Notes under the pieces: generated by a model | What the model was told of the DNA's origin: nothing | Databases searched by the model: none | Seen by the model: the letters and a program-made list of their open reading frames with translations, nothing else | Shown: positions 1-52,569 of the stretch, one piece after another | How positions within the stretch are numbered: the first letter of the stretch is position 1 | Layout: each line of letters opens with the position of its first letter | Source of the DNA: a virus | Length of the DNA stretch: 52,569 nucleotides | Direction: 5' to 3' (one strand) | IMG/VR virus record: IMGVR_UViG_3300031539_000044 | Location: 1 to 52,569 of that record | Made by a program: the position numbers and the translations under genes

Positions 1-105
1 CCAGGAGCTAAGATCATAGTAACCTCCAGTACTACTACAACCGGCCATTAATAATAAAAGCCCTAAGATCATGACTAGAGCAAAATTTTTTAATAATTTC
101 TTCAT
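1..105 (-). CDS. Lipoprotein, partial (cut by window start)
   Basis: The first 35 codons of a gene run off the left edge. The start has a GGAGGTG ribosome site about 10 bases upstream. The product begins MKKLLKNFAL, continues as a hydrophobic stretch and reaches a lipobox ending MAGC, so it is a signal-peptidase-II lipoprotein. The mature part begins CSSTGGYYDL and then ends. It follows another lipoprotein gene (194-859) in the same direction. The function cannot be judged from this fragment. Confidence 0.75.
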   Translation of the reverse strand, partial: MKKLLKNFALVMILGLLLLMAGCSSTGGYYDLSSW

Positions 106-139
106 TTCTTTTTTCACCTCCTTTCGTTCTTTATTTAGG

Positions 140-163
140 GGGGCTTGTCAGACCTCAAGCCCC
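140..163. other. Perfect hairpin in leader of partial lipoprotein
   Basis: GGGGCTTG (140-147) pairs perfectly with CAAGCCCC (156-163). A five-base T-run follows on the plus strand. It lies between two leftward lipoprotein genes, just upstream of the ribosome site of the left one. It could be a rightward-facing terminator or a leader structure of the leftward mRNA; the sequence does not decide. Confidence 0.5.
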
Positions 164-193
164 TTTTTCTTCAATGTGGACTATTTGCTTCTG

Positions 194-859
194 TCAATGC
201 ACAATAATATTGAAGTAGGTTGATTCGACTAAATAATCTAAACCAATGGGATACACATAGCCACCTTCATCAACAGTAATTTTTCCCCCAACTTTGATAA
301 CATCTCCTGACGAAAGAGCCATTGAATCCAGCGGTACTTTCCATTCAGAAACCCTATTGTATCGAGGGTCGGAGTAAATGGTTTTGGTTTCAAGATCTTC
401 TGGAATATCATACTGTGTACCTTCGATAATCCACTCCGTATACCAACTGTCACTCATCCCAGAGCTTAGTCTAGGTGGTTCCGCATTTGTAAATGAATTA
501 GGGTCTGCACCTGTTGCGAAAATTATGTCATAGGGCTTTCCCCATTCTCCTCCTTCAGTAGGGTTAATATTTATGCAAACTTTATCACTAAAGTGGACAT
601 TCTCGCCAAGACGGGCATCGGTCGAATCCTTAACATTATCAAATAGCACATACAGGTAATCCGTGGTTGCTAATACCTTGACAATACCCATGTCTCCTGT
701 AACAGGTATTTCGGTTGCATCATCCCATTCGCCTAGACTCACGATCCCATCCAATTCAGGAATTGTTAAACGTTTAGGAAATAACCAATCAAATAACCCA
801 CAACCGGCAAGCAGACCAGCAACTAACATAATCACCACCAATACAGTTAGCTTTTTCAT
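194..859 (-). CDS. Lipoprotein with CBM9/DOMON-like beta-sandwich domain
   Basis: 221 residues. A signal peptide with lipobox LLAGC (residues 16-20) predicts a membrane-anchored lipoprotein. The mature part reads like a CBM9-like family: a motif resembling 'LDG..SLGEWDDA' near residue 36, then alternating strands with 'DYLYVLFDN' near residue 67. Such domains bind carbohydrates or haem in other proteins; the ligand here is unknown. The start has GGAGGTG upstream. It follows the recombination-factor-like gene and precedes another lipoprotein, and a large inverted repeat (886-963) lies in its leader. Exported cargo of this type is unusual for a phage early region, and this end may belong to a related phage (see the repeat at 4252-4378). 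Confidence 0.65.
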   Translation of the reverse strand: MKKLTVLVVIMLVAGLLAGCGLFDWLFPKRLTIPELDGIVSLGEWDDATEIPVTGDMGIVKVLATTDYLYVLFDNVKDSTDARLGENVHFSDKVCININPTEGGEWGKPYDIIFATGADPNSFTNAEPPRLSSGMSDSWYTEWIIEGTQYDIPEDLETKTIYSDPRYNRVSEWKVPLDSMALSSGDVIKVGGKITVDEGGYVYPIGLDYLVESTYFNIIVH

Positions 860-885
860 TGTTTTTTTTCACCTCCTCTCTTGTG

Positions 886-963
886 GGGTCTGGCCCGGTT
901 AAAGGGTCGATAAATTACAGTGGTCCTTACTTCACCATAATTTACAATAACCAAGCCAGACCC
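886..963. other. Large inverted repeat in 5' leader of lipoprotein gene
   Basis: A perfect 9-bp outer stem, GGGTCTGGC (886-894) with GCCAGACCC (955-963), encloses a second imperfect stem, TAAATTACAGTG (911-922) with CACCATAATTTA (933-944). It lies immediately upstream of the ribosome site of the leftward lipoprotein gene, and a T-run follows on the plus strand. It resembles in architecture the elements at 4573-4650 and 46543-46623. It could be an mRNA leader structure or a rightward terminator. Confidence 0.5.
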
Positions 964-1002
964 GATTTTTACTTTACATAACAAAGCTTATAGATCGATA
1001 CT

Positions 1003-2628
1003 TTATTGTTCCGGTATATCTTCTTCAGTAATTTCCTTCTCATTGGCCATTTCCCGCTCTTCTTCAATCTTTGCCACTTCTATTATTTTTTCTACCGCCT
1101 CAGGATCTTCTAGTAATCTCTTTTGTACATCTTCTATCGCAGTCCCCGGCTCAATTAGATCACCCATACAGGCAAAGTAAGCTATTTCTCTCCAGGTAGT
1201 GAGCCCCGCTTCTTTTAAAATTCCAAACATCTCATCTAACTTTTCTTTATCTCCTTCAGTGGGTTGCTCCAGGGCTTTCATAAGCCGGTCATATACCTCT
1301 TTATTGGTAGTTAATACCATTTTAGCTATATGCTCAGTAAGGTGAGTTTTTATTATTCCCCGCTCTAAGGCAAAATCAACCAGTTTTTCAAAGGAATCAA
1401 TCCCGACTTTTTGGGCCTTTAAGGATATTTCATTTAAAATCTTATTTTCTTCTTCAACCTTTTTCTTATATATCGATTTTGATTCTTTATAAGATTTAAA
1501 TTTTTCCTTTCCTTCTTCTCGATCCTTTTTTAACTGGGCTTCCCGGGCCCTTGATTCATCAATCTCTTTTTTCAGATCTTGCCCTTTTGCTTTTTCTTTT
1601 ATTGGTTCTTTTGTTTCTTTTTTCTTTTCCTGATCTCTGGCCTCTTTCTCTTTTTTCTCTTTAGCCTCACTTTCTTTTTTTAATTCCTCTTGGGCAATGG
1701 CTTCCTTCTTTTCTATCTCTTTTATTTCTTCTTCGGTAAAACGTTTAAAGACTGCCCCCTCTTTTTCGCTATCATATTTTGGGCTAACTTCTTCTGGTCT
1801 TTCCGGTATTTGATATACCCGCTTTTGTTCCAAAAATAAGGTTTTGCCTGTCCTTATCTTTCTAATATCCTCTATGGGTAGATCTAATTCGCAGGTTAGG
1901 GGCCAGTGCTTATCTTTTCTCTTTTCGTGCTGGGTCTCTTTTTGTATTCGCCTTAATTTAAAAGGCAACATGGTTATGCTATTGTATTCGCCGGTTATAG
2001 GATCTTTGAGTAGTTCCAAAGCTAAATAAACCCCGCTCTGGACGTCCACCATGGTATTGTAAGATCCAGAGTCAATTACATAAATACCGCCCATTGAGAT
2101 TTTGGGGATAAAAAAGAAGAGGCTGGCTCGTTTGCTGCAACCGTCCTTTTGTCCAAACTTATCGCAGGGGCATTCGACTTCTTCAAAAACCCCTTCCTCA
2201 TTCGCTTTCATCGCGGTTTCCCCATCCCCTACACATTTGAGCCCCCTTGAGCTGCCATAATATTTATAGGCCTGGGGAAATATACCGCCAATATCCGGTA
2301 AACCGTTTTCATCTAAACCGGATAAGGGGAAGGCAATATCTAATTCAGTGGGATTTTTCCCAAACATTGCTTCAACTTCAGAAGGGCATACAAAGTAAGA
2401 AACATCTTGAGGATGGAACTCTAATTCTCCGAATTTATCTCGCCTTTGTACAAAATCCCCGTTTTGATCCTTTTTATATTTCCCCTCGTTATCTTTTGCT
2501 ATAGTAGGAACTTGAATCCCCAACCTAATTTTACCTTTCCAAGTCAACCTGCGGATACTGCTGATTGGATATTGACCCTTGATCTTAGTAAACCTCTTAA
2601 AAAAACCTGTACCGTTCGTATTAATCAT
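1003..2628 (-). CDS. Recombination-directionality-factor-like protein (copy 1)
   Basis: 541 residues. The N-terminal ~270 residues look like the phage family often annotated 'hydrolase or metal-binding protein' or Gp3/recombination-directionality-factor-like: 'FFKRFTKIKG', 'YFVCPSEVEAMFG', a cysteine-rich stretch 'VECPCDKFGQKDGC' near residue 150 that may bind metal, and 'GSYNTMVDVQSGVYLA'. A long charged coiled-coil segment (~290-400) follows, then a helical C-terminus. The start has GGAGGTAAATTTAA upstream. It is nearly identical over its N-terminal half to the 570-residue protein at 49637-51349; the coiled coil and tail have diverged. Family assignment is from memory of sequence character and is moderate; a role in recombination or annealing is inferred. 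Confidence 0.55.
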   Translation of the reverse strand: MINTNGTGFFKRFTKIKGQYPISSIRRLTWKGKIRLGIQVPTIAKDNEGKYKKDQNGDFVQRRDKFGELEFHPQDVSYFVCPSEVEAMFGKNPTELDIAFPLSGLDENGLPDIGGIFPQAYKYYGSSRGLKCVGDGETAMKANEEGVFEEVECPCDKFGQKDGCSKRASLFFFIPKISMGGIYVIDSGSYNTMVDVQSGVYLALELLKDPITGEYNSITMLPFKLRRIQKETQHEKRKDKHWPLTCELDLPIEDIRKIRTGKTLFLEQKRVYQIPERPEEVSPKYDSEKEGAVFKRFTEEEIKEIEKKEAIAQEELKKESEAKEKKEKEARDQEKKKETKEPIKEKAKGQDLKKEIDESRAREAQLKKDREEGKEKFKSYKESKSIYKKKVEEENKILNEISLKAQKVGIDSFEKLVDFALERGIIKTHLTEHIAKMVLTTNKEVYDRLMKALEQPTEGDKEKLDEMFGILKEAGLTTWREIAYFACMGDLIEPGTAIEDVQKRLLEDPEAVEKIIEVAKIEEEREMANEKEITEEDIPEQ

Positions 2629-2653
2629 TTAAATTTACCTCCTTAATTAATTT

Positions 2654-2893
2654 TTATTCGAATTTATCATTTTCTAAAATATGAATTAACTTAGCCCAAA
2701 CTGCATTAGTTTGATATTTCCAGAATATATAACGAGCAACTTCTTTTTTATCTCTTAATCCGATTGGAATTTTTTTGCCCACGCTTAATGCTGCAATAAC
2801 AGCAGATGCAGGACTGTCTCCTGCTCCTCGCAATTCATCAATTTGTATGCGATATGGTAATTCATCATTCTCAATTATTTCAGTTTTTAACAT
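2654..2893 (-). CDS. Small conserved-looking hypothetical protein
   Basis: 79 residues, beginning MLKTEIIEND after a clear TAAGGAGGAAAAATTAA ribosome site. No domain is recognised. It lies between the SbcC-like ATPase and the recombination-factor-like gene in one leftward operon, so it may be part of a recombination module. The equivalent position at the other end of the window holds a different small zinc protein (51411-51656). Confidence 0.6.
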   Translation of the reverse strand: MLKTEIIENDELPYRIQIDELRGAGDSPASAVIAALSVGKKIPIGLRDKKEVARYIFWKYQTNAVWAKLIHILENDKFE

Positions 2894-2925
2894 TTAATTT
2901 TTCCTCCTTAATATTATTTTTCGCG

Positions 2926-4176
2926 TTAAAACGGTGCATCTTCGTTTTCGGCTTTTACTTCTCCATTCTCGATATAAAAGCCAATCGTCCCGGTATCATC
3001 CACTTCTTCGGCCCAAATCTGATAATCAAATTCTTTTGCCATTTGGCGAACAGTTTCCTTGCTGTTATTATCCAATAAAGTCCAATCTGAAATTCTTAAA
3101 ACTTTTAATTTTGGATTCAAGGCCATTCCTATTTTTATACAGAGCTTTAACTGTTCTGAATATGCTATTTGGGAATATGGAGTGCCATCATAAGCGATTT
3201 CTTCTTCGGTCAGGCTTAGTTTCTGGTCCGGGATCTTATACCAGTTTTCTTTTAACCCATCCATTTTTATTTTGGTCTGCTCTTCTATTTCCCGGGTAAA
3301 GTCGTCATATTCGTTTTTGGCCTTATTTTCTTTCCTGTCTGCCATTCTATTGCGATCCCTGGCTCTTACCTGTTCGTTTATTGCCTGCGATTCGGATAAT
3401 TTTTCTTTTAGGGAATCAATGGGAATTTCTTTGTTTTCCTGTAAATAATTTTCGCAATTATTAACAAGAGTTTTTAACCTTTCTATTTCTTTTAGTGATT
3501 GCTCTTTGTTTCTAGTTGCTTCATCAATTTTGGTATTAACCATCATTGCCTCTTGTAGTTCATTGTTAATATCGATAACTGATATTAATTCTTCCGGTAG
3601 ATTTTCAAGCGTTATTTCTTCTCTGTTCCCAGATAATAATTTTACTTCCCGGCCTTTTTCTAATCTCTGATCATATAAGTAAGCAATTCTTTTTTCTATT
3701 TCGGTGATGTCAAATCCGGTTAAATCAATAAGCACCTGCCTCTGTTCTCTCCCCTTCATTTGTGAAAATAACCGCGGGTCAAAACTTAAATAGCCAATGA
3801 AGTCATCTAATAATTTTTGTGGGGTAGTGTACTTTAATCCTCTTCCATTAGTTACTTTTAGCTGGGTATCGCCGTTAGCTTTCCATACCCTATTTACAAT
3901 AAATAGCACTTCCGGTATTTTCCCTGCTGCAAGATCATCAGATGATAAATCTTCACATAAGGTTACTTCACCCTCTGCTTCTTTTTCACCTTTTCTAATT
4001 GGCATGGGCGTACCTTTCGCCCCGGCTTTCCAACATAATACATACCATATAGAATCTAACGCCGAAGTTTTACCTGCACCATTTTTACCGGATATAATTA
4101 CCATGTCATCCTTTGGTGTTATATCTATTGCCTTAATTCCTTTTATGTTTCTACTTTTCAAATTAATGATTTTCAT
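2926..4176 (-). CDS. SbcC/RecF-like SMC-type ATPase
   Basis: 416 residues. The start MKIINLKSRN after AGGAGGTAAGAA is typical of RecF/SbcC ATPases. Walker A is ISGKNGAGKTSALDS (near residues 29-43). A short coiled-coil region (~175-310) with 'EEITLENLP' and 'ENKEIPIDSL' is followed by a C-terminal half 'YSEQLKLCIKIGMALNP' (signature-like) and 'KVLRISDWTLLD', where the Walker B acidic pair looks degenerate. In known systems such proteins work with a nuclease in DNA end processing; no SbcD-like partner is seen nearby. It is in an operon with the recombination-factor-like protein. It occupies the position that a Gam-like protein holds at the other end (51891-52367). Confidence 0.75.
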   Translation of the reverse strand: MKIINLKSRNIKGIKAIDITPKDDMVIISGKNGAGKTSALDSIWYVLCWKAGAKGTPMPIRKGEKEAEGEVTLCEDLSSDDLAAGKIPEVLFIVNRVWKANGDTQLKVTNGRGLKYTTPQKLLDDFIGYLSFDPRLFSQMKGREQRQVLIDLTGFDITEIEKRIAYLYDQRLEKGREVKLLSGNREEITLENLPEELISVIDINNELQEAMMVNTKIDEATRNKEQSLKEIERLKTLVNNCENYLQENKEIPIDSLKEKLSESQAINEQVRARDRNRMADRKENKAKNEYDDFTREIEEQTKIKMDGLKENWYKIPDQKLSLTEEEIAYDGTPYSQIAYSEQLKLCIKIGMALNPKLKVLRISDWTLLDNNSKETVRQMAKEFDYQIWAEEVDDTGTIGFYIENGEVKAENEDAPF

Positions 4177-4202
4177 TTCTTACCTCCTAAAATTTTAATC
4201 TT

Positions 4203-4343
4203 TTACCATTTATAGCGCCCATTAAAATACTTTCTCATCCCCCCTTTACTAATAGTCATTTGCTCTTTTTCTTTCTTGCCTTTATAGATATTCCAAGCGA
4301 TCATTGCTACAAGCCAGGCAAAAACAATGTAAACAAAAGTCAT
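4203..4343 (-). CDS. Small single-pass membrane protein (variant 1)
   Basis: 46 residues, starting MTFVYIVFAW with an AAGGGGTGATTCT ribosome site. Residues 3-19 are hydrophobic (one membrane span, N-out/C-in by the positive tail 'YKGKKEKEQ'). A near-identical 45-residue variant is encoded at 52397-52534; the two differ only in the last ~10 residues. It lies upstream of the ATPase gene. Function is unknown. Confidence 0.7.
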   Translation of the reverse strand: MTFVYIVFAWLVAMIAWNIYKGKKEKEQMTISKGGMRKYFNGRYKW

Positions 4344-4378
4344 AGAATCACCCCTTTATTTATTATTAATTCGAACCT
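4252..4378. repeat. 127-bp perfect direct repeat, internal copy
   Basis: These 127 bases are identical to the last 127 bases of the window (52443-52569). Just outside, at 4251 versus 52442, the base differs (A versus G). The length 127 is a common k-mer size in de Bruijn assemblers, and the second copy ends exactly at the contig end. This points to a graph overlap rather than a biological terminal repeat. Confidence 0.9.
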
Positions 4379-4551
4379 GTGATTTGCCTGTAATATGCAA
4401 ATCTTTCATTTAATATTTTAATGTTACTCAATAAAAGATAATTTAATTTAACCTTTGTTAATCTGTTAGTATTTAATAAATTACAATATGCCTCCCTAAA
4501 AGTTACTTTTCTTTTAGTTCCTAACTTCATATCTTCTTCAATAATTACCAA
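4366..4551 (-). CDS. Small hypothetical protein
   Basis: 61 residues if it starts at the TTG at 4551, which has AGGAGGGGGTGA seven bases upstream; an internal ATG at 4530 would give 54 residues. No domain is recognised; the protein is basic ('LGTKRKVTFREA') and probably helical. It is the first gene after the structured element at 4573-4650. Its last four codons lie inside the 127-bp repeat, so it is the shared gene from which both alternative downstream branches would continue. Confidence 0.55.
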   Translation of the reverse strand: MVIIEEDMKLGTKRKVTFREAYCNLLNTNRLTKVKLNYLLLSNIKILNERFAYYRQITGSN

Positions 4552-4572
4552 TTATTCTCACCCCCTCCTTTT

Positions 4573-4650
4573 ATCAAGCCCCCGTTTAGGTCTCTATCAA
4601 GCAAGTCATGGTATTTGAGAAAGCTTGATTCAACCTTGCGGAGGCTTGAT
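4573..4650. other. Structured intergenic element, family I (copy 1)
   Basis: An 8-bp outer stem, ATCAAGCC (4573-4580) with GGCTTGAT (4643-4650), encloses conserved blocks CGTTTAGGT (4583-4591) and ACCTTGCGG (4633-4641). The same blocks, CGGTTAGGT and ACCTTGCAG, occur in the element at 46543-46623, where the outer stem has a wholly different but still paired sequence (AGGCCCC/GGGGCCT). An inner stem, ATCAAGC/GCTTGAT, is also present. It lies in the leader of the leftward gene at 4366-4551, and a seven-base T-run follows on the plus strand. It could be a leader RNA such as a riboswitch or ribozyme, or a terminator of rightward transcription. No known class was recognised. Confidence 0.6.
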
Positions 4651-4668
4651 TTTTTTCTAAATAAAAAT

Positions 4669-4739
4669 AGCCAAACAAAAAGCCCGGATACATACAGGCA
4701 AGCGTCAAACCTGCTTTTATCCGAGCTAATTATTTGGCC
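4669..4739 (-). terminator. Intrinsic terminator downstream of repressor region
   Basis: On the minus strand AGCTCGGATA pairs with TATCCGGGCT and is followed by TTTTTG; an outer GGCCAAA/TTTGGCT stem adds stability. It lies downstream of the repressor gene and of the promoter at 4789-4817, so it may end the repressor transcript or act as an attenuator for the next operon. Confidence 0.7.
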
Positions 4740-4763
4740 ATATTCTATTTTAAAATTATTTTA

Positions 4764-4817
4764 CTTACATCTGGTAAGCATATGATATATTATAGGACGT
4801 TGTAAAATCTCTAAAAA
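4764..4817 (-). promoter_or_regulatory. Leftward promoter with repressor operator O1
   Basis: On the minus strand there is a perfect TATAAT -10 (plus 4789-4794) with a weak TTTTTA -35 (4812-4817) at 17-base spacing. Immediately downstream is the palindrome CTTAC-ATCTG-GTAAG (4764-4778), which would cover the first transcribed bases. The same site in near-identical form, CTTACATATGGTATT, overlaps the repressor's own promoter (5136-5150 on the minus strand). This is the arrangement expected of phage operators controlled by the HTH protein at 4898-5116. The promoter is moderate; the site match is seen directly. Confidence 0.5.
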
Positions 4818-4897
4818 AATGTTACCCGGATACCCGCCACTTATTCAATTGTGGTAATTTAAGGGCATTTGAGTATCATAACGCTTTTTCCCCTTTT

Positions 4898-5116
4898 TTA
4901 TTTTAATTTGGCTATTATATTATCTATGACTGCCCTGGTATTCTCGCTTTGTGGGACAGTCCTACCATGTTGGTATCTATTATAAGTACCATAACTTACC
5001 CCGAGAAAATGAGCCATTGCAGTAGGACTTATATCATGCTTTTGAGCTAGAGTAACCAGTTTTTTTATTCTCTCATCTTTTATTTTTGAGATATCTATTT
5101 CAATTCTTTTTCCCAT
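4898..5116 (-). CDS. Small Cro/CI-type HTH transcriptional regulator
   Basis: 72 residues from the ATG at 5116, which has GGAGAG ten bases upstream; a longer reading from 5143 lacks a ribosome site. A helix-turn-helix of the Cro/C1 type spans ~residues 22-60 ('LVTLAQKHDISPTAMAHFL' then 'GVSYGTYNRYQHGRTVPQ'). It has only the DNA-binding part, so it is Cro- or Arc-sized rather than a full CI repressor with a cleavage domain. It has its own promoter (5134-5162), which overlaps a probable operator, implying autoregulation. Confidence 0.8.
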   Translation of the reverse strand: MGKRIEIDISKIKDERIKKLVTLAQKHDISPTAMAHFLGVSYGTYNRYQHGRTVPQSENTRAVIDNIIAKLK

Positions 5117-5133
5117 ATTTACTCTCCATAAGA

Positions 5134-5162
5134 ATAATACCATATGTAAGAATAAATTGCAA
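5134..5162 (-). promoter_or_regulatory. Repressor promoter overlapped by operator O2
   Basis: On the minus strand TTGCAA (-35, 5157-5162) and TATTAT (-10, 5134-5139) are separated by exactly 17 bases. The operator-like site CTTACATATGGTATT (5136-5150) overlaps the spacer and -10, and TAAGAATAA is directly repeated at 5129-5137 and 5147-5155. It drives the HTH gene starting at 5116. Confidence 0.65.
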
Positions 5163-5184
5163 ATATTTTTTGAAAATTATTAAA

Positions 5185-5484
5185 TTAGTTATTATAATTT
5201 AATGCATCCCTAAGATTTTTCTTATTCTGTAACTTTTTATTTACTATATCCAAATCTTGATCTATTACATTATTTAAAAAGTTAAGTAAATCAGAATATG
5301 CTTTTTTCTTTTCTAGGAAAGTTTCACTAAATTCAACTATATATCCTTTTTCCGTAATGTCTACTGCACCAATTATATAAACTTGGTCAGTTTTTTTTAG
5401 GGTCATTTCGCAGTTTTTATATTGTAATTTTACAGTCATTTCAAAAGATATAATATTATTATTATTAATTTTATATTGCCCCAC
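5185..5484 (-). CDS. Hypothetical protein beside the repressor
   Basis: 99 residues from a GTG at 5484 preceded by AAGGGGGTAGTAGG. No domain is recognised; it is predicted to be mixed beta then helix ('AVDITEKGYIVEFSETFLEKK'). It lies just upstream of the repressor gene in the same direction, the place where phages often keep small accessory immunity proteins. Confidence 0.5.
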   Translation of the reverse strand: MGQYKINNNNIISFEMTVKLQYKNCEMTLKKTDQVYIIGAVDITEKGYIVEFSETFLEKKKAYSDLLNFLNNVIDQDLDIVNKKLQNKKNLRDALNYNN

Positions 5485-5527
5485 CCTACTACCCCCTTAA
5501 CAGAATATTCAATTTTTGTTCACTATT

Positions 5528-5533
5528 ATTATA
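5528..5533 (-). promoter_or_regulatory. Probable -10 box for gene 5185-5484
   Basis: A perfect TATAAT on the minus strand lies 40-odd bases upstream of the GTG start. A TTGACA occurs further upstream (about 30 bases away), too far for normal spacing. The promoter is therefore only suggested. Confidence 0.3.
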
Positions 5534-5575
5534 CTACATTCTAAATTAAAAATCCCTTATTTTTGTCAAATATTT

Positions 5576-5785
5576 TTAATAATCAAGATGATTTATTTTA
5601 CCTTTTTTGACCTTTTCCATAAATTTTTTTAATGCTATCTGGCAAAAATCGGATAAACTAATTTTAATAGGCTTAAAATTTCTGGCCAGTTCCTGGGCTT
5701 CCTTTTTTACTTTGGCGGATCCCGCGCTAAAAGTAATTCTGTCATCTTCTTCTTTGGTTTTAATAATTACTTTTTTAACCATCAT
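5576..5785 (-). CDS. Small hypothetical protein
   Basis: 69 residues starting MMVKKVIIKT after AGGAGAAATT. It has a basic beta strand at the N-terminus and two helices ('SAKVKKEAQELARNF', 'LSDFCQIALKKFMEKV'), which could fit a ribbon-helix-helix DNA-binding fold; that is an inference from layout only. It is the last gene of the early leftward operon. Confidence 0.5.
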   Translation of the reverse strand: MMVKKVIIKTKEEDDRITFSAGSAKVKKEAQELARNFKPIKISLSDFCQIALKKFMEKVKKGKINHLDY

Positions 5786-5806
5786 AATTTCTCCTTTCTT
5801 TTTTAT

Positions 5807-6283
5807 TTATCTATCTTCCTCAATTATTATTATTGCCCCGTTTTTTAAATCAAAAATAGGAAAATTTCCTTTTCCTTCGTAGTATTCTTTCACGGCCATT
5901 TTATACTTTGAAAAATTTTCCGAGTATTGCCTGGTCCATTCTTTACTAGCCCGTATTCGCCTTTTCTTTACGATATTAATTAAATTTTTCATCATATTTC
6001 TCTCTCCTTCCCATTCATCTTGAATCCTAAATTTAACTATAATTTCCAGATCCCTTAAAAGATCTTTTCTGCTCTTTTTACTTACCTGTTTTTTCCGTAA
6101 TATTTCAGACCGGGATATAAATTTTTCAATAACGGAAGTATAATTATCAATGTCGATAAAATTATGGCTATTTGTATACCATAAGATTATATAGGCCTTT
6201 TCCTTTTTGATGTATCGGAGTCTGTCCGGATAAAGCACCATAGTATATAATTCAAAACGTTCATTCTTATATATTTTTTTCAT
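5807..6283 (-). CDS. Hypothetical protein, basic
   Basis: 158 residues, starting MKKIYKNERFELY after AAGGGAGATAAATTATT. The middle is strongly basic and helical ('RKKQVSKKSRKDLLRDLEI', 'IVKKRRIRASKEWTRQY'). No family is recognised. It lies in the early leftward operon. Confidence 0.55.
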   Translation of the reverse strand: MKKIYKNERFELYTMVLYPDRLRYIKKEKAYIILWYTNSHNFIDIDNYTSVIEKFISRSEILRKKQVSKKSRKDLLRDLEIIVKFRIQDEWEGERNMMKNLINIVKKRRIRASKEWTRQYSENFSKYKMAVKEYYEGKGNFPIFDLKNGAIIIIEEDR

Positions 6284-6318
6284 AATAATTTATCTCCCTT
6301 AATCAAAATATATAGTAT

Positions 6319-6480
6319 CTATTTTAATCTTTGAATTATAACTTCCGTAGTCCTTAATATTTTTCTATCGACTTCATCAATATCTGCCTTTAATTCAAAA
6401 ACCATAAAAGTTATAACTATTAGAAGAATAATTACTATTAAAGACCAAATTGTTTTTGCTATTGAAATCCATTTTTTCAT
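6319..6480 (-). CDS. Small membrane protein (single span)
   Basis: 53 residues, starting MKKWISIAKT after AGAGGTGAATTTAGAA. Residues ~11-29 ('IWSLIVIILLIVITFMVFE') form one membrane span, followed by a charged cytoplasmic helix. It lies between two leftward genes; no function is apparent. Confidence 0.65.
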   Translation of the reverse strand: MKKWISIAKTIWSLIVIILLIVITFMVFELKADIDEVDRKILRTTEVIIQRLK

Positions 6481-6488
6481 TTCTAAAT

Positions 6489-6731
6489 TCACCTCTTTAT
6501 TTTTTTATTAGGCTCGATTATTGACATAAAAAATACAACTAAAGTAAATGGCAGCATAAACATAAATCCGACAATTAAACCGAATCTATTTTGAGGGTTG
6601 GCCACCATGATTATAGTTGCCATTTTTGCAAAAATAATTAGGGCAGCAATCTTAGTAAATTTTGGTATCATTCCCCAAGCAATTTTTAACAAAGTCTTTA
6701 GAGTTGTTTCAAGTTCGTAATCTTTTTTCAT
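6489..6731 (-). CDS. Small membrane protein (two spans)
   Basis: 80 residues. Hydrophobic stretches at ~28-41 and ~48-70 ('FGLIVGFMFMLPFTLVVFF') predict two spans with a basic tail. The start MKKDYELETT has GAAGGGATAAAATTAA upstream and overlaps the end of the SWIM-finger gene. Together with 6319-6480 it forms a small membrane-protein pair. It could be a holin-like or superinfection factor; this is not shown. Confidence 0.55.
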   Translation of the reverse strand: MKKDYELETTLKTLLKIAWGMIPKFTKIAALIIFAKMATIIMVANPQNRFGLIVGFMFMLPFTLVVFFMSIIEPNKKIKR

Positions 6732-7152
6732 TTAATTTTATCCCTTCATAATATTCTTTAACTTTAGTTAGGATCCAGGCATTAGATAAATTTCTTATCT
6801 CTACAATTTCTTTCCATTTATAGCCATGCTTAGCCATAGTATAGCATATAATCGCTTCCATTTTAATATCGTAGGGCTCGATCCTGATCAAGGGAATCAG
6901 AAGTTTATTCTCTTTCTCTTTAAAAGTGGGTTTGTCAACCCTGGCCAATACATATTCGGGCTTTGTTAATTGATCTTTAACTTCTTCATATCTCCCCGGG
7001 TTTAGCTTTACCCTTATAATATGCTTACATTCTTGCCTTCTGAACTTCCAGATCGGGCACGAACAGCCCCAGATATTCTCATCTGATAAAGATACCACAT
7101 ATTCTTTATTGCTACTTTCGCTTTTGATATGCCACTTTTTAACCCATTTCAT
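6709..7152 (-). CDS. SWIM zinc-finger protein
   Basis: 147 residues from the ATG at 7152 (GAAGGGGGTAAAAATAAA upstream); an in-frame extension to 7230 lacks a ribosome site. A SWIM motif C-x-C-xn-C-x-H is clear: 'WGCSCPIWKFRRQECKHI' near residues 29-46. SWIM fingers bind zinc and take part in DNA or protein binding. The C-terminal half contains a helix-turn-helix-like stretch ('KHGYKWKEIVEIRNL'). It is part of the early operon. Confidence 0.75.
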   Translation of the reverse strand: MKWVKKWHIKSESSNKEYVVSLSDENIWGCSCPIWKFRRQECKHIIRVKLNPGRYEEVKDQLTKPEYVLARVDKPTFKEKENKLLIPLIRIEPYDIKMEAIICYTMAKHGYKWKEIVEIRNLSNAWILTKVKEYYEGIKLNEKRLRT

Positions 7153-7159
7153 TTTATTT

Positions 7160-7474
7160 TTACCCCCTTCTTTTTTTTGTAATCTTTTTCTTTTCGTAGG
7201 TTGGGAATTTTTCGATAAGATCGAAGCCACCGCTAGGCTTTAAGAAAAGGTTTTTATTTTTTTTATATCCCAGGTCCCCGGGTTCACCCTTTATTTGTTT
7301 TCCGGTTATCTTTTTAACTTCTACAAAATTGCAAGAATTAAATTTTAACTTAGGATAGCATTCCTTGCAAACGTCTCTAAATTTTTCTTTAGATAATCCT
7401 ATCTCTTCATGATATTCAAGATAACAAACCCTAATAGCGGAAGAAATTTTCTTTTTACATTCCCAGCATTTCAT
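7160..7474 (-). CDS. Small zinc-ribbon protein
   Basis: 104 residues, starting MKCWECKKKI after AAAGGAGATTCGTAAA. Two CxxC pairs (residues 3-6 and ~35-38, 'CKEC') suggest one bound zinc. The C-terminal half is basic. No family name can be given. Confidence 0.6.
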   Translation of the reverse strand: MKCWECKKKISSAIRVCYLEYHEEIGLSKEKFRDVCKECYPKLKFNSCNFVEVKKITGKQIKGEPGDLGYKKNKNLFLKPSGGFDLIEKFPTYEKKKITKKRRG

Positions 7475-7506
7475 TTTACGAATCTCCTTTATTTTAATAA
7501 TTTTAA

Positions 7507-7542
7507 GTAATCACAAACCAGGGGACTTTTAAAATCCCCTGG
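7507..7542 (-). terminator. Probable weak terminator
   Basis: CCAGGGGA (7518-7525) and TCCCCTGG (7535-7542) form a perfect stem, followed on the minus strand by TTTGTGATTACTT. The short T-run suggests partial termination after the DUF2958 gene within the early operon. Confidence 0.5.
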
Positions 7543-7567
7543 GATCTGACTGCTTAATTCCCCTTTT

Positions 7568-8095
7568 TTATTTTTTAAATTGCCTTGTAAATACCGTTTC
7601 GCAAAGGCTTCCTTTATCAACCCCCGCCTTATTGCACATTTTTTCAAATTCTTCTGTTTCTTCTTTGGTCTTTGTTCTTAATTTTTTTTCTTTTTTGAAT
7701 TTTAAATAATCTTCATAGGTTAATTTCTTCCCGGGATTGGCCAGTGTATATTCTACAAATAAATCAAAAGATTCTTTATCGGGTTTATAACTATGTTTCT
7801 TAAATTCATCTAATCTATGATCATAACCAAAATATAAATCCCTTTCTATCCCCAGGCCTTTTACCTTTACTTCTTCAAGTTGTCTTAAAGTGAAATATCC
7901 TAATTCTTTCTCATGTCCATCTATCAATCCAAAAAATAATATATCCCCATCCGGGTCTCTTTCCCCTTCTATTACATACCAGGTAAAACTACTAAGCGGG
8001 TGAAAATATTTTAATATTATCTTTGGATTTTCCTCATTCTCTTGCGAATACCGCGCTGGCAATTTCTTTTCGATTTCTTTAGTCATAAGTTTCAT
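7568..8095 (-). CDS. DUF2958 domain protein
   Basis: 175 residues. The first ~105 match the well-known phage/plasmid DUF2958 pattern: 'LMTKEIEKKLPARYSQ', 'KYFHPLSSFTWYVIEGE', 'FFGLIDGHEKELGYFTL' and 'GLGIERDLYFG'. The biochemical role of the family is unknown. A C-terminal extension (~110-175) is extra. The start follows AAGGAGGTATTTTAAA. It is in the early operon. Confidence 0.8.
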   Translation of the reverse strand: MKLMTKEIEKKLPARYSQENEENPKIILKYFHPLSSFTWYVIEGERDPDGDILFFGLIDGHEKELGYFTLRQLEEVKVKGLGIERDLYFGYDHRLDEFKKHSYKPDKESFDLFVEYTLANPGKKLTYEDYLKFKKEKKLRTKTKEETEEFEKMCNKAGVDKGSLCETVFTRQFKK

Positions 8096-8109
8096 TTTAA
8101 AATACCTCC

Positions 8110-8316
8110 TTATTTAATAATTTTATTTAATTCTTTACAGAGATTTTTCGAAAAAGCTTTATAACTTTTAGATTCGGGTATCAGAGGAGCATTGCAATCA
8201 GTATGTTCATAAGCTTCCCAAGTATAGCCATCAATATAATTATATGATCGCTTCCCGATTCCCCTATGGGATTGTCTATCTACAATGATTTTTTTACCAC
8301 ATTTGCGACATTTCAT
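8110..8316 (-). CDS. Small zinc-ribbon protein
   Basis: 68 residues from the ATG at 8316 (AGAAGGGGTTTTAAAAAA upstream). The N-terminal MKCRKCGKKI gives one CxxC; a later H-x-x-C ('YEHTDC') may complete a zinc site. It is typical of small early phage proteins; its function is unknown. Confidence 0.6.
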   Translation of the reverse strand: MKCRKCGKKIIVDRQSHRGIGKRSYNYIDGYTWEAYEHTDCNAPLIPESKSYKAFSKNLCKELNKIIK

Positions 8317-8320
8317 TTTT

Positions 8321-8509
8321 TTAAAACCCCTTCTTTTTTGATTCTGCAACTATACTATAAAAATTTATTTTTCTTGTTACCCAATTTAAAATACCTTGAT
8401 ATTTTTTATCTTCTTTTCCTATGCAATCTAGTTCTTCAAGTTTTAACAAATCCTTTTTAATTCTCTTTACAATACAATATCCTTTTTTCATCTCTGTTTT
8501 AATTTTCAT
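8321..8509 (-). CDS. Small basic hypothetical protein
   Basis: 62 residues from the ATG at 8509, preceded by GGGGGATTTTAAAA; the longer reading from 8548 runs through the previous gene. It is lysine-rich and helical. Its start overlaps the end of the 51-residue gene at 8499-8654, indicating translational coupling. Confidence 0.6.
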   Translation of the reverse strand: MKIKTEMKKGYCIVKRIKKDLLKLEELDCIGKEDKKYQGILNWVTRKINFYSIVAESKKKGF

Positions 8510-8654
8510 TTTTAAAATCCCCCTTCCCTTTTCCGTTTTCCATTTCATCTTCTGGTCTATCCTTCTGCCGGTAGATATATAATCTCCGAGTAAATTTTTC
8601 TAATTCTTTGATCCTATTTTTATCTATCTTTTCCACCCTTTGATTAGTTAACAT
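8499..8654 (-). CDS. First gene of early leftward operon (51 aa)
   Basis: 51 residues, starting MLTNQRVEKI after AAGGGGGTATTTAAG. It is a charged helical peptide. It is the first start codon after the strong promoter at 8693-8721 (leader about 30 bases). It ends 11 bases inside the next gene. Function is unknown. Confidence 0.6.
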   Translation of the reverse strand: MLTNQRVEKIDKNRIKELEKFTRRLYIYRQKDRPEDEMENGKGKGDFKNEN

Positions 8655-8692
8655 CTTAAATACCCCCTTATTTATCTCTCCTATCTACCTAT

Positions 8693-8721
8693 AATATATA
8701 CTAATTTCATAACTTTGTCAA
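8693..8721 (-). promoter_or_regulatory. Strong leftward early promoter
   Basis: On the minus strand TTGACA (8716-8721) and TATATT (8693-8698) are separated by exactly 17 bases, with A/T-rich flanks. The predicted start is near 8686, shortly before the first ribosome site of the early operon (8654 leftward to about 5576). No operator like those at the repressor was found here. Confidence 0.75.
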
Positions 8722-8970
8722 GTCTTTTCTGAAATAAATATAGAATATTTTACTTTTTTTCACACAGTTATACACTGAAAATTAGATTTTTTTGCTCTTT
8801 TTTTTGCTCGAAATCGCTGTAACCCTTGTAAATAAAGGATTTGCTTGATTTTTGAAGACGTTCGTAGACTGCGTATATGAAGAAATTTTAAAGGTGCGCG
8901 TATGATTATATGTCTGAGGTTAAAAGACACACCTTAAAATCAAAATTTGAAGGTCTGTTTTTCGGTGATC
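8722..8970. other. Intergenic region without genes
   Basis: About 250 bases of AT-rich DNA separate the lysis-side genes from the early promoter. It contains T-runs (8789-8813) and a possible rightward promoter, TTGAAG ... TATATG with 16-base spacing (about 8855-8882). No open frame with a ribosome site is seen. Module junctions like this are plausible origin or regulatory sites, but nothing specific is visible. Confidence 0.4.
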
Positions 8971-9006
8971 TAAAAATGACCTGCCCCGGACTCTTCACCG
9001 GGGCAG
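8971..9006 (-). terminator. Intrinsic terminator at end of late region
   Basis: CTGCCCCGG (8981-8989) and CCGGGGCAG (8998-9006) form a perfect 9-bp GC-rich stem. On the minus strand it is followed by GTCATTTTTAG. It lies at the end of the leftward late genes, before the early promoter, and cleanly separates the two. Confidence 0.75.
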
Positions 9007-9021
9007 TTAGGAGGTACCTAA

Positions 9022-9132
9022 ATGAAAAAGCACGTGCAGGGTGGTGGCGAGCAATATTTATTTTGGGAGATCCGGGCATACAAATATAGGGATATTATGC
9101 ATAACCCAATATTAAATTTGACGCATATTTAA
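9022..9132 (+). CDS. Possible tiny rightward gene (36 aa)
   Basis: The only credible plus-strand reading frame: an excellent TTAGGAGGTACCTAA ribosome site, ATG, 36 codons (MKKHVQGGGEQYLF...) and TAA. A weak rightward promoter may lie near 8855-8882. It overlaps the last 38 bases of the leftward gene at 9095-9430. The good ribosome site is the main support; it may be chance. Confidence 0.35.
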   Translation: MKKHVQGGGEQYLFWEIRAYKYRDIMHNPILNLTHI

Positions 9133-9430
9133 ACTCAGGATATTTTTCTACCAAACCTTCTTCTATTTCGATGATCCATTTAGGCTCTTCGAACATTTCT
9201 GAAATTATTTCATCGATAGATTTTTTAGTAGCCATATAATTATTAACCTCTTCTAATATCTTCCTATTTAACTTTAATCCAAATTCCTTTTGATCAAGAT
9301 ATATAAACCAAGCTTCTATTTCCTTTTTGTATTTTCTATGGAGTCCTTGTTTAACAAATTCATCCATAATTTTCTTCTTGATCAAATACAAAACTACTTC
9401 TTTAGATAGATTAAATAAAACCCGCTTCAA
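9095..9430 (-). CDS. Hypothetical protein
   Basis: 111 residues if it begins at a TTG at 9430; an ATG 21 codons in (about 9367), after AAGAAGAAAATT, is an equally plausible start. It is helical and charged, with no recognised domain. It is the last gene of the late leftward block, before the terminator at 8971-9006. Confidence 0.45.
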   Translation of the reverse strand: MKRVLFNLSKEVVLYLIKKKIMDEFVKQGLHRKYKKEIEAWFIYLDQKEFGLKLNRKILEEVNNYMATKKSIDEIISEMFEEPKWIIEIEEGLVEKYPEFKYASNLILGYA

Positions 9431-9456
9431 CTCTTTTTTGTTTATTACTGCCTTTG

Positions 9457-9690
9457 TTAGTCTAAAGGGTAGGTTTCCAACGGATACAATTTGATTAATT
9501 TATCTCTTAACCCTATTTCAGTAGTCTTCAGAGAGTTATTATCAAATGGAGTATCAGTACTATCCACTTTAGCCTGCAAGAAAGTATGTACCGCGCCATA
9601 AGCCAATTCGACCTTATCTTCTACAGTTTCATTCATCACTGTCAGGATACTATTTAAAGCACTCCATAATGCTTTCAAATCCAAAGCCAT
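9457..9690 (-). CDS. Hypothetical protein, probably virion or lysis accessory
   Basis: 77 residues, starting MALDLKALWSALNS after GGCAGGTGAGAAATA. It is a mostly helical acidic protein ('VEDKVELAYGAVHTFLQAKVD'). No family is recognised. It sits between two genes of the lysis/exported-protein block. Confidence 0.5.
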   Translation of the reverse strand: MALDLKALWSALNSILTVMNETVEDKVELAYGAVHTFLQAKVDSTDTPFDNNSLKTTEIGLRDKLIKLYPLETYPLD

Positions 9691-9731
9691 TATTTCTCAC
9701 CTGCCTTTCATTTTATTTTTAATTTATCTGT

Positions 9732-10139
9732 CTAATTAAATAGTTCCCATGATACGGATACAGTCTCCGGAGTATCGTATGGTACTAAATCGAGTATACC
9801 TTCTTCTTTTGCTCCGACTTCAAGATAATTTCCTAAGACTGTAAATACCACATTGTCTTTTTCTGTCATAGGATAGAGTACGTCAAAAGTTATTATGTAT
9901 TCTCGAATAAATAATTCTCCTATGTTCTCGATAGACCACGCAACGTGATAAGTATCCACTACTTGTTCTTCTATTAGTAAAGGTTCCACAACTAGCACCG
10001 CGTCTACATTAGCTTCCATTGTAAGTACAGGAACTTCAGGCTCGACAGGTTCATCAGGAACTATCCACTCAGGTAGACATCCAACCAACAGAACAGCTGC
10101 TAATAATAAACAAACCATTACTAAAAGTAAATTCTTCAC
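9732..10139 (-). CDS. Lipoprotein with Ig-like beta domain
   Basis: 135 residues from a GTG at 10139 (GAGAGGAGGTGAAAAACC upstream). A signal peptide with lipobox LLVGC (near residue 20) is followed by a Pro/Glu-rich linker ('PDEPVEPEVPVL') and a beta-rich domain ('YHVAWSIENIGELFIREY', 'VLGNYLEVG'). It is predicted to be membrane-anchored outside the cytoplasm. In the lysis block a small lipoprotein could be a spanin or an exclusion factor; no direct evidence. Confidence 0.6.
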   Translation of the reverse strand: MKNLLLVMVCLLLAAVLLVGCLPEWIVPDEPVEPEVPVLTMEANVDAVLVVEPLLIEEQVVDTYHVAWSIENIGELFIREYIITFDVLYPMTEKDNVVFTVLGNYLEVGAKEEGILDLVPYDTPETVSVSWELFN

Positions 10140-10175
10140 GGTTTTTCACCTCCTCTCATTTTAGATTTTGACTTT

Positions 10176-10268
10176 TTAACTAGTAACAAAAAACCAAACC
10201 ATACCAACTATTGCTGCCAAAATAGCAGCAGCCCAATACCAATCTAAACTAGTTAACCAATCTAACAT
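10176..10268 (-). CDS. 30-residue hydrophobic peptide
   Basis: Starts MLDWLTSLDW after GGAAGGAGAG; residues ~10-28 form one membrane span ('YWAAAILAAIVGMVWFFV'). Very small single-span peptides next to an endolysin are candidates for holin or holin modulator. Only the reading frame, ribosome site and hydrophobicity support it. Confidence 0.5.
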   Translation of the reverse strand: MLDWLTSLDWYWAAAILAAIVGMVWFFVTS

Positions 10269-10352
10269 ATCTTTCACTCTCCTTCCTATAATCATTCTAA
10301 TCAGAATTAAATTAGTATCAAATACTCTTCTATATTTTTTTTGGCGCTTGAA

Positions 10353-10445
10353 TTATGATCTTCCCGGGGGCGCAAGTGGTATCAAGAAAGCCAAGATACA
10401 ACAGATAATTAAAAGGATGATCCCTAGAATTAATTTTATATTCAT
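10353..10445 (-). CDS. 30-residue hydrophobic peptide, Cys-containing
   Basis: Starts MNIKLILGII after GGGGATAGGGGATAA; residues 4-24 are hydrophobic with a C-C pair, ending PLAPPGRS. It begins 8 bases after the endolysin stop. It resembles a bare signal anchor or tiny holin-like peptide; not recognised. Confidence 0.5.
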   Translation of the reverse strand: MNIKLILGIILLIICCILAFLIPLAPPGRS

Positions 10446-10452
10446 TTATCCC

Positions 10453-10923
10453 CTATCCCCTTTTTACAATGTTATAAAATTCTAACAGGCTTTCGTTTTG
10501 TATTCTTCCCGAATAGATGACAGTAGGCTCATATACCCAAAACTTACTTGGGCTGGGTTTTCTAATATCTGTATGGATGCCCCACCCGGCTATTCCTATT
10601 CTAAGTTCACCTACTTTTTCAGCAATTAACCCCAGATCAATAGGCTTTATTCCTATCACTTTTATATCAGCAGCCTCTCCATCCGGATTAGGCATATGGG
10701 CCGAGTCATTATATCCCCCGATTTCTCGGTTATATTCAATGCACCGGTTACCACTTAAGACAATAACCGGTCTATGGAGATCAAGCCCCCCATCTATAAT
10801 TATTATCATTTCCTCTAACTTGAACAGCAATAAACTGCTGACCCTTACCTTCTTATTCCTACACTTTGGACAAGGGCATTTAAATTCATTAAATTTAAAA
10901 TGTTTACTTGCGTAAATACTCAA
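10453..10923 (-). CDS. Endolysin, M15A-type D-Ala-D-Ala peptidase
   Basis: 156 residues from a TTG at 10923 (AAGGACAATAAAA upstream, overlapping the previous stop). It reads as a peptidase M15A: 'HFKFNEFKCPC' at the N-terminus, 'VIVLSGNRCIEYN', and zinc ligands in 'NDSAHM' (His), 'GEAADIKV' (Asp) and 'GWGIHTDIR' (His). Such enzymes cleave peptidoglycan cross-bridges. It has no signal sequence, so release through a holin is expected; the neighbouring membrane proteins are candidates. Confidence 0.85.
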   Translation of the reverse strand: MSIYASKHFKFNEFKCPCPKCRNKKVRVSSLLLFKLEEMIIIIDGGLDLHRPVIVLSGNRCIEYNREIGGYNDSAHMPNPDGEAADIKVIGIKPIDLGLIAEKVGELRIGIAGWGIHTDIRKPSPSKFWVYEPTVIYSGRIQNESLLEFYNIVKRG

Positions 10924-10925
10924 TT

Positions 10926-11234
10926 TTATTGTCCTTCTTTTTTAACCTTTTTCTTAAAATTTACCTTATCAGCGTTACCATTGAAATATTTATTAAAATA
11001 TTCTATTAATCTTCCCAACATACTTATACTCTTGCGATTTAATCTTGCGTTGGTTAGTCCGTCTTTGTGTAATGCTTTCAATTCCACTTTAAACATACCT
11101 AAAATATCTTTGTTGGTTTTGCTTTGTTCGTTAATAAGATGTCTGACTAGCCAGCAAATTAATACTAAAAATATACCGGTTATGATCGCTATCCCATATT
11201 CAGATATTGCTTTCCCTATTTCAATTGGATTCAT
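10926..11234 (-). CDS. Holin-like membrane protein
   Basis: 102 residues, starting MNPIEIGKAISEYG after AAGGAGATGAGGTA. One strong membrane span (~12-32, 'YGIAIITGIFLVLICWLVRHL') is followed by a long charged helix. It lies directly upstream of the endolysin gene (3-base gap). Position and layout fit a phage holin or hemolysin-XhlA-like lysis protein. Confidence 0.6.
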   Translation of the reverse strand: MNPIEIGKAISEYGIAIITGIFLVLICWLVRHLINEQSKTNKDILGMFKVELKALHKDGLTNARLNRKSISMLGRLIEYFNKYFNGNADKVNFKKKVKKEGQ

Positions 11235-11238
11235 TACC

Positions 11239-11766
11239 TCATCTCCTTATTATAATGATTTGTGCCATCTCACTATTATCAAATCCTAAATCGAAAAATG
11301 CTTTATAACTCATCTTATAATTACTTTCCCCTACTGAATCATGCAAATTTAATTCAGCTTTCACACTACCAAACCCAATAATAACCCTGCAATGAGTGTT
11401 CTTTATCGACATACTATATCTTTGAATTACAATTAAGGGAATTCCCTTCCTCAAATATCCTTCTATTTCTTTAATATCAATTCTTTTCCACTCAGCAAAA
11501 TATCCCAATTCTTTGGCATAACTGACTAATCTAAATGATGAAGAATCGCCATTAACGATTACTCTATTTGCTATTTCTGATTGACTAATATTCTCTCCAT
11601 AATATTTAAAGACCATTGCTCCTGATGCAGGTATACACCAATCTTTGCCTTGCACTTTTTCATAGGGAACGGATAATAATATTTCTGTTATTTTTTCTTC
11701 AGCAGGTTTCTTACATTTTGATAATAACAAAAGTGCTAATATAATAAGTGCTATAATCCATATCAT
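11239..11766 (-). CDS. Membrane-anchored C39-like cysteine peptidase
   Basis: 175 residues from the ATG at 11766, with AAAGGAGACGAAGCA upstream; the longer frame to 11883 overlaps the previous gene and is rejected. One N-terminal anchor ('MIWIIALIILALLLLS') is followed by a papain-like peptidase-C39-type domain: catalytic Cys in 'KDWCIPASGAMVFKYYG', His in 'NTHCRVIIGFG', Asp in 'LNLHDSVG'. It is predicted to act outside the cytoplasm. It is in the lysis/exported block and may process or cleave cell-surface or virion proteins. Confidence 0.7.
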   Translation of the reverse strand: MIWIIALIILALLLLSKCKKPAEEKITEILLSVPYEKVQGKDWCIPASGAMVFKYYGENISQSEIANRVIVNGDSSSFRLVSYAKELGYFAEWKRIDIKEIEGYLRKGIPLIVIQRYSMSIKNTHCRVIIGFGSVKAELNLHDSVGESNYKMSYKAFFDLGFDNSEMAQIIIIRR

Positions 11767-11779
11767 TGCTTCGTCTCCT

Positions 11780-12361
11780 TTACTCCAAATCATTCCATTT
11801 AGTAGATTCTTTGGTATTCCATTTAGATATGGTTTGAGTGTTCCACTTGTGAGGCCAGCCAACTTCGGTTGTTCCTGATCCATATAGAGAGAGACATTGG
11901 GTTGCAGAAAGTGTAAAAGTCGTATCTGTGCAGGGTATATTATCCCCTGCTAAATACCACCAACCATCTGCGCCAGTATTATCTTTTGATATTCTTCCCG
12001 CTGTATAAAATATACCGATAACATCCCCAGCCTGAACATTTAAGTTTACGGGTACTGTCTGAAAACCTGTAGCCAAATCAGCTACACTTTGACTTGACCG
12101 AGTAGATAAATTATTTCCTGATACTATGTAAAAAATTGCTATTTCTACATTAGTTAAAGTCCCATAAGAAGCTTCTACCCAAACTGAAACAGAAGTTATT
12201 TTACCCGATTCATTAGCGGGATTTGCTCTGCTTACATTTGTGGAAGGACTAGTACTACCAGCATAATTATTGGCAGGATAACCTATATCAATATCAATTG
12301 CTAAAGCGACTATCTGAAATATTATAAGTATAATAGTAATTATTAATAATATTCTTTTCAT
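11780..12361 (-). CDS. Secreted beta-rich protein, possibly receptor-binding
   Basis: 193 residues, starting MKRILLIITIILII after AGGAGAGATTTAATT, with a signal peptide ending near 'ALA-IDIDIG'. The rest is a Ser/Thr/Asn-rich jelly-roll-like domain ('ISKDNTGADGWWYLAGDN'). The tail carries three 'KWN' repeats (KWNTQT, KWNTKE, KWNDLE). It sits just after the fibre gene, where chaperones or receptor-binding proteins usually lie; the signal peptide is unusual for one. Confidence 0.55.
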   Translation of the reverse strand: MKRILLIITIILIIFQIVALAIDIDIGYPANNYAGSTSPSTNVSRANPANESGKITSVSVWVEASYGTLTNVEIAIFYIVSGNNLSTRSSQSVADLATGFQTVPVNLNVQAGDVIGIFYTAGRISKDNTGADGWWYLAGDNIPCTDTTFTLSATQCLSLYGSGTTEVGWPHKWNTQTISKWNTKESTKWNDLE

Positions 12362-12363
12362 AA

Positions 12364-14397
12364 TTAAATCTCTCCTACGTCAATGCTCGGGTCAAAGAAT
12401 AGAATATCAGCAGACTTGGCTTGTCCTACCCTTTGTAATTGATTACCAGCGGTTGAAGGTGCGGTAGAAGTCATAGCCCCTGCCGTTGCCGCAGAAATAT
12501 AAATCATTGCTCCTGCGAACTCAAAAGCAGAATCATCTCTGATATAGCCTTTAACTAACATTAGACAAATCTCACTATCGGCTTTTGTTTCTAAAGCAAT
12601 TCTTAATCCGGGCATAGTTATTAAAGCATCTGCTTTCGCTAATTTCCATTCTTTGTCAGTCCAATTAAAGTATAATAATTGCCCGAAAACTACTGACTCA
12701 CCAACTGGTTGGCTATCTACATCTCCAGAATACAAATGGTCAGAGTCTAAAGCATTAGCAAAATTTATCGCTCCAACTGTCATTGCAACATTACCTTTTA
12801 AATATGTTTCTGTAATGCTGTCATTGCCTAAAACAACCGTATTAGCCCCCTTACCTATTGCATTATAACCAATGACTATACTATTGCTATCGTCATTATT
12901 AAAACCCCTTACCCCAGCACCAATATAAACCGAATTTTCAGGAGTGGCTAAAGCAGTCTCTCCATCTGCTTGCCACAGACCAGCATCCGCACCTATCGCG
13001 GTATTATTACTACCTGTAGTATTATAATAAAGAGCGTCATAACCCAATCCAGTATTTTTGTTCCCTGTAGTATTATTAGCCAGATTATCATAACCTACTG
13101 CAACATTGAATCTACCTTCAGTATTATCAGTAAGAGAGGTTTGACCCATTGCAACATTCTGGTCACCAATAGTGTTAGAAAACAAAGCATTATAACCCAC
13201 CGCAGTATTACTATCCGCTGCAATAGTTCCGCCTTCAGCTGCTGATTTTCCTGCTCCCTGACCCAAGAATGTATTATACTGAGCACCAGCTACTAAATTT
13301 AATCCTGCATCTTTTCCTATAAATGTATTATGGTCAGTATCAACAGCAGAAAGGGTTAGACCATTTATCGAAGTAGCTGTAGCTACCCCGAGTGCCCAAT
13401 TACCTGTAACCGTCTCATTCTCATCTAACATAGCAATAGTAGTTCTATCGGATAAATCATCAGAAGATATTGCCCTGCTTTCCCAACTATCTCCATCAGC
13501 AACCAATACATATTTATCGGTTGGAGTAGTTACGCCTACATCGGATAAGTCAGATAATTGAGAAGCACCACCGCCAGTTTCATCTTCACATTCCCAGTTT
13601 GTCGAAGTAGAGTTATATTTTAATATCTTTCCATTAGCAATATCAGTTAAGTCAACATCACCAATATCGCCTATACTGTCAGCTTTCTTGAAGAAGGTTG
13701 CTTCAAAAGTAGCATTTAAATCCGTATCGGTATTTTGGGTATGAAGTTCACTATCATTGGCAAGTGAAACTCCCCATATAGCCTCTACTTCTGCCTGTGA
13801 ATCTATAGCAGTCTTTAGGTAGTAATCAGTCAAAGCAGTAGCCATCTCTGTCGAAGTAGTTACATTCAATCCCCAAATAGTTTCCATTTCAGAAAGACTA
13901 TCAATAGCAGTTTTGAGGTAATAGTCAGTTAAGGCAGTAGCAAGTTCAGTTGAATCAGTTATATTTACACCATAAATGGTTTCTACTTTCGATAATGTGT
14001 TTATCTCTGTTTTGAGATAGTAAAGCGTTAAATCAAAACCTAATTCTGCTTTAGTCTGCCAAGTCATTTCACCGGCAATATAAGCAGCAATATCATTATT
14101 TACCGGATCATTAGAGAATTTTAATCCGGTTTCAGGTATTTGTATTGTACCCCCTGTGGTCGCATCTTTAGGATATAGATCATTCCTTTTAGAATGGATC
14201 AGCAAGGCTCCTAAATCGTCAATTATCTGTCTCATTTCGTTGGTATCTTCCAGGGCATCGGCTTTATCAGCAGCACCCACATAAAAGTTAGTTCCGGATT
14301 CCTGGGTATATTTGTAATATGCAGTAAAGCCATTTATACTAGATAACAATAGGATAACCGATAAAATTATTCCTAACCATATTCTTTTTTTAAACAT
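12364..14397 (-). CDS. Tail fibre/adhesin-like protein with YadA-head-type repeats and signal peptide
   Basis: 677 residues from the ATG at 14397, with AAAGGAGATATTAAG upstream; a start six codons earlier has no site. A signal peptide ('KKRIWLGIILSVILLLSS') opens it. Then come three ~37-residue repeats around 'TDYYLKTAIDSLSEMETIWG', and a run of trimeric-adhesin head motifs ('NTAVGYNALFSNT', 'NVAVGYDNLANNT', 'NTGLGYDALYYNT', 'NTAIGADAGLW'). It looks like a trimeric fibre tip or adhesin. Export by signal peptide is odd for a virion fibre, so it may act at the host cell surface. Confidence 0.7.
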   Translation of the reverse strand: MFKKRIWLGIILSVILLLSSINGFTAYYKYTQESGTNFYVGAADKADALEDTNEMRQIIDDLGALLIHSKRNDLYPKDATTGGTIQIPETGLKFSNDPVNNDIAAYIAGEMTWQTKAELGFDLTLYYLKTEINTLSKVETIYGVNITDSTELATALTDYYLKTAIDSLSEMETIWGLNVTTSTEMATALTDYYLKTAIDSQAEVEAIWGVSLANDSELHTQNTDTDLNATFEATFFKKADSIGDIGDVDLTDIANGKILKYNSTSTNWECEDETGGGASQLSDLSDVGVTTPTDKYVLVADGDSWESRAISSDDLSDRTTIAMLDENETVTGNWALGVATATSINGLTLSAVDTDHNTFIGKDAGLNLVAGAQYNTFLGQGAGKSAAEGGTIAADSNTAVGYNALFSNTIGDQNVAMGQTSLTDNTEGRFNVAVGYDNLANNTTGNKNTGLGYDALYYNTTGSNNTAIGADAGLWQADGETALATPENSVYIGAGVRGFNNDDSNSIVIGYNAIGKGANTVVLGNDSITETYLKGNVAMTVGAINFANALDSDHLYSGDVDSQPVGESVVFGQLLYFNWTDKEWKLAKADALITMPGLRIALETKADSEICLMLVKGYIRDDSAFEFAGAMIYISAATAGAMTSTAPSTAGNQLQRVGQAKSADILFFDPSIDVGEI

Positions 14398-14424
14398 CTT
14401 AATATCTCCTTTCATTCATTTAAT

Positions 14425-14490
14425 AAAAAAAGAGCCAGACTAAAAGGCTTTTCACCTTTTTAAGATCTGGCTCTCTAAAAATGGAGCTCT
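14425..14490 (-). terminator. Conserved leader: box AGAGCTCCA plus terminator hairpin (copy A)
   Basis: On the minus strand AGAGCTCCA (plus 14482-14490) is followed after five bases by AGAGAGCCAGA, an inner stem AAAAGG/CCTTTT, then TCTGGCTCT and a seven-base T-run. The outer stem (14431-14439 with 14466-14474) is an intrinsic terminator. The inner stem sequence differs from copies B and C but remains paired. It lies in the leader of the fibre gene. Confidence 0.75.
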
Positions 14491-14526
14491 CGGTTTATTT
14501 GATTTTTAGATTTTATCTATTAATTA

Positions 14527-15051
14527 TTAGAAATCTTCTTTGGCTTTATCTCTCTCTATCTCTATATCTATTTCTGGCGGTTCTTCTGGCTTGACTTTCT
14601 TGCTTTCAAATGTTACAAACCCATAATCTACATCTGTATTATAAAACATACGTATAAGTGTTATTTCTCCGTCCCATATTATCCCATAACCATTAAGATA
14701 TTTTTCTTCTTTTGTTGGTTCACCAAATCTATCTTTGAATATAGCTGTAAAAACACAAAGATATTTCTTTCCAAATCCCGTACTCATTTTATAAAATTGG
14801 TTGTTACGTAAATTAAAATAATAATATACAGAAGAAATCTCAACGCTACCAATATAATTGTTTTCATTTGGTCTGGTATATTCATATCCTTTATCTATAC
14901 CATCTAAGTTTTCTATAAAAAACTTCATATCCTCTGTCGGTGCATCTCCCCACTTCAAACCTCTAAATCCATCAGGTTCATTTTGAAAAGCAAATCCTAT
15001 TCCTGTAATTAGAAATATTAAAATTATGCTTAATAAGATGACCTTTTTCAT
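14527..15051 (-). CDS. Secreted protein of the 'FRGLKWG' type
   Basis: 174 residues after GGGAGGGATAAA. A cleavable signal peptide ends near residue 22 ('ITGIGFAF'). The mature protein begins with 'EPDGFRGLKWGDAPTEDM', a pattern seen in small periplasmic proteins of uncharacterised function in environmental bacteria. Later 'KDRFGEPTKEEKYLNGYGIIWDGE' also fits that family. Predicted to be exported. It is host-like cargo and may be a moron. Confidence 0.6.
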   Translation of the reverse strand: MKKVILLSIILIFLITGIGFAFQNEPDGFRGLKWGDAPTEDMKFFIENLDGIDKGYEYTRPNENNYIGSVEISSVYYYFNLRNNQFYKMSTGFGKKYLCVFTAIFKDRFGEPTKEEKYLNGYGIIWDGEITLIRMFYNTDVDYGFVTFESKKVKPEEPPEIDIEIERDKAKEDF

Positions 15052-15077
15052 TTTATCCCTCCCAAAATAAAATTTAT

Positions 15078-15590
15078 TTAATTTTTATATACTTCTTCTA
15101 CGATATCATTCCAATAGTCATATACAATATATTTTGTCCATATTTTGTTTCTTATAAAGCACACATAATCTACCGCTTCTTCAAAATCATCAAATCCAAA
15201 ATAATAATATTGATTATCAGTAATTGATAACCATATATCCTCATTATAAACGGCTATATAATGTTGATAGAAAGTATTATCAAATACCTCTATTTGCCAA
15301 GTTTCATAACCGTGATAATTAGATACCCAAATTCCAAAGGCACTAAAATCATCGCAATCCCCCTTTTTGGAGAGATATAATTCATATGGAGTCTGAATTA
15401 TAAAATCATGTGCTTCATATGTAAAATTCTCCTCCATATAATTACCAATATCATATGGAGTATACAAGCTATCTATTACTGCAATAAATCCATTATCATT
15501 AGGCACAACATAATCACCTGGAATAAATCTCGCACAACCTACAATTAAAAGCATTATAATTATAAATGATATAATAAATAGTTTCTTCAT
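15078..15590 (-). CDS. Lipoprotein with transglutaminase-like cysteine peptidase domain
   Basis: 170 residues from the ATG at 15590 (GGGAGAAATATCA upstream). Signal and lipobox 'LLIVGC' are near residue 19. A transglutaminase-like fold is indicated by the Cys in 'KKGDCDDFSAFGIW', the His in 'FYQHYIAVYN' and the Asp in 'ITDNQ'. In bacteria such domains cut or cross-link proteins or peptidoglycan. Outside-facing lipoproteins with this triad are rare in phages. It overlaps the HNH gene by 4 bases. Confidence 0.7.
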   Translation of the reverse strand: MKKLFIISFIIIMLLIVGCARFIPGDYVVPNDNGFIAVIDSLYTPYDIGNYMEENFTYEAHDFIIQTPYELYLSKKGDCDDFSAFGIWVSNYHGYETWQIEVFDNTFYQHYIAVYNEDIWLSITDNQYYYFGFDDFEEAVDYVCFIRNKIWTKYIVYDYWNDIVEEVYKN

Positions 15591-16147
15591 TGATATTTCT
15601 CCCAATTTTGTTTATTTTGATAAACTTTTTCAATCCAATCTTGAAATTCTTGTATTGTTAATGAACTTTTCGATTGATTGCAAGTATGACAACATGGAAC
15701 AACATTGTCAATTATATATCCTCTATTGTTATCTATTCGGTCTATTCCATTGTAAATATAATCTCCAAAATATTGTTTATATTTAGTTGTATTATTTGGT
15801 TTTGCCCCACAATAATAACAATTTCTTTGTGTTATTTCTCTAAATTGTTCTTCTGTTAATTTATATTCTATCTCCCTCATTTTTGCATTTCTTTTATAGC
15901 TTAATATTATTGTTCGCATACTCCCCAATCCAGGAGATAATCTTTTACGGTCTCCTGAAATTTCTCTTCTCAAACAGCCACAACTTTTTGTAATTCCATT
16001 TCTTAGACATTGTTGATTAATAACTTTTTCTATTCCGCAATCACATTTACATTGCCATAATGAATGTCCCCATTTATCAAAGCCACTTTGTCTTATTACC
16101 TTAAGTCTTCCAAATTTTTGTCCTATTAAATTTATTACTTTTGCCAT
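15587..16147 (-). CDS. HNH homing-type endonuclease
   Basis: 186 residues from the ATG at 16147 (TTGGAGAAGAAAAA upstream). A zinc-rich N-terminus ('LWQCKCDCG', 'SCGCLRRE') matches the DNA-binding modules of phage HNH enzymes. The nuclease core has 'CYYCGAKPN', 'GIDRIDNNRGY' (His-Asn-Asn-like region) and 'CCHTCNQSKSS', with the Cys pairs for the structural zinc. It has its own strong promoter (16270-16298) and a hairpin leader (16164-16234), and it lies between tail-tip and lysis genes: the layout of a mobile homing endonuclease. Confidence 0.8.
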   Translation of the reverse strand: MAKVINLIGQKFGRLKVIRQSGFDKWGHSLWQCKCDCGIEKVINQQCLRNGITKSCGCLRREISGDRKRLSPGLGSMRTIILSYKRNAKMREIEYKLTEEQFREITQRNCYYCGAKPNNTTKYKQYFGDYIYNGIDRIDNNRGYIIDNVVPCCHTCNQSKSSLTIQEFQDWIEKVYQNKQNWEKYQ

Positions 16148-16163
16148 TTTTTCTTCTCCAAAT

Positions 16164-16234
16164 AAAAAGGCACATTTCGGTTGGTAATAAGGAAACGGTA
16201 AATATCTATCTCCTAAACCTACTTTGTGCCTTTT
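16164..16234. other. Long hairpin in leader of HNH gene
   Basis: AAAAGGCACA (16165-16174) pairs with TGTGCCTTTT (16225-16234). Inside are CGGTTGGT (16178-16185) and ACCTACTTTG (16217-16226), weakly like the conserved blocks of the elements at 4573 and 46543. It sits between the HNH promoter and start codon, with T-runs on both strands, so it could attenuate the HNH transcript. Confidence 0.5.
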
Positions 16235-16269
16235 ATAAATTAAAAAACCGTTCACTTATTACCTATTAA

Positions 16270-16298
16270 ATTATACTATATTTATTTGGAGTTGTCAA
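16270..16298 (-). promoter_or_regulatory. Consensus sigma70 promoter upstream of HNH gene
   Basis: TTGACA (16293-16298) and TATAAT (16270-16275) on the minus strand are separated by exactly 17 bases, a near-perfect promoter. It drives the HNH endonuclease and possibly the exported genes after it. Confidence 0.8.
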
Positions 16299-16363
16299 AA
16301 TAAAATAATTTTTTTCATTTGATTTTATTCCCCTAAACATTATATATCATTCTGCTAAATATT

Positions 16364-16540
16364 TCAATTTTTAGGATTTTTGTTTATTATTTTTTCTTCA
16401 TTTTCTTTAATATTGTTTACCAGTATATAAAATTCTTCTATTCTATCGAAGTGAAAATGGAGATTTCTTAATTCTACAAGAACGTTCTCTAATAGCACCG
16501 TTTTCCTAAAAAATGTTTTTAAAAACCACTGTTTAAACAT
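16364..16540 (-). CDS. Small hypothetical protein (58 aa)
   Basis: Starts MFKQWFLKTF after GAAGGGGGTAAAA. It is a helical peptide with heptad-like spacing ('LENVLVELRNLHFHFDRIEEF'). It lies between the tail-tip gene and the HNH promoter; its function is unknown. Confidence 0.55.
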   Translation of the reverse strand: MFKQWFLKTFFRKTVLLENVLVELRNLHFHFDRIEEFYILVNNIKENEEKIINKNPKN

Positions 16541-16570
16541 TTTTACCCCCTTCTCTTTAATATTGTTTCC

Positions 16571-19378
16571 TCAAGCCGATAAATCGATTTTTACTAAAAT
16601 AATTGCCGAAATTCTTGCCCGAACATTAGATGTAAATTTAATTTTTTTCCAGCCACTCCCGCTAATTCCTGTAATTGGAATATCTAATTTATCTGTTGTA
16701 TATGCCCCTATACTACTTCCATAATTAATCCCATCGTTGGAAACGTAAACGTTAATTGTGGGCGATTGAGATTCTTCATATATCCCATAAATAATCCCGT
16801 GGGTATGTGCAACAATAGTTACAATATGGGTATGAGCAATTCCATGAGTATGAGCTACTACTGTGACAGTATGTTGATGGTTTGCTACGGTATGTGTATG
16901 GCTTACACGAGAGACTACATTAGTATCTGGTATTGATGAATAATAATAACCGCCTTCGTGTGCTACTAACCCTCCAGTAATTTCACAATTCATCCTATCG
17001 CCTATTTCGCTGGATGATGCACTACTTGTCTGTGCACCACCAGCACTTGAAGTTGGAGTCTGTCCACCTCCACTTGCACTGCTTGATTCAGAACTTGCTC
17101 CACTTGTCGGGGTAGAACCGCCACCACTCGCTGCACCTGTAGAATACGCCCTGAACTTCCTTATCCTAAATGACAACTTAACGCTATTTATTGCAGTCAT
17201 TTCTGATACTATCTCAAAATCTAATTCAAAGGGATAAGTTGCGTCAAGAGAATCATCACCATTAAAAACATAAGTATTACGAAGCTCATTATATTTATCT
17301 GCGGTAATTGATCCTGTCTGAATAAACCCCCCATTTATAATCGTCTGGCCATAGGTGAGCGATATTCCCCGTACTCCGTCGACTACTGAATGCAATACCC
17401 CGATAAGAAAATAATAATATATCTCATCATCATCGAATTTCCTTTGCGTTTCATCTATTATAATTCGCCCACTATAGATAGGCTCTTTGGTGCATTCTAC
17501 ATAAATATAATAAGCTGTCTCATCTACCAGGTCATCCCGTGAATTCTCGAATAATGTCCAGGTCCTGATTTCGTCTGCGATTGATAAATGAATTAGTTCT
17601 CCGGCACTCGCGTGAAATTTCGATACATCATCAGTGTAATTCGCCTCAATAAGTACTTCTTTTAGAATATATTGAGTTGACTTTGATCCCACTGATAGCA
17701 TTCCAGTTTCGATTGAGGCGGGTCTGATATTTCCCATATCAAAATATCCGTCTGTATCAAAGACCATCGTTCTCAGTTCTTCAGATGTTTTCCAGTTCCG
17801 CCTTGCCCGAATAATATCTCCGCCATCATCAATTTCAATTTTCTTTTTTAAATCTTCTTGTTCAGAATATAGCCGTTGGATTAATTGCACTTCCAGATGA
17901 TCAGTTAATTTTAGGGTATATTTATATTCGTTTGCCAGAGATTTAGTCAATTCTATAATCCGGGTCATCACACCAGGGTCCACCATCCCTAAATCTGTAT
18001 CCTCTATTGTGATGAAATCTCCCACTTTAAGCTCAATAAAACCAGTCTTGAGATTTCTCCAATCGGGTTCAAGAATATAGGTTACTCTCGGTTCGCAATT
18101 ATCATTAATATAGGTTTGGGCTTTGTCTTGTAGGATCGTCTCAGCATCATCTATATAGGGAACTTGCGGCATTTTTATATCTAACAAAACATACTTATTA
18201 CCCCCGGCAGGTTTCAAAGTAGTATTTGGCATTTCGTATCCCCGCTCATCGGTAAAGGCAATTATCGTAAACTCTTTTGTAATTGTATTGTATCTGGAGA
18301 CTTCAAATTCATACCCGCCTAAATCTCCAGAATTAAAATGTAACTTTGCGGTTATGCCGGGGAGTAAACAAGCGTTTAAATCAAACATATCAACATCGGT
18401 AAATTTTGTTATATCCCCTGGATTTACTGAGCTTATTATCCCTTCTCTATGAGGATAAATATCATTAAATATTTCCGTATGCTCAATTATTCCATATTTA
18501 TCGATGTTTTTTTCTAAATATGATTTACCATCCGTCACAAATTTTAATCTTCTGGAGTAATCTCTATAGTCACTTGCCAAATTTTTCTTTGAGCCGAAGG
18601 CATATAGCCTCGTGATAATATTCTTTTCGCTTAATGTGGTCCTATGAATATTTCTCAAGCCCTGATGATATTTAAAAGTTAATCCCGAATCACTACCTGC
18701 TTTATCGGTAAAACAAATATCCTTTGTATAGCTGATAATCCCGCCTTCAGCGGGCTTGTAACCATGTTCGGCTTCGGCAGCGGGTTTATAGCCTATCACC
18801 GCCTCACCGGCAGGATAATAAGGTAGTTTTGCCCCCTCTATAAAATCCAATGCAAACTCAAAATAGAATTCTCCCTCGAATTCATCACATAATTTTTGCA
18901 GAACTTGCATACAATTGGATTTTGAGAAGCTTAGCAATTTATAATCTAAAGCGGATGGCCAATCTTCTATCCCATCATTTTTCTTATTCCAGGTCCCTTT
19001 TGCCCAGCCGGTATGTTCTCGGTCCATGTTGGTTACAATAAGGTCAATGAATGTTTCTAGGTTTCCTACCAAGCTAAAATCAGAATTTCCGTCGCTATCT
19101 AAAAATTGGGTTTTGAGTAATTCATAATATTCAGATTCGAAAATTATATTGTAATCAAAAGAATTTGAACTATTCTTTTTGATATTGGGAAGATTATTCA
19201 CATAATATATAACGCCATCATAGACGATATAATCCCCGATATTGATATCCAAAAAGATGTGGGAATTAAAAGATGATTTAATGATATCTTCACCAAGTAA
19301 TTGGCGTATCAAACGGGTGTTATCGTCGGTTTTTATCGTCAGCCAAATTGATGTTCCTCTATAAATATCAAGATTCAT
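16571..19378 (-). CDS. Tail-tip/endopeptidase-type tail protein with HxH tip
   Basis: 935 residues after GGGAGATCAAATA. The N-terminal ~540 resembles siphophage tail-hub proteins: beta-rich, 'LNACLLPGITAKLHF', 'GDFITIEDTDLG', 'YKYTLKLTDHLEVQL'. Near 190-215 there is a tandem 'GYKPA.EAEHGYKPAEGG' repeat. A Ser/Gly/Thr/Pro linker (~745-790) separates a C-terminal segment with at least six H-x-H motifs ('SHTHTVANHQHTV', 'AHTHGIAHTHIV'), which in known long fibre tips bind iron in a trimeric needle. It is predicted to be the receptor-contacting baseplate part. Confidence 0.7.
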   Translation of the reverse strand: MNLDIYRGTSIWLTIKTDDNTRLIRQLLGEDIIKSSFNSHIFLDINIGDYIVYDGVIYYVNNLPNIKKNSSNSFDYNIIFESEYYELLKTQFLDSDGNSDFSLVGNLETFIDLIVTNMDREHTGWAKGTWNKKNDGIEDWPSALDYKLLSFSKSNCMQVLQKLCDEFEGEFYFEFALDFIEGAKLPYYPAGEAVIGYKPAAEAEHGYKPAEGGIISYTKDICFTDKAGSDSGLTFKYHQGLRNIHRTTLSEKNIITRLYAFGSKKNLASDYRDYSRRLKFVTDGKSYLEKNIDKYGIIEHTEIFNDIYPHREGIISSVNPGDITKFTDVDMFDLNACLLPGITAKLHFNSGDLGGYEFEVSRYNTITKEFTIIAFTDERGYEMPNTTLKPAGGNKYVLLDIKMPQVPYIDDAETILQDKAQTYINDNCEPRVTYILEPDWRNLKTGFIELKVGDFITIEDTDLGMVDPGVMTRIIELTKSLANEYKYTLKLTDHLEVQLIQRLYSEQEDLKKKIEIDDGGDIIRARRNWKTSEELRTMVFDTDGYFDMGNIRPASIETGMLSVGSKSTQYILKEVLIEANYTDDVSKFHASAGELIHLSIADEIRTWTLFENSRDDLVDETAYYIYVECTKEPIYSGRIIIDETQRKFDDDEIYYYFLIGVLHSVVDGVRGISLTYGQTIINGGFIQTGSITADKYNELRNTYVFNGDDSLDATYPFELDFEIVSEMTAINSVKLSFRIRKFRAYSTGAASGGGSTPTSGASSESSSASGGGQTPTSSAGGAQTSSASSSEIGDRMNCEITGGLVAHEGGYYYSSIPDTNVVSRVSHTHTVANHQHTVTVVAHTHGIAHTHIVTIVAHTHGIIYGIYEESQSPTINVYVSNDGINYGSSIGAYTTDKLDIPITGISGSGWKKIKFTSNVRARISAIILVKIDLSA

Positions 19379-19398
19379 TATTTGATCTCCCTATAATT

Positions 19399-19818
19399 TT
19401 AAGTTGGAATCGGTTCTCTTAGTTTCAAAATGAATTTGCCTACCAATGTGGAACTATTCCAGCCGGTCAACATATCCAAAACTCCTCCATCTTTAAAATA
19501 TACATTCAAAGTATCGTCTAAAAATGGTAATTTTAAGGTATGCAAGCCGGAGCTTTTTAATACGGTTTTAAAAGCATTTAAATTGGTTAGAAAATCAGCT
19601 TTTGAATTTGCTTTTATATAGCAATATAGAAATATGTCCCGAGGCTCAAAATAAATATCATCTACCCCGGTAAATGCTTCCTCTCCATTAGAATCGAGCC
19701 AATTGTGGGCCGTCTCACCTTTTCGTTCCAGAAAATCTAAGGCCCCCTTTGTTTTTTGGACATAAATTCCATAAATGGCTGCCAGATCATTTGTATCAAT
19801 TAAATACCCAGATTGCAT
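19399..19818 (-). CDS. Tail component after tape measure, Dit-like position
   Basis: 139 residues, starting MQSGYLIDTNDLAAIYG after TAGGAGGTAGTTAATT. The pattern 'WLDSNGEEAFTGVDDIYFEPRDI' and 'LKLPFLDDTLNVYFKDGG' is beta-rich and fits a small tail protein between tape measure and tail tip. It lies 3 bases before the tape-measure stop and 20 bases upstream of the tail-tip gene. Role by position. Confidence 0.6.
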   Translation of the reverse strand: MQSGYLIDTNDLAAIYGIYVQKTKGALDFLERKGETAHNWLDSNGEEAFTGVDDIYFEPRDIFLYCYIKANSKADFLTNLNAFKTVLKSSGLHTLKLPFLDDTLNVYFKDGGVLDMLTGWNSSTLVGKFILKLREPIPT

Positions 19819-19820
19819 AA

Positions 19821-22800
19821 TTAACTACCTCCTATTGATCTTAAACCTAAAGAACTCATCTCATTCAATCTATTACTGATATTTTCTAAATATCTATTAT
19901 ATTCGGTATTATCAGCAATTCGAGAATTTATAATAATGATATTCTCCATATTAGATAGTATATCTACAGTATTGATTCTAATTGCCTGAAATTGCCCAGC
20001 CAAAAGTCCTGCTGTTTCTTCTGTTATGCCCGCGATAGCTCCAGTCAAGCCCGTCTTTCTTACCTCTTCTAACCCTATACCTGCGGCGTCTAAAATTGCT
20101 TCCATTGCTTTCCATTGAGCCAATGCCATGTTAACCGCATTCTGATATACCCCTGCCAAATTTTCTATTTCCTCGACTGTTAATCCGCCTCCTGATAAAA
20201 GTTCAAATTGTGCCATCCAGTTTTTAAGATATTGAGTGATAATAGTTTTCTTAAAAGCATCTATCATCGCTCTCCGCATCATATCATTAAAAGTATCGGC
20301 AAAAACTTCAGCAGAATCCAGACCTTCGCTAAATCCCCCAGCGATGGCATCGGCAATCGTTTCTTCTGTTATACCTGCAATTTCCTTCATCGCTTCTTTC
20401 GCCTGTTCTATAATATCTTCAATTGTTTCTGCTTCTCCTAAGTCTATACCTGCTGCTGCTAAAACTGCTTTTATTGCTTCCCATTTTGTTTCTACTCTTG
20501 AGAGTAATATCAAATACGTTTGTGCCGCGTAATTTATTTCTTCGGCTGTTAGTCCGCCTTCCGATAAACTGGCAAATCCTGCAAGCCAGTTCTGAATATG
20601 TTGCGTAATTATAGTTCTCTTAAAGGCATCCAAAATTGCTTTTTTCATCATTTCGTTAAAGGTATCGGCAAAAATCTGAGCCGAATCCAACCCTTGAGAA
20701 AATCCTTCAGCGATAGCATCGGCAATTGCTGAAGCAGTAGTCCCGGTAAGAATTTGGTTATATTGATCATTCAGATTAGCTATTTCTGCATTAATATCTT
20801 GTATGGTTGATAACCACTGTTCTATCTTTGCTTGGTCAGTTTCGCTCCAGGTAAACCAAAGGAATTGTCCGTAAGCTTCTTGCTCGGCTTCAATCATTTC
20901 ATTATATGTGGCAATTTGCTCATTCAGCAGATCAATTATATTCTGTATTGCTTCTGGTTTTGCAGTCCCTACGGCTTGATTTAATATATTTTGTTGCTCT
21001 TGTAGTTCAAGGGTAATTTCATGTAATTGTTCTTCAAGTTCAGGAACATCTGAATGGTGAACAGTGAATAAATTAAAAATACTACTTATAGCGGTCGCTA
21101 TTCCACCTAAAATACCTGCAAAACCCAAGATACCACCCGTCGCAAAACCAGCCATTATTTGACCGATTCCGCTGACTAAATTGGCTAAATCATTTATCAT
21201 TCCCTCAAGTTCTGTATCAAAATTACCAACGGCATCAGCTAAAGCATGCAGGGTATCAACCGTTTTATCAATTTCATCTCTTATATTTTCCCAGATCTGC
21301 TTTTGTGATTCAGCAATTTCTTCATTAAATAATATTATGGCATCAGCAAAATCGGAATATTTTACTTTCATCTCTTCTAAAAATTCAATATAATTTTCCA
21401 ATTCTTCATTATTTAGTTCTTCTCCATATTCCACCCTTTTATTATTTATTTCTTGTCTTGCCTCATCAAATTTAACCTCTGCTATTAATTGTTTTTCTAT
21501 GCTTCTTAATCTATCTTGCTCATATTTAACATCAGTTAGCAATAATAATTCGGTGGTTTTTTTATGGATTGAAACAATCTTTTCTTCTGTTGTCTGGTAG
21601 GATTCGAAGTAAGATTCTAATATTTCTCTTTTCTTTTTAGCTTCTTCTTCTTCTATTTCTGTTATCTCTTGTAACTTATTATTTATAAATTCAAAATATT
21701 CTTTATTGGCTTCTTTTTCTTTGCCAAGTTCCTTTTTGGCTATTTCAAGTCTTAATTTATAAGCTTTATCCTCTTCTCCTATTTGCTTTTCTAAACCTTC
21801 TTTGAATATAACTAACTTTGCTTCCGCTATTTCTTTATCGTATTTTTCATTAATATCCAATATATTTTGATTATGCTGTTCCACCACTTCTAAATATTCA
21901 TCAGAGCCTTCTTTATAATTTTTGATTATAGTTTTGAATCTATCTTTTTCACTTTCGAGTTCTTTCTCCCTTGCTTCGGCAATATAATTGAAATATTCTT
22001 CTTCAGCTTTTTTCCTTTCCGCTGTTATTGCTTTATTATATTCATATATATCATCGGAAATTATTCTGCTTAATTCAGCATTATCTTTATATTTCGTTGC
22101 CATATCAGATAAGTAGCTAGCATAATTTTTGCCTTCTTCAACTAATTGTGCATTATTTTCTTCTACATATTTTTCTCCGAATTGAGCTACATCACTCAAA
22201 TATCTTTTATACTGGCCTGCCATATATTTTAATTTGTCTTCTATATCTTTAATTTGCTCATCGGTAAGAGAAAGAATAGTTACAGGTTTTTCTTCGGGAA
22301 GTTCCCCGGGTTTAGGAGTAATTATAATTGGCTTACCTTGTGATTCTCTTAATCTTTCTAAAGCTTCGGTTAGATCATCTACTTCATTCGTTGTTTTTTC
22401 TATATTAAGTTTTAATTGATCTTCTTCTAATCCCCTTTTCTCAGTTGCTATAGATAATTCTCTCATCAGATTTATATATTCATTATCTTTTTCCAAGCGA
22501 ATATCCATCATTTCATTCAATCTTTCTTGCGTATATATCCCCTGGATTCCGCCTGTAAGTTCAAGTTCCATTACATCTTTTAAAAATTTTATTCGCTTAT
22601 TGATTCTATTTATTTCTTTGCTTCCCTCGTCTTCATCTCTCTTGTATATTGCTAATTCTAAATTTGCTCGTCTTTTGTTAATTTCTGCCTGCTCTAGTTC
22701 TAATTCCATAATTTTTATGCTTAATTCATAAGAACCCTGTTTGGCCAGGGTAAGAACATCAATAGAAGCACCAGCAAATTCGGCAGCCTTCCCGAGAGTA

Positions 22801-24095
22801 GGGTAATATATGGCCAAAGCCTTTTCAGCGGCATGCAGTTGGGTTGTTTCTTCTCTGGTTAATTCTGTTTTACTTCGTAGACCTTCTACTGTAGTAATCA
22901 AATCATCAATTCTGCTTTGTTTCTTTTGAAGGGTATCGGTTAGTTCTGAATAACTTCTTGCTAGTTTTGATAATTCGTCATTCGCTCCACTCATCGCTTG
23001 ATTAATTCCACGAGCTATACTATTCATAATCCCAAGTAGACTATCCCCGAGAGGTTTCATCTTTGCCATTATATTATTCTGCATAATAGCCCATTGATTC
23101 GCAGTAGTATCCATCATGGTGGCAAAGGCTTTATCAGTAGCTCCCAGCGAATTCTCTATTTCATTCAGAGTTTTATTCCATCCTTCGCCTTCACCTGTCA
23201 TAATCGAGAGTAATCCAGTAAGTCCACGAACATTAGGGAATAACCTACCAAGAGCAGCTTCATTGCCTTTAGTCGCTTCTATTATATCTTTTAGAATTTG
23301 TTTAAATCCTTTTGCTTTTAAAGCGTTTATGTCAAATTCGATTCCTAATTCCCTTGCTGCGTCGGCTGCTTCACCAGTCCCTTTGGAAACCTGTAACATA
23401 GCAGTTATTATTCCTCTTATACCTGTAGTAACAATATGGGGTTGCATTTTTTTAACTGCTTCGGCATACATGGCAGCAAGTTCGTTGAAAGATAGTCCCA
23501 TTTGTGCGGCAAGTCCTGTTACCATAGATATAGTTGGGCCAAGCTCTTCCATTTTTACTTTACCTAATCTGACTATGGTAAACAATTTATCGGATATTTC
23601 AGCAGCAGTTCCAGCGGATTCTCCATAGGCGTTCATAACATAAGTCAGGGCATCAGCAGCGGTAAATGTATCGGTTACAGTGGCAACGGCAAGCTCAGCA
23701 GATATTTTTAATATGTCCATAGCCTTTGCCCCATCGTAACCAGCACTGACAATTTGATAGAGTGCTTTGGTTAATTTCTGGGCACTATCCGGAACGGTCT
23801 TTGACATATCAATTATTTCTTTAGAGATTCCTTTGAAATCATTCTGGACCGCTTTTGAGATAGTCTGGACTTCTTTCATAGCAGATTCGAATTCTTTGGA
23901 AAAATTGTAAGCTTGTTTGGTTATTTTTGCAAAGACTAAAGCAGCACCAATGGCCAGGCCAGCAAAGATGTCCATCCCGGTTATACTACGAGTTAAAGTG
24001 CGTAATATTCCCTTTGCCTGGACTGCTCCTGTTTGTAATCCTGTATTATCGATTTTTGTCCGCCAAAAAAGCGAACCTCCGGTTTCTAGTGCCAT
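19821..24095 (-). CDS. Tape measure protein (1,424 aa)
   Basis: Starts MALETGGSLFWRTK after AAGGTGGAATAAA. The N-terminal third has the TP901-type pattern: 'GIDFAGLA' anchor region, 'AELAVATVTDTFTAADALTYVMNAYGESAGTAAEISDKLF'-like segments, and 'LAAQMGLSFNELAAMYAEAVK'. A long coiled coil (~380-900) follows, then a hydrophobic segment ('GFATGGILGFAGILGG', ~residue 975). The C-terminus carries two ~125-residue tandem copies, each opening 'IADAIA.GFS.GLDSA'. Length sets tail length in this family. One gene is inserted just upstream (24097-25266). Confidence 0.9.
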   Translation of the reverse strand: MALETGGSLFWRTKIDNTGLQTGAVQAKGILRTLTRSITGMDIFAGLAIGAALVFAKITKQAYNFSKEFESAMKEVQTISKAVQNDFKGISKEIIDMSKTVPDSAQKLTKALYQIVSAGYDGAKAMDILKISAELAVATVTDTFTAADALTYVMNAYGESAGTAAEISDKLFTIVRLGKVKMEELGPTISMVTGLAAQMGLSFNELAAMYAEAVKKMQPHIVTTGIRGIITAMLQVSKGTGEAADAARELGIEFDINALKAKGFKQILKDIIEATKGNEAALGRLFPNVRGLTGLLSIMTGEGEGWNKTLNEIENSLGATDKAFATMMDTTANQWAIMQNNIMAKMKPLGDSLLGIMNSIARGINQAMSGANDELSKLARSYSELTDTLQKKQSRIDDLITTVEGLRSKTELTREETTQLHAAEKALAIYYPTLGKAAEFAGASIDVLTLAKQGSYELSIKIMELELEQAEINKRRANLELAIYKRDEDEGSKEINRINKRIKFLKDVMELELTGGIQGIYTQERLNEMMDIRLEKDNEYINLMRELSIATEKRGLEEDQLKLNIEKTTNEVDDLTEALERLRESQGKPIIITPKPGELPEEKPVTILSLTDEQIKDIEDKLKYMAGQYKRYLSDVAQFGEKYVEENNAQLVEEGKNYASYLSDMATKYKDNAELSRIISDDIYEYNKAITAERKKAEEEYFNYIAEAREKELESEKDRFKTIIKNYKEGSDEYLEVVEQHNQNILDINEKYDKEIAEAKLVIFKEGLEKQIGEEDKAYKLRLEIAKKELGKEKEANKEYFEFINNKLQEITEIEEEEAKKKREILESYFESYQTTEEKIVSIHKKTTELLLLTDVKYEQDRLRSIEKQLIAEVKFDEARQEINNKRVEYGEELNNEELENYIEFLEEMKVKYSDFADAIILFNEEIAESQKQIWENIRDEIDKTVDTLHALADAVGNFDTELEGMINDLANLVSGIGQIMAGFATGGILGFAGILGGIATAISSIFNLFTVHHSDVPELEEQLHEITLELQEQQNILNQAVGTAKPEAIQNIIDLLNEQIATYNEMIEAEQEAYGQFLWFTWSETDQAKIEQWLSTIQDINAEIANLNDQYNQILTGTTASAIADAIAEGFSQGLDSAQIFADTFNEMMKKAILDAFKRTIITQHIQNWLAGFASLSEGGLTAEEINYAAQTYLILLSRVETKWEAIKAVLAAAGIDLGEAETIEDIIEQAKEAMKEIAGITEETIADAIAGGFSEGLDSAEVFADTFNDMMRRAMIDAFKKTIITQYLKNWMAQFELLSGGGLTVEEIENLAGVYQNAVNMALAQWKAMEAILDAAGIGLEEVRKTGLTGAIAGITEETAGLLAGQFQAIRINTVDILSNMENIIIINSRIADNTEYNRYLENISNRLNEMSSLGLRSIGGS

Positions 24096-24096
24096 T

Positions 24097-25266
24097 TTAT
24101 TCCACCTTAAATAAATTTTTCTTTGTGTCTTCCGTTGCTGCCCAGATGTCCCAGCGTATGGGTAATCTATTATTATTTAATCCAATTCCCAAGTTCATAT
24201 ATTCCCCTGCTTTTTCATAGTCCTTTTTCTCGAATTCATAGATAGCTAACCAATTCAGAATTTCCGGTAAGACTATTTTTGTATTACTAATTAATAATTG
24301 CTCGTATAAACTTCCCTTCGTTCTATAAATATTAAGTGCAATCTCAAAATATTCTTTTGCCTTTTCGTTATCTTTACCGGTCCAGAAATTCCCCAACATT
24401 AAATATATTTGAGAAATCCTACTTGAATAATGACAGGCTTCTCTCTCTGTTTTTTCCGCATTTTTTATATCATTCTTGGCCAAATATGCACCCACCAACT
24501 TAACAAAAACTTCAAGAAATGAATTCCATCCCTCATTATAATCTTCCTTTCTCATTCGTTTGATCCATATCTCCCCATATTCAATAACATTCTCAAAATC
24601 TTTAATTACATAATAAGTTTTGACTAAATGAGTTAAATTATGCAAGTTCTCCGGATGTTCCTTAAATTCTTTTTGGAGTATCGATAAACTACGCTCCATT
24701 TTATTATCTAATAATTTTTCGCCCTTTTCCCCCTGGAAAATATATCCATAATGATTAAAGATTATATGAGGGGCAAAAAGATAAGGGGGTTTGCAAATTG
24801 GTCTGTTATGGACCGCCTGTTCAAAATGGAAACCGCTCTCATTTTTGAATATTCTGGGCTGTAACATTTCTGAATATTGCTTCCAATCTTTAGTATAATA
24901 ATTATATAAATTTACAAATACCGTTGGTTCTTTATATTTCGGATTCAAAATTATATCTTCTAAGGGATATAGACATTGCTGACGCAATTCTTCATCGGCA
25001 TCTACCTGCATGAGTTTATCCCCGGTAGCTTTCCCGATCCCATAATTGCGAGCCTTACTAAAATTCCAGGGAATAAATTCTTTTTTATATATCTTATTGG
25101 TATATTCCTTTGCTACCTTAATGGTCCTATCCGATGAGCCGGTATCAAGTATTACTAATTCACACCATTTTTCATGTATAATGGGAAGAAAACTATCAAG
25201 GCATCGTTTAAGATTCGCTTCCTCATTTTTAACGATCATAATGATTGATAATTTTGGTTTTTCCAT
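24097..25266 (-). CDS. Family-2 glycosyltransferase with TPR tail
   Basis: 389 residues, starting MEKPKLSIIMIVKNEE after AAAGGAGAATTAA. GT2 features: 'LVILDTGSSDRTIKVAKEY', 'NFSKARNYGIGKATGD', and the DxD-like 'MQVDADEELR' near residue 91. The C-terminal half (~180-389) is tetratricopeptide-like ('YLMLGNFWTGKDNEKAKEYFEIALNIY'). It is close to the TPR-glycosyltransferases used in surface glycans. It lies between the tail chaperone region and the tape measure, a very unusual place. Confidence 0.85.
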   Translation of the reverse strand: MEKPKLSIIMIVKNEEANLKRCLDSFLPIIHEKWCELVILDTGSSDRTIKVAKEYTNKIYKKEFIPWNFSKARNYGIGKATGDKLMQVDADEELRQQCLYPLEDIILNPKYKEPTVFVNLYNYYTKDWKQYSEMLQPRIFKNESGFHFEQAVHNRPICKPPYLFAPHIIFNHYGYIFQGEKGEKLLDNKMERSLSILQKEFKEHPENLHNLTHLVKTYYVIKDFENVIEYGEIWIKRMRKEDYNEGWNSFLEVFVKLVGAYLAKNDIKNAEKTEREACHYSSRISQIYLMLGNFWTGKDNEKAKEYFEIALNIYRTKGSLYEQLLISNTKIVLPEILNWLAIYEFEKKDYEKAGEYMNLGIGLNNNRLPIRWDIWAATEDTKKNLFKVE

Positions 25267-25608
25267 TTAATTCTCCTTTAGACAGCTTACAGGATTGATG
25301 CCCCAGTTCCCTTCTATATCCGGTTTATAGGATCCGGTCTCACAAATAACCCTCGCCCTTATCTTCTTTATTCCCTTTCCATAATCAATATTAACAAAAA
25401 TATCTCTGCAGGCATCCCCCACAAATTCGATTTTGATTATTTCCCATTTATTCAGATTCTTTAATCCGAACCAGCTTTCTAACCACCGGGCATTATTTTT
25501 ATGAAGAGTCCTCCAGGTCAATTGGGTATATCTCACCATTTTTATCCATTTTTTCTTTTTCCAATTATTTAAAAATTTTTTTGTTACCTTTTTTATTTCT
25601 TTATCCAT
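25267..25608 (-). CDS. Small protein between tail chaperone and glycosyltransferase
   Basis: 113 residues from the ATG at 25608, with GAGAAGGGATTT upstream; a GTG start at 25632 overlapping the frameshifted chaperone stop is possible but lacks a site. The fold looks like a SnoaL/NTF2-type domain ('FLNNWKKKKWIKMVRYTQL', 'EIIKIEFVGDACRDIFVN', 'GNWGINPVSCL'). It is probably cargo with the adjacent glycosyltransferase; function unknown. Confidence 0.5.
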   Translation of the reverse strand: MDKEIKKVTKKFLNNWKKKKWIKMVRYTQLTWRTLHKNNARWLESWFGLKNLNKWEIIKIEFVGDACRDIFVNIDYGKGIKKIRARVICETGSYKPDIEGNWGINPVSCLKEN

Positions 25609-25628
25609 AAATCCCTTCTCTTTCTGGA

Positions 25629-26374
25629 TCACAACAAACCTTTTAACTCATCTATATTTTTTATCTCCAAATCTTTTGCCTTTTTCTTTTTATCATCTCC
25701 GAGCTTATAACTGGGAATACTGCTCATTAGCATCGCTAAATTTGCATAACTATAATTCCATAAGATATCCCTCATAGACATTCGGGGAAAATAATGCATT
25801 AATCCGCCAATTATTCGCCAGGGGTTGCTGCCTTCTTCTCTTTCTGTAGAAGATTCATCCCCTTTATCGATACTAAAGACGCCAAAAAAGGGTTGACATC
25901 CATTTGTTGAATTATCACCGTCATTAGTTTCAACCCCTCCTTTGTCGTTAGGTTTTTATTCAAGAATTTAATTAATTTTTTTGACGGTTCTTTCTCGCTA
26001 TTAATAATTCCATATGCAATCATTTTAATCAATTTGTCTTTATTCTCAATTATATTCTTTGCTCCCAGATCTAAAAGATTGATTTCCTTATCCTCGTTTT
26101 TCATAGCCTCTACTAATTCATCAGTATTTAAATCCAATAGAATTTCGCTGATTTTTAACAATGTTCCCATTTTAATAGGATAAATAACGAATTTTCTTTC
26201 AGGGGAAATTAAATGAAGTTTGTTAAATATATTTTTATTTTGTATGGTAATGGTAAAATCAACTCCCTTTTCGAGAATTGAATCTATGGCGTCTTGGCGG
26301 ATCTGATTATTTTTATTATCACTCGGGGCCCCGAGCTTATCCTTAATTTCTTTTTTTTTATTCTTCTCCGGCAT
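25629..26374 (-). CDS. Tail assembly chaperone, frameshifted G-T product
   Basis: Starts MPEKNKKKEI after GAAGGAGAAGAT. The zero-frame product (187 residues, stop at 25811) is gpG-like. A T TTT TTG slippery site (25883-25889) in frame allows a -1 shift; the shifted frame stays open through 'GVFSIDKGDESSTEREEG' and gives 'NPWRIIGGLMHYFPRMSM' and 'LWNYSYANLAMLMSSIP', the classic T-domain pattern, ending at 25629. The fused protein is about 248 residues. In siphophages this pair guides tail-tube assembly around the tape measure. Confidence 0.85.
25883..25889 (-). promoter_or_regulatory. Programmed -1 frameshift site T TTT TTG
   Basis: The heptamer TTTTTTG lies with TTG in the zero frame (its codon is at 25883-25885). 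The zero frame stops 72 bases downstream; the -1 frame continues 250 bases to 25629 with tail-chaperone-like sequence. Together these give strong evidence for programmed frameshifting. Confidence 0.85.
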
Positions 26375-26395
26375 ATCTTCTCCTTCTTAAATTAT

Positions 26396-26429
26396 ACCCG
26401 CCCCGATAATATCTCCATATAGGGCGGGT
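26396..26429. terminator. GC-rich hairpin between tail tube and chaperone
   Basis: ACCCGCCC (26396-26403) and GGGCGGGT (26422-26429) form a perfect 8-bp stem; on the minus strand ATAATTTAAG follows, a poor T-run. It may lower chaperone expression relative to the tail tube, as seen in other siphophages, by partial termination. Confidence 0.5.
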
Positions 26430-26441
26430 AATAAATAATTC

Positions 26442-26927
26442 TTATAGAACTGTCATTACAATTGGAGCACCAGTGACAGGCAGCAGCACGTCAGCGGTAA
26501 ATGTAATTTGCCCGGATTCGGTCTTGGCAAATTTCAATTCTCCGCCAGCATAAAGGGAAGCTCTTTTAATTACGAATTTTAATTGTTTTAAATTTATCTT
26601 TTTAGAAATAATCTCGAAAGCCCTTTCGCTTATTACTATTGCTGTAACAGAAGCTGTCCAGGTAGTTGAAAGACTTGCAGTGCCTCCAAAAGCATCCGCC
26701 ATTATACTTGGTCCCATATCTCTTGTAGCAAATTCTATGGTTTTCTTGCCTGCGGTAATTATCTGCACATCGGGAAATTCAGTTTCCTCACAAAACAGAT
26801 CAGCTATCGAGGGCGCATTAATTACGATATGTGCACTGTCAGGAACTATATGCTCTATGGTAACCAGAGAAGCAACAGTCGGTCCTATTTTTATTGATTC
26901 TAATCCTATCAATCTTATATTACTCAT
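26442..26927 (-). CDS. Major tail tube protein
   Basis: 161 residues after GGAGGTAATATAAA. A beta-rich, Gly/Ala/Thr/Val-heavy protein ('GPTVASLVTIEHIVPDSA', 'TWTASVTAIVISERAFEII', 'LPVTGAPIVMTVL') typical of small tail-tube or major tail proteins. Its position, between neck proteins and the tail chaperone, is the standard one. No second domain is seen. Confidence 0.7.
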   Translation of the reverse strand: MSNIRLIGLESIKIGPTVASLVTIEHIVPDSAHIVINAPSIADLFCEETEFPDVQIITAGKKTIEFATRDMGPSIMADAFGGTASLSTTWTASVTAIVISERAFEIISKKINLKQLKFVIKRASLYAGGELKFAKTESGQITFTADVLLPVTGAPIVMTVL

Positions 26928-26947
26928 TTTATATTACCTCCAGTAAT

Positions 26948-27349
26948 TTATTTTTCTATGAAACAATTTATTCTCAAATTAACATAACTCATTGATTTTT
27001 GGTCAATATCATTTAACAGTATTTGGTTCACAATACCAAAAACATAGTAATTTGGAGCGCTATTATATAACTCTATCTCATCTATTACTGCTTTGGCGAT
27101 TGCTCTTAATTTTGTTATATTAGGGGCCCCGTTGTTAAAATTCTTACAATAGCAATTAACCATGAAGGTAGCATCATTTATTATTTCGTCTCCGACATAG
27201 TTAGATAGAGGAATTATCACAATATCCTGTAATTCAGAGTTTAAAGGTTTTTTATTCCTGTAAACCCTGCCACCATCGAGTATGGCCTGAACCTCTTCTG
27301 TATTAATAACAGGATATAATATATCATTTATGTCAAAAGTCGTTTTCAT
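26948..27349 (-). CDS. Tail completion/terminator protein
   Basis: 133 residues with AAAGGAATATAGCTT upstream; its start overlaps the neck gene stop by 4 bases. 'YNSAPNYYVFGIVNQIL' and 'MSYVNLRINCFIEK' give an alpha/beta layout with a final beta strand as in phage tail-terminator proteins. Role is by position in the neck cluster. Confidence 0.65.
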   Translation of the reverse strand: MKTTFDINDILYPVINTEEVQAILDGGRVYRNKKPLNSELQDIVIIPLSNYVGDEIINDATFMVNCYCKNFNNGAPNITKLRAIAKAVIDEIELYNSAPNYYVFGIVNQILLNDIDQKSMSYVNLRINCFIEK

Positions 27350-27771
27350 AAGCTATATTCCTTTATCTTTGACTTTAAGAGGGCCTTCGCTGCCGGCACG
27401 CTTCCGGTGATTACATCGTAACCTTTCGATTCTACCGCTGCGGCATATTCCATGCCCGCAACTACGATTAAGACAAAACCCTTCTTGTTTTCTCTTAATA
27501 TTTCCTTTGTTATTTTTTTTGCCTGGGCTCTGCCCTCAGTTTCCCCTTCTATGTTTTCCTGAATAATATTTCCATCCCGGGCAATGATATATCCGATTGA
27601 GCTTCTCAGGTTTCCAGTCTGGTCTTGATATGTCCTTATATTCCTGGCATCATTGACGAAATTTTCGCCTACCATGGCCAATGTCCAGATGATCCTTTGC
27701 TCTATGCTGACCGCAAATCTGTTTATCCGTCCGTCTACATCCCCTTGTGAAAATCCAGGAATCAAAGGCAT
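27346..27771 (-). CDS. HK97 gp10-like neck protein
   Basis: 141 residues. The central part 'GNLRSSIGYIIARDGN' and the end 'GMEYAAAVESKGYDVITGSVPAAKALLK' match the HK97-gp10 family pattern (LRxSI...YAxxVExG). These proteins sit at the head-tail joint. It is two bases from the head-closure gene. Confidence 0.75.
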   Translation of the reverse strand: MPLIPGFSQGDVDGRINRFAVSIEQRIIWTLAMVGENFVNDARNIRTYQDQTGNLRSSIGYIIARDGNIIQENIEGETEGRAQAKKITKEILRENKKGFVLIVVAGMEYAAAVESKGYDVITGSVPAAKALLKSKIKEYSL

Positions 27772-27772
27772 A

Positions 27773-28081
27773 TTAACACTTCATTTCTACATGTTTTTGA
27801 TATTCAAACAATTGTAAAATTATATGTTCCTTGCTAAAAAAGGTTAATTTTGCAGCCTTAGGAACGCTTCTCGCACCGGCAAAAACCGGAGAAAAAACAG
27901 CCCAGCTATATCCGATCATATCCCCAGACTCCCCTATAATATATTTAGTTGAATTCGGTTGAATATTACAGACAATCCCTATCGTTACCAATGTCCCTTC
28001 CGTATATATCCCGATTGTATTATACGTCCCGGGGGTATAATAATTTATAGTTGCTGTATGGGGATATCTTTCTACTACCAT
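27773..28081 (-). CDS. Head closure protein
   Basis: 102 residues, starting MVVERYPHTATINYYTP after TGGAGCTGCAAT. The beginning 'YPHTATINYYTPGTYN' and 'VTIGIVCNIQPNS' resemble phage head-closure (gp16/YqbH-type) proteins, mostly beta. It overlaps the connector gene by 7 bases. Confidence 0.65.
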   Translation of the reverse strand: MVVERYPHTATINYYTPGTYNTIGIYTEGTLVTIGIVCNIQPNSTKYIIGESGDMIGYSWAVFSPVFAGARSVPKAAKLTFFSKEHIILQLFEYQKHVEMKC

Positions 28082-28368
28082 ATTGCAGCTCCATCAACGG
28101 TTGGTTCGTCCATATCATATTTTTTCAAGATTCTCTTTGCCATTGCGATTAATTGAGCCCCACTATATTTTATTGAAAAAGCTCCTTCTTTTAATTCGGG
28201 ATGTGCAGCAAGGGTAAAATAGAGGGATGCAGCAGCTAAATCTATGTCTTTAGCATTAGCTGCCGCATAAGTTCCCCCTGTCACAACGCCTCTATCCAAA
28301 AGAAGTTTCTCTAATAAATTATCATTCTTATATTCTGTTAGCGATTGTAAAGCTGCTTTGTTGTTCAT
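28075..28368 (-). CDS. Head-tail connector (gp6/gp15-like)
   Basis: 97 residues with GGGTGCATAATCTAA upstream. Helical, with 'ALQSLTEYKNDNLLEKLLLDRG' and 'AAASLYFTLAAHPEL', the pattern of small adaptor proteins that bind the portal ring. It lies directly after the capsid gene, in the order typical of siphophages. Confidence 0.65.
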   Translation of the reverse strand: MNNKAALQSLTEYKNDNLLEKLLLDRGVVTGGTYAAANAKDIDLAAASLYFTLAAHPELKEGAFSIKYSGAQLIAMAKRILKKYDMDEPTVDGAAIW

Positions 28369-28373
28369 TTAGA

Positions 28374-29492
28374 TTATGCACCCCATAAAGTCGCATTTTC
28401 AGTATCAAGAGAAAGCACTCTATCTATTGTGGGCCAGGATGGGAATGCATTTAATTCGCTTTTGGTGTATTCAGCTACAGGATCAACATCAGACCATTTG
28501 GAAATTAGAATCGGTCCTTTCTTGGCTTGAACCACCTGTTTCGGAGGATTTGTCTCCTCTGCGATAGGTCCATAAAGCAGATCTCCACACTTTAAATCTT
28601 CAAGGAAAGTCACATATCTATCCGCACCATCAGAATCTAACCAGGGATCAACCGATGTAATTGTGTGGCCTGCATCCTCATAACTTATTCTAGTGTTAAT
28701 TATCATTATTTCTGGGTATCCCTCAGATCTTAAAGCATCATTTGCCACTTCAAGAGTAGGTGCCCTCTGTTTTTTGAGCCCACCATATAAAGCGAATGGA
28801 ATGACGAAATCCTTGATCTGATCCGAAATTCTAAATGCCAGCCATTTAGAACGATTCATCAGCATATATCTGGGTAATACTCCAAGATCACTAGCCGCCT
28901 CCATAACAGCTTCTATATCAGTTATGGGTTTAGAAGTGGCAGCGTTGCCGATTTCCCAATAAGTGTTAGCAGCTCCTACCACAGCTTTTTTATTGGCCAA
29001 AGGAAGTCCAAAATCAATGGCCTCTTCGGTTATCACTCCTGCGGCATTTGTAACCATAGAAAGAGTTATTTGTCCTTTAGATAATGCTTGAAATATTATC
29101 CACTCTAATCTGGCATTTGCGCCATCTACGCAGTCATCTACATCTCCAAATACAAGATCAAGTAAAGCCGTCTGTTCTGGCCTTGCCTGAGCTTTTAATA
29201 TGTTATAAGTATTCAAATCCATTTCTGTCATTTTCTTTTTCATTCTGATAGAAGGGATTTCTCCTGATAATTTACTTACAGTCCTTCTGGTTTTGAGAGG
29301 TGCACTTACATCATAAGCCACCACATCAGCAGCCACCCTATTCCCCTTACTCCCAACCAATGTTTCGTAAGTTAGGAAGGGAGTTGACTTTAAAGGAAAG
29401 AATGTAGGCCAAAATAGTTTTTCATATATTCGTGCAATAAGATAGGCCTGTAAGGTCTTTTTATTTATTTCTTTTAATAGTGAATATTCCAT
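28374..29492 (-). CDS. Major capsid protein (lambda E-type family)
   Basis: 372 residues after AAGGAGAAATAAT. Pattern of the Phage_cap_E family: 'FPLKSTPFLTYETLVGSKGN', 'VVAYDVSAPLKTRRTVSKLSGEIPSIRMKKKMTEMDLN'-like segments (seen in parts), 'LNTYNILKAQARPEQ', 'CVDGANARLEWIIFQALSKGQ', and later 'LPRYMLMNRSKWLAFR', 'EIMIINTRISYEDAGH', 'GPIAEETNPPKQVVQAKKGPIL'. It forms the icosahedral shell. It sits after scaffold and decoration genes. No N-terminal delta cleavage domain is evident; a separate protease is not seen. Confidence 0.85.
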   Translation of the reverse strand: MEYSLLKEINKKTLQAYLIARIYEKLFWPTFFPLKSTPFLTYETLVGSKGNRVAADVVAYDVSAPLKTRRTVSKLSGEIPSIRMKKKMTEMDLNTYNILKAQARPEQTALLDLVFGDVDDCVDGANARLEWIIFQALSKGQITLSMVTNAAGVITEEAIDFGLPLANKKAVVGAANTYWEIGNAATSKPITDIEAVMEAASDLGVLPRYMLMNRSKWLAFRISDQIKDFVIPFALYGGLKKQRAPTLEVANDALRSEGYPEIMIINTRISYEDAGHTITSVDPWLDSDGADRYVTFLEDLKCGDLLYGPIAEETNPPKQVVQAKKGPILISKWSDVDPVAEYTKSELNAFPSWPTIDRVLSLDTENATLWGA

Positions 29493-29529
29493 ATTATTTC
29501 TCCTTACATAATTTTTTTAATTTTAATTT

Positions 29530-30132
29530 TTAGGCAAATCTTATTCTAACGGTAAGATTTGTTTTGTCGGTATCAGTTACGAAATATGGTAATTCGGATT
29601 CATCTACGGTTCCGCGTACAACGGCCCCCGCAAATAAATTATCTAGCAAATTCCCTTCTTCATCCCTTACCTTGACATTGTCACGCAAAATACAATTGGC
29701 GCCATACAAAGGAGTTGCGGTGGCAATAGTGGGGGTTTCATATAAAACCGAACCCGAAGCAACTAAACCACCAGTATTTAACAGCGTTTGCATAACTGCA
29801 ATAGCTGTCGCTGATACTCGGCTAATCGTTGAAGCGGTTACTCCACATAAAAATATGAATTCACCGGCCTTAAATAGATGATCAGCGGGCTCAACTGCTA
29901 AAACAGTAACTCCTGAAACTACCGCAGCGACTGTCTTTACCGTTTTGATTACATTGTATAATCCTATGCTGGCACCGGTCATGGCATTTAACAATGTTCC
30001 TTTTTTGATCTCTTTGGTAGTAGTTGGGAATCTATCAGTTTTTACTGTCACTCCGCCAGGGATATCTTCTAATATTTTCAGAAATACAGGGTCATATACA
30101 ACCCCATCTTCTTTTTTAATTTGTAGACTCAT
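29530..30132 (-). CDS. Head decoration-like protein
   Basis: 200 residues, starting MSLQIKKEDGVVYDPV after ATAGGAGATAAATATA. Beta-rich and Val/Thr-heavy ('VAAVVSGVTVLAVEPADHLF', 'GEFIFLCGVTASTISRVSA', 'YFVTDTDKTNLTVRIRFA'). Its place, between scaffold and major capsid, fits a lambda-D-type decoration or head-stabilising protein, but longer than gpD (110). Confidence 0.55.
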   Translation of the reverse strand: MSLQIKKEDGVVYDPVFLKILEDIPGGVTVKTDRFPTTTKEIKKGTLLNAMTGASIGLYNVIKTVKTVAAVVSGVTVLAVEPADHLFKAGEFIFLCGVTASTISRVSATAIAVMQTLLNTGGLVASGSVLYETPTIATATPLYGANCILRDNVKVRDEEGNLLDNLFAGAVVRGTVDESELPYFVTDTDKTNLTVRIRFA

Positions 30133-30144
30133 TATATTTATCTC

Positions 30145-30903
30145 CTATTCATTTATTTTTTTTATTTTAATTTCTTTGCCTTTCTTGATTTCTTCTTCTG
30201 ATAATCCCTGAAAAGGTTGCCCTTCAGCCCCTTCATTTTTTGCTTTGGCAAAGCTGATCGCCGTCTCCTCTTCAATGGTTCCCATTTCTTCGCCTTTTTT
30301 AGGGATCTCTCCATCTTTAAGTTTTTTATCAATTTCGGCTTGTTTAAGTCCGAGAACCTCGTCCTTTAAACTTTTGACACTTGTCTCAATGTCTTCATCT
30401 TTATCAACTGTAATATATTTTAAGAATCCTTCGCTTAAATCTGCTTTTTTTAGAGCATCTTTAATTAAAGTCTCCCGCTTTGTCTTGACAGTCGTTCCAC
30501 TCAAATCTTTTACCAAATCAGTCAACTTGTTAACCGATTCAGTTAGATCCGATATTTTCTTTTCACTTTCACTCATATTTGCCTGTTCTTTCTTTTTCTT
30601 TTCTTCAGCTTTTTCTTTTGCCGTTGCCTCTTCTTTTTCTTTTGCTGATTTTAGATCATGAGTGGTAATGGCTTGCGATACCCTCCGGTCCGTTTCGCTC
30701 TGCAGGTATTTATTGAAACTTTCTTCCAGCCCAGCTTCTTTGATAGCACCGACAAGTTGTTCCGGGGTCAGATCAATTTTCCCTTTTAATTTTTCAATTT
30801 CTGCGTCAATTTGACTTGCATCAGTCACCTTGATTTTTTCTGCTAATCCCTCATCAAGTCCTGCTTTTTTTAAGGCAGTTTTAATTTGAGTTATTAAGTC
30901 CAT
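30145..30903 (-). CDS. Scaffolding protein
   Basis: 252 residues after AAAGGAGATTAATTAAA. Highly charged and helical, with a central coiled coil ('KSAKEKEEATAKEKAEEKKKK', 'MSESEKKISDLTESVNKLTDLVK'), the typical composition and position of a phage scaffold before the decoration and capsid genes. It has no protease motif. It first appears in the head operon after the short genes at 30933-31261. Confidence 0.75.
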   Translation of the reverse strand: MDLITQIKTALKKAGLDEGLAEKIKVTDASQIDAEIEKLKGKIDLTPEQLVGAIKEAGLEESFNKYLQSETDRRVSQAITTHDLKSAKEKEEATAKEKAEEKKKKEQANMSESEKKISDLTESVNKLTDLVKDLSGTTVKTKRETLIKDALKKADLSEGFLKYITVDKDEDIETSVKSLKDEVLGLKQAEIDKKLKDGEIPKKGEEMGTIEEETAISFAKAKNEGAEGQPFQGLSEEEIKKGKEIKIKKINE

Positions 30904-30932
30904 TTTAATTAATCTCCTTTATATTTTTATTT

Positions 30933-31055
30933 TTATAAATGCAAAACCCAATTTGCAAATAAACAAAAACCTATAAATAAACATATACAAAAAAATATTA
31001 TATGCATCCAACCAATTTCGATTTTAAGTTTACCAATCTCAATTTTTATTTTCAA
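30933..31055 (-). CDS. Tiny membrane protein (40 aa, TTG start)
   Basis: Starts at a TTG with AAGGAAGGGACTTACA upstream. A basic 'KIKIEIGKLKIEIG' head is followed by one span ('MHIIFFCICLFIGFCLF'). It lies at the start of the head operon. The frame and site are good; function is unknown. Confidence 0.45.
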   Translation of the reverse strand: MKIKIEIGKLKIEIGWMHIIFFCICLFIGFCLFANWVLHL

Positions 31056-31069
31056 TGTAAGTCCCTTCC

Positions 31070-31261
31070 TTATTCTTTTGAGATTACTTTTAAAGCCGAG
31101 CTTCTCAATGCTTCCGATATATTACTCTGCTTTTTTTTCATTTCTCTTTCTACTTCTGACATCAATTTCTTATCTTTCCTGATTTCCACAGCTTTAATTA
31201 AAGTATCTACTGCATTGGCAATTTCCCATTTTTTCTGTCTTTCTTTTTCCGTTTCTGGCAT
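31070..31261 (-). CDS. Small charged helical protein
   Basis: 63 residues from the ATG at 31261; the longer frame to 31315 starts inside the terminator hairpin and is rejected. Very charged ('EVEREMKKKQSNISEALRSS'). First gene after the conserved leader copy B, at the head of the capsid operon. Function unknown. Confidence 0.5.
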   Translation of the reverse strand: MPETEKERQKKWEIANAVDTLIKAVEIRKDKKLMSEVEREMKKKQSNISEALRSSALKVISKE

Positions 31262-31296
31262 TTTTTTATACGCTCCCAATTTAATTACTTCCACAT

Positions 31297-31366
31297 AAAA
31301 AAAGAGCCAACTCAAAAAGACTCGATCATAAAGTCTTTTTAGATTGGCTCTCTAGTTTGGAGCTCT
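31297..31366 (-). terminator. Conserved leader: box AGAGCTCCA plus terminator hairpin (copy B)
   Basis: Box at 31358-31366 (minus AGAGCTCCA), then AGAGAGCCA (31345-31353), inner stem AAAAAGACT/AGTCTTTTT, TGGCTCT (31303-31309) and a seven-base T-run. A good promoter (31394-31421) ends only about 20 bases before the box, so transcripts start just before this leader and must pass the terminator to reach the capsid genes. Confidence 0.8.
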
Positions 31367-31393
31367 ATTTAATTATTTATTTTCCTTATTTAT

Positions 31394-31421
31394 ATTATAT
31401 CATTTTTTTTATCATTGGCAA
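31394..31421 (-). promoter_or_regulatory. Promoter for head/tail operon
   Basis: TTGCCA (31416-31421) and TATAAT (31394-31399) on the minus strand with 16-base spacing, just upstream of the conserved box-terminator leader. A likely start near 31387 would put the AGAGCTCCA box at about +21. Confidence 0.65.
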
Positions 31422-31446
31422 GTTTAATAAAATTTACACAGTTTTG

Positions 31447-31695
31447 TTATTCTTCTCCCTTACAATATTTTTGGTACAAAGCAGATCCTTTTAATCCTAT
31501 TGCTCTATGTCCTGATGTATTTGCACGAGCGATTACGGCACGAAGCGCCGGGCATGATATTGCCCCTTTGTTCGGTCCCTTCCATGCTTTATATGGAAAT
31601 GTTTTATCTGCCCCCAAAAAATAACTCTGCGGTAATTCATTTCTTTCTTTTTCGGTAGGAGCAGTCCATTCTCCACTTTTTATTACATTGGCCAT
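31447..31695 (-). CDS. DUF6582-like small phage protein
   Basis: 82 residues from the ATG at 31695 (GGAGGTGAATCAG upstream). The layout 'ELPQSYFLGADKTFPY' ... 'AISCPALRAVIARANTSGHRAIGLKGSALYQK' resembles short phage domains that also occur fused to head proteases. It lies at the start of the head region; the match is from memory and low confidence. Confidence 0.45.
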   Translation of the reverse strand: MANVIKSGEWTAPTEKERNELPQSYFLGADKTFPYKAWKGPNKGAISCPALRAVIARANTSGHRAIGLKGSALYQKYCKGEE

Positions 31696-31799
31696 CTGAT
31701 TCACCTCCTGAATATTTATTTTAGATAAAATTTCTTTAATCCTTCAGAATACCCTCAAATTTAAACGTGGAGTGCCTCTCTTCTTGAATCTTTATGTTT

Positions 31800-32312
31800 T
31801 TAAGGTAATTGGTAGCCTATTATCCATCTATCGTTTATGATCAAACTCTCCTTAAAATCATTTTGCGACCATTGACTTATATGAGTCTCATATATATTGC
31901 CAAACATTGTGCCTTGTCCGCTAATATAATTGGGGGTTGATATTATATAATGCTTGGCTTTTTTAAGCATTTTAAGCCCCTCTTCTTTTTTTATGTGTTC
32001 AATAACATCCATAAATAATACCAAATCATAATTCACTAATATTTCATTATTTTTAGTTATGTCTTGATTATAAATATTATTGTAAATTATATCATACCAG
32101 GGTAATTTAGTATATTCCTTAAAGATTTCTATTGCGTCTATTCGTTTTTTCCAATCTTTTGGGCATAACCGGCCCTGCCAGACTTCAAGATATTCTCTTA
32201 GCAAAAAACCCCATTTCCCGAAACCAGAGCCTACGTCAAGAATAGAATCCGGATTGATTTTCATTATTAAATCAATTACCGGGCTGATTATGTTGGGCCT
32301 ACCTGATGGCAT
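31800..32312 (-). CDS. SAM-dependent methyltransferase
   Basis: 170 residues, starting MPSGRPNIISPVI after GGGAGAGATTAAA. Motif I 'ILDVGSGFGKWGF' (residues ~24-36), an acidic strand 'IDAIEIFKEY' and 'VLFMDVIEHIKKEEG' give a class-I methyltransferase. It overlaps the preceding methyltransferase gene by 25 bases and the two follow a glycosyltransferase, so glycan methylation is the natural guess. Substrate unknown. Confidence 0.8.
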   Translation of the reverse strand: MPSGRPNIISPVIDLIMKINPDSILDVGSGFGKWGFLLREYLEVWQGRLCPKDWKKRIDAIEIFKEYTKLPWYDIIYNNIYNQDITKNNEILVNYDLVLFMDVIEHIKKEEGLKMLKKAKHYIISTPNYISGQGTMFGNIYETHISQWSQNDFKESLIINDRWIIGYQLP

Positions 32313-32941
32313 TTTAATCTCTCTCCCATTTTTTTATAAATATAAAAATTAGAATTCGATTTATTAGGATATCTGTTTTTGATTTCTTTCATTAATTTCC
32401 ATTCCGGTAAATTTGTTTTTATCCATTCTGAAAATTGTCTACTCCTGCAATGAAGTGATGAAAATATTGAATTATTATTATCATCAGAAGAATAGATAAT
32501 GACAAATTTATTAGAAACCAGGAATAAATGTTTCATATAAAGTTTAAATATATCATCTTCAATAAGATGGTATATTACATCTAATGATAAACTAAGTTCG
32601 GTTTCAAAATTATTTTCAATCCCAAAAGAATAAGGATCATACAAAAAGAAACTTTTTGTTTTGTCTCCCTTAAATCGTTCTCTGCATATTCCTATCGCAG
32701 TTTTCGCGATATCTAGGCCTATATAATTATAAATTTTGAATAATGATAATTGATTTCCATCGCCACAACCAAATTCTATCATTTTAATAATTTCATTTTC
32801 TTTTATAAATTTATTTATAACTTCGGCTTTAAATTCCGCCAATTTCCCGTATGAACCTGAACCTGAATTCCCCCCGGTAATATATCTCTTTTCCCAATAT
32901 TTTTTGGAATCAACGAAATCTTTATAGTAATTACTGTTCAT
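32288..32941 (-). CDS. SAM-dependent methyltransferase
   Basis: 217 residues. The start 'DSKKYWEKRYITGGNSGSGSYG' and motif I 'MIEFGCGDGNQLSLF' (residues ~53-67) match the class-I family often seen next to glycosyltransferases in phages and in surface-glycan clusters. 'YIGLDIAKTAIGICRERF' and 'SLSLDVIYHLIEDD' provide the rest of the fold. It lies two bases after the glycosyltransferase gene. Confidence 0.8.
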   Translation of the reverse strand: MNSNYYKDFVDSKKYWEKRYITGGNSGSGSYGKLAEFKAEVINKFIKENEIIKMIEFGCGDGNQLSLFKIYNYIGLDIAKTAIGICRERFKGDKTKSFFLYDPYSFGIENNFETELSLSLDVIYHLIEDDIFKLYMKHLFLVSNKFVIIYSSDDNNNSIFSSLHCRSRQFSEWIKTNLPEWKLMKEIKNRYPNKSNSNFYIYKKMGERLKCHQVGPT

Positions 32942-32943
32942 GC

Positions 32944-33879
32944 TTATCTTAATATTTCCTTTATAATATCTTTAATTTGTTTTAACTGATTTTCCAAAGT
33001 CCACCCTTTTTCTATAATCCAATTTCTATAAGCATTCGAATAATAATTTTTATTAAGGATCAAGTCTATTGCCCCATCAATTGTATTAAATATATCATCC
33101 TTTCGGTATAAATCTTTAACTCCCCTAAAGTTATGGATTACCGGTTTAATTCCCCTGGCCATGGCCTCAAAAATACCATATCCAAAACTTTCATGTATCG
33201 ATGTATGAAGCAGGTAATTTTTATCTTCCCAAAATTTCTCCATATCATCGATCCAGCCGTAGAATTTTACATTGTCCTGCAACCCCATTTCGTTGATCAT
33301 ATATTCCAGGTATATTTTATATCTTAGATCCTGGAATGAGCCTGCCACGTGCAATTTATATCTTTTATCAATATCAGTTAATTTCTTCAATATTTGTAAG
33401 GCCATTTGAGGATTCTTCTTGTGATTAATGAACCCAACCCAGGCTATGTTATATCCGGGCTGCCGCTCTCTCCATGGAGTAGAATCTAGATCAATCCCAT
33501 TATAAACGATTTCTATTTTAGCTTTCTTCTCGATATCCGGGACAGTTATTTTTAGAATTTCCCTGATATGAGGGCCCACTAGAATTAATCTATTTACGTT
33601 TTCCCAGATAATCTTATTGGGAAGTTGAGAAAAGGCCTCGTAAGAATGTAATCTTACAATTATTTTCTTGCCTTTTATCCCTTCATATCGAGTGCCGATA
33701 ATTGCCACCTCGTTGGCCCACTCTAACCAAACAATATCCCCATAATCAATTGCATTATATATATCTTGTTTATTTCTAATTATAAATTTTCTGGCAATAT
33801 AACTATTCGACAGCCCTTCAATTATCGGATCTATAAATTGGTCAAGTCCTGCTGCACATAAAAAACCTATCTTTTTCAC
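32944..33879 (-). CDS. GT-B glycosyltransferase (family 4-like)
   Basis: 311 residues from a GTG at 33879 (AAAAAGGCGAAATAA upstream). C-terminal GT4 signature: 'IAWVGFINHKKNPQMALQILK' (~158-178), 'DNVKFYGWIDDME', and 'SIHESFGYGIFEAMARG' with the E-x7-E active site. It transfers sugar from a nucleotide donor. It opens the glycosyltransferase-methyltransferase run inserted in the head module. Confidence 0.85.
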   Translation of the reverse strand: MKKIGFLCAAGLDQFIDPIIEGLSNSYIARKFIIRNKQDIYNAIDYGDIVWLEWANEVAIIGTRYEGIKGKKIIVRLHSYEAFSQLPNKIIWENVNRLILVGPHIREILKITVPDIEKKAKIEIVYNGIDLDSTPWRERQPGYNIAWVGFINHKKNPQMALQILKKLTDIDKRYKLHVAGSFQDLRYKIYLEYMINEMGLQDNVKFYGWIDDMEKFWEDKNYLLHTSIHESFGYGIFEAMARGIKPVIHNFRGVKDLYRKDDIFNTIDGAIDLILNKNYYSNAYRNWIIEKGWTLENQLKQIKDIIKEILR

Positions 33880-34080
33880 TTATTTCGCCTTTTTACGTTC
33901 AAAGTATTCTTTGTTTTCGCTACTTACGATTACCCTCGCGCAAGTATCTTTATCTAGCTCAATTTCGGTAACATAATTGTCAAACATATATCTACTTGTT
34001 GAATTATCTATGTTTATAAATATAGTTCCTTTGGATACGATAATGTCTTTTTTAGAAATGATTTTATCAACTTTTCCCAT
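33880..34080 (-). CDS. Small hypothetical protein
   Basis: 66 residues from the ATG at 34080 (AAAGGAGAAACA upstream); the 15-base-longer start has no site. It is a beta-rich little protein ('TIFINIDNSTSRYMFDN'). It abuts the glycosyltransferase start and may be part of the same cassette; function unknown. Confidence 0.55.
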   Translation of the reverse strand: MGKVDKIISKKDIIVSKGTIFINIDNSTSRYMFDNYVTEIELDKDTCARVIVSSENKEYFERKKAK

Positions 34081-34094
34081 TGTTTCTCCTTTCA

Positions 34095-34271
34095 TTATGG
34101 TTCGAATTTTTCGCTTGAGCTTTTGGCAATTATAAATCCCTGCTTAATTGCTTTTAATTTTGCTGCTGCTTCGGATTTTTCGTTGCCAGCAGTATAAGTA
34201 AAACAAGATTTATTATTTTCTCCATATTTCCAGCCCGGTTTATTATTTGATTGACATCTCACTAATGGCAT
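34095..34271 (-). CDS. Small conserved phage protein
   Basis: 58 residues from the ATG at 34271 (AAAGGAGAAATAAA upstream). 'PLVRCQSNNKPGWKYG' ... 'CFTYTAGNEKSEAAAKLKA' is a pattern I recall as a common small protein beside MuF/portal genes. Its role is unknown; probably structural or virion-associated. Confidence 0.65.
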   Translation of the reverse strand: MPLVRCQSNNKPGWKYGENNKSCFTYTAGNEKSEAAAKLKAIKQGFIIAKSSSEKFEP

Positions 34272-34272
34272 T

Positions 34273-34425
34273 TTATTTCTCCTTTTCAGGTAATTTTTTT
34301 TGTTTCTTAATCTTTTTCGGTTCATAAGGCATAAAATCAATACCTACAAATTTTTCATCAAGATCAAAACCGCCATCAGGTTTCAAAAAAGGATTTTTAT
34401 TTTTATCTTTTTTTATTTTGGCCAT
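34273..34425 (-). CDS. Small lysine-rich protein (50 aa)
   Basis: Starts MAKIKKDKNKNPF; its ATG overlaps the MuF stop by one base (TAATG). No strong ribosome site (GGGTGAATAAATA), so translation may be coupled. If the MuF fusion were a toxin this would be the natural place for an antitoxin, but the sequence gives no such sign. Confidence 0.5.
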   Translation of the reverse strand: MAKIKKDKNKNPFLKPDGGFDLDEKFVGIDFMPYEPKKIKKQKKLPEKEK

Positions 34426-36092
34426 TATTTATTCACCCACCTTTTATATTCTATTCCATACTTCTTGGCAAATATTTCCATTGCTTCATGAGTATGTCTT
34501 TGACTTATTACCCTTGCTGCAGATTTCGCTGCTTCATCATAATCAATCCCGGTTTTTATCAAACTCTGGCGCCTTAGTTCATAAATCATTTGATATTTAT
34601 CTTGTAATCTACCATTTTCCAATTCAAAAAGATTTTTTACTTCGGCCCCGGAATGTGGAAACTTCGTGCTATCTGTTATTTTCGCACTATATTCGTATTG
34701 AGTTCCTATTGCCCTTACTTCAGTTCCCCTCTCATAAGCTCCCAGCATATTGAGATCAGGACCGGAAAAACTGCTCCCGGAAGGGTGATTATGTGTAAAT
34801 AGCATATTCTTGACATTCATTTTATCAAAATCTGCTTGCGTGAAATTTACATAATTTTTGGTCCCGGATTTTTCAAGCAAGATATTTCCTTCTTTATCGA
34901 CCGCAATACAGTGTTCTATTTTTGCATCGGCATACCTTTCGTTGAATTCTTCTATTCTCCTTAATTGCATATCCGCCTTTGCGGGCATAAATCCAGGTCC
35001 AATTGGTTTAGTGACCCCAAATTCAGGCATGCTTATTCGTGTTATCTCTTCTTTAAGTATAAAGTCCTTTGTAAAATTGTCTTTAATGAAATATGGTATA
35101 TTCTTATATCCTGCAATTTTAGAAGCATTTTCTTTTATCCAATTCTCTGCTCTTTCAGGAATTTTTGAAATATAATTTGATTCAGCGATCTTTCCGGTTT
35201 TCATGAATTTAAGAGAATCTTTCTCGTTGAGCATGATCGAAGTTGTATAGCAAAAGCAAATAGGATGCCACCCTTCAAAGATAAATCCTTTCGGATATTC
35301 TCCCACTAGATCATCGCACATATCAATTTGAGGATGATCCCCTGATAAATGAACCTCTATTCCTGTCACAAATGGCAATTCTTGCCTTCTCGTGTAATCG
35401 CTCATTCTATAAGCCATGTTTACTTCGGTTCTGGCAAGTCTCAACGCATTTTTATAAGAACTCCTGTAGATCCCTGCTCCCGGATGATAACCTCTGGCCG
35501 CCTTACTTAAAACAAGTTTCCCTTCCTGTCTAACTTTTCTAAATAATCTATTCGGTTCATTCAAATATTGCTTAATATCCCCTGCAATTCCTGCCGCGCT
35601 TCTTCCGGTAGATATCCCCGAAGCGAGATAAAGTTCTAATTGGTCTTTTGCTCCATTCGTTAGATTCCAGACTCTTTCGCTTAGGTTCATTCCCGCTTCG
35701 GTCCGGTTAATGAAAGAATCCAGCGCTGTCAAGTTTAATTGATTAAATGAGACTGGGATACCATCTTTGCTTAACTTTATCCCTTCGGCCCAGGTCCCCA
35801 CTAGTTTATTATTCTTTAAATTGGCCATATCCCAATGGCTAACAATCCCGTTTTGTATGTTGGTCTGGATATCTTTATTGAGATTATCCAAGATTGCATC
35901 TACCTGTTTTTCCAGTCCTTTGTTCATTTTATAGAAAGAGCCCTGGGATATTCTAGTTGGATTTTTCAATTCAAAAATGGCAGTTTTCATTGCTAAATCC
36001 CTAGACGCCTGGTTCAACACTGCTTCGATTTTTCTGTTGCGTATGATCATGTCCAGCATATTCCTGTTTTCAAATTGCTCTTCAATCCCCAC
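34425..36092 (-). CDS. MuF-type minor head protein fused to JAB/MPN metalloprotease-like domain
   Basis: 555 residues from a GTG at 36092 (GAGGATAATTGAA upstream). The middle (~200-290) has MuF features: 'ARTEVNMAYRMSDYTRRQE', 'HLSGDHPQIDMCDDLVGEYP', 'GWHPICFCYTTSI'. The C-terminal ~390-480 shows a JAB/RadC-like zinc site: 'LFTHNHPSGSSFSGPDL' (H-x-H ... D) near residues 434-450. In RadC and JAMM enzymes this binds zinc for hydrolysis. MuF proteins of temperate phages often carry C-terminal effectors; here the JAB domain may process proteins delivered with DNA. Confidence 0.8.
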   Translation of the reverse strand: MGIEEQFENRNMLDMIIRNRKIEAVLNQASRDLAMKTAIFELKNPTRISQGSFYKMNKGLEKQVDAILDNLNKDIQTNIQNGIVSHWDMANLKNNKLVGTWAEGIKLSKDGIPVSFNQLNLTALDSFINRTEAGMNLSERVWNLTNGAKDQLELYLASGISTGRSAAGIAGDIKQYLNEPNRLFRKVRQEGKLVLSKAARGYHPGAGIYRSSYKNALRLARTEVNMAYRMSDYTRRQELPFVTGIEVHLSGDHPQIDMCDDLVGEYPKGFIFEGWHPICFCYTTSIMLNEKDSLKFMKTGKIAESNYISKIPERAENWIKENASKIAGYKNIPYFIKDNFTKDFILKEEITRISMPEFGVTKPIGPGFMPAKADMQLRRIEEFNERYADAKIEHCIAVDKEGNILLEKSGTKNYVNFTQADFDKMNVKNMLFTHNHPSGSSFSGPDLNMLGAYERGTEVRAIGTQYEYSAKITDSTKFPHSGAEVKNLFELENGRLQDKYQMIYELRRQSLIKTGIDYDEAAKSAARVISQRHTHEAMEIFAKKYGIEYKRWVNK

Positions 36093-36093
36093 T

Positions 36094-36615
36094 TCAATTA
36101 TCCTCTGGCTTTAATTCTTGTTTCATTCTAAATTGTTTATCAAGAAATCTTTTTAATCTAATATATCTTTGTAGATATGCAAACCTTCCATGTTCATATG
36201 CTGTGACCATAAAATGACAAGTTCCACATATCCATATCCCTTTAGAAGGATTTTTATCATCCCAATGATGATAATTAATTTTTATATTATTCCTCCCACA
36301 AAGTTCGCAATAACCAGTCCAATCCCGTTTATTTAATCCATTAATTTTTTTACCATCAATTATTAATGTAGTTTTTCTATTATAAATTAAAACTTTTTTT
36401 AAAATCTCTTCTTTATTTTCCTTATAATATAATTGACATTGGGTTATCATTTTTTCTTTATTCAATTTTCGATAATCTTTAAAATATTTAGAACTACATT
36501 CTTTACATATACTACTTATTCCATATTTCCCCATTTTCTTTTTATGAAATTCTGACATAGGTTTTGTTTTCTCACATTTAGAACATTTTTTTGTTATTAT
36601 AGTAATATCAGACAT
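36094..36615 (-). CDS. HNH-like zinc endonuclease, inserted
   Basis: 173 residues after GGAGAAAGATTATA. N-terminal zinc ribbon 'KKCSKCEKTKPMSEFHKKK' with 'CKEC', then 'GYCELCGRNNIKINYHHWDDKNP' and 'WICGTCHFMV', the layout of small HNH enzymes with a paired-Cys zinc and His-His core. It lies between the sugar dehydrogenase and MuF genes, overlapping the former by 8 bases; this suggests mobile insertion. Confidence 0.65.
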   Translation of the reverse strand: MSDITIITKKCSKCEKTKPMSEFHKKKMGKYGISSICKECSSKYFKDYRKLNKEKMITQCQLYYKENKEEILKKVLIYNRKTTLIIDGKKINGLNKRDWTGYCELCGRNNIKINYHHWDDKNPSKGIWICGTCHFMVTAYEHGRFAYLQRYIRLKRFLDKQFRMKQELKPEDN

Positions 36616-37414
36616 TATAATCTTTCTCCAGTTTTAATAAGTTTTCGTTTTCTCTATCAGTTTCTATCATTACTCCAGGTAATATTCCTTTTTGCTTTGC
36701 CGCTCTGATCAAGAATTTGAGGTCTTTGGGTAAACATTTACCCCCTGCTCCCCTGTAACCATCGAATAATGGATCAAGATGCATTACATTAATATATTTA
36801 TCTAGTTTAAAAGCCTCGAATAATTTGTAATAATCTGCCTCGTATTTTTGACAGATATCATATAGTTCATTCCCGAATACTACTTTTACCGTATATAGAC
36901 TATTCAAGGCTAACTTTAATAATTCTGCTTCGATTGGTTTCATCATTAATATTTTATTTTTATTATCTACCACACGCTTGAATAGTCTTTCAAATATCTC
37001 GAATACTTCTCTTTTCCTGGTCCCCACGATTATTTTGTCAGGGCAAATTTCATTCAAAAATGCTGTTCGCTCCCGTAAAAATTCAGGCAGATAGACAAAT
37101 TCCCTTTTATATCTTTTTGTAAATTCATCAGTCATCCCCGGCATGATAGTAGATCTTATAGCGATTATTCCTTTTTTGTTTTTAAGGTTTATATAGCCTA
37201 CGGCCATTTTGACATCTTTAAATTTCATATCTTTTTTTGTGGGCACGCATACGAATATAATTTTGCATTCGGAGATATCATCAATCAGGCCTTTAACCGG
37301 ATCATATTGTTTAACCGGATAATCCATATCTTTTAATAATCCAGCAAGGCTGTTTCCGATAACTCCGCAACCCACTATTCCAAGTTCCATTTTTTTATAT
37401 ATTTTATGGTTCAT
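36608..37414 (-). CDS. Nucleotide-sugar (UDP-glucose-type) dehydrogenase, short form
   Basis: 268 residues; start at 37414 overlaps the portal stop. Rossmann motif 'LGIVGCGVIGNSLAGLL' (N-terminus), NAD-binding acidic strand 'KQYDPVKGL', 'FVCVPTKKDMKF', 'IIAIRSTIMPGMTDEF', 'VYLPEFLRERTAF', and the catalytic Cys in 'GGKCLPKDLKF'. The family normally also has a C-terminal UDP-binding domain; this one ends soon after the central helix. It could make UDP-glucuronate-type donors for the phage glycosyltransferases, or work on a related sugar. It sits inside the portal-MuF gap. Confidence 0.8.
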   Translation of the reverse strand: MNHKIYKKMELGIVGCGVIGNSLAGLLKDMDYPVKQYDPVKGLIDDISECKIIFVCVPTKKDMKFKDVKMAVGYINLKNKKGIIAIRSTIMPGMTDEFTKRYKREFVYLPEFLRERTAFLNEICPDKIIVGTRKREVFEIFERLFKRVVDNKNKILMMKPIEAELLKLALNSLYTVKVVFGNELYDICQKYEADYYKLFEAFKLDKYINVMHLDPLFDGYRGAGGKCLPKDLKFLIRAAKQKGILPGVMIETDRENENLLKLEKDYNV

Positions 37415-38786
37415 ATGATTCGCCTAATTTTGATAATTTTCCCCGCTCTTCTTCCATTCTTTTAATTTCTTCCTCTGGATCTTCTACTAGTGGATTCTGT
37501 CTTACTGCTCCCTTCTCGCTCATAATAACGTCACCCGCTCTTGCTGTTGAAAGTGCCTTTATGGTTTCCGACATATCCTGCGGTAAGATACTCCCGAATT
37601 TAATTGATATATCTAATTCTTGTATATTGCTTGTTTCTTTCATATTAGTTACAGATAATATTGCCTTTAATAAATTAATTCTTCTGGTCAATGCTTCTCC
37701 GAATAGCTCTTCTTTGTCCTTGCTTTTCAAGATAGAATCCATAAAAAGAAATTTGAGGGCTTCTCCTGAGGTTTTCTCTAATCCCTTAACATTGCTAAAA
37801 GATAGATCGGGGGTTGAAGTGATAGAATAAATGATATCCTTCAATATATCATATTCTATTTTTATGGCTTCCGGCGCTTGTTCCCAGGTCAAATATTTGG
37901 CATCTCCATAATTGATTTTACCTGTAGCGTTATCTGTTTCCCCTTCAAATTGTAAGGTTTTTCCTATTTCCCCTTTTTCTGGAGGATTGGATATTTTACC
38001 AAAAATTTTTATAATAGGTGCTCCAAAATAATCGTTTGTATCGGCAAATTTAGAAATTAACATCTCACTTCTATCAATCTCACTTTCGACACTTGTCCAT
38101 TCTGGCTCGTCCTGATCATAATAGATTACTGGGATTTTTCCATATAAATTTTCTTTTTCTTTAACTAACCAGGCAGTTTTTTTAATTCCAAAAATAAATT
38201 TTTCAGCAGTATAAATATCAATATGTTCATAAGAGTTACCGTCAAGTTCTTCAAGTTTATATCGGCGGGCAAAGGCATCCATGTCTCCATTTTCGTTAAA
38301 ATGAGCATATATATCATCGCCGTTTTTCTTACAAAGTAGGGCCACCTTGATATGTTTTTTATTTTCATTATCGATGATTGCATACCAAAGCTCGGCCACT
38401 TTCGTCTCAACGAATAGTCTGCGCGCCAGCTTTTTATTAAAATAATCTAATTTGCTCTTTCTCCAAATATCCTCTATGAAAGAAAAAGTTTTCTGGTATT
38501 TATCATCTTTATTTCCCAATATTAATTTCACAGGATCGCCGAATAAAAACGATACGGCCATATTGACGATCTTCCTCTGATACCGGATGATTAACTTCGC
38601 CTGGGGAATCCTCTTTAGTGTTTTGCCTTTGCCGGCAATTTTATCGGGCCGGTCTTTAATTTCATGTTCGCCAGTATATTGTTTTTCGAATAATTCGATG
38701 TCTCTTTCCTTTGGATCTACACATAAAACTCCCATTAATTTATTAAAATCATCTTTATATTTTTCTAAGATATCTTTTATGTCCAT
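37404..38786 (-). CDS. Portal protein (SPP1 gp6-like)
   Basis: 460 residues after GAAAGGAGTTCATT. 'QYTGEHEIKDRP', 'KTLKRIPQAKLIIRYQRKIVNM' (in parts), 'AVSFLFGDPVKLILG', 'IPVIYYDQDEPEWTSVESEIDRSEML', 'SNVKGLEKTSGEALKFLFMD' are characteristic of phage_prot_Gp6 portals. It forms the 12-fold ring for DNA packaging. Adjacent to terminase. Confidence 0.9.
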   Translation of the reverse strand: MDIKDILEKYKDDFNKLMGVLCVDPKERDIELFEKQYTGEHEIKDRPDKIAGKGKTLKRIPQAKLIIRYQRKIVNMAVSFLFGDPVKLILGNKDDKYQKTFSFIEDIWRKSKLDYFNKKLARRLFVETKVAELWYAIIDNENKKHIKVALLCKKNGDDIYAHFNENGDMDAFARRYKLEELDGNSYEHIDIYTAEKFIFGIKKTAWLVKEKENLYGKIPVIYYDQDEPEWTSVESEIDRSEMLISKFADTNDYFGAPIIKIFGKISNPPEKGEIGKTLQFEGETDNATGKINYGDAKYLTWEQAPEAIKIEYDILKDIIYSITSTPDLSFSNVKGLEKTSGEALKFLFMDSILKSKDKEELFGEALTRRINLLKAILSVTNMKETSNIQELDISIKFGSILPQDMSETIKALSTARAGDVIMSEKGAVRQNPLVEDPEEEIKRMEEERGKLSKLGESYEP

Positions 38787-38808
38787 AATGAACTCCTTTC
38801 ATTTATTT

Positions 38809-40068
38809 TTAAAATATTCCCAGCTCTTCGGCGTTATAGGCCTTTTCTCCTTCCTTTTCAAAAATCCTGTCGTTGAGGGCATAACGGACCTGATCCATAA
38901 AGTGATTATTTTTATCTATCGGCACATTAATGACATTCCCATCTTTATCCTTTTTCCATTGATACAGTTGAATTTCGTTGATTGCATTCTGGCATTTCCG
39001 ATCAATTATGATTTCAAATTGTTTCATATATTGAATACCAAAGTTGACACTTCCCGGCCCCTTCTTGGCCGCCAAGGCATTTATTCCATAACCCCTCAAT
39101 TCTGCTATTGATTTAGGTTCAGAAGAATCGCACCTTATATATTCCTTACCGATATCCGGTTTTAGCCTTGATGCTATAACATCATTGGTTAATCCTAGCT
39201 CATATAATAATTCCTGCAGTATATATAATTTCTTCCCCTTTATTGCCTGCCTTCCTGCTGCAGTAGGATCATTCGCAAATCCAAAATCAAGCCCGTTATA
39301 ATAGGTCCCGAAGGTATTTTTAATTCCGGTAAGATCTTCAATCTTCCAATTGGTAAAAATCAAATCTCCTAAGATTCCCCAGTTCCCTAAAGTATAAACT
39401 TCTCTATAATAAGGGTCCTGTTCGTTTTCTAATTCATCAATATCGTCCTGTTCTAAGAATCTTAGGTTATCTTTGTAGGTTGTTTTTAAAATCGATAATT
39501 TATCGTCGTGATATTCGGTTTCGCCTTCTACCCAGTTTTTGAAATATTCTTTGAATATCCAGTGGGTCCGGAAAATGGGATTGAAAACCATAGTCAGACG
39601 TTTTAATACTTTAGCCCTGCCCCTCAATCTCTTGTATAATTGTTTGACATCATCCCTTTTTGTTTCGGTTGCTTCTTCTATCAGGATATCGGTAATGACT
39701 CCTTTCTCCGGGATGATTGATTTGAGTTTTTCCGCATCGTCTAGCCCTCTGAAAAGGATCTGATATCCGGTAATACAGGTTATGGTCATTTCTGTTTTGT
39801 GAATCTTGAATAATCTTTCCAGATTAAATGATAAAATAATCTTCCTGATTTCATTGAATACCGATGTTCGCAAGGTATTGGCCGTATTCCTGATTACAAG
39901 ATAATTTCTATTATTTTCTAAAAGATCAATTACGCACCTTTGAGAAATAAATACCGATTTCCCGGCAGAACTGCCTCCGAAAAATATTTGCGTTCTAATG
40001 GTACATCCCAGATAAGGGATATAAGCTTCATTAAAAATTTTTTTAGAGATTTGTATATTAACATTCAT
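38809..40068 (-). CDS. terL: Terminase large subunit
   Basis: 419 residues. ATPase: Walker A 'FFGGSSAGKS' (~29-38), Walker B 'DILIEEATE' (~127-135), motif 'LTMVFNPIFRTHW'. Nuclease: 'NGLDFGFANDP', 'YIRCDSSEPKSIAEL', 'NHFMDQVRYAL' supply the acidic triad. PBSX/SPP1-type. It overlaps terS by 4 bases. Confidence 0.93.
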   Translation of the reverse strand: MNVNIQISKKIFNEAYIPYLGCTIRTQIFFGGSSAGKSVFISQRCVIDLLENNRNYLVIRNTANTLRTSVFNEIRKIILSFNLERLFKIHKTEMTITCITGYQILFRGLDDAEKLKSIIPEKGVITDILIEEATETKRDDVKQLYKRLRGRAKVLKRLTMVFNPIFRTHWIFKEYFKNWVEGETEYHDDKLSILKTTYKDNLRFLEQDDIDELENEQDPYYREVYTLGNWGILGDLIFTNWKIEDLTGIKNTFGTYYNGLDFGFANDPTAAGRQAIKGKKLYILQELLYELGLTNDVIASRLKPDIGKEYIRCDSSEPKSIAELRGYGINALAAKKGPGSVNFGIQYMKQFEIIIDRKCQNAINEIQLYQWKKDKDGNVINVPIDKNNHFMDQVRYALNDRIFEKEGEKAYNAEELGIF

Positions 40069-40514
40069 TCAGTTAAATCTACTTTAACTTTTATAAATTC
40101 GGGTATATCAAGTCTATGTCTTTCTGCCGGATATATTCCCATTAATTTAGCTTCTTCTTTGGTTATTTCCAGGATCAGGCCCAGGTCCTCTACTTGCTTT
40201 ATTTGCTTATTGTCTACCGTACCGATTACAACTTTTTTAGAAAAGGCCATATCTTTTAGATCCCTTATTTGTGCTATGTGGTAAGCGATTCCATCACCCT
40301 CTAATTTTTCGAAATATTTTCTCCATTCTTTTCGTGCTTTCTTAATGTATATATTAGCTTGGGCTCTTTCAATACCCCAATTTTGTCTACAATAATCTAC
40401 AATAAAGCTAGTCGGTTTTCGCCTTAACATTAGGCCTACCTGGTAGACCCTTTTTTCAACCTCTACCATGTCAGATTTTTTCTTTTTTTCTTCTATGCTT
40501 TCTTCTTCTGCCAT
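40065..40514 (-). CDS. terS: Terminase small subunit (probable)
   Basis: 149 residues with AGGTGTTAGATT upstream. Helical; an N-terminal HTH-like region 'RRKPTSFIVDYCRQNWGIERAQANIYIKKARKEWR' (in parts) fits DNA-binding small terminases, then a charged oligomerisation tail. Immediately upstream of terL. Confidence 0.75.
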   Translation of the reverse strand: MAEEESIEEKKKKSDMVEVEKRVYQVGLMLRRKPTSFIVDYCRQNWGIERAQANIYIKKARKEWRKYFEKLEGDGIAYHIAQIRDLKDMAFSKKVVIGTVDNKQIKQVEDLGLILEITKEEAKLMGIYPAERHRLDIPEFIKVKVDLTE

Positions 40515-40517
40515 AAT

Positions 40518-41201
40518 CTAACACCTTTCATCTTTTTCAAAACTTATGATCCCGTCAAAATATTCTTTATAAAAATCATATATTCCTTTGGCTATAGTCA
40601 GGCAGGAGTTTTCTGTCCTGGGATTAGTATTAATATTTGCGCTGCTTTCTACTGCAAAGGCAAATTTCTTTCCATACCCGGCTATGATCTTCGCATGGTT
40701 TCTAAATATCACAAACCGGCCTTTATATTTCTTGATTATCGGTTTTAATAAATCGTATTCCGCGCTATAAGATCCTTTAAATATTTCTCCCACATAAGCA
40801 TCCATTGTTTTTATTTTCCCGGCCTTTAGCCATTCCTCTATCTGTAAGATGTCATCTTGGGCCATGCACCAGGTAGAAAATAAACAATGCTCCAAATCCT
40901 GCTGCCTCAAAACACATTTTAAAAATGATAAAATATCTACATCCCCAGTGCTAATCGTATGGTAGCTTTCGCCTTCTTTAAAATTAAAACCTAATACATC
41001 TAAAAGCTGGGTTTCGCTAAAGGCCTTTCGATATATATTTTTATCTCTTCTGACCGTACAAATAACGTTCCTTCGGATCTGTTTTTCTATCGGCTTTTCT
41101 TCTTTTTCGGCTTCGCTACCAAACTCTAACGAATCAATATTAATCTCGTTGTGCATTATGGCTTCTTGAAATTTTATTTCTTCCAGATCTTCTTCTTTCA
41201 T
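40518..41201 (-). CDS. PLD-like nuclease-superfamily protein
   Basis: 227 residues after AAGAGGGGAAAAAATAAT. 'KGRFVIFRNHAKIIAGYG' gives one H-x-K motif, followed by 'FAVESSANINTNPRTENSC', the S/N-rich half of a phospholipase-D-type site. Single HKD domains usually dimerise as nucleases. It sits just upstream of terS, so a role near packaging or DNA end processing is likely but not shown. Confidence 0.75.
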   Translation of the reverse strand: MKEEDLEEIKFQEAIMHNEINIDSLEFGSEAEKEEKPIEKQIRRNVICTVRRDKNIYRKAFSETQLLDVLGFNFKEGESYHTISTGDVDILSFLKCVLRQQDLEHCLFSTWCMAQDDILQIEEWLKAGKIKTMDAYVGEIFKGSYSAEYDLLKPIIKKYKGRFVIFRNHAKIIAGYGKKFAFAVESSANINTNPRTENSCLTIAKGIYDFYKEYFDGIISFEKDERC

Positions 41202-42366
41202 ATTATTTTTTCCCCTCTTGCCCGGGCCATTCTCAAAGCCCCCGCTTTTCTTTTTAAAAGTTTCCTTAATTTCGGATATCCCAAAAGCCTATCAAATTCT
41301 TTTGCATCCTTCCCAAACCAATATTCAAATTCTTCCATTGCTGAACCGAATATTCCCCCGCCTTTCGGGGATACTGTAGCCTTGGTAGAAGAATGCCATC
41401 CCCTTATCGCTGGGAATCCTTTTCTTTTTTGTAACGTCCATTTCTCACCAACATATATTCTTTTTGGGTCAATATTTAAAATGGGCTGGTATCTCATTGG
41501 AAAAGTCGATACACTCGTTTTCATTTCCATATTTAATCTTACTGTTTCCCGGAGTCTATAATAAAAATCTTCTGGAGTGTCTTTATAGTTATAAAGTGCA
41601 TAAGTCATAAATTCTTTAAATCCTCTTTTTACAAGCATCCAAACCGCCCTTTGGTAATAACCATCTTCCTGCATATTATCAAATGCGAATCTGACCAGGT
41701 ATATTGGCAACCCTTTTAAAAGATCTGCAATTTCTTCGGTCATTAACCGAGCATCAAGCCCCTGGTTAAAATCTATTCTTTTAATCTTGCCACTTTTTAT
41801 AAGTTTATGTAACTTTACAATATCCCTCTTTAAATCAACTCTTTTTTTAGCCAGCCAATTATTATCATAGAATAAAACTTTATCAACACCTAGGGCTATG
41901 TCCTTCTCCCAATTAGTCCGGTTTTCAAATTTCGGCTCTAATTTATTAACCATACAAAACCCACAATTTCTAAGGCAGCCCCGACTGGTGTGCGATATGC
42001 TATATTTCGGCTTTTCTCCTAAAAGACTATAATCGGGGCTAAATTTTTCAGCATCCGGTAATAACCCTGAATAAACTTCAACGCTTTCCTTTCTGAAAAG
42101 ATCCGGTAATAATGTCGCCGATATACCCCCTACAATGACTTTAGAAGCCCTTTCCTTTGCTGCCTTCAATATCCCCAGGGCATGGGGAATATCGTAGGTA
42201 AATGTCGTTGTGATCCATATTTCATCAAATTCTCCGGCCTTTGGTAATCGATCATTAAATATCTGGCAATCATCACCAAGCGATTTACGCCAGGCCCCTA
42301 TTTTTAATAAGGGCAAAGGGTATAATTTAGCCTTCGGCGTGCTCTATCAACTAAAGCAATCCGCAT
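41198..42366 (-). pseudogene. Radical SAM protein 1, -1 frameshift near its start
   Basis: The main frame (from a TTG at 42316, with no ribosome site) gives 372 residues with the radical SAM motif 'SRGCLRNCGFC', 'KVLFYDNNWLAKK' and 'FNQGLDARLM'. The true start is almost certainly the ATG at 42366, with AAAGGAG upstream inside the parB-like gene: it reads MRIALVDRARRRLNYTL, matching the N-terminus of the paralogue at 44060-44965 (MKIGLFDIDSK...LALMKLS). A -1 shift around 42314-42318 joins the two. It may be a real mutation, a sequencing error, or programmed slippage at CCCTTTG. Confidence 0.75.
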
Positions 42367-42911
42367 CGTCTTAAAACTCCTTTACCCATTCCCGGGGCCG
42401 TCTTTTGTTCTCCATTGGCCAGCCACTCTAAAACCTTTTCTTTGTGCATCGCGGGAACTGTTATCTTTATATCCTGCTCCTCATATCCATTAAGAGTATC
42501 GGCCTGCTCATCCATTTCCGAATAATCCTCGGCTTTTGGCATCCCTTCGCTTATTCCTTCTACTTCTACACCTAAATCCTTTAATAAATCTAAATCCCAT
42601 TCGTTGGCCAGGATATCATAATCCCAATCTCCGAATGGGACATTATCAAGGATCTTAAATTTTTCTTTTTCTTCTTCGGATAGTTCGTTTGCTTTTACAA
42701 CCCAGCCTTCCGGGATCTCTTTATATCCTAGTTCTATTATGGCCAAGTATCGCATATTCCCGCCCAAGATCATGCCATTATCATCAATTATGATCGGCCT
42801 TAACTTCATCATCTTCGGAAATTCTTGAATATTCTTTTTTAACTTTTGATATCGATCATCTTTTATATATCTCGGGTTATTTGGATTTATTCTAATGTCT
42901 TTTATATTCAT
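42351..42911 (-). CDS. ParB/Srx-type nuclease-fold protein
   Basis: 186 residues from the ATG at 42911, with AGAAAGGAAAATT upstream; a longer frame to 42950 starts within the terminator. 'IKDIRINPNNPRYIKDDR' and 'MILGGNMRYLAIIELGYKEIP' (GGxxR motif) match the ParB-N domain usually fused to DNA methyltransferases; here it stands alone, with a C-terminal extension. Its gene directly precedes the radical SAM gene and overlaps it. First gene after conserved leader copy C. Confidence 0.75.
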   Translation of the reverse strand: MNIKDIRINPNNPRYIKDDRYQKLKKNIQEFPKMMKLRPIIIDDNGMILGGNMRYLAIIELGYKEIPEGWVVKANELSEEEKEKFKILDNVPFGDWDYDILANEWDLDLLKDLGVEVEGISEGMPKAEDYSEMDEQADTLNGYEEQDIKITVPAMHKEKVLEWLANGEQKTAPGMGKGVLRRCGLL

Positions 42912-42930
42912 AATTTTCCTTTCTAAAAAT

Positions 42931-42996
42931 AAAAAAAGAGAACCACCCAAAGAAGTATTAAACTTCTTTAAAAATGGCTCTCTATATTGGAGCTCT
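42931..42996 (-). terminator. Conserved leader: box AGAGCTCCA plus terminator hairpin (copy C)
   Basis: Box at 42988-42996, then GAGAGCCA, inner stem AAAGAAG/CTTCTTT, TGGTTCTC (a G-U wobble instead of copies A and B, keeping the pair) and a seven-base T-run. It precedes the ParB-like/radical SAM/terminase block. The compensating change in the stem supports a selected RNA structure. Confidence 0.75.
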
Positions 42997-43027
42997 ACGA
43001 ATATTTAATTTTTAATTATTGATTATG

Positions 43028-43375
43028 CTATATGGTTTCTTCTTTATAATCCTCCTCAGATTCATCTAAACCCAATGAATAACTATGTTCAACCTCTATA
43101 TAACCTATTGCTTTAAATATTGCTACATAATAAACATAGTCTGGCATATCAGGGCTATCATATTTATCTACCACTTTCTTCCATCCTAAAAATTCAGCTT
43201 TAAAATATAACTCCTGACCCGGCTCATCTGTTGATATATCATAAATATAACCTATCTTTAGCTTTTCATCTGTCCACGTTCTATTGTCTCCTTCTCCATG
43301 ACACTTTCTCCAAATAATAGGAGTATATGTTGTATCTCCATCCTTTGGCAATCTTTTAAATATCTTATCACTCAT
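43028..43375 (-). CDS. Hypothetical protein
   Basis: 115 residues, starting MSDKIFKRLPKDGDTTY; the start overlaps the Com-like gene stop (ATGA). A beta-rich N-terminus 'YTPIIWRKCHGEGDNRTW' and acidic C-terminus ('SLGLDESEEDYKEE'). No family recognised. It is the last gene before conserved leader copy C. Confidence 0.55.
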   Translation of the reverse strand: MSDKIFKRLPKDGDTTYTPIIWRKCHGEGDNRTWTDEKLKIGYIYDISTDEPGQELYFKAEFLGWKKVVDKYDSPDMPDYVYYVAIFKAIGYIEVEHSYSLGLDESEEDYKEETI

Positions 43376-43551
43376 TCCTTTAACCTCACAATTAATTTAT
43401 CTGGATTCTGATAATCAACTATATTTATCGCTTCGCAGCGGTCTCTATAACATTTAATCTCTATCTTGGTAATTCCATCGGTATTGTCCTCTGGTAATAG
43501 AAAAAAAAGGTTTTTACCACAACTTGCGCACCTTACTTTTATCCTTTTCAT
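43372..43551 (-). CDS. Com-like zinc-finger protein
   Basis: 59 residues, starting MKRIKVRCASCGKNLFF after a weak GGTGGTTGATATAAA. Cysteines in 'VRCASCGK' and 'IKCYRDRCEA' give four zinc ligands, as in Mu Com, which activates translation of the mom modification gene by opening its mRNA. There is no mom here, but radical SAM genes follow. Assignment by motif. Confidence 0.7.
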   Translation of the reverse strand: MKRIKVRCASCGKNLFFLLPEDNTDGITKIEIKCYRDRCEAINIVDYQNPDKLIVRLKE

Positions 43552-43592
43552 TTTATATCAACCACCTTAATTAGTCAATTCACTTTTATTTC

Positions 43593-43772
43593 TCAATCAA
43601 CTTTACCTAAAAATTTTCTAAATCGTTCACTTTCTAAATAATGATTTATTGTTATTAACTCTTCAGCGATAATGAGTATCAATTCATTATGGGTTTTATT
43701 AATTATCTCTCCTCCTGCCTTCTCCATACATCTCCTAATCTCTATTATCCTTTCTTGGTTAGAACTAGCCAT
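43593..43772 (-). CDS. Small hypothetical protein (59 aa)
   Basis: Starts MASSNQERII after AGGAGGTGG. Helical and charged ('INKTHNELILIIAEELI'). It lies between the VRR-NUC and Com-like genes in the same direction. Confidence 0.55.
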   Translation of the reverse strand: MASSNQERIIEIRRCMEKAGGEIINKTHNELILIIAEELITINHYLESERFRKFLGKVD

Positions 43773-43782
43773 AATCCACCTC

Positions 43783-44082
43783 CTATCCTATTATTTTTAT
43801 CAAATCTTCCAAACAGTCTATTAGATAATATTCCCCTTTTTGATATGTAATATTCCGTTCAAAATCTATCTGGCTAGGAGATTGTGTTCCACCCGGTTTT
43901 TTTGCTTCAAGATATACGGTGCGCCCATTTTTTATAGCTATAAAGTCAGGTATGCCATCATAAGAACCTAACCCTTGTAAATTCCAGAACCAAAACCAAC
44001 CTTTGATAGTCAAATAATCCTTTATTTGGGCTTTGACATCATTCTCGCTTATCTTGAATTTAAATCTGAGTTTTCTTTTCAT
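43783..44082 (-). CDS. VRR-NUC domain nuclease
   Basis: 99 residues from the ATG at 44082 (AAGGGGCAAT upstream). PD-(D/E)xK core: 'VKAQIKDYLTIKGW', 'GLGSYDGIPDFIAIKNG' (Asp), 'TVYLEAKKPGGTQSPSQ' (E-x-K) and 'GEYYLIDCLEDL'. VRR-NUC enzymes resolve branched DNA or cut at structured sites. It overlaps the radical SAM 2 stop by 23 bases. Probably a recombination nuclease for late replication. Confidence 0.85.
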   Translation of the reverse strand: MKRKLRFKFKISENDVKAQIKDYLTIKGWFWFWNLQGLGSYDGIPDFIAIKNGRTVYLEAKKPGGTQSPSQIDFERNITYQKGEYYLIDCLEDLIKIIG

Positions 44083-44965
44083 ATTGCCCCTTATAATCTT
44101 CCCATTCACAACTTCTATTGATCCAGGGATTATTCACCCATCTTATAAAATCTTTATATCTTCTACTTTTTAATTCATTATTGTAATTCATAACATAAGC
44201 CTTGATTGATCCCCGGCTGTCCTTAATGCCTCTTAATACTTCTACTCTGTAAAGATCCTCTTCAAAGTTAGAATTAAACCCGATTAAGACATACATAGTT
44301 ATATTTCTCGGCCTGATCCCCGCTTTAATTATAAGTTTTAACCCTTCTCTTACTTTGTATTCGTCTTTAACATCATCCCATGCAAATCTTATTGTTTTAT
44401 AATGTTTCACTTTGGCCAGCAATTCAGAATTTTCTTTATTGATCAGCCGGATATCAAGACCTTGGTTAAAGTCCATCACCCAACCTTTTTTAATATACTT
44501 TTTCAGTTTTTCAACATGAGAAGGTAGGGCTAGGAAATTGTTATCAAGTAGGATCACGATATTAAATTTAGGATTAAGAAATTCTTCCACTTCTGCGTGT
44601 TCTCTGATATAGCCCTCTTTTTGCCTGACGATACAGAAGCCACAATTTCTGATACAACCTCGAGTAGTAAAACCCAAAGAATAATTAAGATTATATAAAT
44701 CATAATCGGGTTTGATATGCTCTATCTCTTCGGGTAATACATTTGAATTGAATCCTGATCCACCACAATACATATCCCTTCTAATATAACCATCATTTTT
44801 ATTAGGTTTTTTGAATATTTTAGAAACGTAAATCTTACCATAGGTATTAATCCATAAAGGATTATAAAATTCCACCTCATCGCCCTTTTGCTTATGGTAA
44901 GTAGATAATTTCATTAATGCTAAATTATGGTACTTGCTATCGATATCAAATAAACCGATCTTCAC
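44060..44965 (-). CDS. Radical SAM protein 2 (B12-binding-like family)
   Basis: 301 residues from a GTG at 44965 (GAAGGTGATAAACT upstream). N-terminal alpha/beta region (MKIGLFDIDSKYHNLALMK), then the Cys motif 'TRGCIRNCGFC' (~102-112) for the 4Fe-4S cluster, 'IVILLDNNFLAL', 'DFNQGLDIRLI' and 'TIRFAWDDVKDEY', matching the other radical SAM gene. Family members use SAM radicals for unusual modifications. It is a paralogue of 41198-42366. A role in DNA or virion modification is suggested by context only. Confidence 0.85.
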   Translation of the reverse strand: MKIGLFDIDSKYHNLALMKLSTYHKQKGDEVEFYNPLWINTYGKIYVSKIFKKPNKNDGYIRRDMYCGGSGFNSNVLPEEIEHIKPDYDLYNLNYSLGFTTRGCIRNCGFCIVRQKEGYIREHAEVEEFLNPKFNIVILLDNNFLALPSHVEKLKKYIKKGWVMDFNQGLDIRLINKENSELLAKVKHYKTIRFAWDDVKDEYKVREGLKLIIKAGIRPRNITMYVLIGFNSNFEEDLYRVEVLRGIKDSRGSIKAYVMNYNNELKSRRYKDFIRWVNNPWINRSCEWEDYKGQYEKKTQI

Positions 44966-44982
44966 AGTTTATCACCTTCTTT

Positions 44983-45189
44983 TTAGCCTAATATTTCCTT
45001 CCTTATTTTTTGTTCGATTTCCCCTTGTTTCTTTTCCTCTTGTGATTTATTGACCAAATTTTGGGATAAATAAAAAGGACTTGTTCCTTTATATGTTTTA
45101 GATTCATAATTTTTCTGCTTTTTGATTTTCTTGGCCCTTCGTCTATCTTTGAGCCATTTTTTCTTTTTTAGAAAGCTCAATTTGTCCAT
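44983..45189 (-). CDS. Small basic protein
   Basis: 68 residues, starting MDKLSFLKKKKWLKDRRR after AGGAAAATGAATA. Very basic N-terminus and a Glu/Gln tail. Possibly nucleic-acid binding. Upstream of the radical SAM 2 gene. Confidence 0.5.
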   Translation of the reverse strand: MDKLSFLKKKKWLKDRRRAKKIKKQKNYESKTYKGTSPFYLSQNLVNKSQEEKKQGEIEQKIRKEILG

Positions 45190-45192
45190 TAT

Positions 45193-45420
45193 TCATTTTC
45201 CTTTCTTATCTTTATTTTCTTCCAAGCTTTTTTTATATCTATAAATTTCAAAAAAATCTTCTGATGTTAAATCCATTACAGAAACATAAGCCCCTGGTAA
45301 GCTTGAACCACCATATGCTCCAGCTCTTTTTTCTATAATCACTAAACGCTTATCATACCCATCAGTTAATCTATCATTCTTTACTATTGCATTAAGAATT
45401 TCTATACTTTGTTTATTCAT
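45193..45420 (-). CDS. Small hypothetical protein
   Basis: 75 residues after GGAAGGAAAAAATTAA. Mixed composition ('AIVKNDRLTDGYDKRLVII' in parts, 'GAYVSVMDLTSEDFFEIYR'). No family recognised. Part of the leftward run toward the terminase block. Confidence 0.5.
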   Translation of the reverse strand: MNKQSIEILNAIVKNDRLTDGYDKRLVIIEKRAGAYGGSSLPGAYVSVMDLTSEDFFEIYRYKKSLEENKDKKGK

Positions 45421-45579
45421 TTAATTTTTTCCTTCCTTAATTTTTATATCCACCCTAACGATATTAGGATTTACCCGATAAACTTTTATCAGTTTATCCT
45501 TAGAATCCATTCTATTTACGGTGTCCTGGTAAAGGAACAATTCTAATAATTCTTTTACCATCTGCTCAGTGCTTTCCAT
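45421..45579 (-). CDS. Small hypothetical protein (52 aa)
   Basis: Starts MESTEQMVKELLELF after GGAAGGAGATTGAA. Ends one base before the next gene's start codon. Helix then beta ('LIKVYRVNPNIVRVDIKI'). Unknown. Confidence 0.55.
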   Translation of the reverse strand: MESTEQMVKELLELFLYQDTVNRMDSKDKLIKVYRVNPNIVRVDIKIKEGKN

Positions 45580-45604
45580 TTCAATCTCCTTCCTTTTTTA
45601 ATTT

Positions 45605-45847
45605 TTAAAATAATATTTGCCCCCCTCTATGAGAATAGATGAGCTCGTTTATCTTCTTGTATTGGTCCGGGTTTATAAGTGGCAGCCTTTTTCTCATGTC
45701 TACCCAGACGGTAGTTACGGAAACTTTAAATTTTAACGCGGTAGTTTTCAGGGTTACATTGTTCCTTAGCATAAATTCAGACTCATCAAATACCCTTTCC
45801 ACAATACTTTTAGAAAAATTTGAATCAATATTAACCTTAGATCTCAT
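45605..45847 (-). CDS. SpoIIID-like DNA-binding protein
   Basis: 80 residues, starting MRSKVNIDSNFSKSIVERV after AAAGAAAGGAGGAAATAAATC. The centre 'LRNNVTLKTTALKFKVSVTTVWVDMRKRLP' (in parts) and 'LINPDQYKKINELIYSHRGG' follow the SpoIIID pattern (TvR.tAk.f.VSksTVh.D...RLp...). SpoIIID controls mother-cell sporulation genes in Bacillota. A phage copy may regulate phage genes or interfere with spores. This is the main clue to the host. Confidence 0.7.
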   Translation of the reverse strand: MRSKVNIDSNFSKSIVERVFDESEFMLRNNVTLKTTALKFKVSVTTVWVDMRKRLPLINPDQYKKINELIYSHRGGQILF

Positions 45848-45869
45848 GATTTATTTCCTCCTTTCTTTT

Positions 45870-46136
45870 TTAATTTGGATCAGTTCTGCCGATCTTGATT
45901 TCTTTAATCTCCTCATCGGTATAAATTCCCAGTTCGGCCTCAATCGCTTTTAATCTCTTTTCAAAATCTATAAGAGTATAAATTATATGCTTAAAAAGTG
46001 CTGATCCTCTACCGGAAATATTTGGTTGACTTGCCACCAACATTTTTAAATTAAATTTTAATTTCTCAAATTTTTCATCTTCAAGCCCGCAATGTTTTTT
46101 ATACTTCAATTTTAATTCTTCTAAATTTTTATTCAT
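45870..46136 (-). CDS. Hypothetical protein
   Basis: 88 residues, starting MNKNLEELKLKYKKHCG after GGGGGTAGTTAA. Helical, with a single Cys; 'ISGRGSALFKHIIYTLIDFEKRLKAIEAELG' (in parts). No family recognised. It abuts the HTH gene at 46137 by one base. Confidence 0.5.
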   Translation of the reverse strand: MNKNLEELKLKYKKHCGLEDEKFEKLKFNLKMLVASQPNISGRGSALFKHIIYTLIDFEKRLKAIEAELGIYTDEEIKEIKIGRTDPN

Positions 46137-46514
46137 TTAACTACCCCCGACTTTCTCAATAAAATCTTGAACCAAAAACTTGTCATGTACAGTCTCAACC
46201 ACCTTATAATATTTTATATATTTATTATTTATCCTGGTATTCTCCTTTCTCTTGGTCAGTAATTCTGGACTTAATGTTTTCTCAAAAGCGATGAGTTTTT
46301 TCTCCTTTTCTGTTTTTTGATCCTTCAGAGGTTTAAAATATCTCCTCTTATAGTCTCTCTTTCTGCCCCACTTTCTTAATAAACTGTATATGGTAGTAAA
46401 AGATACTCCATACTCCTGGGCAATTTTTAATATCCGTATGTCCTGTTTATCCTTCTGGATTATTGCCTCCCGGTTAGCTATTAACATTTTATGAATTCCA
46501 ATTCTACCTTTCAT
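46137..46514 (-). CDS. HTH-containing regulatory protein
   Basis: 125 residues after GGGAGGCATGAAGG. A helix-turn-helix is visible in 'RILKIAQEYGVSFTTIYSLLRKWGRKRDYKRR' (in parts), of the resolvase/Homeo-like type; the rest is basic. It is the gene directly after the structured element at 46543-46623, so its expression may depend on that leader. Confidence 0.6.
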   Translation of the reverse strand: MKGRIGIHKMLIANREAIIQKDKQDIRILKIAQEYGVSFTTIYSLLRKWGRKRDYKRRYFKPLKDQKTEKEKKLIAFEKTLSPELLTKRKENTRINNKYIKYYKVVETVHDKFLVQDFIEKVGGS

Positions 46515-46542
46515 CCTTCATGCCTCCCAATTATATTTTTAT

Positions 46543-46623
46543 AGGCCCCCCGGTTAGGTGCTTGAACCAGGAGCCAAAGTTCGGGTTTTTGGAAACCCCC
46601 AACCCCACCTTGCAGAGGGGCCT
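46543..46623. other. Structured intergenic element, family I (copy 2)
   Basis: Outer stem AGGCCCC (46543-46549) with GGGGCCT (46617-46623); conserved blocks CGGTTAGGT (46551-46559) and ACCTTGCAG (46607-46615), shared with 4573-4650 (CGTTTAGGT/ACCTTGCGG). The outer stem differs completely yet still pairs, evidence of a conserved RNA or DNA structure. Inner stem GGGTTT/AAACCC. Leader of the leftward HTH gene; the plus strand has T-runs after it. Confidence 0.6.
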
Positions 46624-46624
46624 T

Positions 46625-47161
46625 TTAATTTTTCTTATTTTTTATAATATCAAGAAATTGATTTTTACTTTTGGTAATATTTTTTTTATTATTTTCAATT
46701 TCTTCTTCGCTTAATTTCTTTATCATTCTTAAATCATTCTTAATACATTCTTGTTTATGGTCGTCTGTGGGTCGTCTGTGGGCCGTCTGTGTGTCAGTCT
46801 GTGTGTCAGTCTGTGTGTCATTTTTTGGTTCTTCACCTTGATAAATGTTATAATTCATAATAGTTACAACTGTATATCTGTGTGTTATTCTGTATGCTAT
46901 CATTTTGTCAATTTTTAGACCTTTTATGAAATTATTTAGGTGAGAACGTGTCCAGCCAAACATCTCCATCAGCTTCTTTTTAGACGTTATAAACTGACCT
47001 CTTTCCACCTTGATATATTCATTCCTCATATTAACTATTCCTGATTTATGGTTGGCCTGGCTGTATAAATAAGCCCAAGCATACCCATCACACCAGGGTT
47101 TTTTTGATATCCAGTGTACGAATTGCCCCCTATATAATCTTGTCCAGCCCTTATTTTTCAT
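46625..47161 (-). CDS. Replication-initiator-like protein with winged-helix N-terminus
   Basis: 178 residues, starting MKNKGWTRLYRGQFVHWISKK after AAGGTTAATTAA. The first ~100 residues resemble DnaD/replication-protein-O-type domains of phages ('CDGYAWAYLYSQANHK', 'GQFITSKKKLMEMFGWTRSHLNNFIKGLK' in parts). Then 'DTQTDTQTDTQT', encoded by a 12-base repeat, and a basic linker 'AHRRPTDDH'. It would bind the origin or load the helicase. No helicase gene is seen in the window. Confidence 0.7.
   Translation of the reverse strand: MKNKGWTRLYRGQFVHWISKKPWCDGYAWAYLYSQANHKSGIVNMRNEYIKVERGQFITSKKKLMEMFGWTRSHLNNFIKGLKIDKMIAYRITHRYTVVTIMNYNIYQGEEPKNDTQTDTQTDTQTAHRRPTDDHKQECIKNDLRMIKKLSEEEIENNKKNITKSKNQFLDIIKNKKN
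46760..46823. repeat. 12-base tandem repeat within replication gene
   Basis: Imperfect units of TCAGTCTGTGTG/TCGTCTGTGGG on the plus strand encode the D-T-Q-T linker and neighbouring Arg/Pro residues. A short in-gene repeat is a frequent property of phage initiator genes, where origin iterons may lie inside the gene; here it could also be a length-variable linker. Confidence 0.6.
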
Positions 47162-47165
47162 TTAA

Positions 47166-47510
47166 TTAACCTTCATTTAGATCTTCTTCCAAAACGAAAT
47201 CAGTTTTCCCCATAGTGTAGGCAACTAAATAAGCAAACCCATATTCTTGCCTTTCTATATCTACAAATTCAATAATGTTATAGTCATCATCATAATCATT
47301 ACTATTTATGGAGAATATTGTTTGAAATACTAACTTCCTTCTACCCATTACATAACCAATTCTTTCTTTTTTTAATTCAATAAATTCCCTTCTTTCTAAT
47401 GCTTTTTCTTCACCCTGCTCAAAATCTGGTACATCAAAATATTGCATATTTATCTCTATCTTTTTCGATATCCTTTTATACTTAACTTTCTGACCTAACC
47501 TAAATTTCAT
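47166..47510 (-). CDS. Hypothetical protein (114 aa)
   Basis: After AAAAAGGGGGTGATTTAAAATT. Starts MKFRLGQKVKYKRI, an SH3/KOW-like opening; beta-rich with 'RREFIELKKERIGYVMGRR' in the middle and 'TDFVLEEDLNEG' at the end. Possibly a nucleic-acid-binding small beta barrel. Unknown. Confidence 0.5.
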   Translation of the reverse strand: MKFRLGQKVKYKRISKKIEINMQYFDVPDFEQGEEKALERREFIELKKERIGYVMGRRKLVFQTIFSINSNDYDDDYNIIEFVDIERQEYGFAYLVAYTMGKTDFVLEEDLNEG

Positions 47511-47573
47511 AATTTTAAATCACCCCCTTTTTATAGAAATGCCAATATTTTTTATAGTTTATTTTTAGAAAAA

Positions 47574-48254
47574 TTATAGAACTATTTTAGGAAATTCTTT
47601 TATCTCTACCGGATAAATTTCTTTTAAGCTGTCCTTTAGATAAACCGGGATTTTATTTTCTTTACAGCAGTTAACAATATCTTCAATCCATTCCTTTTTT
47701 GGTATTATCTTGCCTTTTCTATTCCCAGTCTCACTTCCCAAGATTACCCAATTAATTTTTTGATAGATTATGCTAAAAAAATGTCCTGTATTCATATATT
47801 CAATATATCTTGCATCAATTTTTTCTAATATCGGTTCTATGCTGATAAATTTAATCCTGTTTCCACAAGTAAAATCCATCTTATAAAGTTCATCATTATT
47901 GACAACGGTCGCTCCCAACCAGCAATTTTCGGGGAATTTATATCTTAAATATACTTCCGGGTATTTAGTCAAAAATTGAAAAATATGTTGAGGATATTGC
48001 CTAATCTTTTTTAATACTTGAAACATCCATTTTTCTTCCCAATGTGCTGTCTCACTCATACTCCCTACGAATATTCGCTGAGGTTTACTGGGGAACGTTT
48101 TATTAAAACTATTTTCTCTCCATTCTGGTTTATTCCAATCTTCAATAAATTTAAACCTATTATTTATCCTTCTTGCATAGCAATAACTACAATTGTTTTT
48201 ACATCCAACTACCGGATTAAAGGTCATCGAACACCACCCAATTTTATTTTTCAT
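47574..48254 (-). CDS. DUF5131 / Gp37-Gp68-type radical SAM-like protein
   Basis: 226 residues after GGAAGGCTAAGAAG. 'IGWCSMTFNPVVGCKNNCSYCYARR' (in parts: 'VGCKNNCSYCYARR') carries the radical SAM-like Cys motif, followed by 'IFVGSMSETAHWEEKW', 'HIFQFLTKYPEVY', 'CWLGATVVNN', 'ISIEPILEKID' and 'WVILGSETGNRKG', the DUF5131 (phage Gp37/Gp68) signature. Function of the family is unknown. It is the third Fe-S/SAM-type protein in the window. Confidence 0.85.
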   Translation of the reverse strand: MKNKIGWCSMTFNPVVGCKNNCSYCYARRINNRFKFIEDWNKPEWRENSFNKTFPSKPQRIFVGSMSETAHWEEKWMFQVLKKIRQYPQHIFQFLTKYPEVYLRYKFPENCWLGATVVNNDELYKMDFTCGNRIKFISIEPILEKIDARYIEYMNTGHFFSIIYQKINWVILGSETGNRKGKIIPKKEWIEDIVNCCKENKIPVYLKDSLKEIYPVEIKEFPKIVL

Positions 48255-48478
48255 CTTCTTAGCCTTCCTAATTTATTGTTTTTATGCCTACAATTCAGCT
48301 TTTTTCTTCTTCTCCACTCCATTAATTTCTTTGTCCGGGCCTTCTTAATCTCTGCCCTTCTGACTTGATTAATCTCATCATCGATTAGATCAAAGGTCTG
48401 ATTGATATGATCTTCGCCTAATCCACTGTTAATATTTACAGACCTTTTTTTGATATAATGATTGATTGCCCTTTGCAT
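48251..48478 (-). CDS. Small basic protein (75 aa)
   Basis: From the ATG at 48478, with AAAGGAGGTAAAT upstream; a longer frame to 48508 is not supported. Arg/Lys-rich helical peptide ('RAEIKKARTKKLMEWRRRKK'). Overlaps the DUF5131 start by 4 bases. Perhaps nucleic-acid binding. Confidence 0.55.
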   Translation of the reverse strand: MQRAINHYIKKRSVNINSGLGEDHINQTFDLIDDEINQVRRAEIKKARTKKLMEWRRRKKLNCRHKNNKLGRLRR

Positions 48479-48635
48479 ATTTACCTCCTTTATGAATCTT
48501 TTTATCATTTCTTCTTCTCATATACTTTAATAACTCCAAAAGTTTAATATCGTTCTCTTTGACGAAGGCTCTTAATTCTTCTACGGATCTACGAAATTTA
48601 TTATTCCCCTTGATCTTTTCTTGGTATTCTGTCAT
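48429..48635 (-). CDS. Small hypothetical protein (68 aa)
   Basis: Starts MTEYQEKIKGNNKF. The front half looks like a DNA-binding helical peptide ('RSVEELRAFVKENDIKLLELLKYM'). It overlaps the next gene by 50 bases in another frame, so one of the two could be spurious. Confidence 0.4.
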   Translation of the reverse strand: MTEYQEKIKGNNKFRRSVEELRAFVKENDIKLLELLKYMRRRNDKKIHKGGKYAKGNQSLYQKKVCKY

Positions 48636-48637
48636 GG

Positions 48638-48820
48638 TTATTTTTTATCCCCAAGCATTTTTTCAAATACTTTTTTCTTTAATTTTTCCAATAAAGTTAG
48701 TGCGCATGCTTTATGATAAATTCTATGATCATAAAAAATCATATCTTCTAGACTAAGGATCTTCTTCCCGCACTTGAAACACATCCAGGCAATACCTTCT
48801 TGTAATCTGTATTTTTTCAT
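48638..48820 (-). CDS. Small CxxC protein (60 aa)
   Basis: From the ATG at 48820 (TTTGGAGGTAAAG upstream); the frame before it starts with a TTG lacking a site. 'AWMCFKCGKKIL' and 'HKACALTL' suggest a zinc-bound pair. Unknown. Confidence 0.6.
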   Translation of the reverse strand: MKKYRLQEGIAWMCFKCGKKILSLEDMIFYDHRIYHKACALTLLEKLKKKVFEKMLGDKK

Positions 48821-48838
48821 CTTTACCTCCAAACTTGC

Positions 48839-49117
48839 CTACCCTGGCAGGATTCCCCACTTAACTTTATTTATTTTTCCTCTCATTTTGCAAAGAGGAC
48901 ATCTCCAGTAATCAGTTTTAAGAAAATCATTATAATCACGATAAACAAATTCAAATATCTTTTTATCTTTTTTTGTTATCAAAGAGAGTAAAACACAAAT
49001 CAAATATACAATTACACAACAAAATGGAATATTATCTTTCAATCCATTCATAAATTCATTAGGCAATTTTTTTAAATTGTATTCCCAGCCCCAACTACTA
49101 TCTCCAATCCAAAACAT
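48839..49117 (-). CDS. Membrane protein with C-terminal zinc pair
   Basis: 92 residues from the ATG at 49117 (GGAGGGGAAGAAATAAA upstream); a longer frame to 49198 runs into the leader hairpin. One hydrophobic stretch 'IPFCCVIVYLICVLLSLI' and a tail with 'WRCPLCKMRG' (CxxC). Predicted single-span protein with a soluble zinc end. Confidence 0.55.
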   Translation of the reverse strand: MFWIGDSSWGWEYNLKKLPNEFMNGLKDNIPFCCVIVYLICVLLSLITKKDKKIFEFVYRDYNDFLKTDYWRCPLCKMRGKINKVKWGILPG

Positions 49118-49141
49118 TTTATTTCTTCCCCTCCAAAATTT

Positions 49142-49209
49142 GCCTGCCCCGTGGATTAGTGCACGCACCAATATAAACTTACTTCCTGAGAAGGCCACTC
49201 AGGGCAGGC
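49142..49209. other. Inverted repeat in leader of membrane-protein gene
   Basis: Outer stem GCCTGCCC (49142-49149) with GGGCAGGC (49202-49209) and an inner CTGAG/CTCAG hairpin (49186-49202). It lies immediately before the ribosome site of 48839-49117, in the same arrangement as the elements at 886, 4573, 16164 and 46543. Confidence 0.5.
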
Positions 49210-49218
49210 TGATTTTAT

Positions 49219-49461
49219 TTAGAATGGACTTCCTGCTATTTCATATCCAGATAATTTATTAGTTGTTTTTTCTAATTCACCATCAACAATATCTTCGAAA
49301 TGTGCTGCAATATTAAATATTTTATAAGCAGGCCATTTAAACTTCCTAAAGAATTTACCTTTTTTTCTGACTTCTACTGAAGCATTTCCAGAATCATCAT
49401 CTGAATACCAAGCTCTTACACGAAATCCCCTATCCTCTATATCGAAAATTGGTTTTGTCAT
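49219..49461 (-). CDS. Hypothetical protein (80 aa)
   Basis: Starts MTKPIFDIEDRGFRVRAWYSD after GGAGGTAAATAATTGAG. Beta-rich with a charged loop 'DDDSGNASVEVRKKG' and a helix 'KIFNIAAHFEDIVDGE'. No domain recognised. Located between the large recombination-like gene and the membrane-protein gene. Confidence 0.5.
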   Translation of the reverse strand: MTKPIFDIEDRGFRVRAWYSDDDSGNASVEVRKKGKFFRKFKWPAYKIFNIAAHFEDIVDGELEKTTNKLSGYEIAGSPF

Positions 49462-49592
49462 CTCAATTATTTACCTCCTTAATTTAATCTAACTAAAGCA
49501 TGGCTATAACCCTCCAAGCCACATTGAGCCTGCCCATTTACCTTGACATACAGGCGCTTCCCTTTTTAAATAAAATATAAAATATAATTGCA

Positions 49593-49613
49593 GGGCGGGA
49601 ATTTCACCCGCCC
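49593..49613. other. GC-rich hairpin after recombination gene
   Basis: GGGCGGG (49593-49599) and CCCGCCC (49607-49613) form a perfect stem with a 7-base loop, a few bases after the leftward gene's stop. The T-run on the minus strand is poor, so it is a weak terminator or an mRNA end-stabiliser. Confidence 0.45.
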
Positions 49614-49636
49614 CAAAAGGAGAAATTAAAATAAAG

Positions 49637-51349
49637 TTATTCTGGTATATCCTCAGGTGCGATAGTATCCTCGTCTGGGTATGGTGCATCTTCATTCTTC
49701 ACTTCTAATTTGCCAACCCTATAAGGTATATCCTCATCGGCAATTTCCTGACCTTCTTCAATCTCCCGCTCTTCTTCAATCTTTGCCACTTCTATTATTT
49801 TTTCTACCGCTTCCGGATCCTCTAATAATTTCTTTTGTACATCTTCTATCGCGGTCCCCGGCTCAATTAGATCACCCAAACAGGCAAAGTAAGCTATTTC
49901 TCTCCAGGTAGTGAGCCCCACTTCTTTTAAAGTCTCAAATATCTTATCTAATTTTTTTTTGTCATCCTCAGTGGGTGGCTCCAGGGCTTTCATAAGCCGG
50001 GAATATACCTCTTTATTGGTAGTCAATACTTTTTTGGCTATATGTTCGGTGAGGTGAGTTTTTATTATTCCCCGCTCTAAGGCAAATTCAACCAGTTTTT
50101 CAAAGGTATCGATCCCAACCTTTTGGGCTTTTTCTGATATGGCCTGTAAGATCTTATTTTCTTCTTCAACCTTTTTCTTATATATGGTTTTGCTTTCTTG
50201 ATAAGATTTGAGTTTGCCCTTTCCTTCTTCTTGATCCTTCTTTAACTGGGTTTCCTGGACCCTTGATTCATCAATCTCTTTTTTCAGATCTTGCCCTTTT
50301 GATTTTTCCTTTATTGGTTCTTTTGCTTCTTTTTTCTTTTCCTGATCCCCGGCCTTTTTCTCTTTTTTCTCTTTAGCCTCATTTTCTTTTTTTAATTCCT
50401 CTTGAGCAATGGCTCTTTTATTTTCTATCTCTTTTATTTCTTCTTCAGTTAAACGTTTAAATGCTGCTCTCTCTTTTTCACTATCCTCTTTTTCGCTATC
50501 AAATTTTGGGCTAATTTCTTCTGGCCTTTCCGGTATTTGATATATCCGCTTTTGTTCCAAAAATAAGGTTTTGCCTGTCCTTATCTTTCTAATATCTTCT
50601 ATGGGTAGATCTAATTCGCAGGTTAGGGGCCAGTGTTTATCTTTTCTCTTCTCGTGCTGGGTCTCTTTTTGTATTCGCCTTAATTTAAAAGGCAACATAG
50701 TTATGCCATTATATTCGCCGGTTATAGGATCTTTGAGTAGTTCCAAGGCTAAATAAACCCCGCTCTGGACGTCCACCATGGTATTGTAAGATCCGGAATC
50801 AATTACATAAATACCGCCCATTGAGATTTTGGGGATAAAAAAGAAGAGGCTGGCTCGTTTACTGCAGCCATCCTTTTGTCCAAACTTATCGCAGGGGCAT
50901 TCGACTTCTTCAAAAACTCCTTCCTCATTAGCCTTCATCGCAGTTTCCCCATCCCCTACACATTTAAGACCCCTTGAGCTGCCATAATATTTATAGGCCT
51001 GGGGAAATAAACCGCCAATATCCGGCAAACCGTTTTCGTCTAGACCGGATAAAGGAAAGGCTATATCTAATTCAATGGGATCTTTTCCAAACATTGCTTC
51101 AACTTCAGAAGGGCATACAAAATAAAAAACATCTTTAGGATGAAATTCTAATTCTCCAAATTTATCTCTTTTTTGTACGAAATCGCCATTACTGTCTTTT
51201 TTATATTTTCCATCATTATCTTTTGTTAGGGTAGGAACTTTAATCCCCAACCGGACTTTGCCTTTCCAGGTCAACCTGCGGATACTGCTAACCGGGTATT
51301 CACCCCGGATCTTAGTAAACCTCTTAAAAAAACCTGTGTTATTATTCAT
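49637..51349 (-). CDS. Recombination-directionality-factor-like protein (copy 2)
   Basis: 570 residues after GGAGGTAATTTTAA. N-terminal ~270 residues nearly identical to copy 1 (541 residues at 1003-2628): 'FFKRFTKIRGEYPVSSIRR', 'YFVCPSEVEAMFG', 'EVECPCDKFGQKDGC' (possible metal site). The coiled-coil segment is longer here and the C-terminal tail differs ('VGKLEVKNEDAPYPDEDT'). Two near-identical but non-identical versions in one assembly suggest related phages or a real duplication. Confidence 0.6.
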   Translation of the reverse strand: MNNNTGFFKRFTKIRGEYPVSSIRRLTWKGKVRLGIKVPTLTKDNDGKYKKDSNGDFVQKRDKFGELEFHPKDVFYFVCPSEVEAMFGKDPIELDIAFPLSGLDENGLPDIGGLFPQAYKYYGSSRGLKCVGDGETAMKANEEGVFEEVECPCDKFGQKDGCSKRASLFFFIPKISMGGIYVIDSGSYNTMVDVQSGVYLALELLKDPITGEYNGITMLPFKLRRIQKETQHEKRKDKHWPLTCELDLPIEDIRKIRTGKTLFLEQKRIYQIPERPEEISPKFDSEKEDSEKERAAFKRLTEEEIKEIENKRAIAQEELKKENEAKEKKEKKAGDQEKKKEAKEPIKEKSKGQDLKKEIDESRVQETQLKKDQEEGKGKLKSYQESKTIYKKKVEEENKILQAISEKAQKVGIDTFEKLVEFALERGIIKTHLTEHIAKKVLTTNKEVYSRLMKALEPPTEDDKKKLDKIFETLKEVGLTTWREIAYFACLGDLIEPGTAIEDVQKKLLEDPEAVEKIIEVAKIEEEREIEEGQEIADEDIPYRVGKLEVKNEDAPYPDEDTIAPEDIPE

Positions 51350-51410
51350 TTAAAATTACCTCCTTATTCATTTTTTTAATTTTCTCTAAATATCCATTAC
51401 ATTCAACAAG

Positions 51411-51656
51411 TCACGTTGGGTCAAAATTCATTGGCCAGTTAAACCAACCTCTTCTTATCCCCTGAGGATGTCCTTTAATAATAAGCTTTGTTTTTGCCTG
51501 TACCGGAGCAATCCTACCTACGGAAGCAAAAATACCAAGTATTTGCGCCAATGGGTTATTAAGTAGCTCTGCATTAGCCGGATGTTTACAACAAGAATGT
51601 GCAGAACCGGCAACCATTCCTCTGTGTTCACAGGTATAACAGTTTGGTTTATCCAT
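51411..51656 (-). CDS. Small zinc-binding protein
   Basis: 81 residues after TAAGGAGGTAAATTAA. 'PNCYTCEHRGMVAGSAHSCCKHP' (in parts) gives four closely spaced Cys/His ligands for zinc, a pattern known from small phage/bacterial proteins of unknown function. It sits between the recombination-like gene and a 49-residue gene. Confidence 0.65.
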   Translation of the reverse strand: MDKPNCYTCEHRGMVAGSAHSCCKHPANAELLNNPLAQILGIFASVGRIAPVQAKTKLIIKGHPQGIRRGWFNWPMNFDPT

Positions 51657-51691
51657 TTAATTTACCTCCTTAATTAATTTTACTTTTTGCC

Positions 51692-51841
51692 TTATTTGTT
51701 GATATGTCTTTTTAATTCTTTGTTGTCAAGACTGTAAAGTTTCACCACAAAATCTAATCTTTTATCCTCCTCTAATCCATTCACCTGACCCTCTAGTTTC
51801 CTAATTCTGTTCCTTAGCTTTTTTGCTGTAATTTTCTTCAT
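51692..51841 (-). CDS. Small helical protein (49 aa)
   Basis: Starts MKKITAKKLRNRIRKLEG after AAGGAGGTAATTTAAGC. It is a basic, then acidic, amphipathic helix ('NRIRKLEGQVNGLEEDKRL'). Excellent ribosome site; function unknown. Confidence 0.55.
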   Translation of the reverse strand: MKKITAKKLRNRIRKLEGQVNGLEEDKRLDFVVKLYSLDNKELKRHINK

Positions 51842-51890
51842 GCTTAAATTACCTCCTTAATATTCTTATCTTTCTCAAAATCTTTCAGAT

Positions 51891-52367
51891 CTATTTATCT
51901 CCTCCTCCTGTATACTTATATTCAAATTTCTTATCCTGTGGTTCTACGGTAACAGTTTCCAATACTTCAATTCTTATTGTTTTATCTTTTACTAATTGAT
52001 TTAATTGATCTTTCCTTATTGAATATGTTTCCACATATTTAATTAATAAATCTGTAAAGCTGGGAAGTTTTATCTTAATTTCTTCTATTGTTTTTGAAAC
52101 ATCTTTAATGACAATCTGATCCGGCATATTACGCCAATGCGCCCAACCACATTTTACTTTAATAGCATCCTCTTTGGATTCGATTAGAGTTTTCTCAAGT
52201 ATGGCTTCTGCTTCCATTAATTTCTTTCTGAGTTCGATTATCTCTTTGTCGTTTTCCATATTCATTTTTTCATTTTTGTCCTTTAATACCCTAATTGCAA
52301 AAATAATATCATCAGTTTCCTTTAGCAATTTCCCTATTGATTCTTTATAAATTTCAGCGTTTTCCAC
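51891..52367 (-). CDS. Gam-like host-nuclease inhibitor (probable)
   Basis: 158 residues from a GTG at 52367 (AAGGAGGTATTAAAA upstream). Coiled-coil N-terminus ('KNEKMNMENDKEIIELRKKL') followed by 'KVKCGWAHWRNMPDQIVIKD' and a beta/helix tail, resembling the Mu/lambda Gam-type DNA-end protectors ('WR.mP' core). Gam blocks RecBCD/AddAB or Ku-like end binding. It holds the position of the SbcC-like ATPase at the other end. Confidence 0.5.
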   Translation of the reverse strand: MENAEIYKESIGKLLKETDDIIFAIRVLKDKNEKMNMENDKEIIELRKKLMEAEAILEKTLIESKEDAIKVKCGWAHWRNMPDQIVIKDVSKTIEEIKIKLPSFTDLLIKYVETYSIRKDQLNQLVKDKTIRIEVLETVTVEPQDKKFEYKYTGGGDK

Positions 52368-52396
52368 TTTTAATACCTCCTTAAAATTTTAGTTTC

Positions 52397-52534
52397 CTAC
52401 CAGCGAAACTTTCCATTGAACTTCCGCATCCCCCCTTTACTGATAGTCATTTGCTCTTTTTCTTTCTTGCCTTTATAGATATTCCAAGCGATCATTGCTA
52501 CAAGCCAGGCAAAAACAATGTAAACAAAAGTCAT
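52397..52534 (-). CDS. Small single-pass membrane protein (variant 2)
   Basis: 45 residues with AAGGGGTGATTCT upstream. Identical to the 46-residue variant at 4203-4343 for the first 37 residues, then 'KFNGKFRW' instead of 'KYFNGRYKW'. This is the first gene after the shared 127-bp segment in this branch. Confidence 0.7.
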   Translation of the reverse strand: MTFVYIVFAWLVAMIAWNIYKGKKEKEQMTISKGGMRKFNGKFRW

Positions 52535-52569
52535 AGAATCACCCCTTTATTTATTATTAATTCGAACCT
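52443..52569. repeat. 127-bp perfect direct repeat, terminal copy
   Basis: Identical to 4252-4378 and ends exactly at the window end. Read as an assembly-graph overlap, it joins 52569 to 4379 and would close a circle of 48,191 bases; see the copy at 4252-4378. Confidence 0.9.

Follow-up and report, generated by a model that had tools for sequence, protein, structure and literature searches.

The closest described system is com-mom of phage Mu, in which Com is known as a translational activator of mom (PMC6483171). SELEX with a Mu-like (Haemophilus) Com gave the motif NGAGNNCC(N)2-3GAGNNCCNN. The selected hairpin has a variable stem of 3-4 bp closed by a C-G pair, and the GA of its CC(N)2-3GAG loop is essential; the second C of the loop motif may contact the G of GA (PMC6483171). 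Com is expected to bind in competition with an inhibitory RNA structure (PMC6483171). The phage described here resembles Mu in having a putative small zinc-ribbon RNA-binding protein and a hairpin with a variable 4-bp stem and a C(N)2-3GA loop. Mu, however, has one site region, an inhibitory structure that masks the mom start codon and one modification gene, whereas this phage has several sites per genome, an intrinsic terminator as the inhibitory structure and virion operons as the targets.

Other known systems share part of the logic. In the LicT/SacY/BglG systems, a protein stabilizes a weak hairpin, the RAT, that shares a strand with a terminator. RAT belongs to PTS-regulated sugar systems, and there is no evident RNA or protein resemblance; by analogy, the element would work like the RAT antiterminators without being a member of them. 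Lambda Q/tR' and HK022 put also place late or early phage genes behind promoter-proximal terminators. Both bring about processive antitermination, lambda Q by loading at a DNA element close to a paused polymerase and put as an RNA that needs no protein; the element here is instead a local RNA hairpin that overlaps a terminator and is repeated at three places, in contrast to the single late promoter of Q/tR'. No Q-like PHROG was present among the genes scanned in the record. The comparisons with Q and put made in the first-pass annotation are unneeded, as the element looks like an operator at which the phage's own Com-like RNA-binding protein would act.

The window, i.e. the whole 52,569-nt IMG/VR virus record, carries all examined phage genes on its minus strand. 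Copy B of the element has a sigma70-like promoter at 31394..31421 (minus strand), consisting of TTGCCA (31421-31416), a 16-nt spacer and TATAAT (31399-31394), with TG ahead of the -10. It scores 11 of 12, the top of 63 sigma70-like sites in a scan of 30-45 kb, a total that represents no excess over shuffled sequence (63.8). The box AGAGCTCCA lies at 31366-31358, minus strand, at about +22 from the probable start. It is followed by an intrinsic terminator (31297..31353, minus strand) made of a hairpin at 31353-31301 and 7 U down to 31297; the hairpin has a folding energy of -26.5 kcal/mol (z -4.7). Part of the box, termed R1, the segment R2 in the terminator 5' arm and the segment R3, GCUC, in the 3' arm (31307-31304) are the three strands of interest. 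R1 (31363-31360) and R2 (31350-31347) form a Com-operator-like hairpin at 31345..31366 (minus strand), AGA-GCUC-loop-GAGC-CA, with a nascent fold of -4.5 kcal/mol, covariation and a match to the SELEX motif. The first gene beyond copy B encodes 63 aa (31070..31261, minus strand, ATG 31261) and is retained after the element in relatives G001 and G020; the scaffold gene (30145-30903) and the major capsid gene (28374-29492) follow on the same strand. The arrangement of promoter, box and terminator noticed in the first-pass annotation is thus present on the minus strand, and the capsid and tail genes it placed beyond were found there, together with the scaffold gene. Could the box itself be a transcription start, with TAAATA ahead of it as a -10? 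This was rejected: the AT-rich upstream motif varies in a manner unlike a -10 (CCGAATA, ACCAAATA), and the B-type promoters sit further upstream.

The exact box is present three times in the record, where 0.23 are expected, and none of 100 shuffles reached three. Downstream of each box come N4-5, AGAGAGCCA, an inner stem that is unrelated in sequence, TGGCTCT or TGGTTCT, and a T run. On the coding strand, a strict hairpin scan of the record detected these three copies (A, B and C) and no other, as against 0.2 expected from shuffled sequence. Copy C has its Com-operator-like hairpin at 42975..42996 (minus strand; R1 42993-42990, R2 42980-42977; 87.7 bits) and its terminator at 42931..42983 (minus strand), directly ahead of a ParB-like gene (ATG 42911) that precedes the terminase and portal genes. 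In copy A the hairpin is at 14468..14490 (minus strand; R1 14487-14484, R2 14473-14470; 79.2 bits) and the terminator at 14425..14476 (minus strand), directly ahead of the spike-like gene 12364-14415. The operons downstream are therefore those of packaging (C), the small gene, scaffold, capsid and tail (B) and the spike (A), with 20-40 nt between an element and the next gene start. Copies A and C lie between genes of an operon and have no clear promoter. Among related copies, 27 of 70 have a promoter-like site (>=10 of 13) within 75 nt upstream, as against 4.1 in shuffles, so that the promoter appears to be a property of a subset, the copy B type.

The general layout is AGA-R1-C..GA-R2-C...G-R3-U-run, R1 being complementary to R2 and R2 to R3. 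Thus in the record the GCUC of the box (R1) pairs with GAGC of the terminator 5' arm (R2). Many different letters are found in these positions: R1/R2/R3 types include GCUC/GAGC/GCUC, GCAC/GUGC/GCAC, GCGC/GCGC/GCGC and GCUA/UAGC/GCUA, and also GUGC/GCAC/GUGC, GCGU/ACGC/GCGU, GCUU/AAGC/GCUU and others, some with G-U pairs. R1:R2 pairing is complete in 12 of 14 distinct types (54 of 56 pairs), the two exceptions having one mismatch each (GCCC/GAGC and GCAC/GAGC). When R1 was shuffled among the types, a mean of 3.8 were fully paired and 12 was reached in none of 100,000 shuffles. Stem letters differ even between copies within single phages (G005, G020, G022). As the box and the 3' arm both pair with R2, the terminator and the upstream hairpin are mutually exclusive. 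Folding of the growing transcript of copies A, B and C predicts that, for the greater part of the interval preceding synthesis of the 3' arm, the RNA is folded as R1:R2, at about -4 to -4.5 kcal/mol; in the full-length RNA the terminator wins by about 9 kcal/mol. An antiterminator and a terminator sharing one strand, the hallmark of a protein-dependent attenuator, are evident in both the three-strand covariation and the folds. The regulated terminator proposed at first reading, with an antitermination layout, a conserved box and a possible RNA switch, is supported, but the partner of the box is the 5' arm and not the 3' arm. The pairing of AGAGC with GCUCU of the 3' arm that had been suggested is lost when the arms change: loci L462, L466 and L431 keep AGA and lose CUCU.

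Dozens of viral contigs with the same element came out of pattern scans, and with a covariance model related phages were each found to have 2-4 copies, situated on the coding strand. Near-complete relatives have copies at the starts of the packaging, the portal or capsid, and the spike modules, and copies persist even where the capsid module was replaced by one unrelated to that of the record. Relatives were also fetched by the capsid protein and a second terminase family, to avoid selecting on the box. Of their loci that extend far enough to show it, most have the element ahead of the capsid operon, with many different letters, and 24 of 26 copies in the capsid-anchored set are fully paired. 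Loss of the box where the hairpin is kept had been named as the observation that would refute the idea; in the capsid-anchored relatives the box persists with compensating changes. Matches to a broad 15-letter pattern in genome contigs were mostly chance and this pattern was set aside, and blastn of single elements against named phages gave chance pieces only. An Rfam scan of the record at the gathering threshold found no family, and matches in related loci were weak and confined to a subset. A manA RNA match at L279 5463-5638 scores 45 bits, short of the gathering score, and lies some 0.3 kb away from a copy of the element that is divergent. Leaders at L082, L349 and L379 have tandem Com-type hairpins with different stem letters (GCUC/GAGC, ACCC/GGGU) ahead of a terminator.

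What might bind the hairpin? The proposed trans-acting factor is a Com-like zinc-ribbon protein of 59 aa with four cysteines (CASC ... CYRDRC), encoded at 43372..43551 (minus strand), with early genes on one side and copy C, 0.4 kb downstream, on the other. It matches phrog_6417, 'translational regulator', at 6.9e-8, and hhalign of a Com-like set from the clade against a Mu Com set gives a probability of 97.2 (E 3e-11). Pfam PF10122 does not match the protein of the record; it matches the homologues of G005 (8.3e-5, just under the cut-off) and G002 (0.0036). Com family members are small and have two CxxC knuckles; the protein of the record is likewise small, has two knuckles, the second of them CX4C, and shows profile similarity to Com. 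A tblastn search with a clade Com found none in named phages. Com-like genes are present in relatives G001-G007; G020 and G022 are fragments that start at the terminase. A search of viral contigs with nothing but the clade Com profile gave 29 loci, all 29 with the element downstream, at 14 to about 3,200 nt; these loci are from related phages, some near-identical, and represent fewer than 29 independent cases.

The linkage extends beyond the clade. In several unrelated phages a gene that ends in a Cys-x-x-Cys zinc ribbon of the Mu Com type runs up to the element, and Pfam calls some of these adjacent genes Com (6e-11, 7.5e-8, 2.2e-8). Of 76 Com loci outside the clade, 16 (about 13 without near-identical pairs) have the complete three-strand attenuator downstream, mostly ahead of portal or scaffold genes; neither of the two controls, the upstream side and the opposite strand, gave any. 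In sampled Bacillota genomes, the attenuator was found after 1 of about 27 parsed Com homologues. Com thus does not always imply an attenuator, and much of the family acts otherwise. A bacterial genome, G464 (same order as G042), has a Com gene followed by a full attenuator, GCUU/AAGC/GCUU (L623).

The R1:R2 hairpin, with its AGA, GNNC, a loop of the form C-N..-GA, and a second GNNC, fits the in vitro Com motif GAGNNCC-N2-3-GAGNNCC. Sequence features of a Com operator are present: a repeated GAGNNCC, a GNNC:GNNC stem, and C and GA at the ends of the loop. The GAGNNCC units are 2-3 nt apart in sister copies versus 6-7 nt in the record's own, and the loops of the record are 9-10 nt compared with 5-6 nt in SELEX and Mu hairpins, short loops being found in sister copies. 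RNAfold places a C-G pair across the operator loop together with a bulged A, consistent with the published remark on the second C of the motif (PMC6483171). Mu, Smp131, Mcat3 and Pseudomonas phages have a hairpin of this form, with different stem letters, where com ends; there it precedes the modification gene (or the next gene). Among further general viral Com loci, 35 of 77 have an operator-like hairpin, as against 2 of 77 control stretches. Nine loci (L530, L544, L551, L555, L558, L560, L587, L588, L591) have two such hairpins about 22 nt apart just past com.

The reading favoured here, with a probability of roughly 80%, is that each copy is a transcription attenuator run by the phage's Com-like protein and serving to open a late operon. 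Its basis consists of the three copies, the exclusive pairings and the way these covary, the agreement with the motif published for Com, and the linkage to Com genes; from these one may infer binding of the RNA by the phage's own Com, with readthrough as the effect. Polymerase would make the box (R1, GCUC) first and then the 5' arm (R2, GAGC), which would pair as a short hairpin whose loop displays the C...GA signature for Com. Without Com, R2 would re-pair with the later R3 (GCUC), and transcription would stop at the U run, before the ribosome-binding site of the next gene. Com, a product of the preceding early or middle genes, would bind the nascent hairpin, hold R2 and block the terminator. 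Readthrough would then enter the genes for packaging at copy C, for scaffold, capsid and tail at copy B and for the spike at copy A. Since the gene for Com precedes copy C, a rising level of the protein would open every gate at once. In short, Com probably turns on the virion genes by preventing a transcription stop.

An alternative that is unlikely, but less so than others, keeps the RNA switch and changes the ligand, with a phage or host RNA-binding protein or a Nus-type processive complex acting on it and the Com-like gene a mere neighbour. The covariation backs an RNA switch and says nothing about the ligand; the 3' arm and U run contain GCUCUUU, which resembles a boxA core, and HTH genes (46137-46514, 45605-45847) are conserved nearby. 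The boxA-like letters vanish, however, when the 3' arm changes, and the HTH genes look DNA-binding, whereas loop and flank letters fit the Com SELEX motif in detail, the element is present at 29 of 29 Com-anchored loci and unrelated phages have Com directly ahead of it. It is improbable that Com acts here chiefly by changing how the next gene is translated or how stable its RNA is, after the manner of Mu mom, with the U run secondary. The known com-mom operator does act on translation (PMC6483171), and the element is only 20-40 nt ahead of the next gene start; yet the strand shared with a strong hairpin and 7-8 U's is retained in nearly all copies, R3 covaries with R2, and com-linked operators lacking this arrangement mostly have no such terminator. 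It is very hard to credit that box and arm form a dyad in the DNA at which a transcription factor for late genes binds, with an ordinary terminator behind it, as, despite an inverted DNA repeat near promoters in B copies and phage-encoded DNA-binding HTH genes, the copies of one genome vary in stem letters yet stay complementary, the 3' arm changes in step, and the element keeps a single strand orientation, many copies being without a promoter.

Attenuation by Com would offer a mechanism of late-gene control for phages in whose examined genes no regulator resembling Q, RinA or a sigma factor can be recognized. No report was found in the open-access literature of Com as an antiterminator, or of a Com operator fused to a terminator before virion operons, and a Com-gated terminator of structural genes is undescribed as far as could be found. 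It would add a new job, antitermination of virion operons, to a family annotated only for control of DNA modification, and many terminators that stand without explanation in the intergenic regions ahead of portal, scaffold and capsid genes could become predictable switches. The element would also constitute a small, portable RNA-protein switch whose stem letters are freely exchangeable. Are Com-gated terminators a common switch for late genes, one that has arisen in or spread to numerous unrelated phages of low and high GC, Mu com-mom being one special case of a device that sets a Com hairpin against an inhibitory structure? The odds for this broader proposal appear about even.

Other genes in the record are also of interest. 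The 80-aa protein encoded at 45605-45847 is SpoIIID-like (Pfam 2.4e-9), which suggests a spore-forming Bacillota host. A PHROG scan of one of two paralogues found no match; these proteins, of 541 and 570 aa (1003-2628 and 49637-51349), have very similar N-termini, lie at opposite ends of the record and are conserved in relatives. Cargo genes at or near the structural operons (24097-25266, 31800-33879, 36608-37414, 41198-42316, 44060-44965 and 47574-48254) are glycosyltransferase-, methyltransferase-, UDP-glucose-dehydrogenase- and radical-SAM-like.

Follow-up and report, generated by a model that had tools for sequence, protein, structure and literature searches.

Introduction

Phage genes that encode ParB-DNA methyltransferases (PHROG 498/620; the copy considered here lies on the sister contig L017) share with the two-gene cassette described below, ParB and rSAM-B, a place ahead of the terminase gene and a ParB-type N-terminal domain, and the two arrangements are cleanly exchanged for each other. 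The catalytic part of the cassette is, however, a radical SAM protein, and it is encoded by a separate overlapping gene instead of being fused to ParB. Some phages hypermodify thymidine by routes that include radical SAM steps, and in 7-deazaguanine DNA such a step is provided by QueE. Cellular defence systems offer further points of comparison. DISARM is defined by DrmA, DrmB and DrmC with a DNA methyltransferase; DrmA and DrmB adjoin a relative of rSAM-B in a subset of cellular loci, but this subset contains a NERD-helicase, an HATPase and the radical SAM protein, and no methyltransferase was detected in it. DndB/DpdB- and DndD/PbeC-like proteins are neighbors in cellular loci as well, which differ from Dnd/Dpd in the presence of the radical SAM protein. 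DndC is placed outside the radical SAM superfamily, and DNA cytosine methylases are described in place of phosphorothioation in some DndDE systems (PMC10853773). The Com-mom pair of Mu is similar in that a Com-like zinc protein lies near a proposed modification gene, but the Com match is weak and the Com-like protein also occurs in phages without rSAM-B.

Among radical SAM enzymes, the class B methyltransferases TsrM and MgmA and the enzyme AprD4 resemble the full-length model of an rSAM-B relative and have the CxxxCxxC motif in common with it. In contrast to these enzymes, which act on peptides, proteins or sugars, this relative (11-15% identity) lacks the DxHxxG motif and has a C-terminal helical part of its own. 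MiaB and RimO are also similar in fold (Z 18-19) and give a weak profile match, but rSAM-B does not have their auxiliary-cluster cysteines. A literature search, which covered mainly freely available journal papers, found no report of the rSAM-B family acting on DNA and none linking DUF5131, radical SAM proteins and phages.

Results

Gene content of the region

The window, i.e. the whole analyzed stretch of 52,569 nucleotides (IMG/VR record IMGVR_UViG_3300031539_000044), has no close DNA relative among the phage records searched, and a search for tRNA genes found none. The CxxxCxxC motif is present in exactly three of its ORFs longer than 100 aa: rSAM-A, rSAM-B and the DUF5131 protein (Table 1). 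No HMM match to DrmB, a DrmA-like helicase or a methyltransferase was obtained in the window.

Table 1. Features of the terminase-proximal region of the window.
Feature	Coordinates	Strand	Basis and remarks
Terminase large subunit	38809..40068	-	PHROG match; 1.1 kb downstream of the ParB and rSAM-B cassette
Probable small terminase subunit	40065..40514	-	By position; also present in L004 and L017
PLD-like/endonuclease-like protein	40518..41201	-	Weak PHROG matches; common to L017
rSAM-B	41198..42366	-	B12-binding-like N-domain and radical SAM barrel (CLRNCGFC); one frame break near start
Swapped block, not homologous to sister contig L017 at the DNA level	41205..42918	-	Comparison with L017; flanks about 80-90% identical
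ParB/Srx-fold protein, cassette gene 1	42351..42950	-	PHROG, PDB profile, model
115-aa protein	43028..43375	-	Adjoins cassette upstream; common to L017 (left flank of swap)
Com-like zinc protein	43372..43551	-	PHROG matches
VRR/PD-(D/E)XK nuclease	43783..44109	-	Overlaps rSAM-A end; PHROG matches
rSAM-A	44060..44965	-	phrog_9298; CIRNCGFC; separate clade
DUF5131/Gp37-Gp68 radical-SAM-like protein	47574..48254	-	Pfam; not linked to cassette

The initial annotation of this region had recognized two paralogous radical SAM proteins, and this was verified: both match phrog_9298 (rSAM-A, E 2.9e-79; rSAM-B, 41198-42316, E 5.2e-40) and they are 27% identical to each other (E 4e-27). Its single open gene for rSAM-B has to be corrected. 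Starting from the ATG that overlaps the ParB stop codon, the frame breaks within the first codons and is open only from a TTG at 42316; uninterrupted copies are found in the relatives L041 and L121. The break may be either a real disruption or an assembly error, and it may have left the copy in the window without activity. The ParB-type, DUF5131 and VRR nuclease assignments were all substantiated, the first by the matches given below, the second by PF07505 (123.2 bits, cut-off 28.9; cluster motif CKNNCSYC) and the third, a Holliday-resolvase-type protein, by phrog_93 (E 8e-14) and phrog_5702 (E 0.0012). For the Com-like zinc protein, a match to phrog_6417 ('translational regulator', E 6.9e-8) was obtained, but the gpCom family phrog_13819 reached just 0.012 and the link to Com is weak. 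The PLD-like assignment is likewise partial, as PHROG matches are weak (E 4.2e-6, unknown function; E 1.3e-5, 'endonuclease'), an HxK motif was spotted by eye, and Pfam gave no match. Against TIGR00089, rSAM-A scored 11.6 (cut-off 251) and rSAM-B was not listed; the score for TIGR04471 (radical SAM mobile pair protein A) was 126.9, below the curated cut-off of 355.

The proposal that the three Fe-S genes form one pathway was rejected, because their occurrence varies independently across contigs. rSAM-A forms a clade separate from rSAM-B in a tree of 136 rows ('quick' method), built after near-duplicate and short rows had been removed together with the weaker viral relatives. The PD-(D/E)XK nuclease travels with rSAM-A. 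Of 27 contigs with rSAM-A, many of them partial, DUF5131 was found in 9, Com-like homologues in 11 and rSAM-B in none. Recurrence in other phages, as had been anticipated, is seen for ParB with rSAM-B and for rSAM-A with the nuclease, but not for the whole gene set.

ParB and rSAM-B form a conserved two-gene cassette

The ParB protein matches phrog_620 (E 1e-22) and, below the Pfam cut-off, ParB_N (E 4.3e-4). A profile built from 12 ParB relatives matched solved ParB/Noc structures (1.6e-9), and a predicted model (pLDDT 73) gave ParB/Noc at 1e-5 to 1e-3, with sulfiredoxin weaker. ORFs on the contigs of relatives were called with a simple greedy script. Among the 16 IMG/VR contigs that carry a close rSAM-B, the gene immediately upstream is ParB in 12; in another (L133) it is one gene away, and the remaining three contigs are cut off. 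The two genes overlap by 16 nt in 11 of the 12 contigs with an adjacent pair. The MAG contig L041 and the window show the same overlap; in the latter, the ParB stop codon sits within the rSAM-B start region. This pairing is shared by rSAM-B proteins that are 39-72% identical, at loci whose GC content ranges from 0.34 to 0.67. Of the 16 contigs, 13 have a large terminase gene no more than 2 kb downstream of rSAM-B, as do L041 and the window; these terminases belong to several PHROG families. ParB and rSAM-B are a conserved two-gene cassette and the informative unit of the region. More distant viral relatives (L144-L182 shown) have mixed neighbors, and their radical SAM gene is mostly not beside ParB.

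The end of ParB encodes GKGV through AAAGGAG, which resembles a ribosome-binding site. The conserved tail GxGxGVxKRCGLL was considered as a functional peptide and rejected, as most of its conservation results from this embedded stretch and from the rSAM-B start codon that lies in the overlap; in L122, with a 4-nt overlap, the tail has no Cys and GRGIMKR is kept. An apparent ParB-rSAM fusion in L131 (735-aa ORF) was also discarded. The N-terminal part of this ORF is open merely by chance, the DNA being GC-rich, and ParB is encoded in another frame with the usual overlap with rSAM-B.

Exchange with a ParB-methyltransferase fusion

DNA homology to the sister contig L017 ends at 42918 and restarts at 41205. 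Between the homologous flanks, L017 carries a ParB-N6/N4-methyltransferase fusion of 452 aa. The GC content of the swapped block in the window is 0.37-0.42, compared with 0.29-0.33 on its upstream side. The same slot could be followed in the rSAM-A loci (27 contigs and the window), 16 of 28 of which have ParB. In all 16, ParB is partnered, either as a methyltransferase fusion (6) or with a downstream radical SAM protein from one of three families (10); an SPL-like radical SAM protein, which belongs to a different family, fills the slot in 6 of the 16. The presence of the cassette in place of the DNA methyltransferase of a sister phage suggests a marking of viral DNA by radical chemistry.

Predicted fold of rSAM-B

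All three cysteines of CxxxCxxC are invariant in the 58 aligned sequences, which include rSAM-A and rSAM-B of the window. The next cysteine column is occupied in only 14 of the 58, and assignment as a MiaB/RimO-type methylthiotransferase was rejected because the three extra, auxiliary-cluster cysteines are not conserved. The cobalamin motif DxHxxG is absent in 58 of 58 sequences, an absence that is not decisive for cobalamin binding. PDB sequence searches with single proteins as queries returned no radical SAM match. The fold was predicted for the rSAM-B of L121 (pLDDT 94.8) and not for the window copy. This model contains the radical SAM TIM barrel, and its closest folds are AprD4 (Z 23.1), MgmA (21.8), TsrM (19.5) and MiaB (18.9). 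The N-terminal domain has a cobalamin-binding-type Rossmann fold; MgmA, TsrM and OxsB align over most of the model, and the corrinoid-binding protein 1y80 matches residues 1-107 (Z 9.7). rSAM-B is thus probably a [4Fe-4S] enzyme that depends on SAM and carries an N-terminal domain of the cobalamin-binding type. By their structure titles, MiaB acts on tRNA and MgmA on protein.

Operon context of cellular relatives

The 80 cellular loci analyzed are the best of at least 476 relatives from one scan. They lie in defence-type operons of the DrmA-DrmB, ParB-SNF2, NurA-HerA-HATPase, DndD/PbeC and DndB/DpdB kinds, with matches to DrmA (3.5e-161), DrmB (1e-52), DpdB (1.5e-36) and PbeC (2.1e-135). Examples are L084 of Clostridium guangxiense, with NurA-HerA-HATPase, and L099 of Gemmiger sp. 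An50, with DrmB and a NERD helicase. At least one neighbor linked to DNA modification or defence was found in 67 of these 80 loci, a count that holds partly by construction because the neighbor HMMs were picked from the same loci; at least two were found in 44, and 13 had none. For MiaB/RimO loci of the same genomes, used as a control (one stretch per genome, 20 of 30 genomes searched), the corresponding counts were 2 of 20 and 0 of 20. Methyltransferase HMMs matched in 4 of the 80 cellular loci, and no C5 motif was found. None of nine scanned family members matched the PADLOC defence catalogue. This operon context is an association and does not name a substrate.

Discussion

The initial annotation had hinted at a base-modification pathway. 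This idea does not apply to its three-gene unit, but it gains support for ParB and rSAM-B from the methyltransferase swap and the modification- and restriction-type operons of cellular relatives. In the favored reading, to which a probability of roughly 0.6 is given, the two genes are a phage DNA-modification cassette, with ParB guiding a radical SAM enzyme of cobalamin fold to the viral DNA, which this enzyme would modify before packaging. The ParB-like protein would bind phage DNA, overlapping translation would keep its production in step with that of rSAM-B, and ParB, as the targeting part, would bring rSAM-B to the DNA. There, late in infection and shortly ahead of packaging, rSAM-B would introduce a base modification and so do the job of the ParB-coupled DNA methyltransferase of the sister phage. 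The modification would probably shield the DNA from host nucleases, and the most likely chemistry may be a class-B type carbon-methylation. Against the favored reading, AprD4, the closest fold, is a sugar diol dehydratase and no methyltransferase, and MiaB and MgmA act on tRNA and protein; the absent DxHxxG motif, the broken frame of the window copy and the mixed neighbors of more distant viral relatives speak against it as well.

A modification of protein or RNA, such as a packaging or capsid protein or tRNA, with ParB as a translational neighbor or regulator only, would fit the fold matches to MgmA (protein), MiaB (tRNA) and RimO (ribosomal protein) and the proximity of packaging genes. It is considered unlikely, as the slot is occupied by DNA methyltransferases in sister phages and the cellular relatives lie beside the DNA-acting HerA, NurA, SNF2, DndB/DpdB, DndD and DrmA/B instead of translation genes. 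HerA and NurA are DNA-end-processing proteins, and their presence in cellular loci, together with the SPL-like protein in the ParB slot, could also be taken to indicate repair, in which rSAM-B, like spore photoproduct lyase, would undo a DNA lesion and add no mark. Such a role appears improbable: marking is favored by the replacement with methyltransferases and by the DISARM-, Dpd- and Dnd-like operons, and the full-length fold is much nearer to cobalamin-type enzymes (Z 18-23) than to spore photoproduct lyase (9.6).

Very little weight is given to two further explanations. Viperin is among the radical SAM fold matches (Z about 10), and, with the defence-type operons of cellular relatives, this would be compatible with an enzyme whose product, a modified nucleotide or small molecule, poisons the polymerases of the host or of rivals. 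The match is confined to the common barrel (from about residue 117 of the model), and such an activity would account for neither the N-terminal domain nor ParB as a partner nor the location ahead of the terminase gene. The broken frame and the deviating GC content of the block could instead mark a neutral or decaying mobile insertion that is now dead in this phage, against which stand the same overlap geometry in 11 other viral contigs and the invariant cluster cysteines.

Beyond the DNA-modification cassette of this phage, a broader proposal is made tentatively. One cobalamin-fold radical SAM family may supply the subunit that modifies DNA in many self-marking systems, which are otherwise unrelated and belong mostly to anaerobes, replacing methyltransferases in phage ParB cassettes and DISARM-like operons, serving NurA-HerA-HATPase, ParB-SNF2 and Dnd/Dpd-like systems, and yielding a DNA base of a type so far not found. 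If this holds, phages as well as bacterial and archaeal defence operons would apply radical SAM chemistry, with its ability to change unactivated carbon atoms, to DNA itself in order to mark self against non-self. The new base would be visible to mass spectrometry or single-molecule sequencing, and the proposal would provide a direct testable prediction for the large set of unexplained operons in which these relatives are found.

Gene content of the radical SAM region

In this region the genes are encoded on the minus strand and point to the terminase and portal genes. The initial annotation had described two related radical SAM genes and a DUF5131 gene here, and this was confirmed: both radical SAM genes, rSAM-A and rSAM-B, belong to one PHROG family and are 27% identical, and DUF5131 was detected further out, upstream of both. 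Among window ORFs of more than 100 aa, only these three contain CxxxCxxC. The described neighbourhood held in part. A VRR-type nuclease gene, overlapping the end of rSAM-A, and a ParB-type gene are present beside the radical SAM genes, the Com-like zinc protein and the PLD-like gene are weak matches, and rSAM-B is not one frame, being interrupted once directly after its first codons. The ATG within the stop codon of ParB does not share the reading frame of the remaining rSAM-B sequence; uninterrupted copies were found in other loci. Three methyltransferase HMMs gave no match in the window. The DUF5131 protein, with relatives in 88 phage records, also matches the PADLOC candidate-defence models PDC-M41B and PDC-M30B (approximately 105 bits). 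Two Gp3-like proteins near the window ends are 87% identical and the last 150 bases repeat an internal stretch at 98%, so the genome is probably circular or circularly permuted and approximately 48 kb long, with the contig extending beyond one full turn and strain variation where its ends overlap.

Coordinates of features in the window
Feature	Position	Strand	Family
DUF5131 gene	47574-48254	-	
rSAM-A	44060-44965	-	PHROG 9298
ParB	42351-42950	-	
rSAM-B	41198-42366	-	PHROG 9298
Large terminase	38809-40068	-	
Gp3-like protein	1003-2628		
Gp3-like protein	49637-51349		
End repeat	52420-52569		
Internal copy of end repeat	4229-4378		

A conserved ParB and radical SAM gene pair

A search with an alignment of four relatives found 462 viral loci, of which the 80 best were retrieved. 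The close rSAM-B clade, which in the tree comprises 15 rows with full SH-aLRT support, is carried by 16 viral contigs (L003, L121-L134, L140). A ParB HMM located ParB directly upstream of rSAM-B in 12 of the 16 and one gene away in L133; L128, L132 and L140 start inside or too near rSAM-B for ParB to be judged. As some contigs are near-copies (L124/L125, L126/L127, L131/L140, L132/L133), the direct pairing is counted as approximately 10 separate lineages, to which the window and the MAG contig L041 are added. The overlap between the two genes measures 16 nt in the window, L041 and 11 of the 12 contigs; in L122 it is 4 nt. With rSAM-B proteins 39-72% identical (median 47%, 13 proteins) and locus GC ranging from 0.34 to 0.67, this geometry has been preserved across long divergence. 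In the window, L041 and 13 of the 16 contigs, a large terminase lies less than 2 kb downstream of rSAM-B; the contigs outside this count are L126 (cut off) and the copies L132 and L140. The best PHROG families of these terminases, where scanned, are 2, 15, 38, 979 and 3717.

rSAM-A belongs to a separate module

Relatives of rSAM-A were found in 27 IMG/VR contigs, mostly close kin and thus not independent, of which 26 have a PD-(D/E)XK-type nuclease after rSAM-A, directly (23) or beyond one to three small ORFs (3); L030 has none. The nuclease is a 144-aa phage-endonuclease-I-like protein in 24 (Pfam E 6.7e-6, below the cut-off) and VRR-type in 2. Named phages show only a loose link: vir520 has a resolvase directly upstream, BKO1-TP3 a VRR gene 1.3 kb away, and PV4-TP1, vir215 and NatCom_21982 no annotated adjoining nuclease. 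The single pathway initially suggested for all three Fe-S genes is not borne out, since rSAM-B forms a different clade in the tree and was found in 0 of the 27 rSAM-A contigs, many of them partial; rSAM-A/nuclease and ParB/rSAM-B are two modules. PAPS-reductase-like genes are repeatedly seen at most a few kb from rSAM-A (L008, L012, L018, L024), also in BKO1-TP3, PV4-TP1 and NatCom_21982.

Compared at the DNA level with its sister contig L017, the window is approximately 90% identical up to 42918 and approximately 80% from 41205 onward. In between, the window carries ParB and rSAM-B, and L017 a single 452-aa ParB-N6/N4 methyltransferase (Pfam); the block has a GC of 0.37-0.42 versus 0.29-0.33 on the upstream side. 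ParB genes occur in 16 of 28 rSAM-A loci (the 27 and the window), the other 12 having none in the available stretch, several because the contig ends. ParB is fused to a methyltransferase in 6 of the 16, followed by a methyltransferase-like and an SPL-like radical SAM protein in 6, by a third radical SAM family in 3, and by rSAM-B in the window only. The SPL-like arrangement (a 185-aa methyltransferase-like and a 276-aa SPL-like protein upstream of the terminase; L006-L009, L013, L028) is a second ParB-radical SAM combination in the terminase-proximal slot; the third family (404 aa, with its own N-terminal domain; L005, L010, L011) stands directly before the terminase.

Predicted fold and conserved residues

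Full-length matches among solved structures to the predicted rSAM-B model of L121 (pLDDT 94.8)
Match	Z	Aligned	Å
AprD4 (nearest)	23.1	338	3.0
MgmA	21.8	310	3.6
TsrM	19.5	320	3.0
MiaB	18.9	313	3.9
OxsB	17.9	377	4.7

The modelled layout is that of cobalamin-type enzymes, making cobalamin use and methyl transfer putative. The nearest fold, AprD4, is a dehydratase that is not known to need cobalamin, which warns against reading either property from the fold. Residues invariant in 58 sequences include three cysteines, G79-G80, E143, D167, N169, D198-F-N-Q, D204, R225, D229, M290 and W309; these sequences have no further conserved cysteine and no DxHxxG. A model of the ParB protein from the window reached pLDDT 73 and matches the folds of ParB, Noc and sulfiredoxin.

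Cellular relatives and the proposed substrate

A scan of 84,980 species genomes yielded at least 476 relatives, of which the best 80 were analysed. Their neighbours form a few recurring operon types: NurA-HerA-HATPase-rSAM, ParB-nuclease-SNF2-ParB-rSAM, helicase-DndD/PbeC-rSAM, DrmA-DrmB-NERD helicase-rSAM-HATPase and DndB/DpdB-rSAM. Partners were named by PADLOC and Pfam, except NurA and the 136-aa nuclease, which match neither and are labelled by context; none of nine radical SAM family members scanned matched PADLOC. HMMs of 12 neighbour families detected at least one within 6.5 kb in 67 of the 80 loci, a figure partly built in because the HMMs derive from the same loci, and at least two in 44. 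Among 20 MiaB/RimO control loci, one each from 20 of these genomes, the numbers were 2 (weak HATPase matches, E ~8e-6) and 0, which says that these families are not general genomic background. Amino-methyltransferase HMMs matched in 4 of the 80 loci, a looser motif in 9 and C5 methyltransferase motifs in 0. Context labels require 58 changes on the tree (shuffled mean 100.5); the enzyme has thus moved between system types. Eight loci (L088, L098, L099, L109, L113, L114, L116, L147) encode a DISARM-like DrmA-type helicase, DrmB, NERD helicase and radical SAM protein, mostly with a HATPase, and no methyltransferase was detected in such cellular operons. The NurA-HerA-HSP90-like ATPase-radical SAM operon occurs in ten (L039, L050, L054, L056, L059, L063, L065, L066, L070, L084); in Marinitoga camini virus 1 the radical SAM gene is accompanied by HerA and NurA, with no ATPase.

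Three observations point to DNA as the substrate of rSAM-B: it is paired with ParB, the pair is exchanged for a ParB-methyltransferase, and its relatives in cells neighbour DNA-acting defence proteins. We put the probability that rSAM-B modifies DNA at roughly 0.58. Carbon methylation as its chemistry is given about half that likelihood. Judging from the titles of the cellular matches listed, many named host lineages appear to be anaerobes, as expected for an oxygen-sensitive enzyme. Genes for DNA methylation that are coupled to ParB and precede the terminase belong to a known kind. In the literature searched, no description was found of such a cassette with a radical SAM enzyme as its modifying component.

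Follow-up and report, generated by a model that had tools for sequence, protein, structure and literature searches.

A 127-bp contig-end repeat in a tailed phage contig and its reading as a probable 48.2-kb circular genome map

Gene content of the window and the repeat at its end

The window, by which we mean the whole analysed stretch of 52,569 nucleotides, carries genes for a large terminase (38809-40068), a portal (37404-38786), a major head protein (28374-29492) and a tape measure protein (19821-24095), which identifies it as DNA of a tailed dsDNA phage. Genes for head morphogenesis (34425-36092), scaffold-like (30145-30903) and tail-spike-like (12364-14415) proteins and for a C39-like peptidase (11239-11883) lie, as do the former, on the minus strand. 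The leftward gene order of the original prediction held for the packaging, head and tail genes; no replication gene was recognised among the proteins scanned, and the lysis block was only weakly confirmed. Megablast of positions 1-25000 matched no named phage, and a scan with the terminase gave 59 related loci. One related contig, L009 (IMGVR_UViG_3300031578_001360, 8,523 bases), shares 98.7% DNA identity with window positions 22158-30681 and thus belongs to the same phage group at strain level, although it stops short of the junction considered below.

Several other genes deserve mention. Two radical SAM-like proteins (PHROG 9298) and a DUF5131 protein are encoded in one genome (44060-44965, 41198-42316 and 47574-48254). 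A glycosyltransferase-like and a methyltransferase-like gene occur among the head genes, and the product of a gene located between those for the portal and head morphogenesis proteins gave a match to a PHROG that bears the name UDP-glucose dehydrogenase (32288-33879, 36608-37414). An 80-aa protein (45605-45847), conserved in several relatives, gave a match to a SpoIIID-type helix-turn-helix (2.4e-09), and the ORF at 46625-47161 contains a short tandem repeat (46785-46820; a 24-base exact match offset by 12).

Direct sequence comparison within the window demonstrated that its last bases, 52443-52569, are an exact copy of 4252-4378 (127/127), and that the bases just outside the two copies differ, as had been noted before; they are G at 52442 and A at 4251. 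Counting of repeated k-mers across the contig gave 51 77-mers, 29 99-mers, one 127-mer and no 128-mer. No other exact repeat of the contig comes near it in length, the next longest direct one listed being of 62 bases and placed inside a diverged gene pair (1003-2628 and 49637-51349), and its exactness over 127 bases is far beyond chance. The repeated 127-mer is directly observed as a node with two predecessors (A at 4251 and G at 52442) and a single successor (G at 4379), on which the contig stops. It covers the 5' part of a conserved small ORF of 45-46 aa, encoded on the minus strand at 4203-4343 (46 aa) and again at 52397-52534 (45 aa), together with bases upstream of this ORF. Outside the exact repeat both copies can still be aligned and are diverged, positions 4181-4250 being 73% identical to their equivalent at the other end. 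A k of 127 is a common SPAdes setting. Closure through k-mer overlap would leave a single exact repeat that has the length of one k-mer, reaches the end of the contig and is flanked by diverged sequence, and such a repeat was found here.

Two versions of the early block

The 4,251 bases in front of the first repeat copy encode, on the minus strand, a 221-aa protein with a lipoprotein-like signal (194-859), a Gp3-like protein of 541 aa (PF18897; 1003-2628; E 4.5e-24) and an SbcC/AAA-type ATPase (2926-4176; PHROG 1499, PHROG 77, AAA_23), the last of which adjoins the small ORF in several relatives. The first and the last of these are present in the window only there. A second Gp3-like protein, of 570 aa (49637-51349, minus strand; E 3.9e-22), lies near the right end, and both matches to the Pfam family (85.8 and 79.5 bits) are well above the cut-off of 23.6. 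Toward the repeat, the order in the left block is the Gp3-like gene followed by the SbcC-like gene, and in the right block the Gp3-like gene followed by genes for a cysteine-containing 81-aa protein (51411-51656, minus strand; a 47% relative in contig L040), a 49-aa ORF (51692-51841) and a 158-aa protein (51891-52367, minus strand) occupying the slot held on the left by the SbcC-like gene. For the 158-aa protein, found in the window on this side only, the direct scan gave no relative; tblastn on separately retrieved loci gave one (46%), at the same place in contig L045. Both arms converge on the small ORF, within which the exact repeat starts.

The two Gp3-like genes share 89% DNA identity (also 89% over 1013-2655 of the left block). 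Of the 539 codons that align between them, 402 are identical; among the rest, 72 carry silent differences and 65 encode another residue. Both frames are intact. Since the Gp3-like gene is single in all 11 relatives tested (records with two table rows represent two segments of one gene) and occurs twice in the window, and since the genes of the left block sit in that very slot in contig L043, the stretch 1-4251 is, to judge from these comparisons, not extra genome but corresponds, as a diverged allele, to the block at about 48.83-52.44 kb. This agrees with the earlier proposal that 1-4251 is an alternative branch outside the unit genome, and refines it, as the allelic relation of the branch to the right end was not stated there.

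Read literally, the contig would come from a genuine genome, linear or larger, with a length of 52.6 kb or more, two diverged early blocks, one near each end, and a true 127-bp repeat. The intact frames of both Gp3-like copies would fit such an arrangement. However, not one of the 11 relatives has a second copy, the near-complete ones (about 48.5, about 48.5 and 51.5 kb) carry one block each, and the length of the exact repeat equals a common k, with the contig ending on it. We therefore regard a double-block genome as very unlikely. A particular form of it, in which more than 52 kb of DNA would hold two diverged Gp3-like early blocks in one molecule and the 127 identical bases might serve as a site of recombination for changes between SbcC-bearing and SbcC-free versions, appears extremely improbable.

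Alternatively, the 127 bases could be a biological site, for instance one for attachment, or the packaged DNA could bear them as a fixed repeat at its termini. Temperate phages have attachment sites, some phages have short fixed terminal repeats, and recombination directionality factors are among the Gp3-like proteins. On the other hand, the repeat lies mostly within a conserved coding ORF that is single in relatives, its left copy lies away from the contig ends, and the relatives are opened elsewhere, which speaks against fixed ends here. Neither a serine nor a tyrosine recombinase was detected in the window or in seven relatives, in scans that did detect the positive controls; the absence of any match to Resolvase (PF00239) in the same set offers no sign of a serine-integrase temperate phage employing Gp3 as its directionality factor. 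The attachment-site reading was rejected on account of the lack of an integrase and the mostly coding nature of the repeat, and hardly any weight can be given to a biological site of either type.

The Gp3-like proteins, which resemble recombination directionality factors, occur in a phage group whose window and seven scanned relatives showed no such recombinase. They contain a long charged part rich in lysine and glutamate, and may serve in something else than excision. Scanning genomes with the Gp3-like alignment brought up just two matches, both of them distant and in MAGs (42% and 31%), so no host was assigned.

Gene order across the junction in related contigs

Relatives were gathered from IMG/VR with three proteins as queries, namely the tape measure, SbcC-like and Gp3-like ones, and the window proteins were mapped on the loci obtained. 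Exact 20-mer scans of IMG/VR gave no near-identical contig at the junction, and the relatives crossing it are all diverged. Five of them (L045, L044, L040, L043 and G009) pass without a break from genes that the window has at its 45-52 kb end to those of its 4.2-9 kb end, so that the predicted continuation from 52569 into 4379 is supported at the level of gene order. This junction order is a direct observation in the related contigs. L045 carries the block version of the window's right end: the relative of the 158-aa protein gene, the 51692 ORF, the Gp3-like gene and the 48.6-kb ORFs, with the small ORF on the opposite side, together with the 4586 ORF; the 158-aa relative lies beside the small ORF with no SbcC-like gene between them. 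In L044 the 8.9-kb ORFs are followed by the 4586 ORF, the Gp3-like gene and the 45.6-kb ORF; in L040 the ORFs 9095 and 4898 are followed by the SbcC-like and Gp3-like genes and 45605; and in G009 the 47166 ORF is followed by the Gp3-like and SbcC-like genes, the small ORF and 4898. L043 possesses the version of the left block: the 4586 ORF, the small ORF, the SbcC-like and Gp3-like genes, the 856 ORF and a relative (73%) of the lipoprotein-like gene 194-859, then the 48638 and 48429 ORFs. About 570 bases separate the 194-859 relative from the 48638 ORF in this contig, and the left block of the window ends within that interval.

Joining 52569 to 4379 gives a ring of 52569 - 4378 = 48,191 bases, in accordance with the arithmetic of the original prediction; the unit consists of the ring body, 4379-52442, together with one copy of the 127-bp node. 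The three near-complete relatives have the same map, opened at other points. G009 (IMGVR_UViG_3300031539_000056, 48,314 bases), which is similar in length to the ring, shares the gene map across the junction and 83-93% DNA identity with the window in parts, begins at the equivalent of window position 5419 and ends at that of 5217, so that about 200 bases are missing from a map which is full in all other parts. G013 (IMGVR_UViG_3300031654_000005, 48,666 bases) shares the order Gp3-like gene, SbcC-like gene, early genes; it is more diverged and opened inside or beside the SbcC-like gene, and its 176-base ends, alike at 175 positions, give a ring of 48,490 bases. G014 (51,450 bases) opens within the SbcC-like gene, of which about 10 residues are lacking between the two contig ends. 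As the ends of G009 and G014 do not overlap, we infer closure of both from gene order. Judged from these sequences, a map that is shared but opened at differing points speaks for a circular or circularly permuted genome. 'Circular' refers here to the map: permuted linear DNA would give the same one, and the covalent circle and the permuted linear form are not told apart by it.

It might also be argued that the closure of the ring is false: two strains that merely share the 127-mer would have supplied the 52.44-kb end and the 4.38-kb start, respectively, and the true partner of 4379 would be the left block. The contig does contain two block versions, and the SbcC-like gene, which the window has only in the left block, occupies this place in G009, L043, L040 and G013. 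Nevertheless, the arrangement of the ring itself is seen in L045, which means that this version occurs in nature, and the circular map at gene level is the same either way. A wrong closure is thus unlikely in our opinion; a strain-chimeric closure at the nucleotide level is possible because two strains share the node.

A path through the assembly graph

The explanation which we find highly probable is that the contig is one path through a de Bruijn graph with k=127, in which the loop of a circular map was entered from a sister strain's version of the early block. We infer that the assembler used this k. The phage genome of 48,191 bases would then form a loop starting and ending at the 127-mer 4252-4378; the assembler would have entered it via a side branch of 4,251 bases, circled once and stopped on meeting the same node again. 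A de Bruijn graph yields just such a repeated k-mer, with two predecessors and one successor, for a loop of this length that is joined by a side branch. The branch would be the variable early block (the lipoprotein-like, Gp3-like and SbcC-like genes) of a presumably co-occurring sister strain, the ring having its other version at about 48.83-52.44 kb, and the two versions would become identical at 4252 and 52443, inside the conserved small ORF. Such an event is ordinary in kind, being a graph-path artefact around what is probably the full genome of an uncultured tailed phage, whose DNA would be circular or circularly permuted.

The authors of CheckV described an excess of contig-end repeats at k-mer lengths (e.g. 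55, 77, 99) and gave the same cause for it (PMC8116208). The repeats which they found on circular templates have in common with the present one that an exact direct repeat of a common k-mer length is formed, that the contig stops on the repeated node, and that the unit genome equals the contig minus one copy. Unlike in those cases, only one copy is at the contig end here and the other lies 4,251 bases inside. A direct terminal repeat of the CheckV type (at least 20 bp at both contig start and end) is accordingly absent, as the left copy begins at 4252 and not at base 1, and the IMG/VR record lists no end repeats, as expected for a repeat that is internal at one side. Because the strain branch precedes the loop in the contig, a start-to-end test misses the repeat of the window; such tests could be extended to search also for matches between a contig end and an internal k-mer.

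If this path is the right reading, the 52.6-kb contig becomes a probably complete 48.2-kb phage genome plus the early block of a sister strain, and the record needs correction in its length, gene count and completeness; the use of the finding lies mainly in curation. It also indicates that close relatives exchange the block surrounding the Gp3-like gene. The single early block of G009 differs from both versions in the window in being a mosaic of the two: at L023 7574-9071 a stretch 93% like the ring's 51654-51867 stands beside an SbcC-like gene 87% like that of the side branch, which, from the sequence of this block, points to exchange between the two versions.
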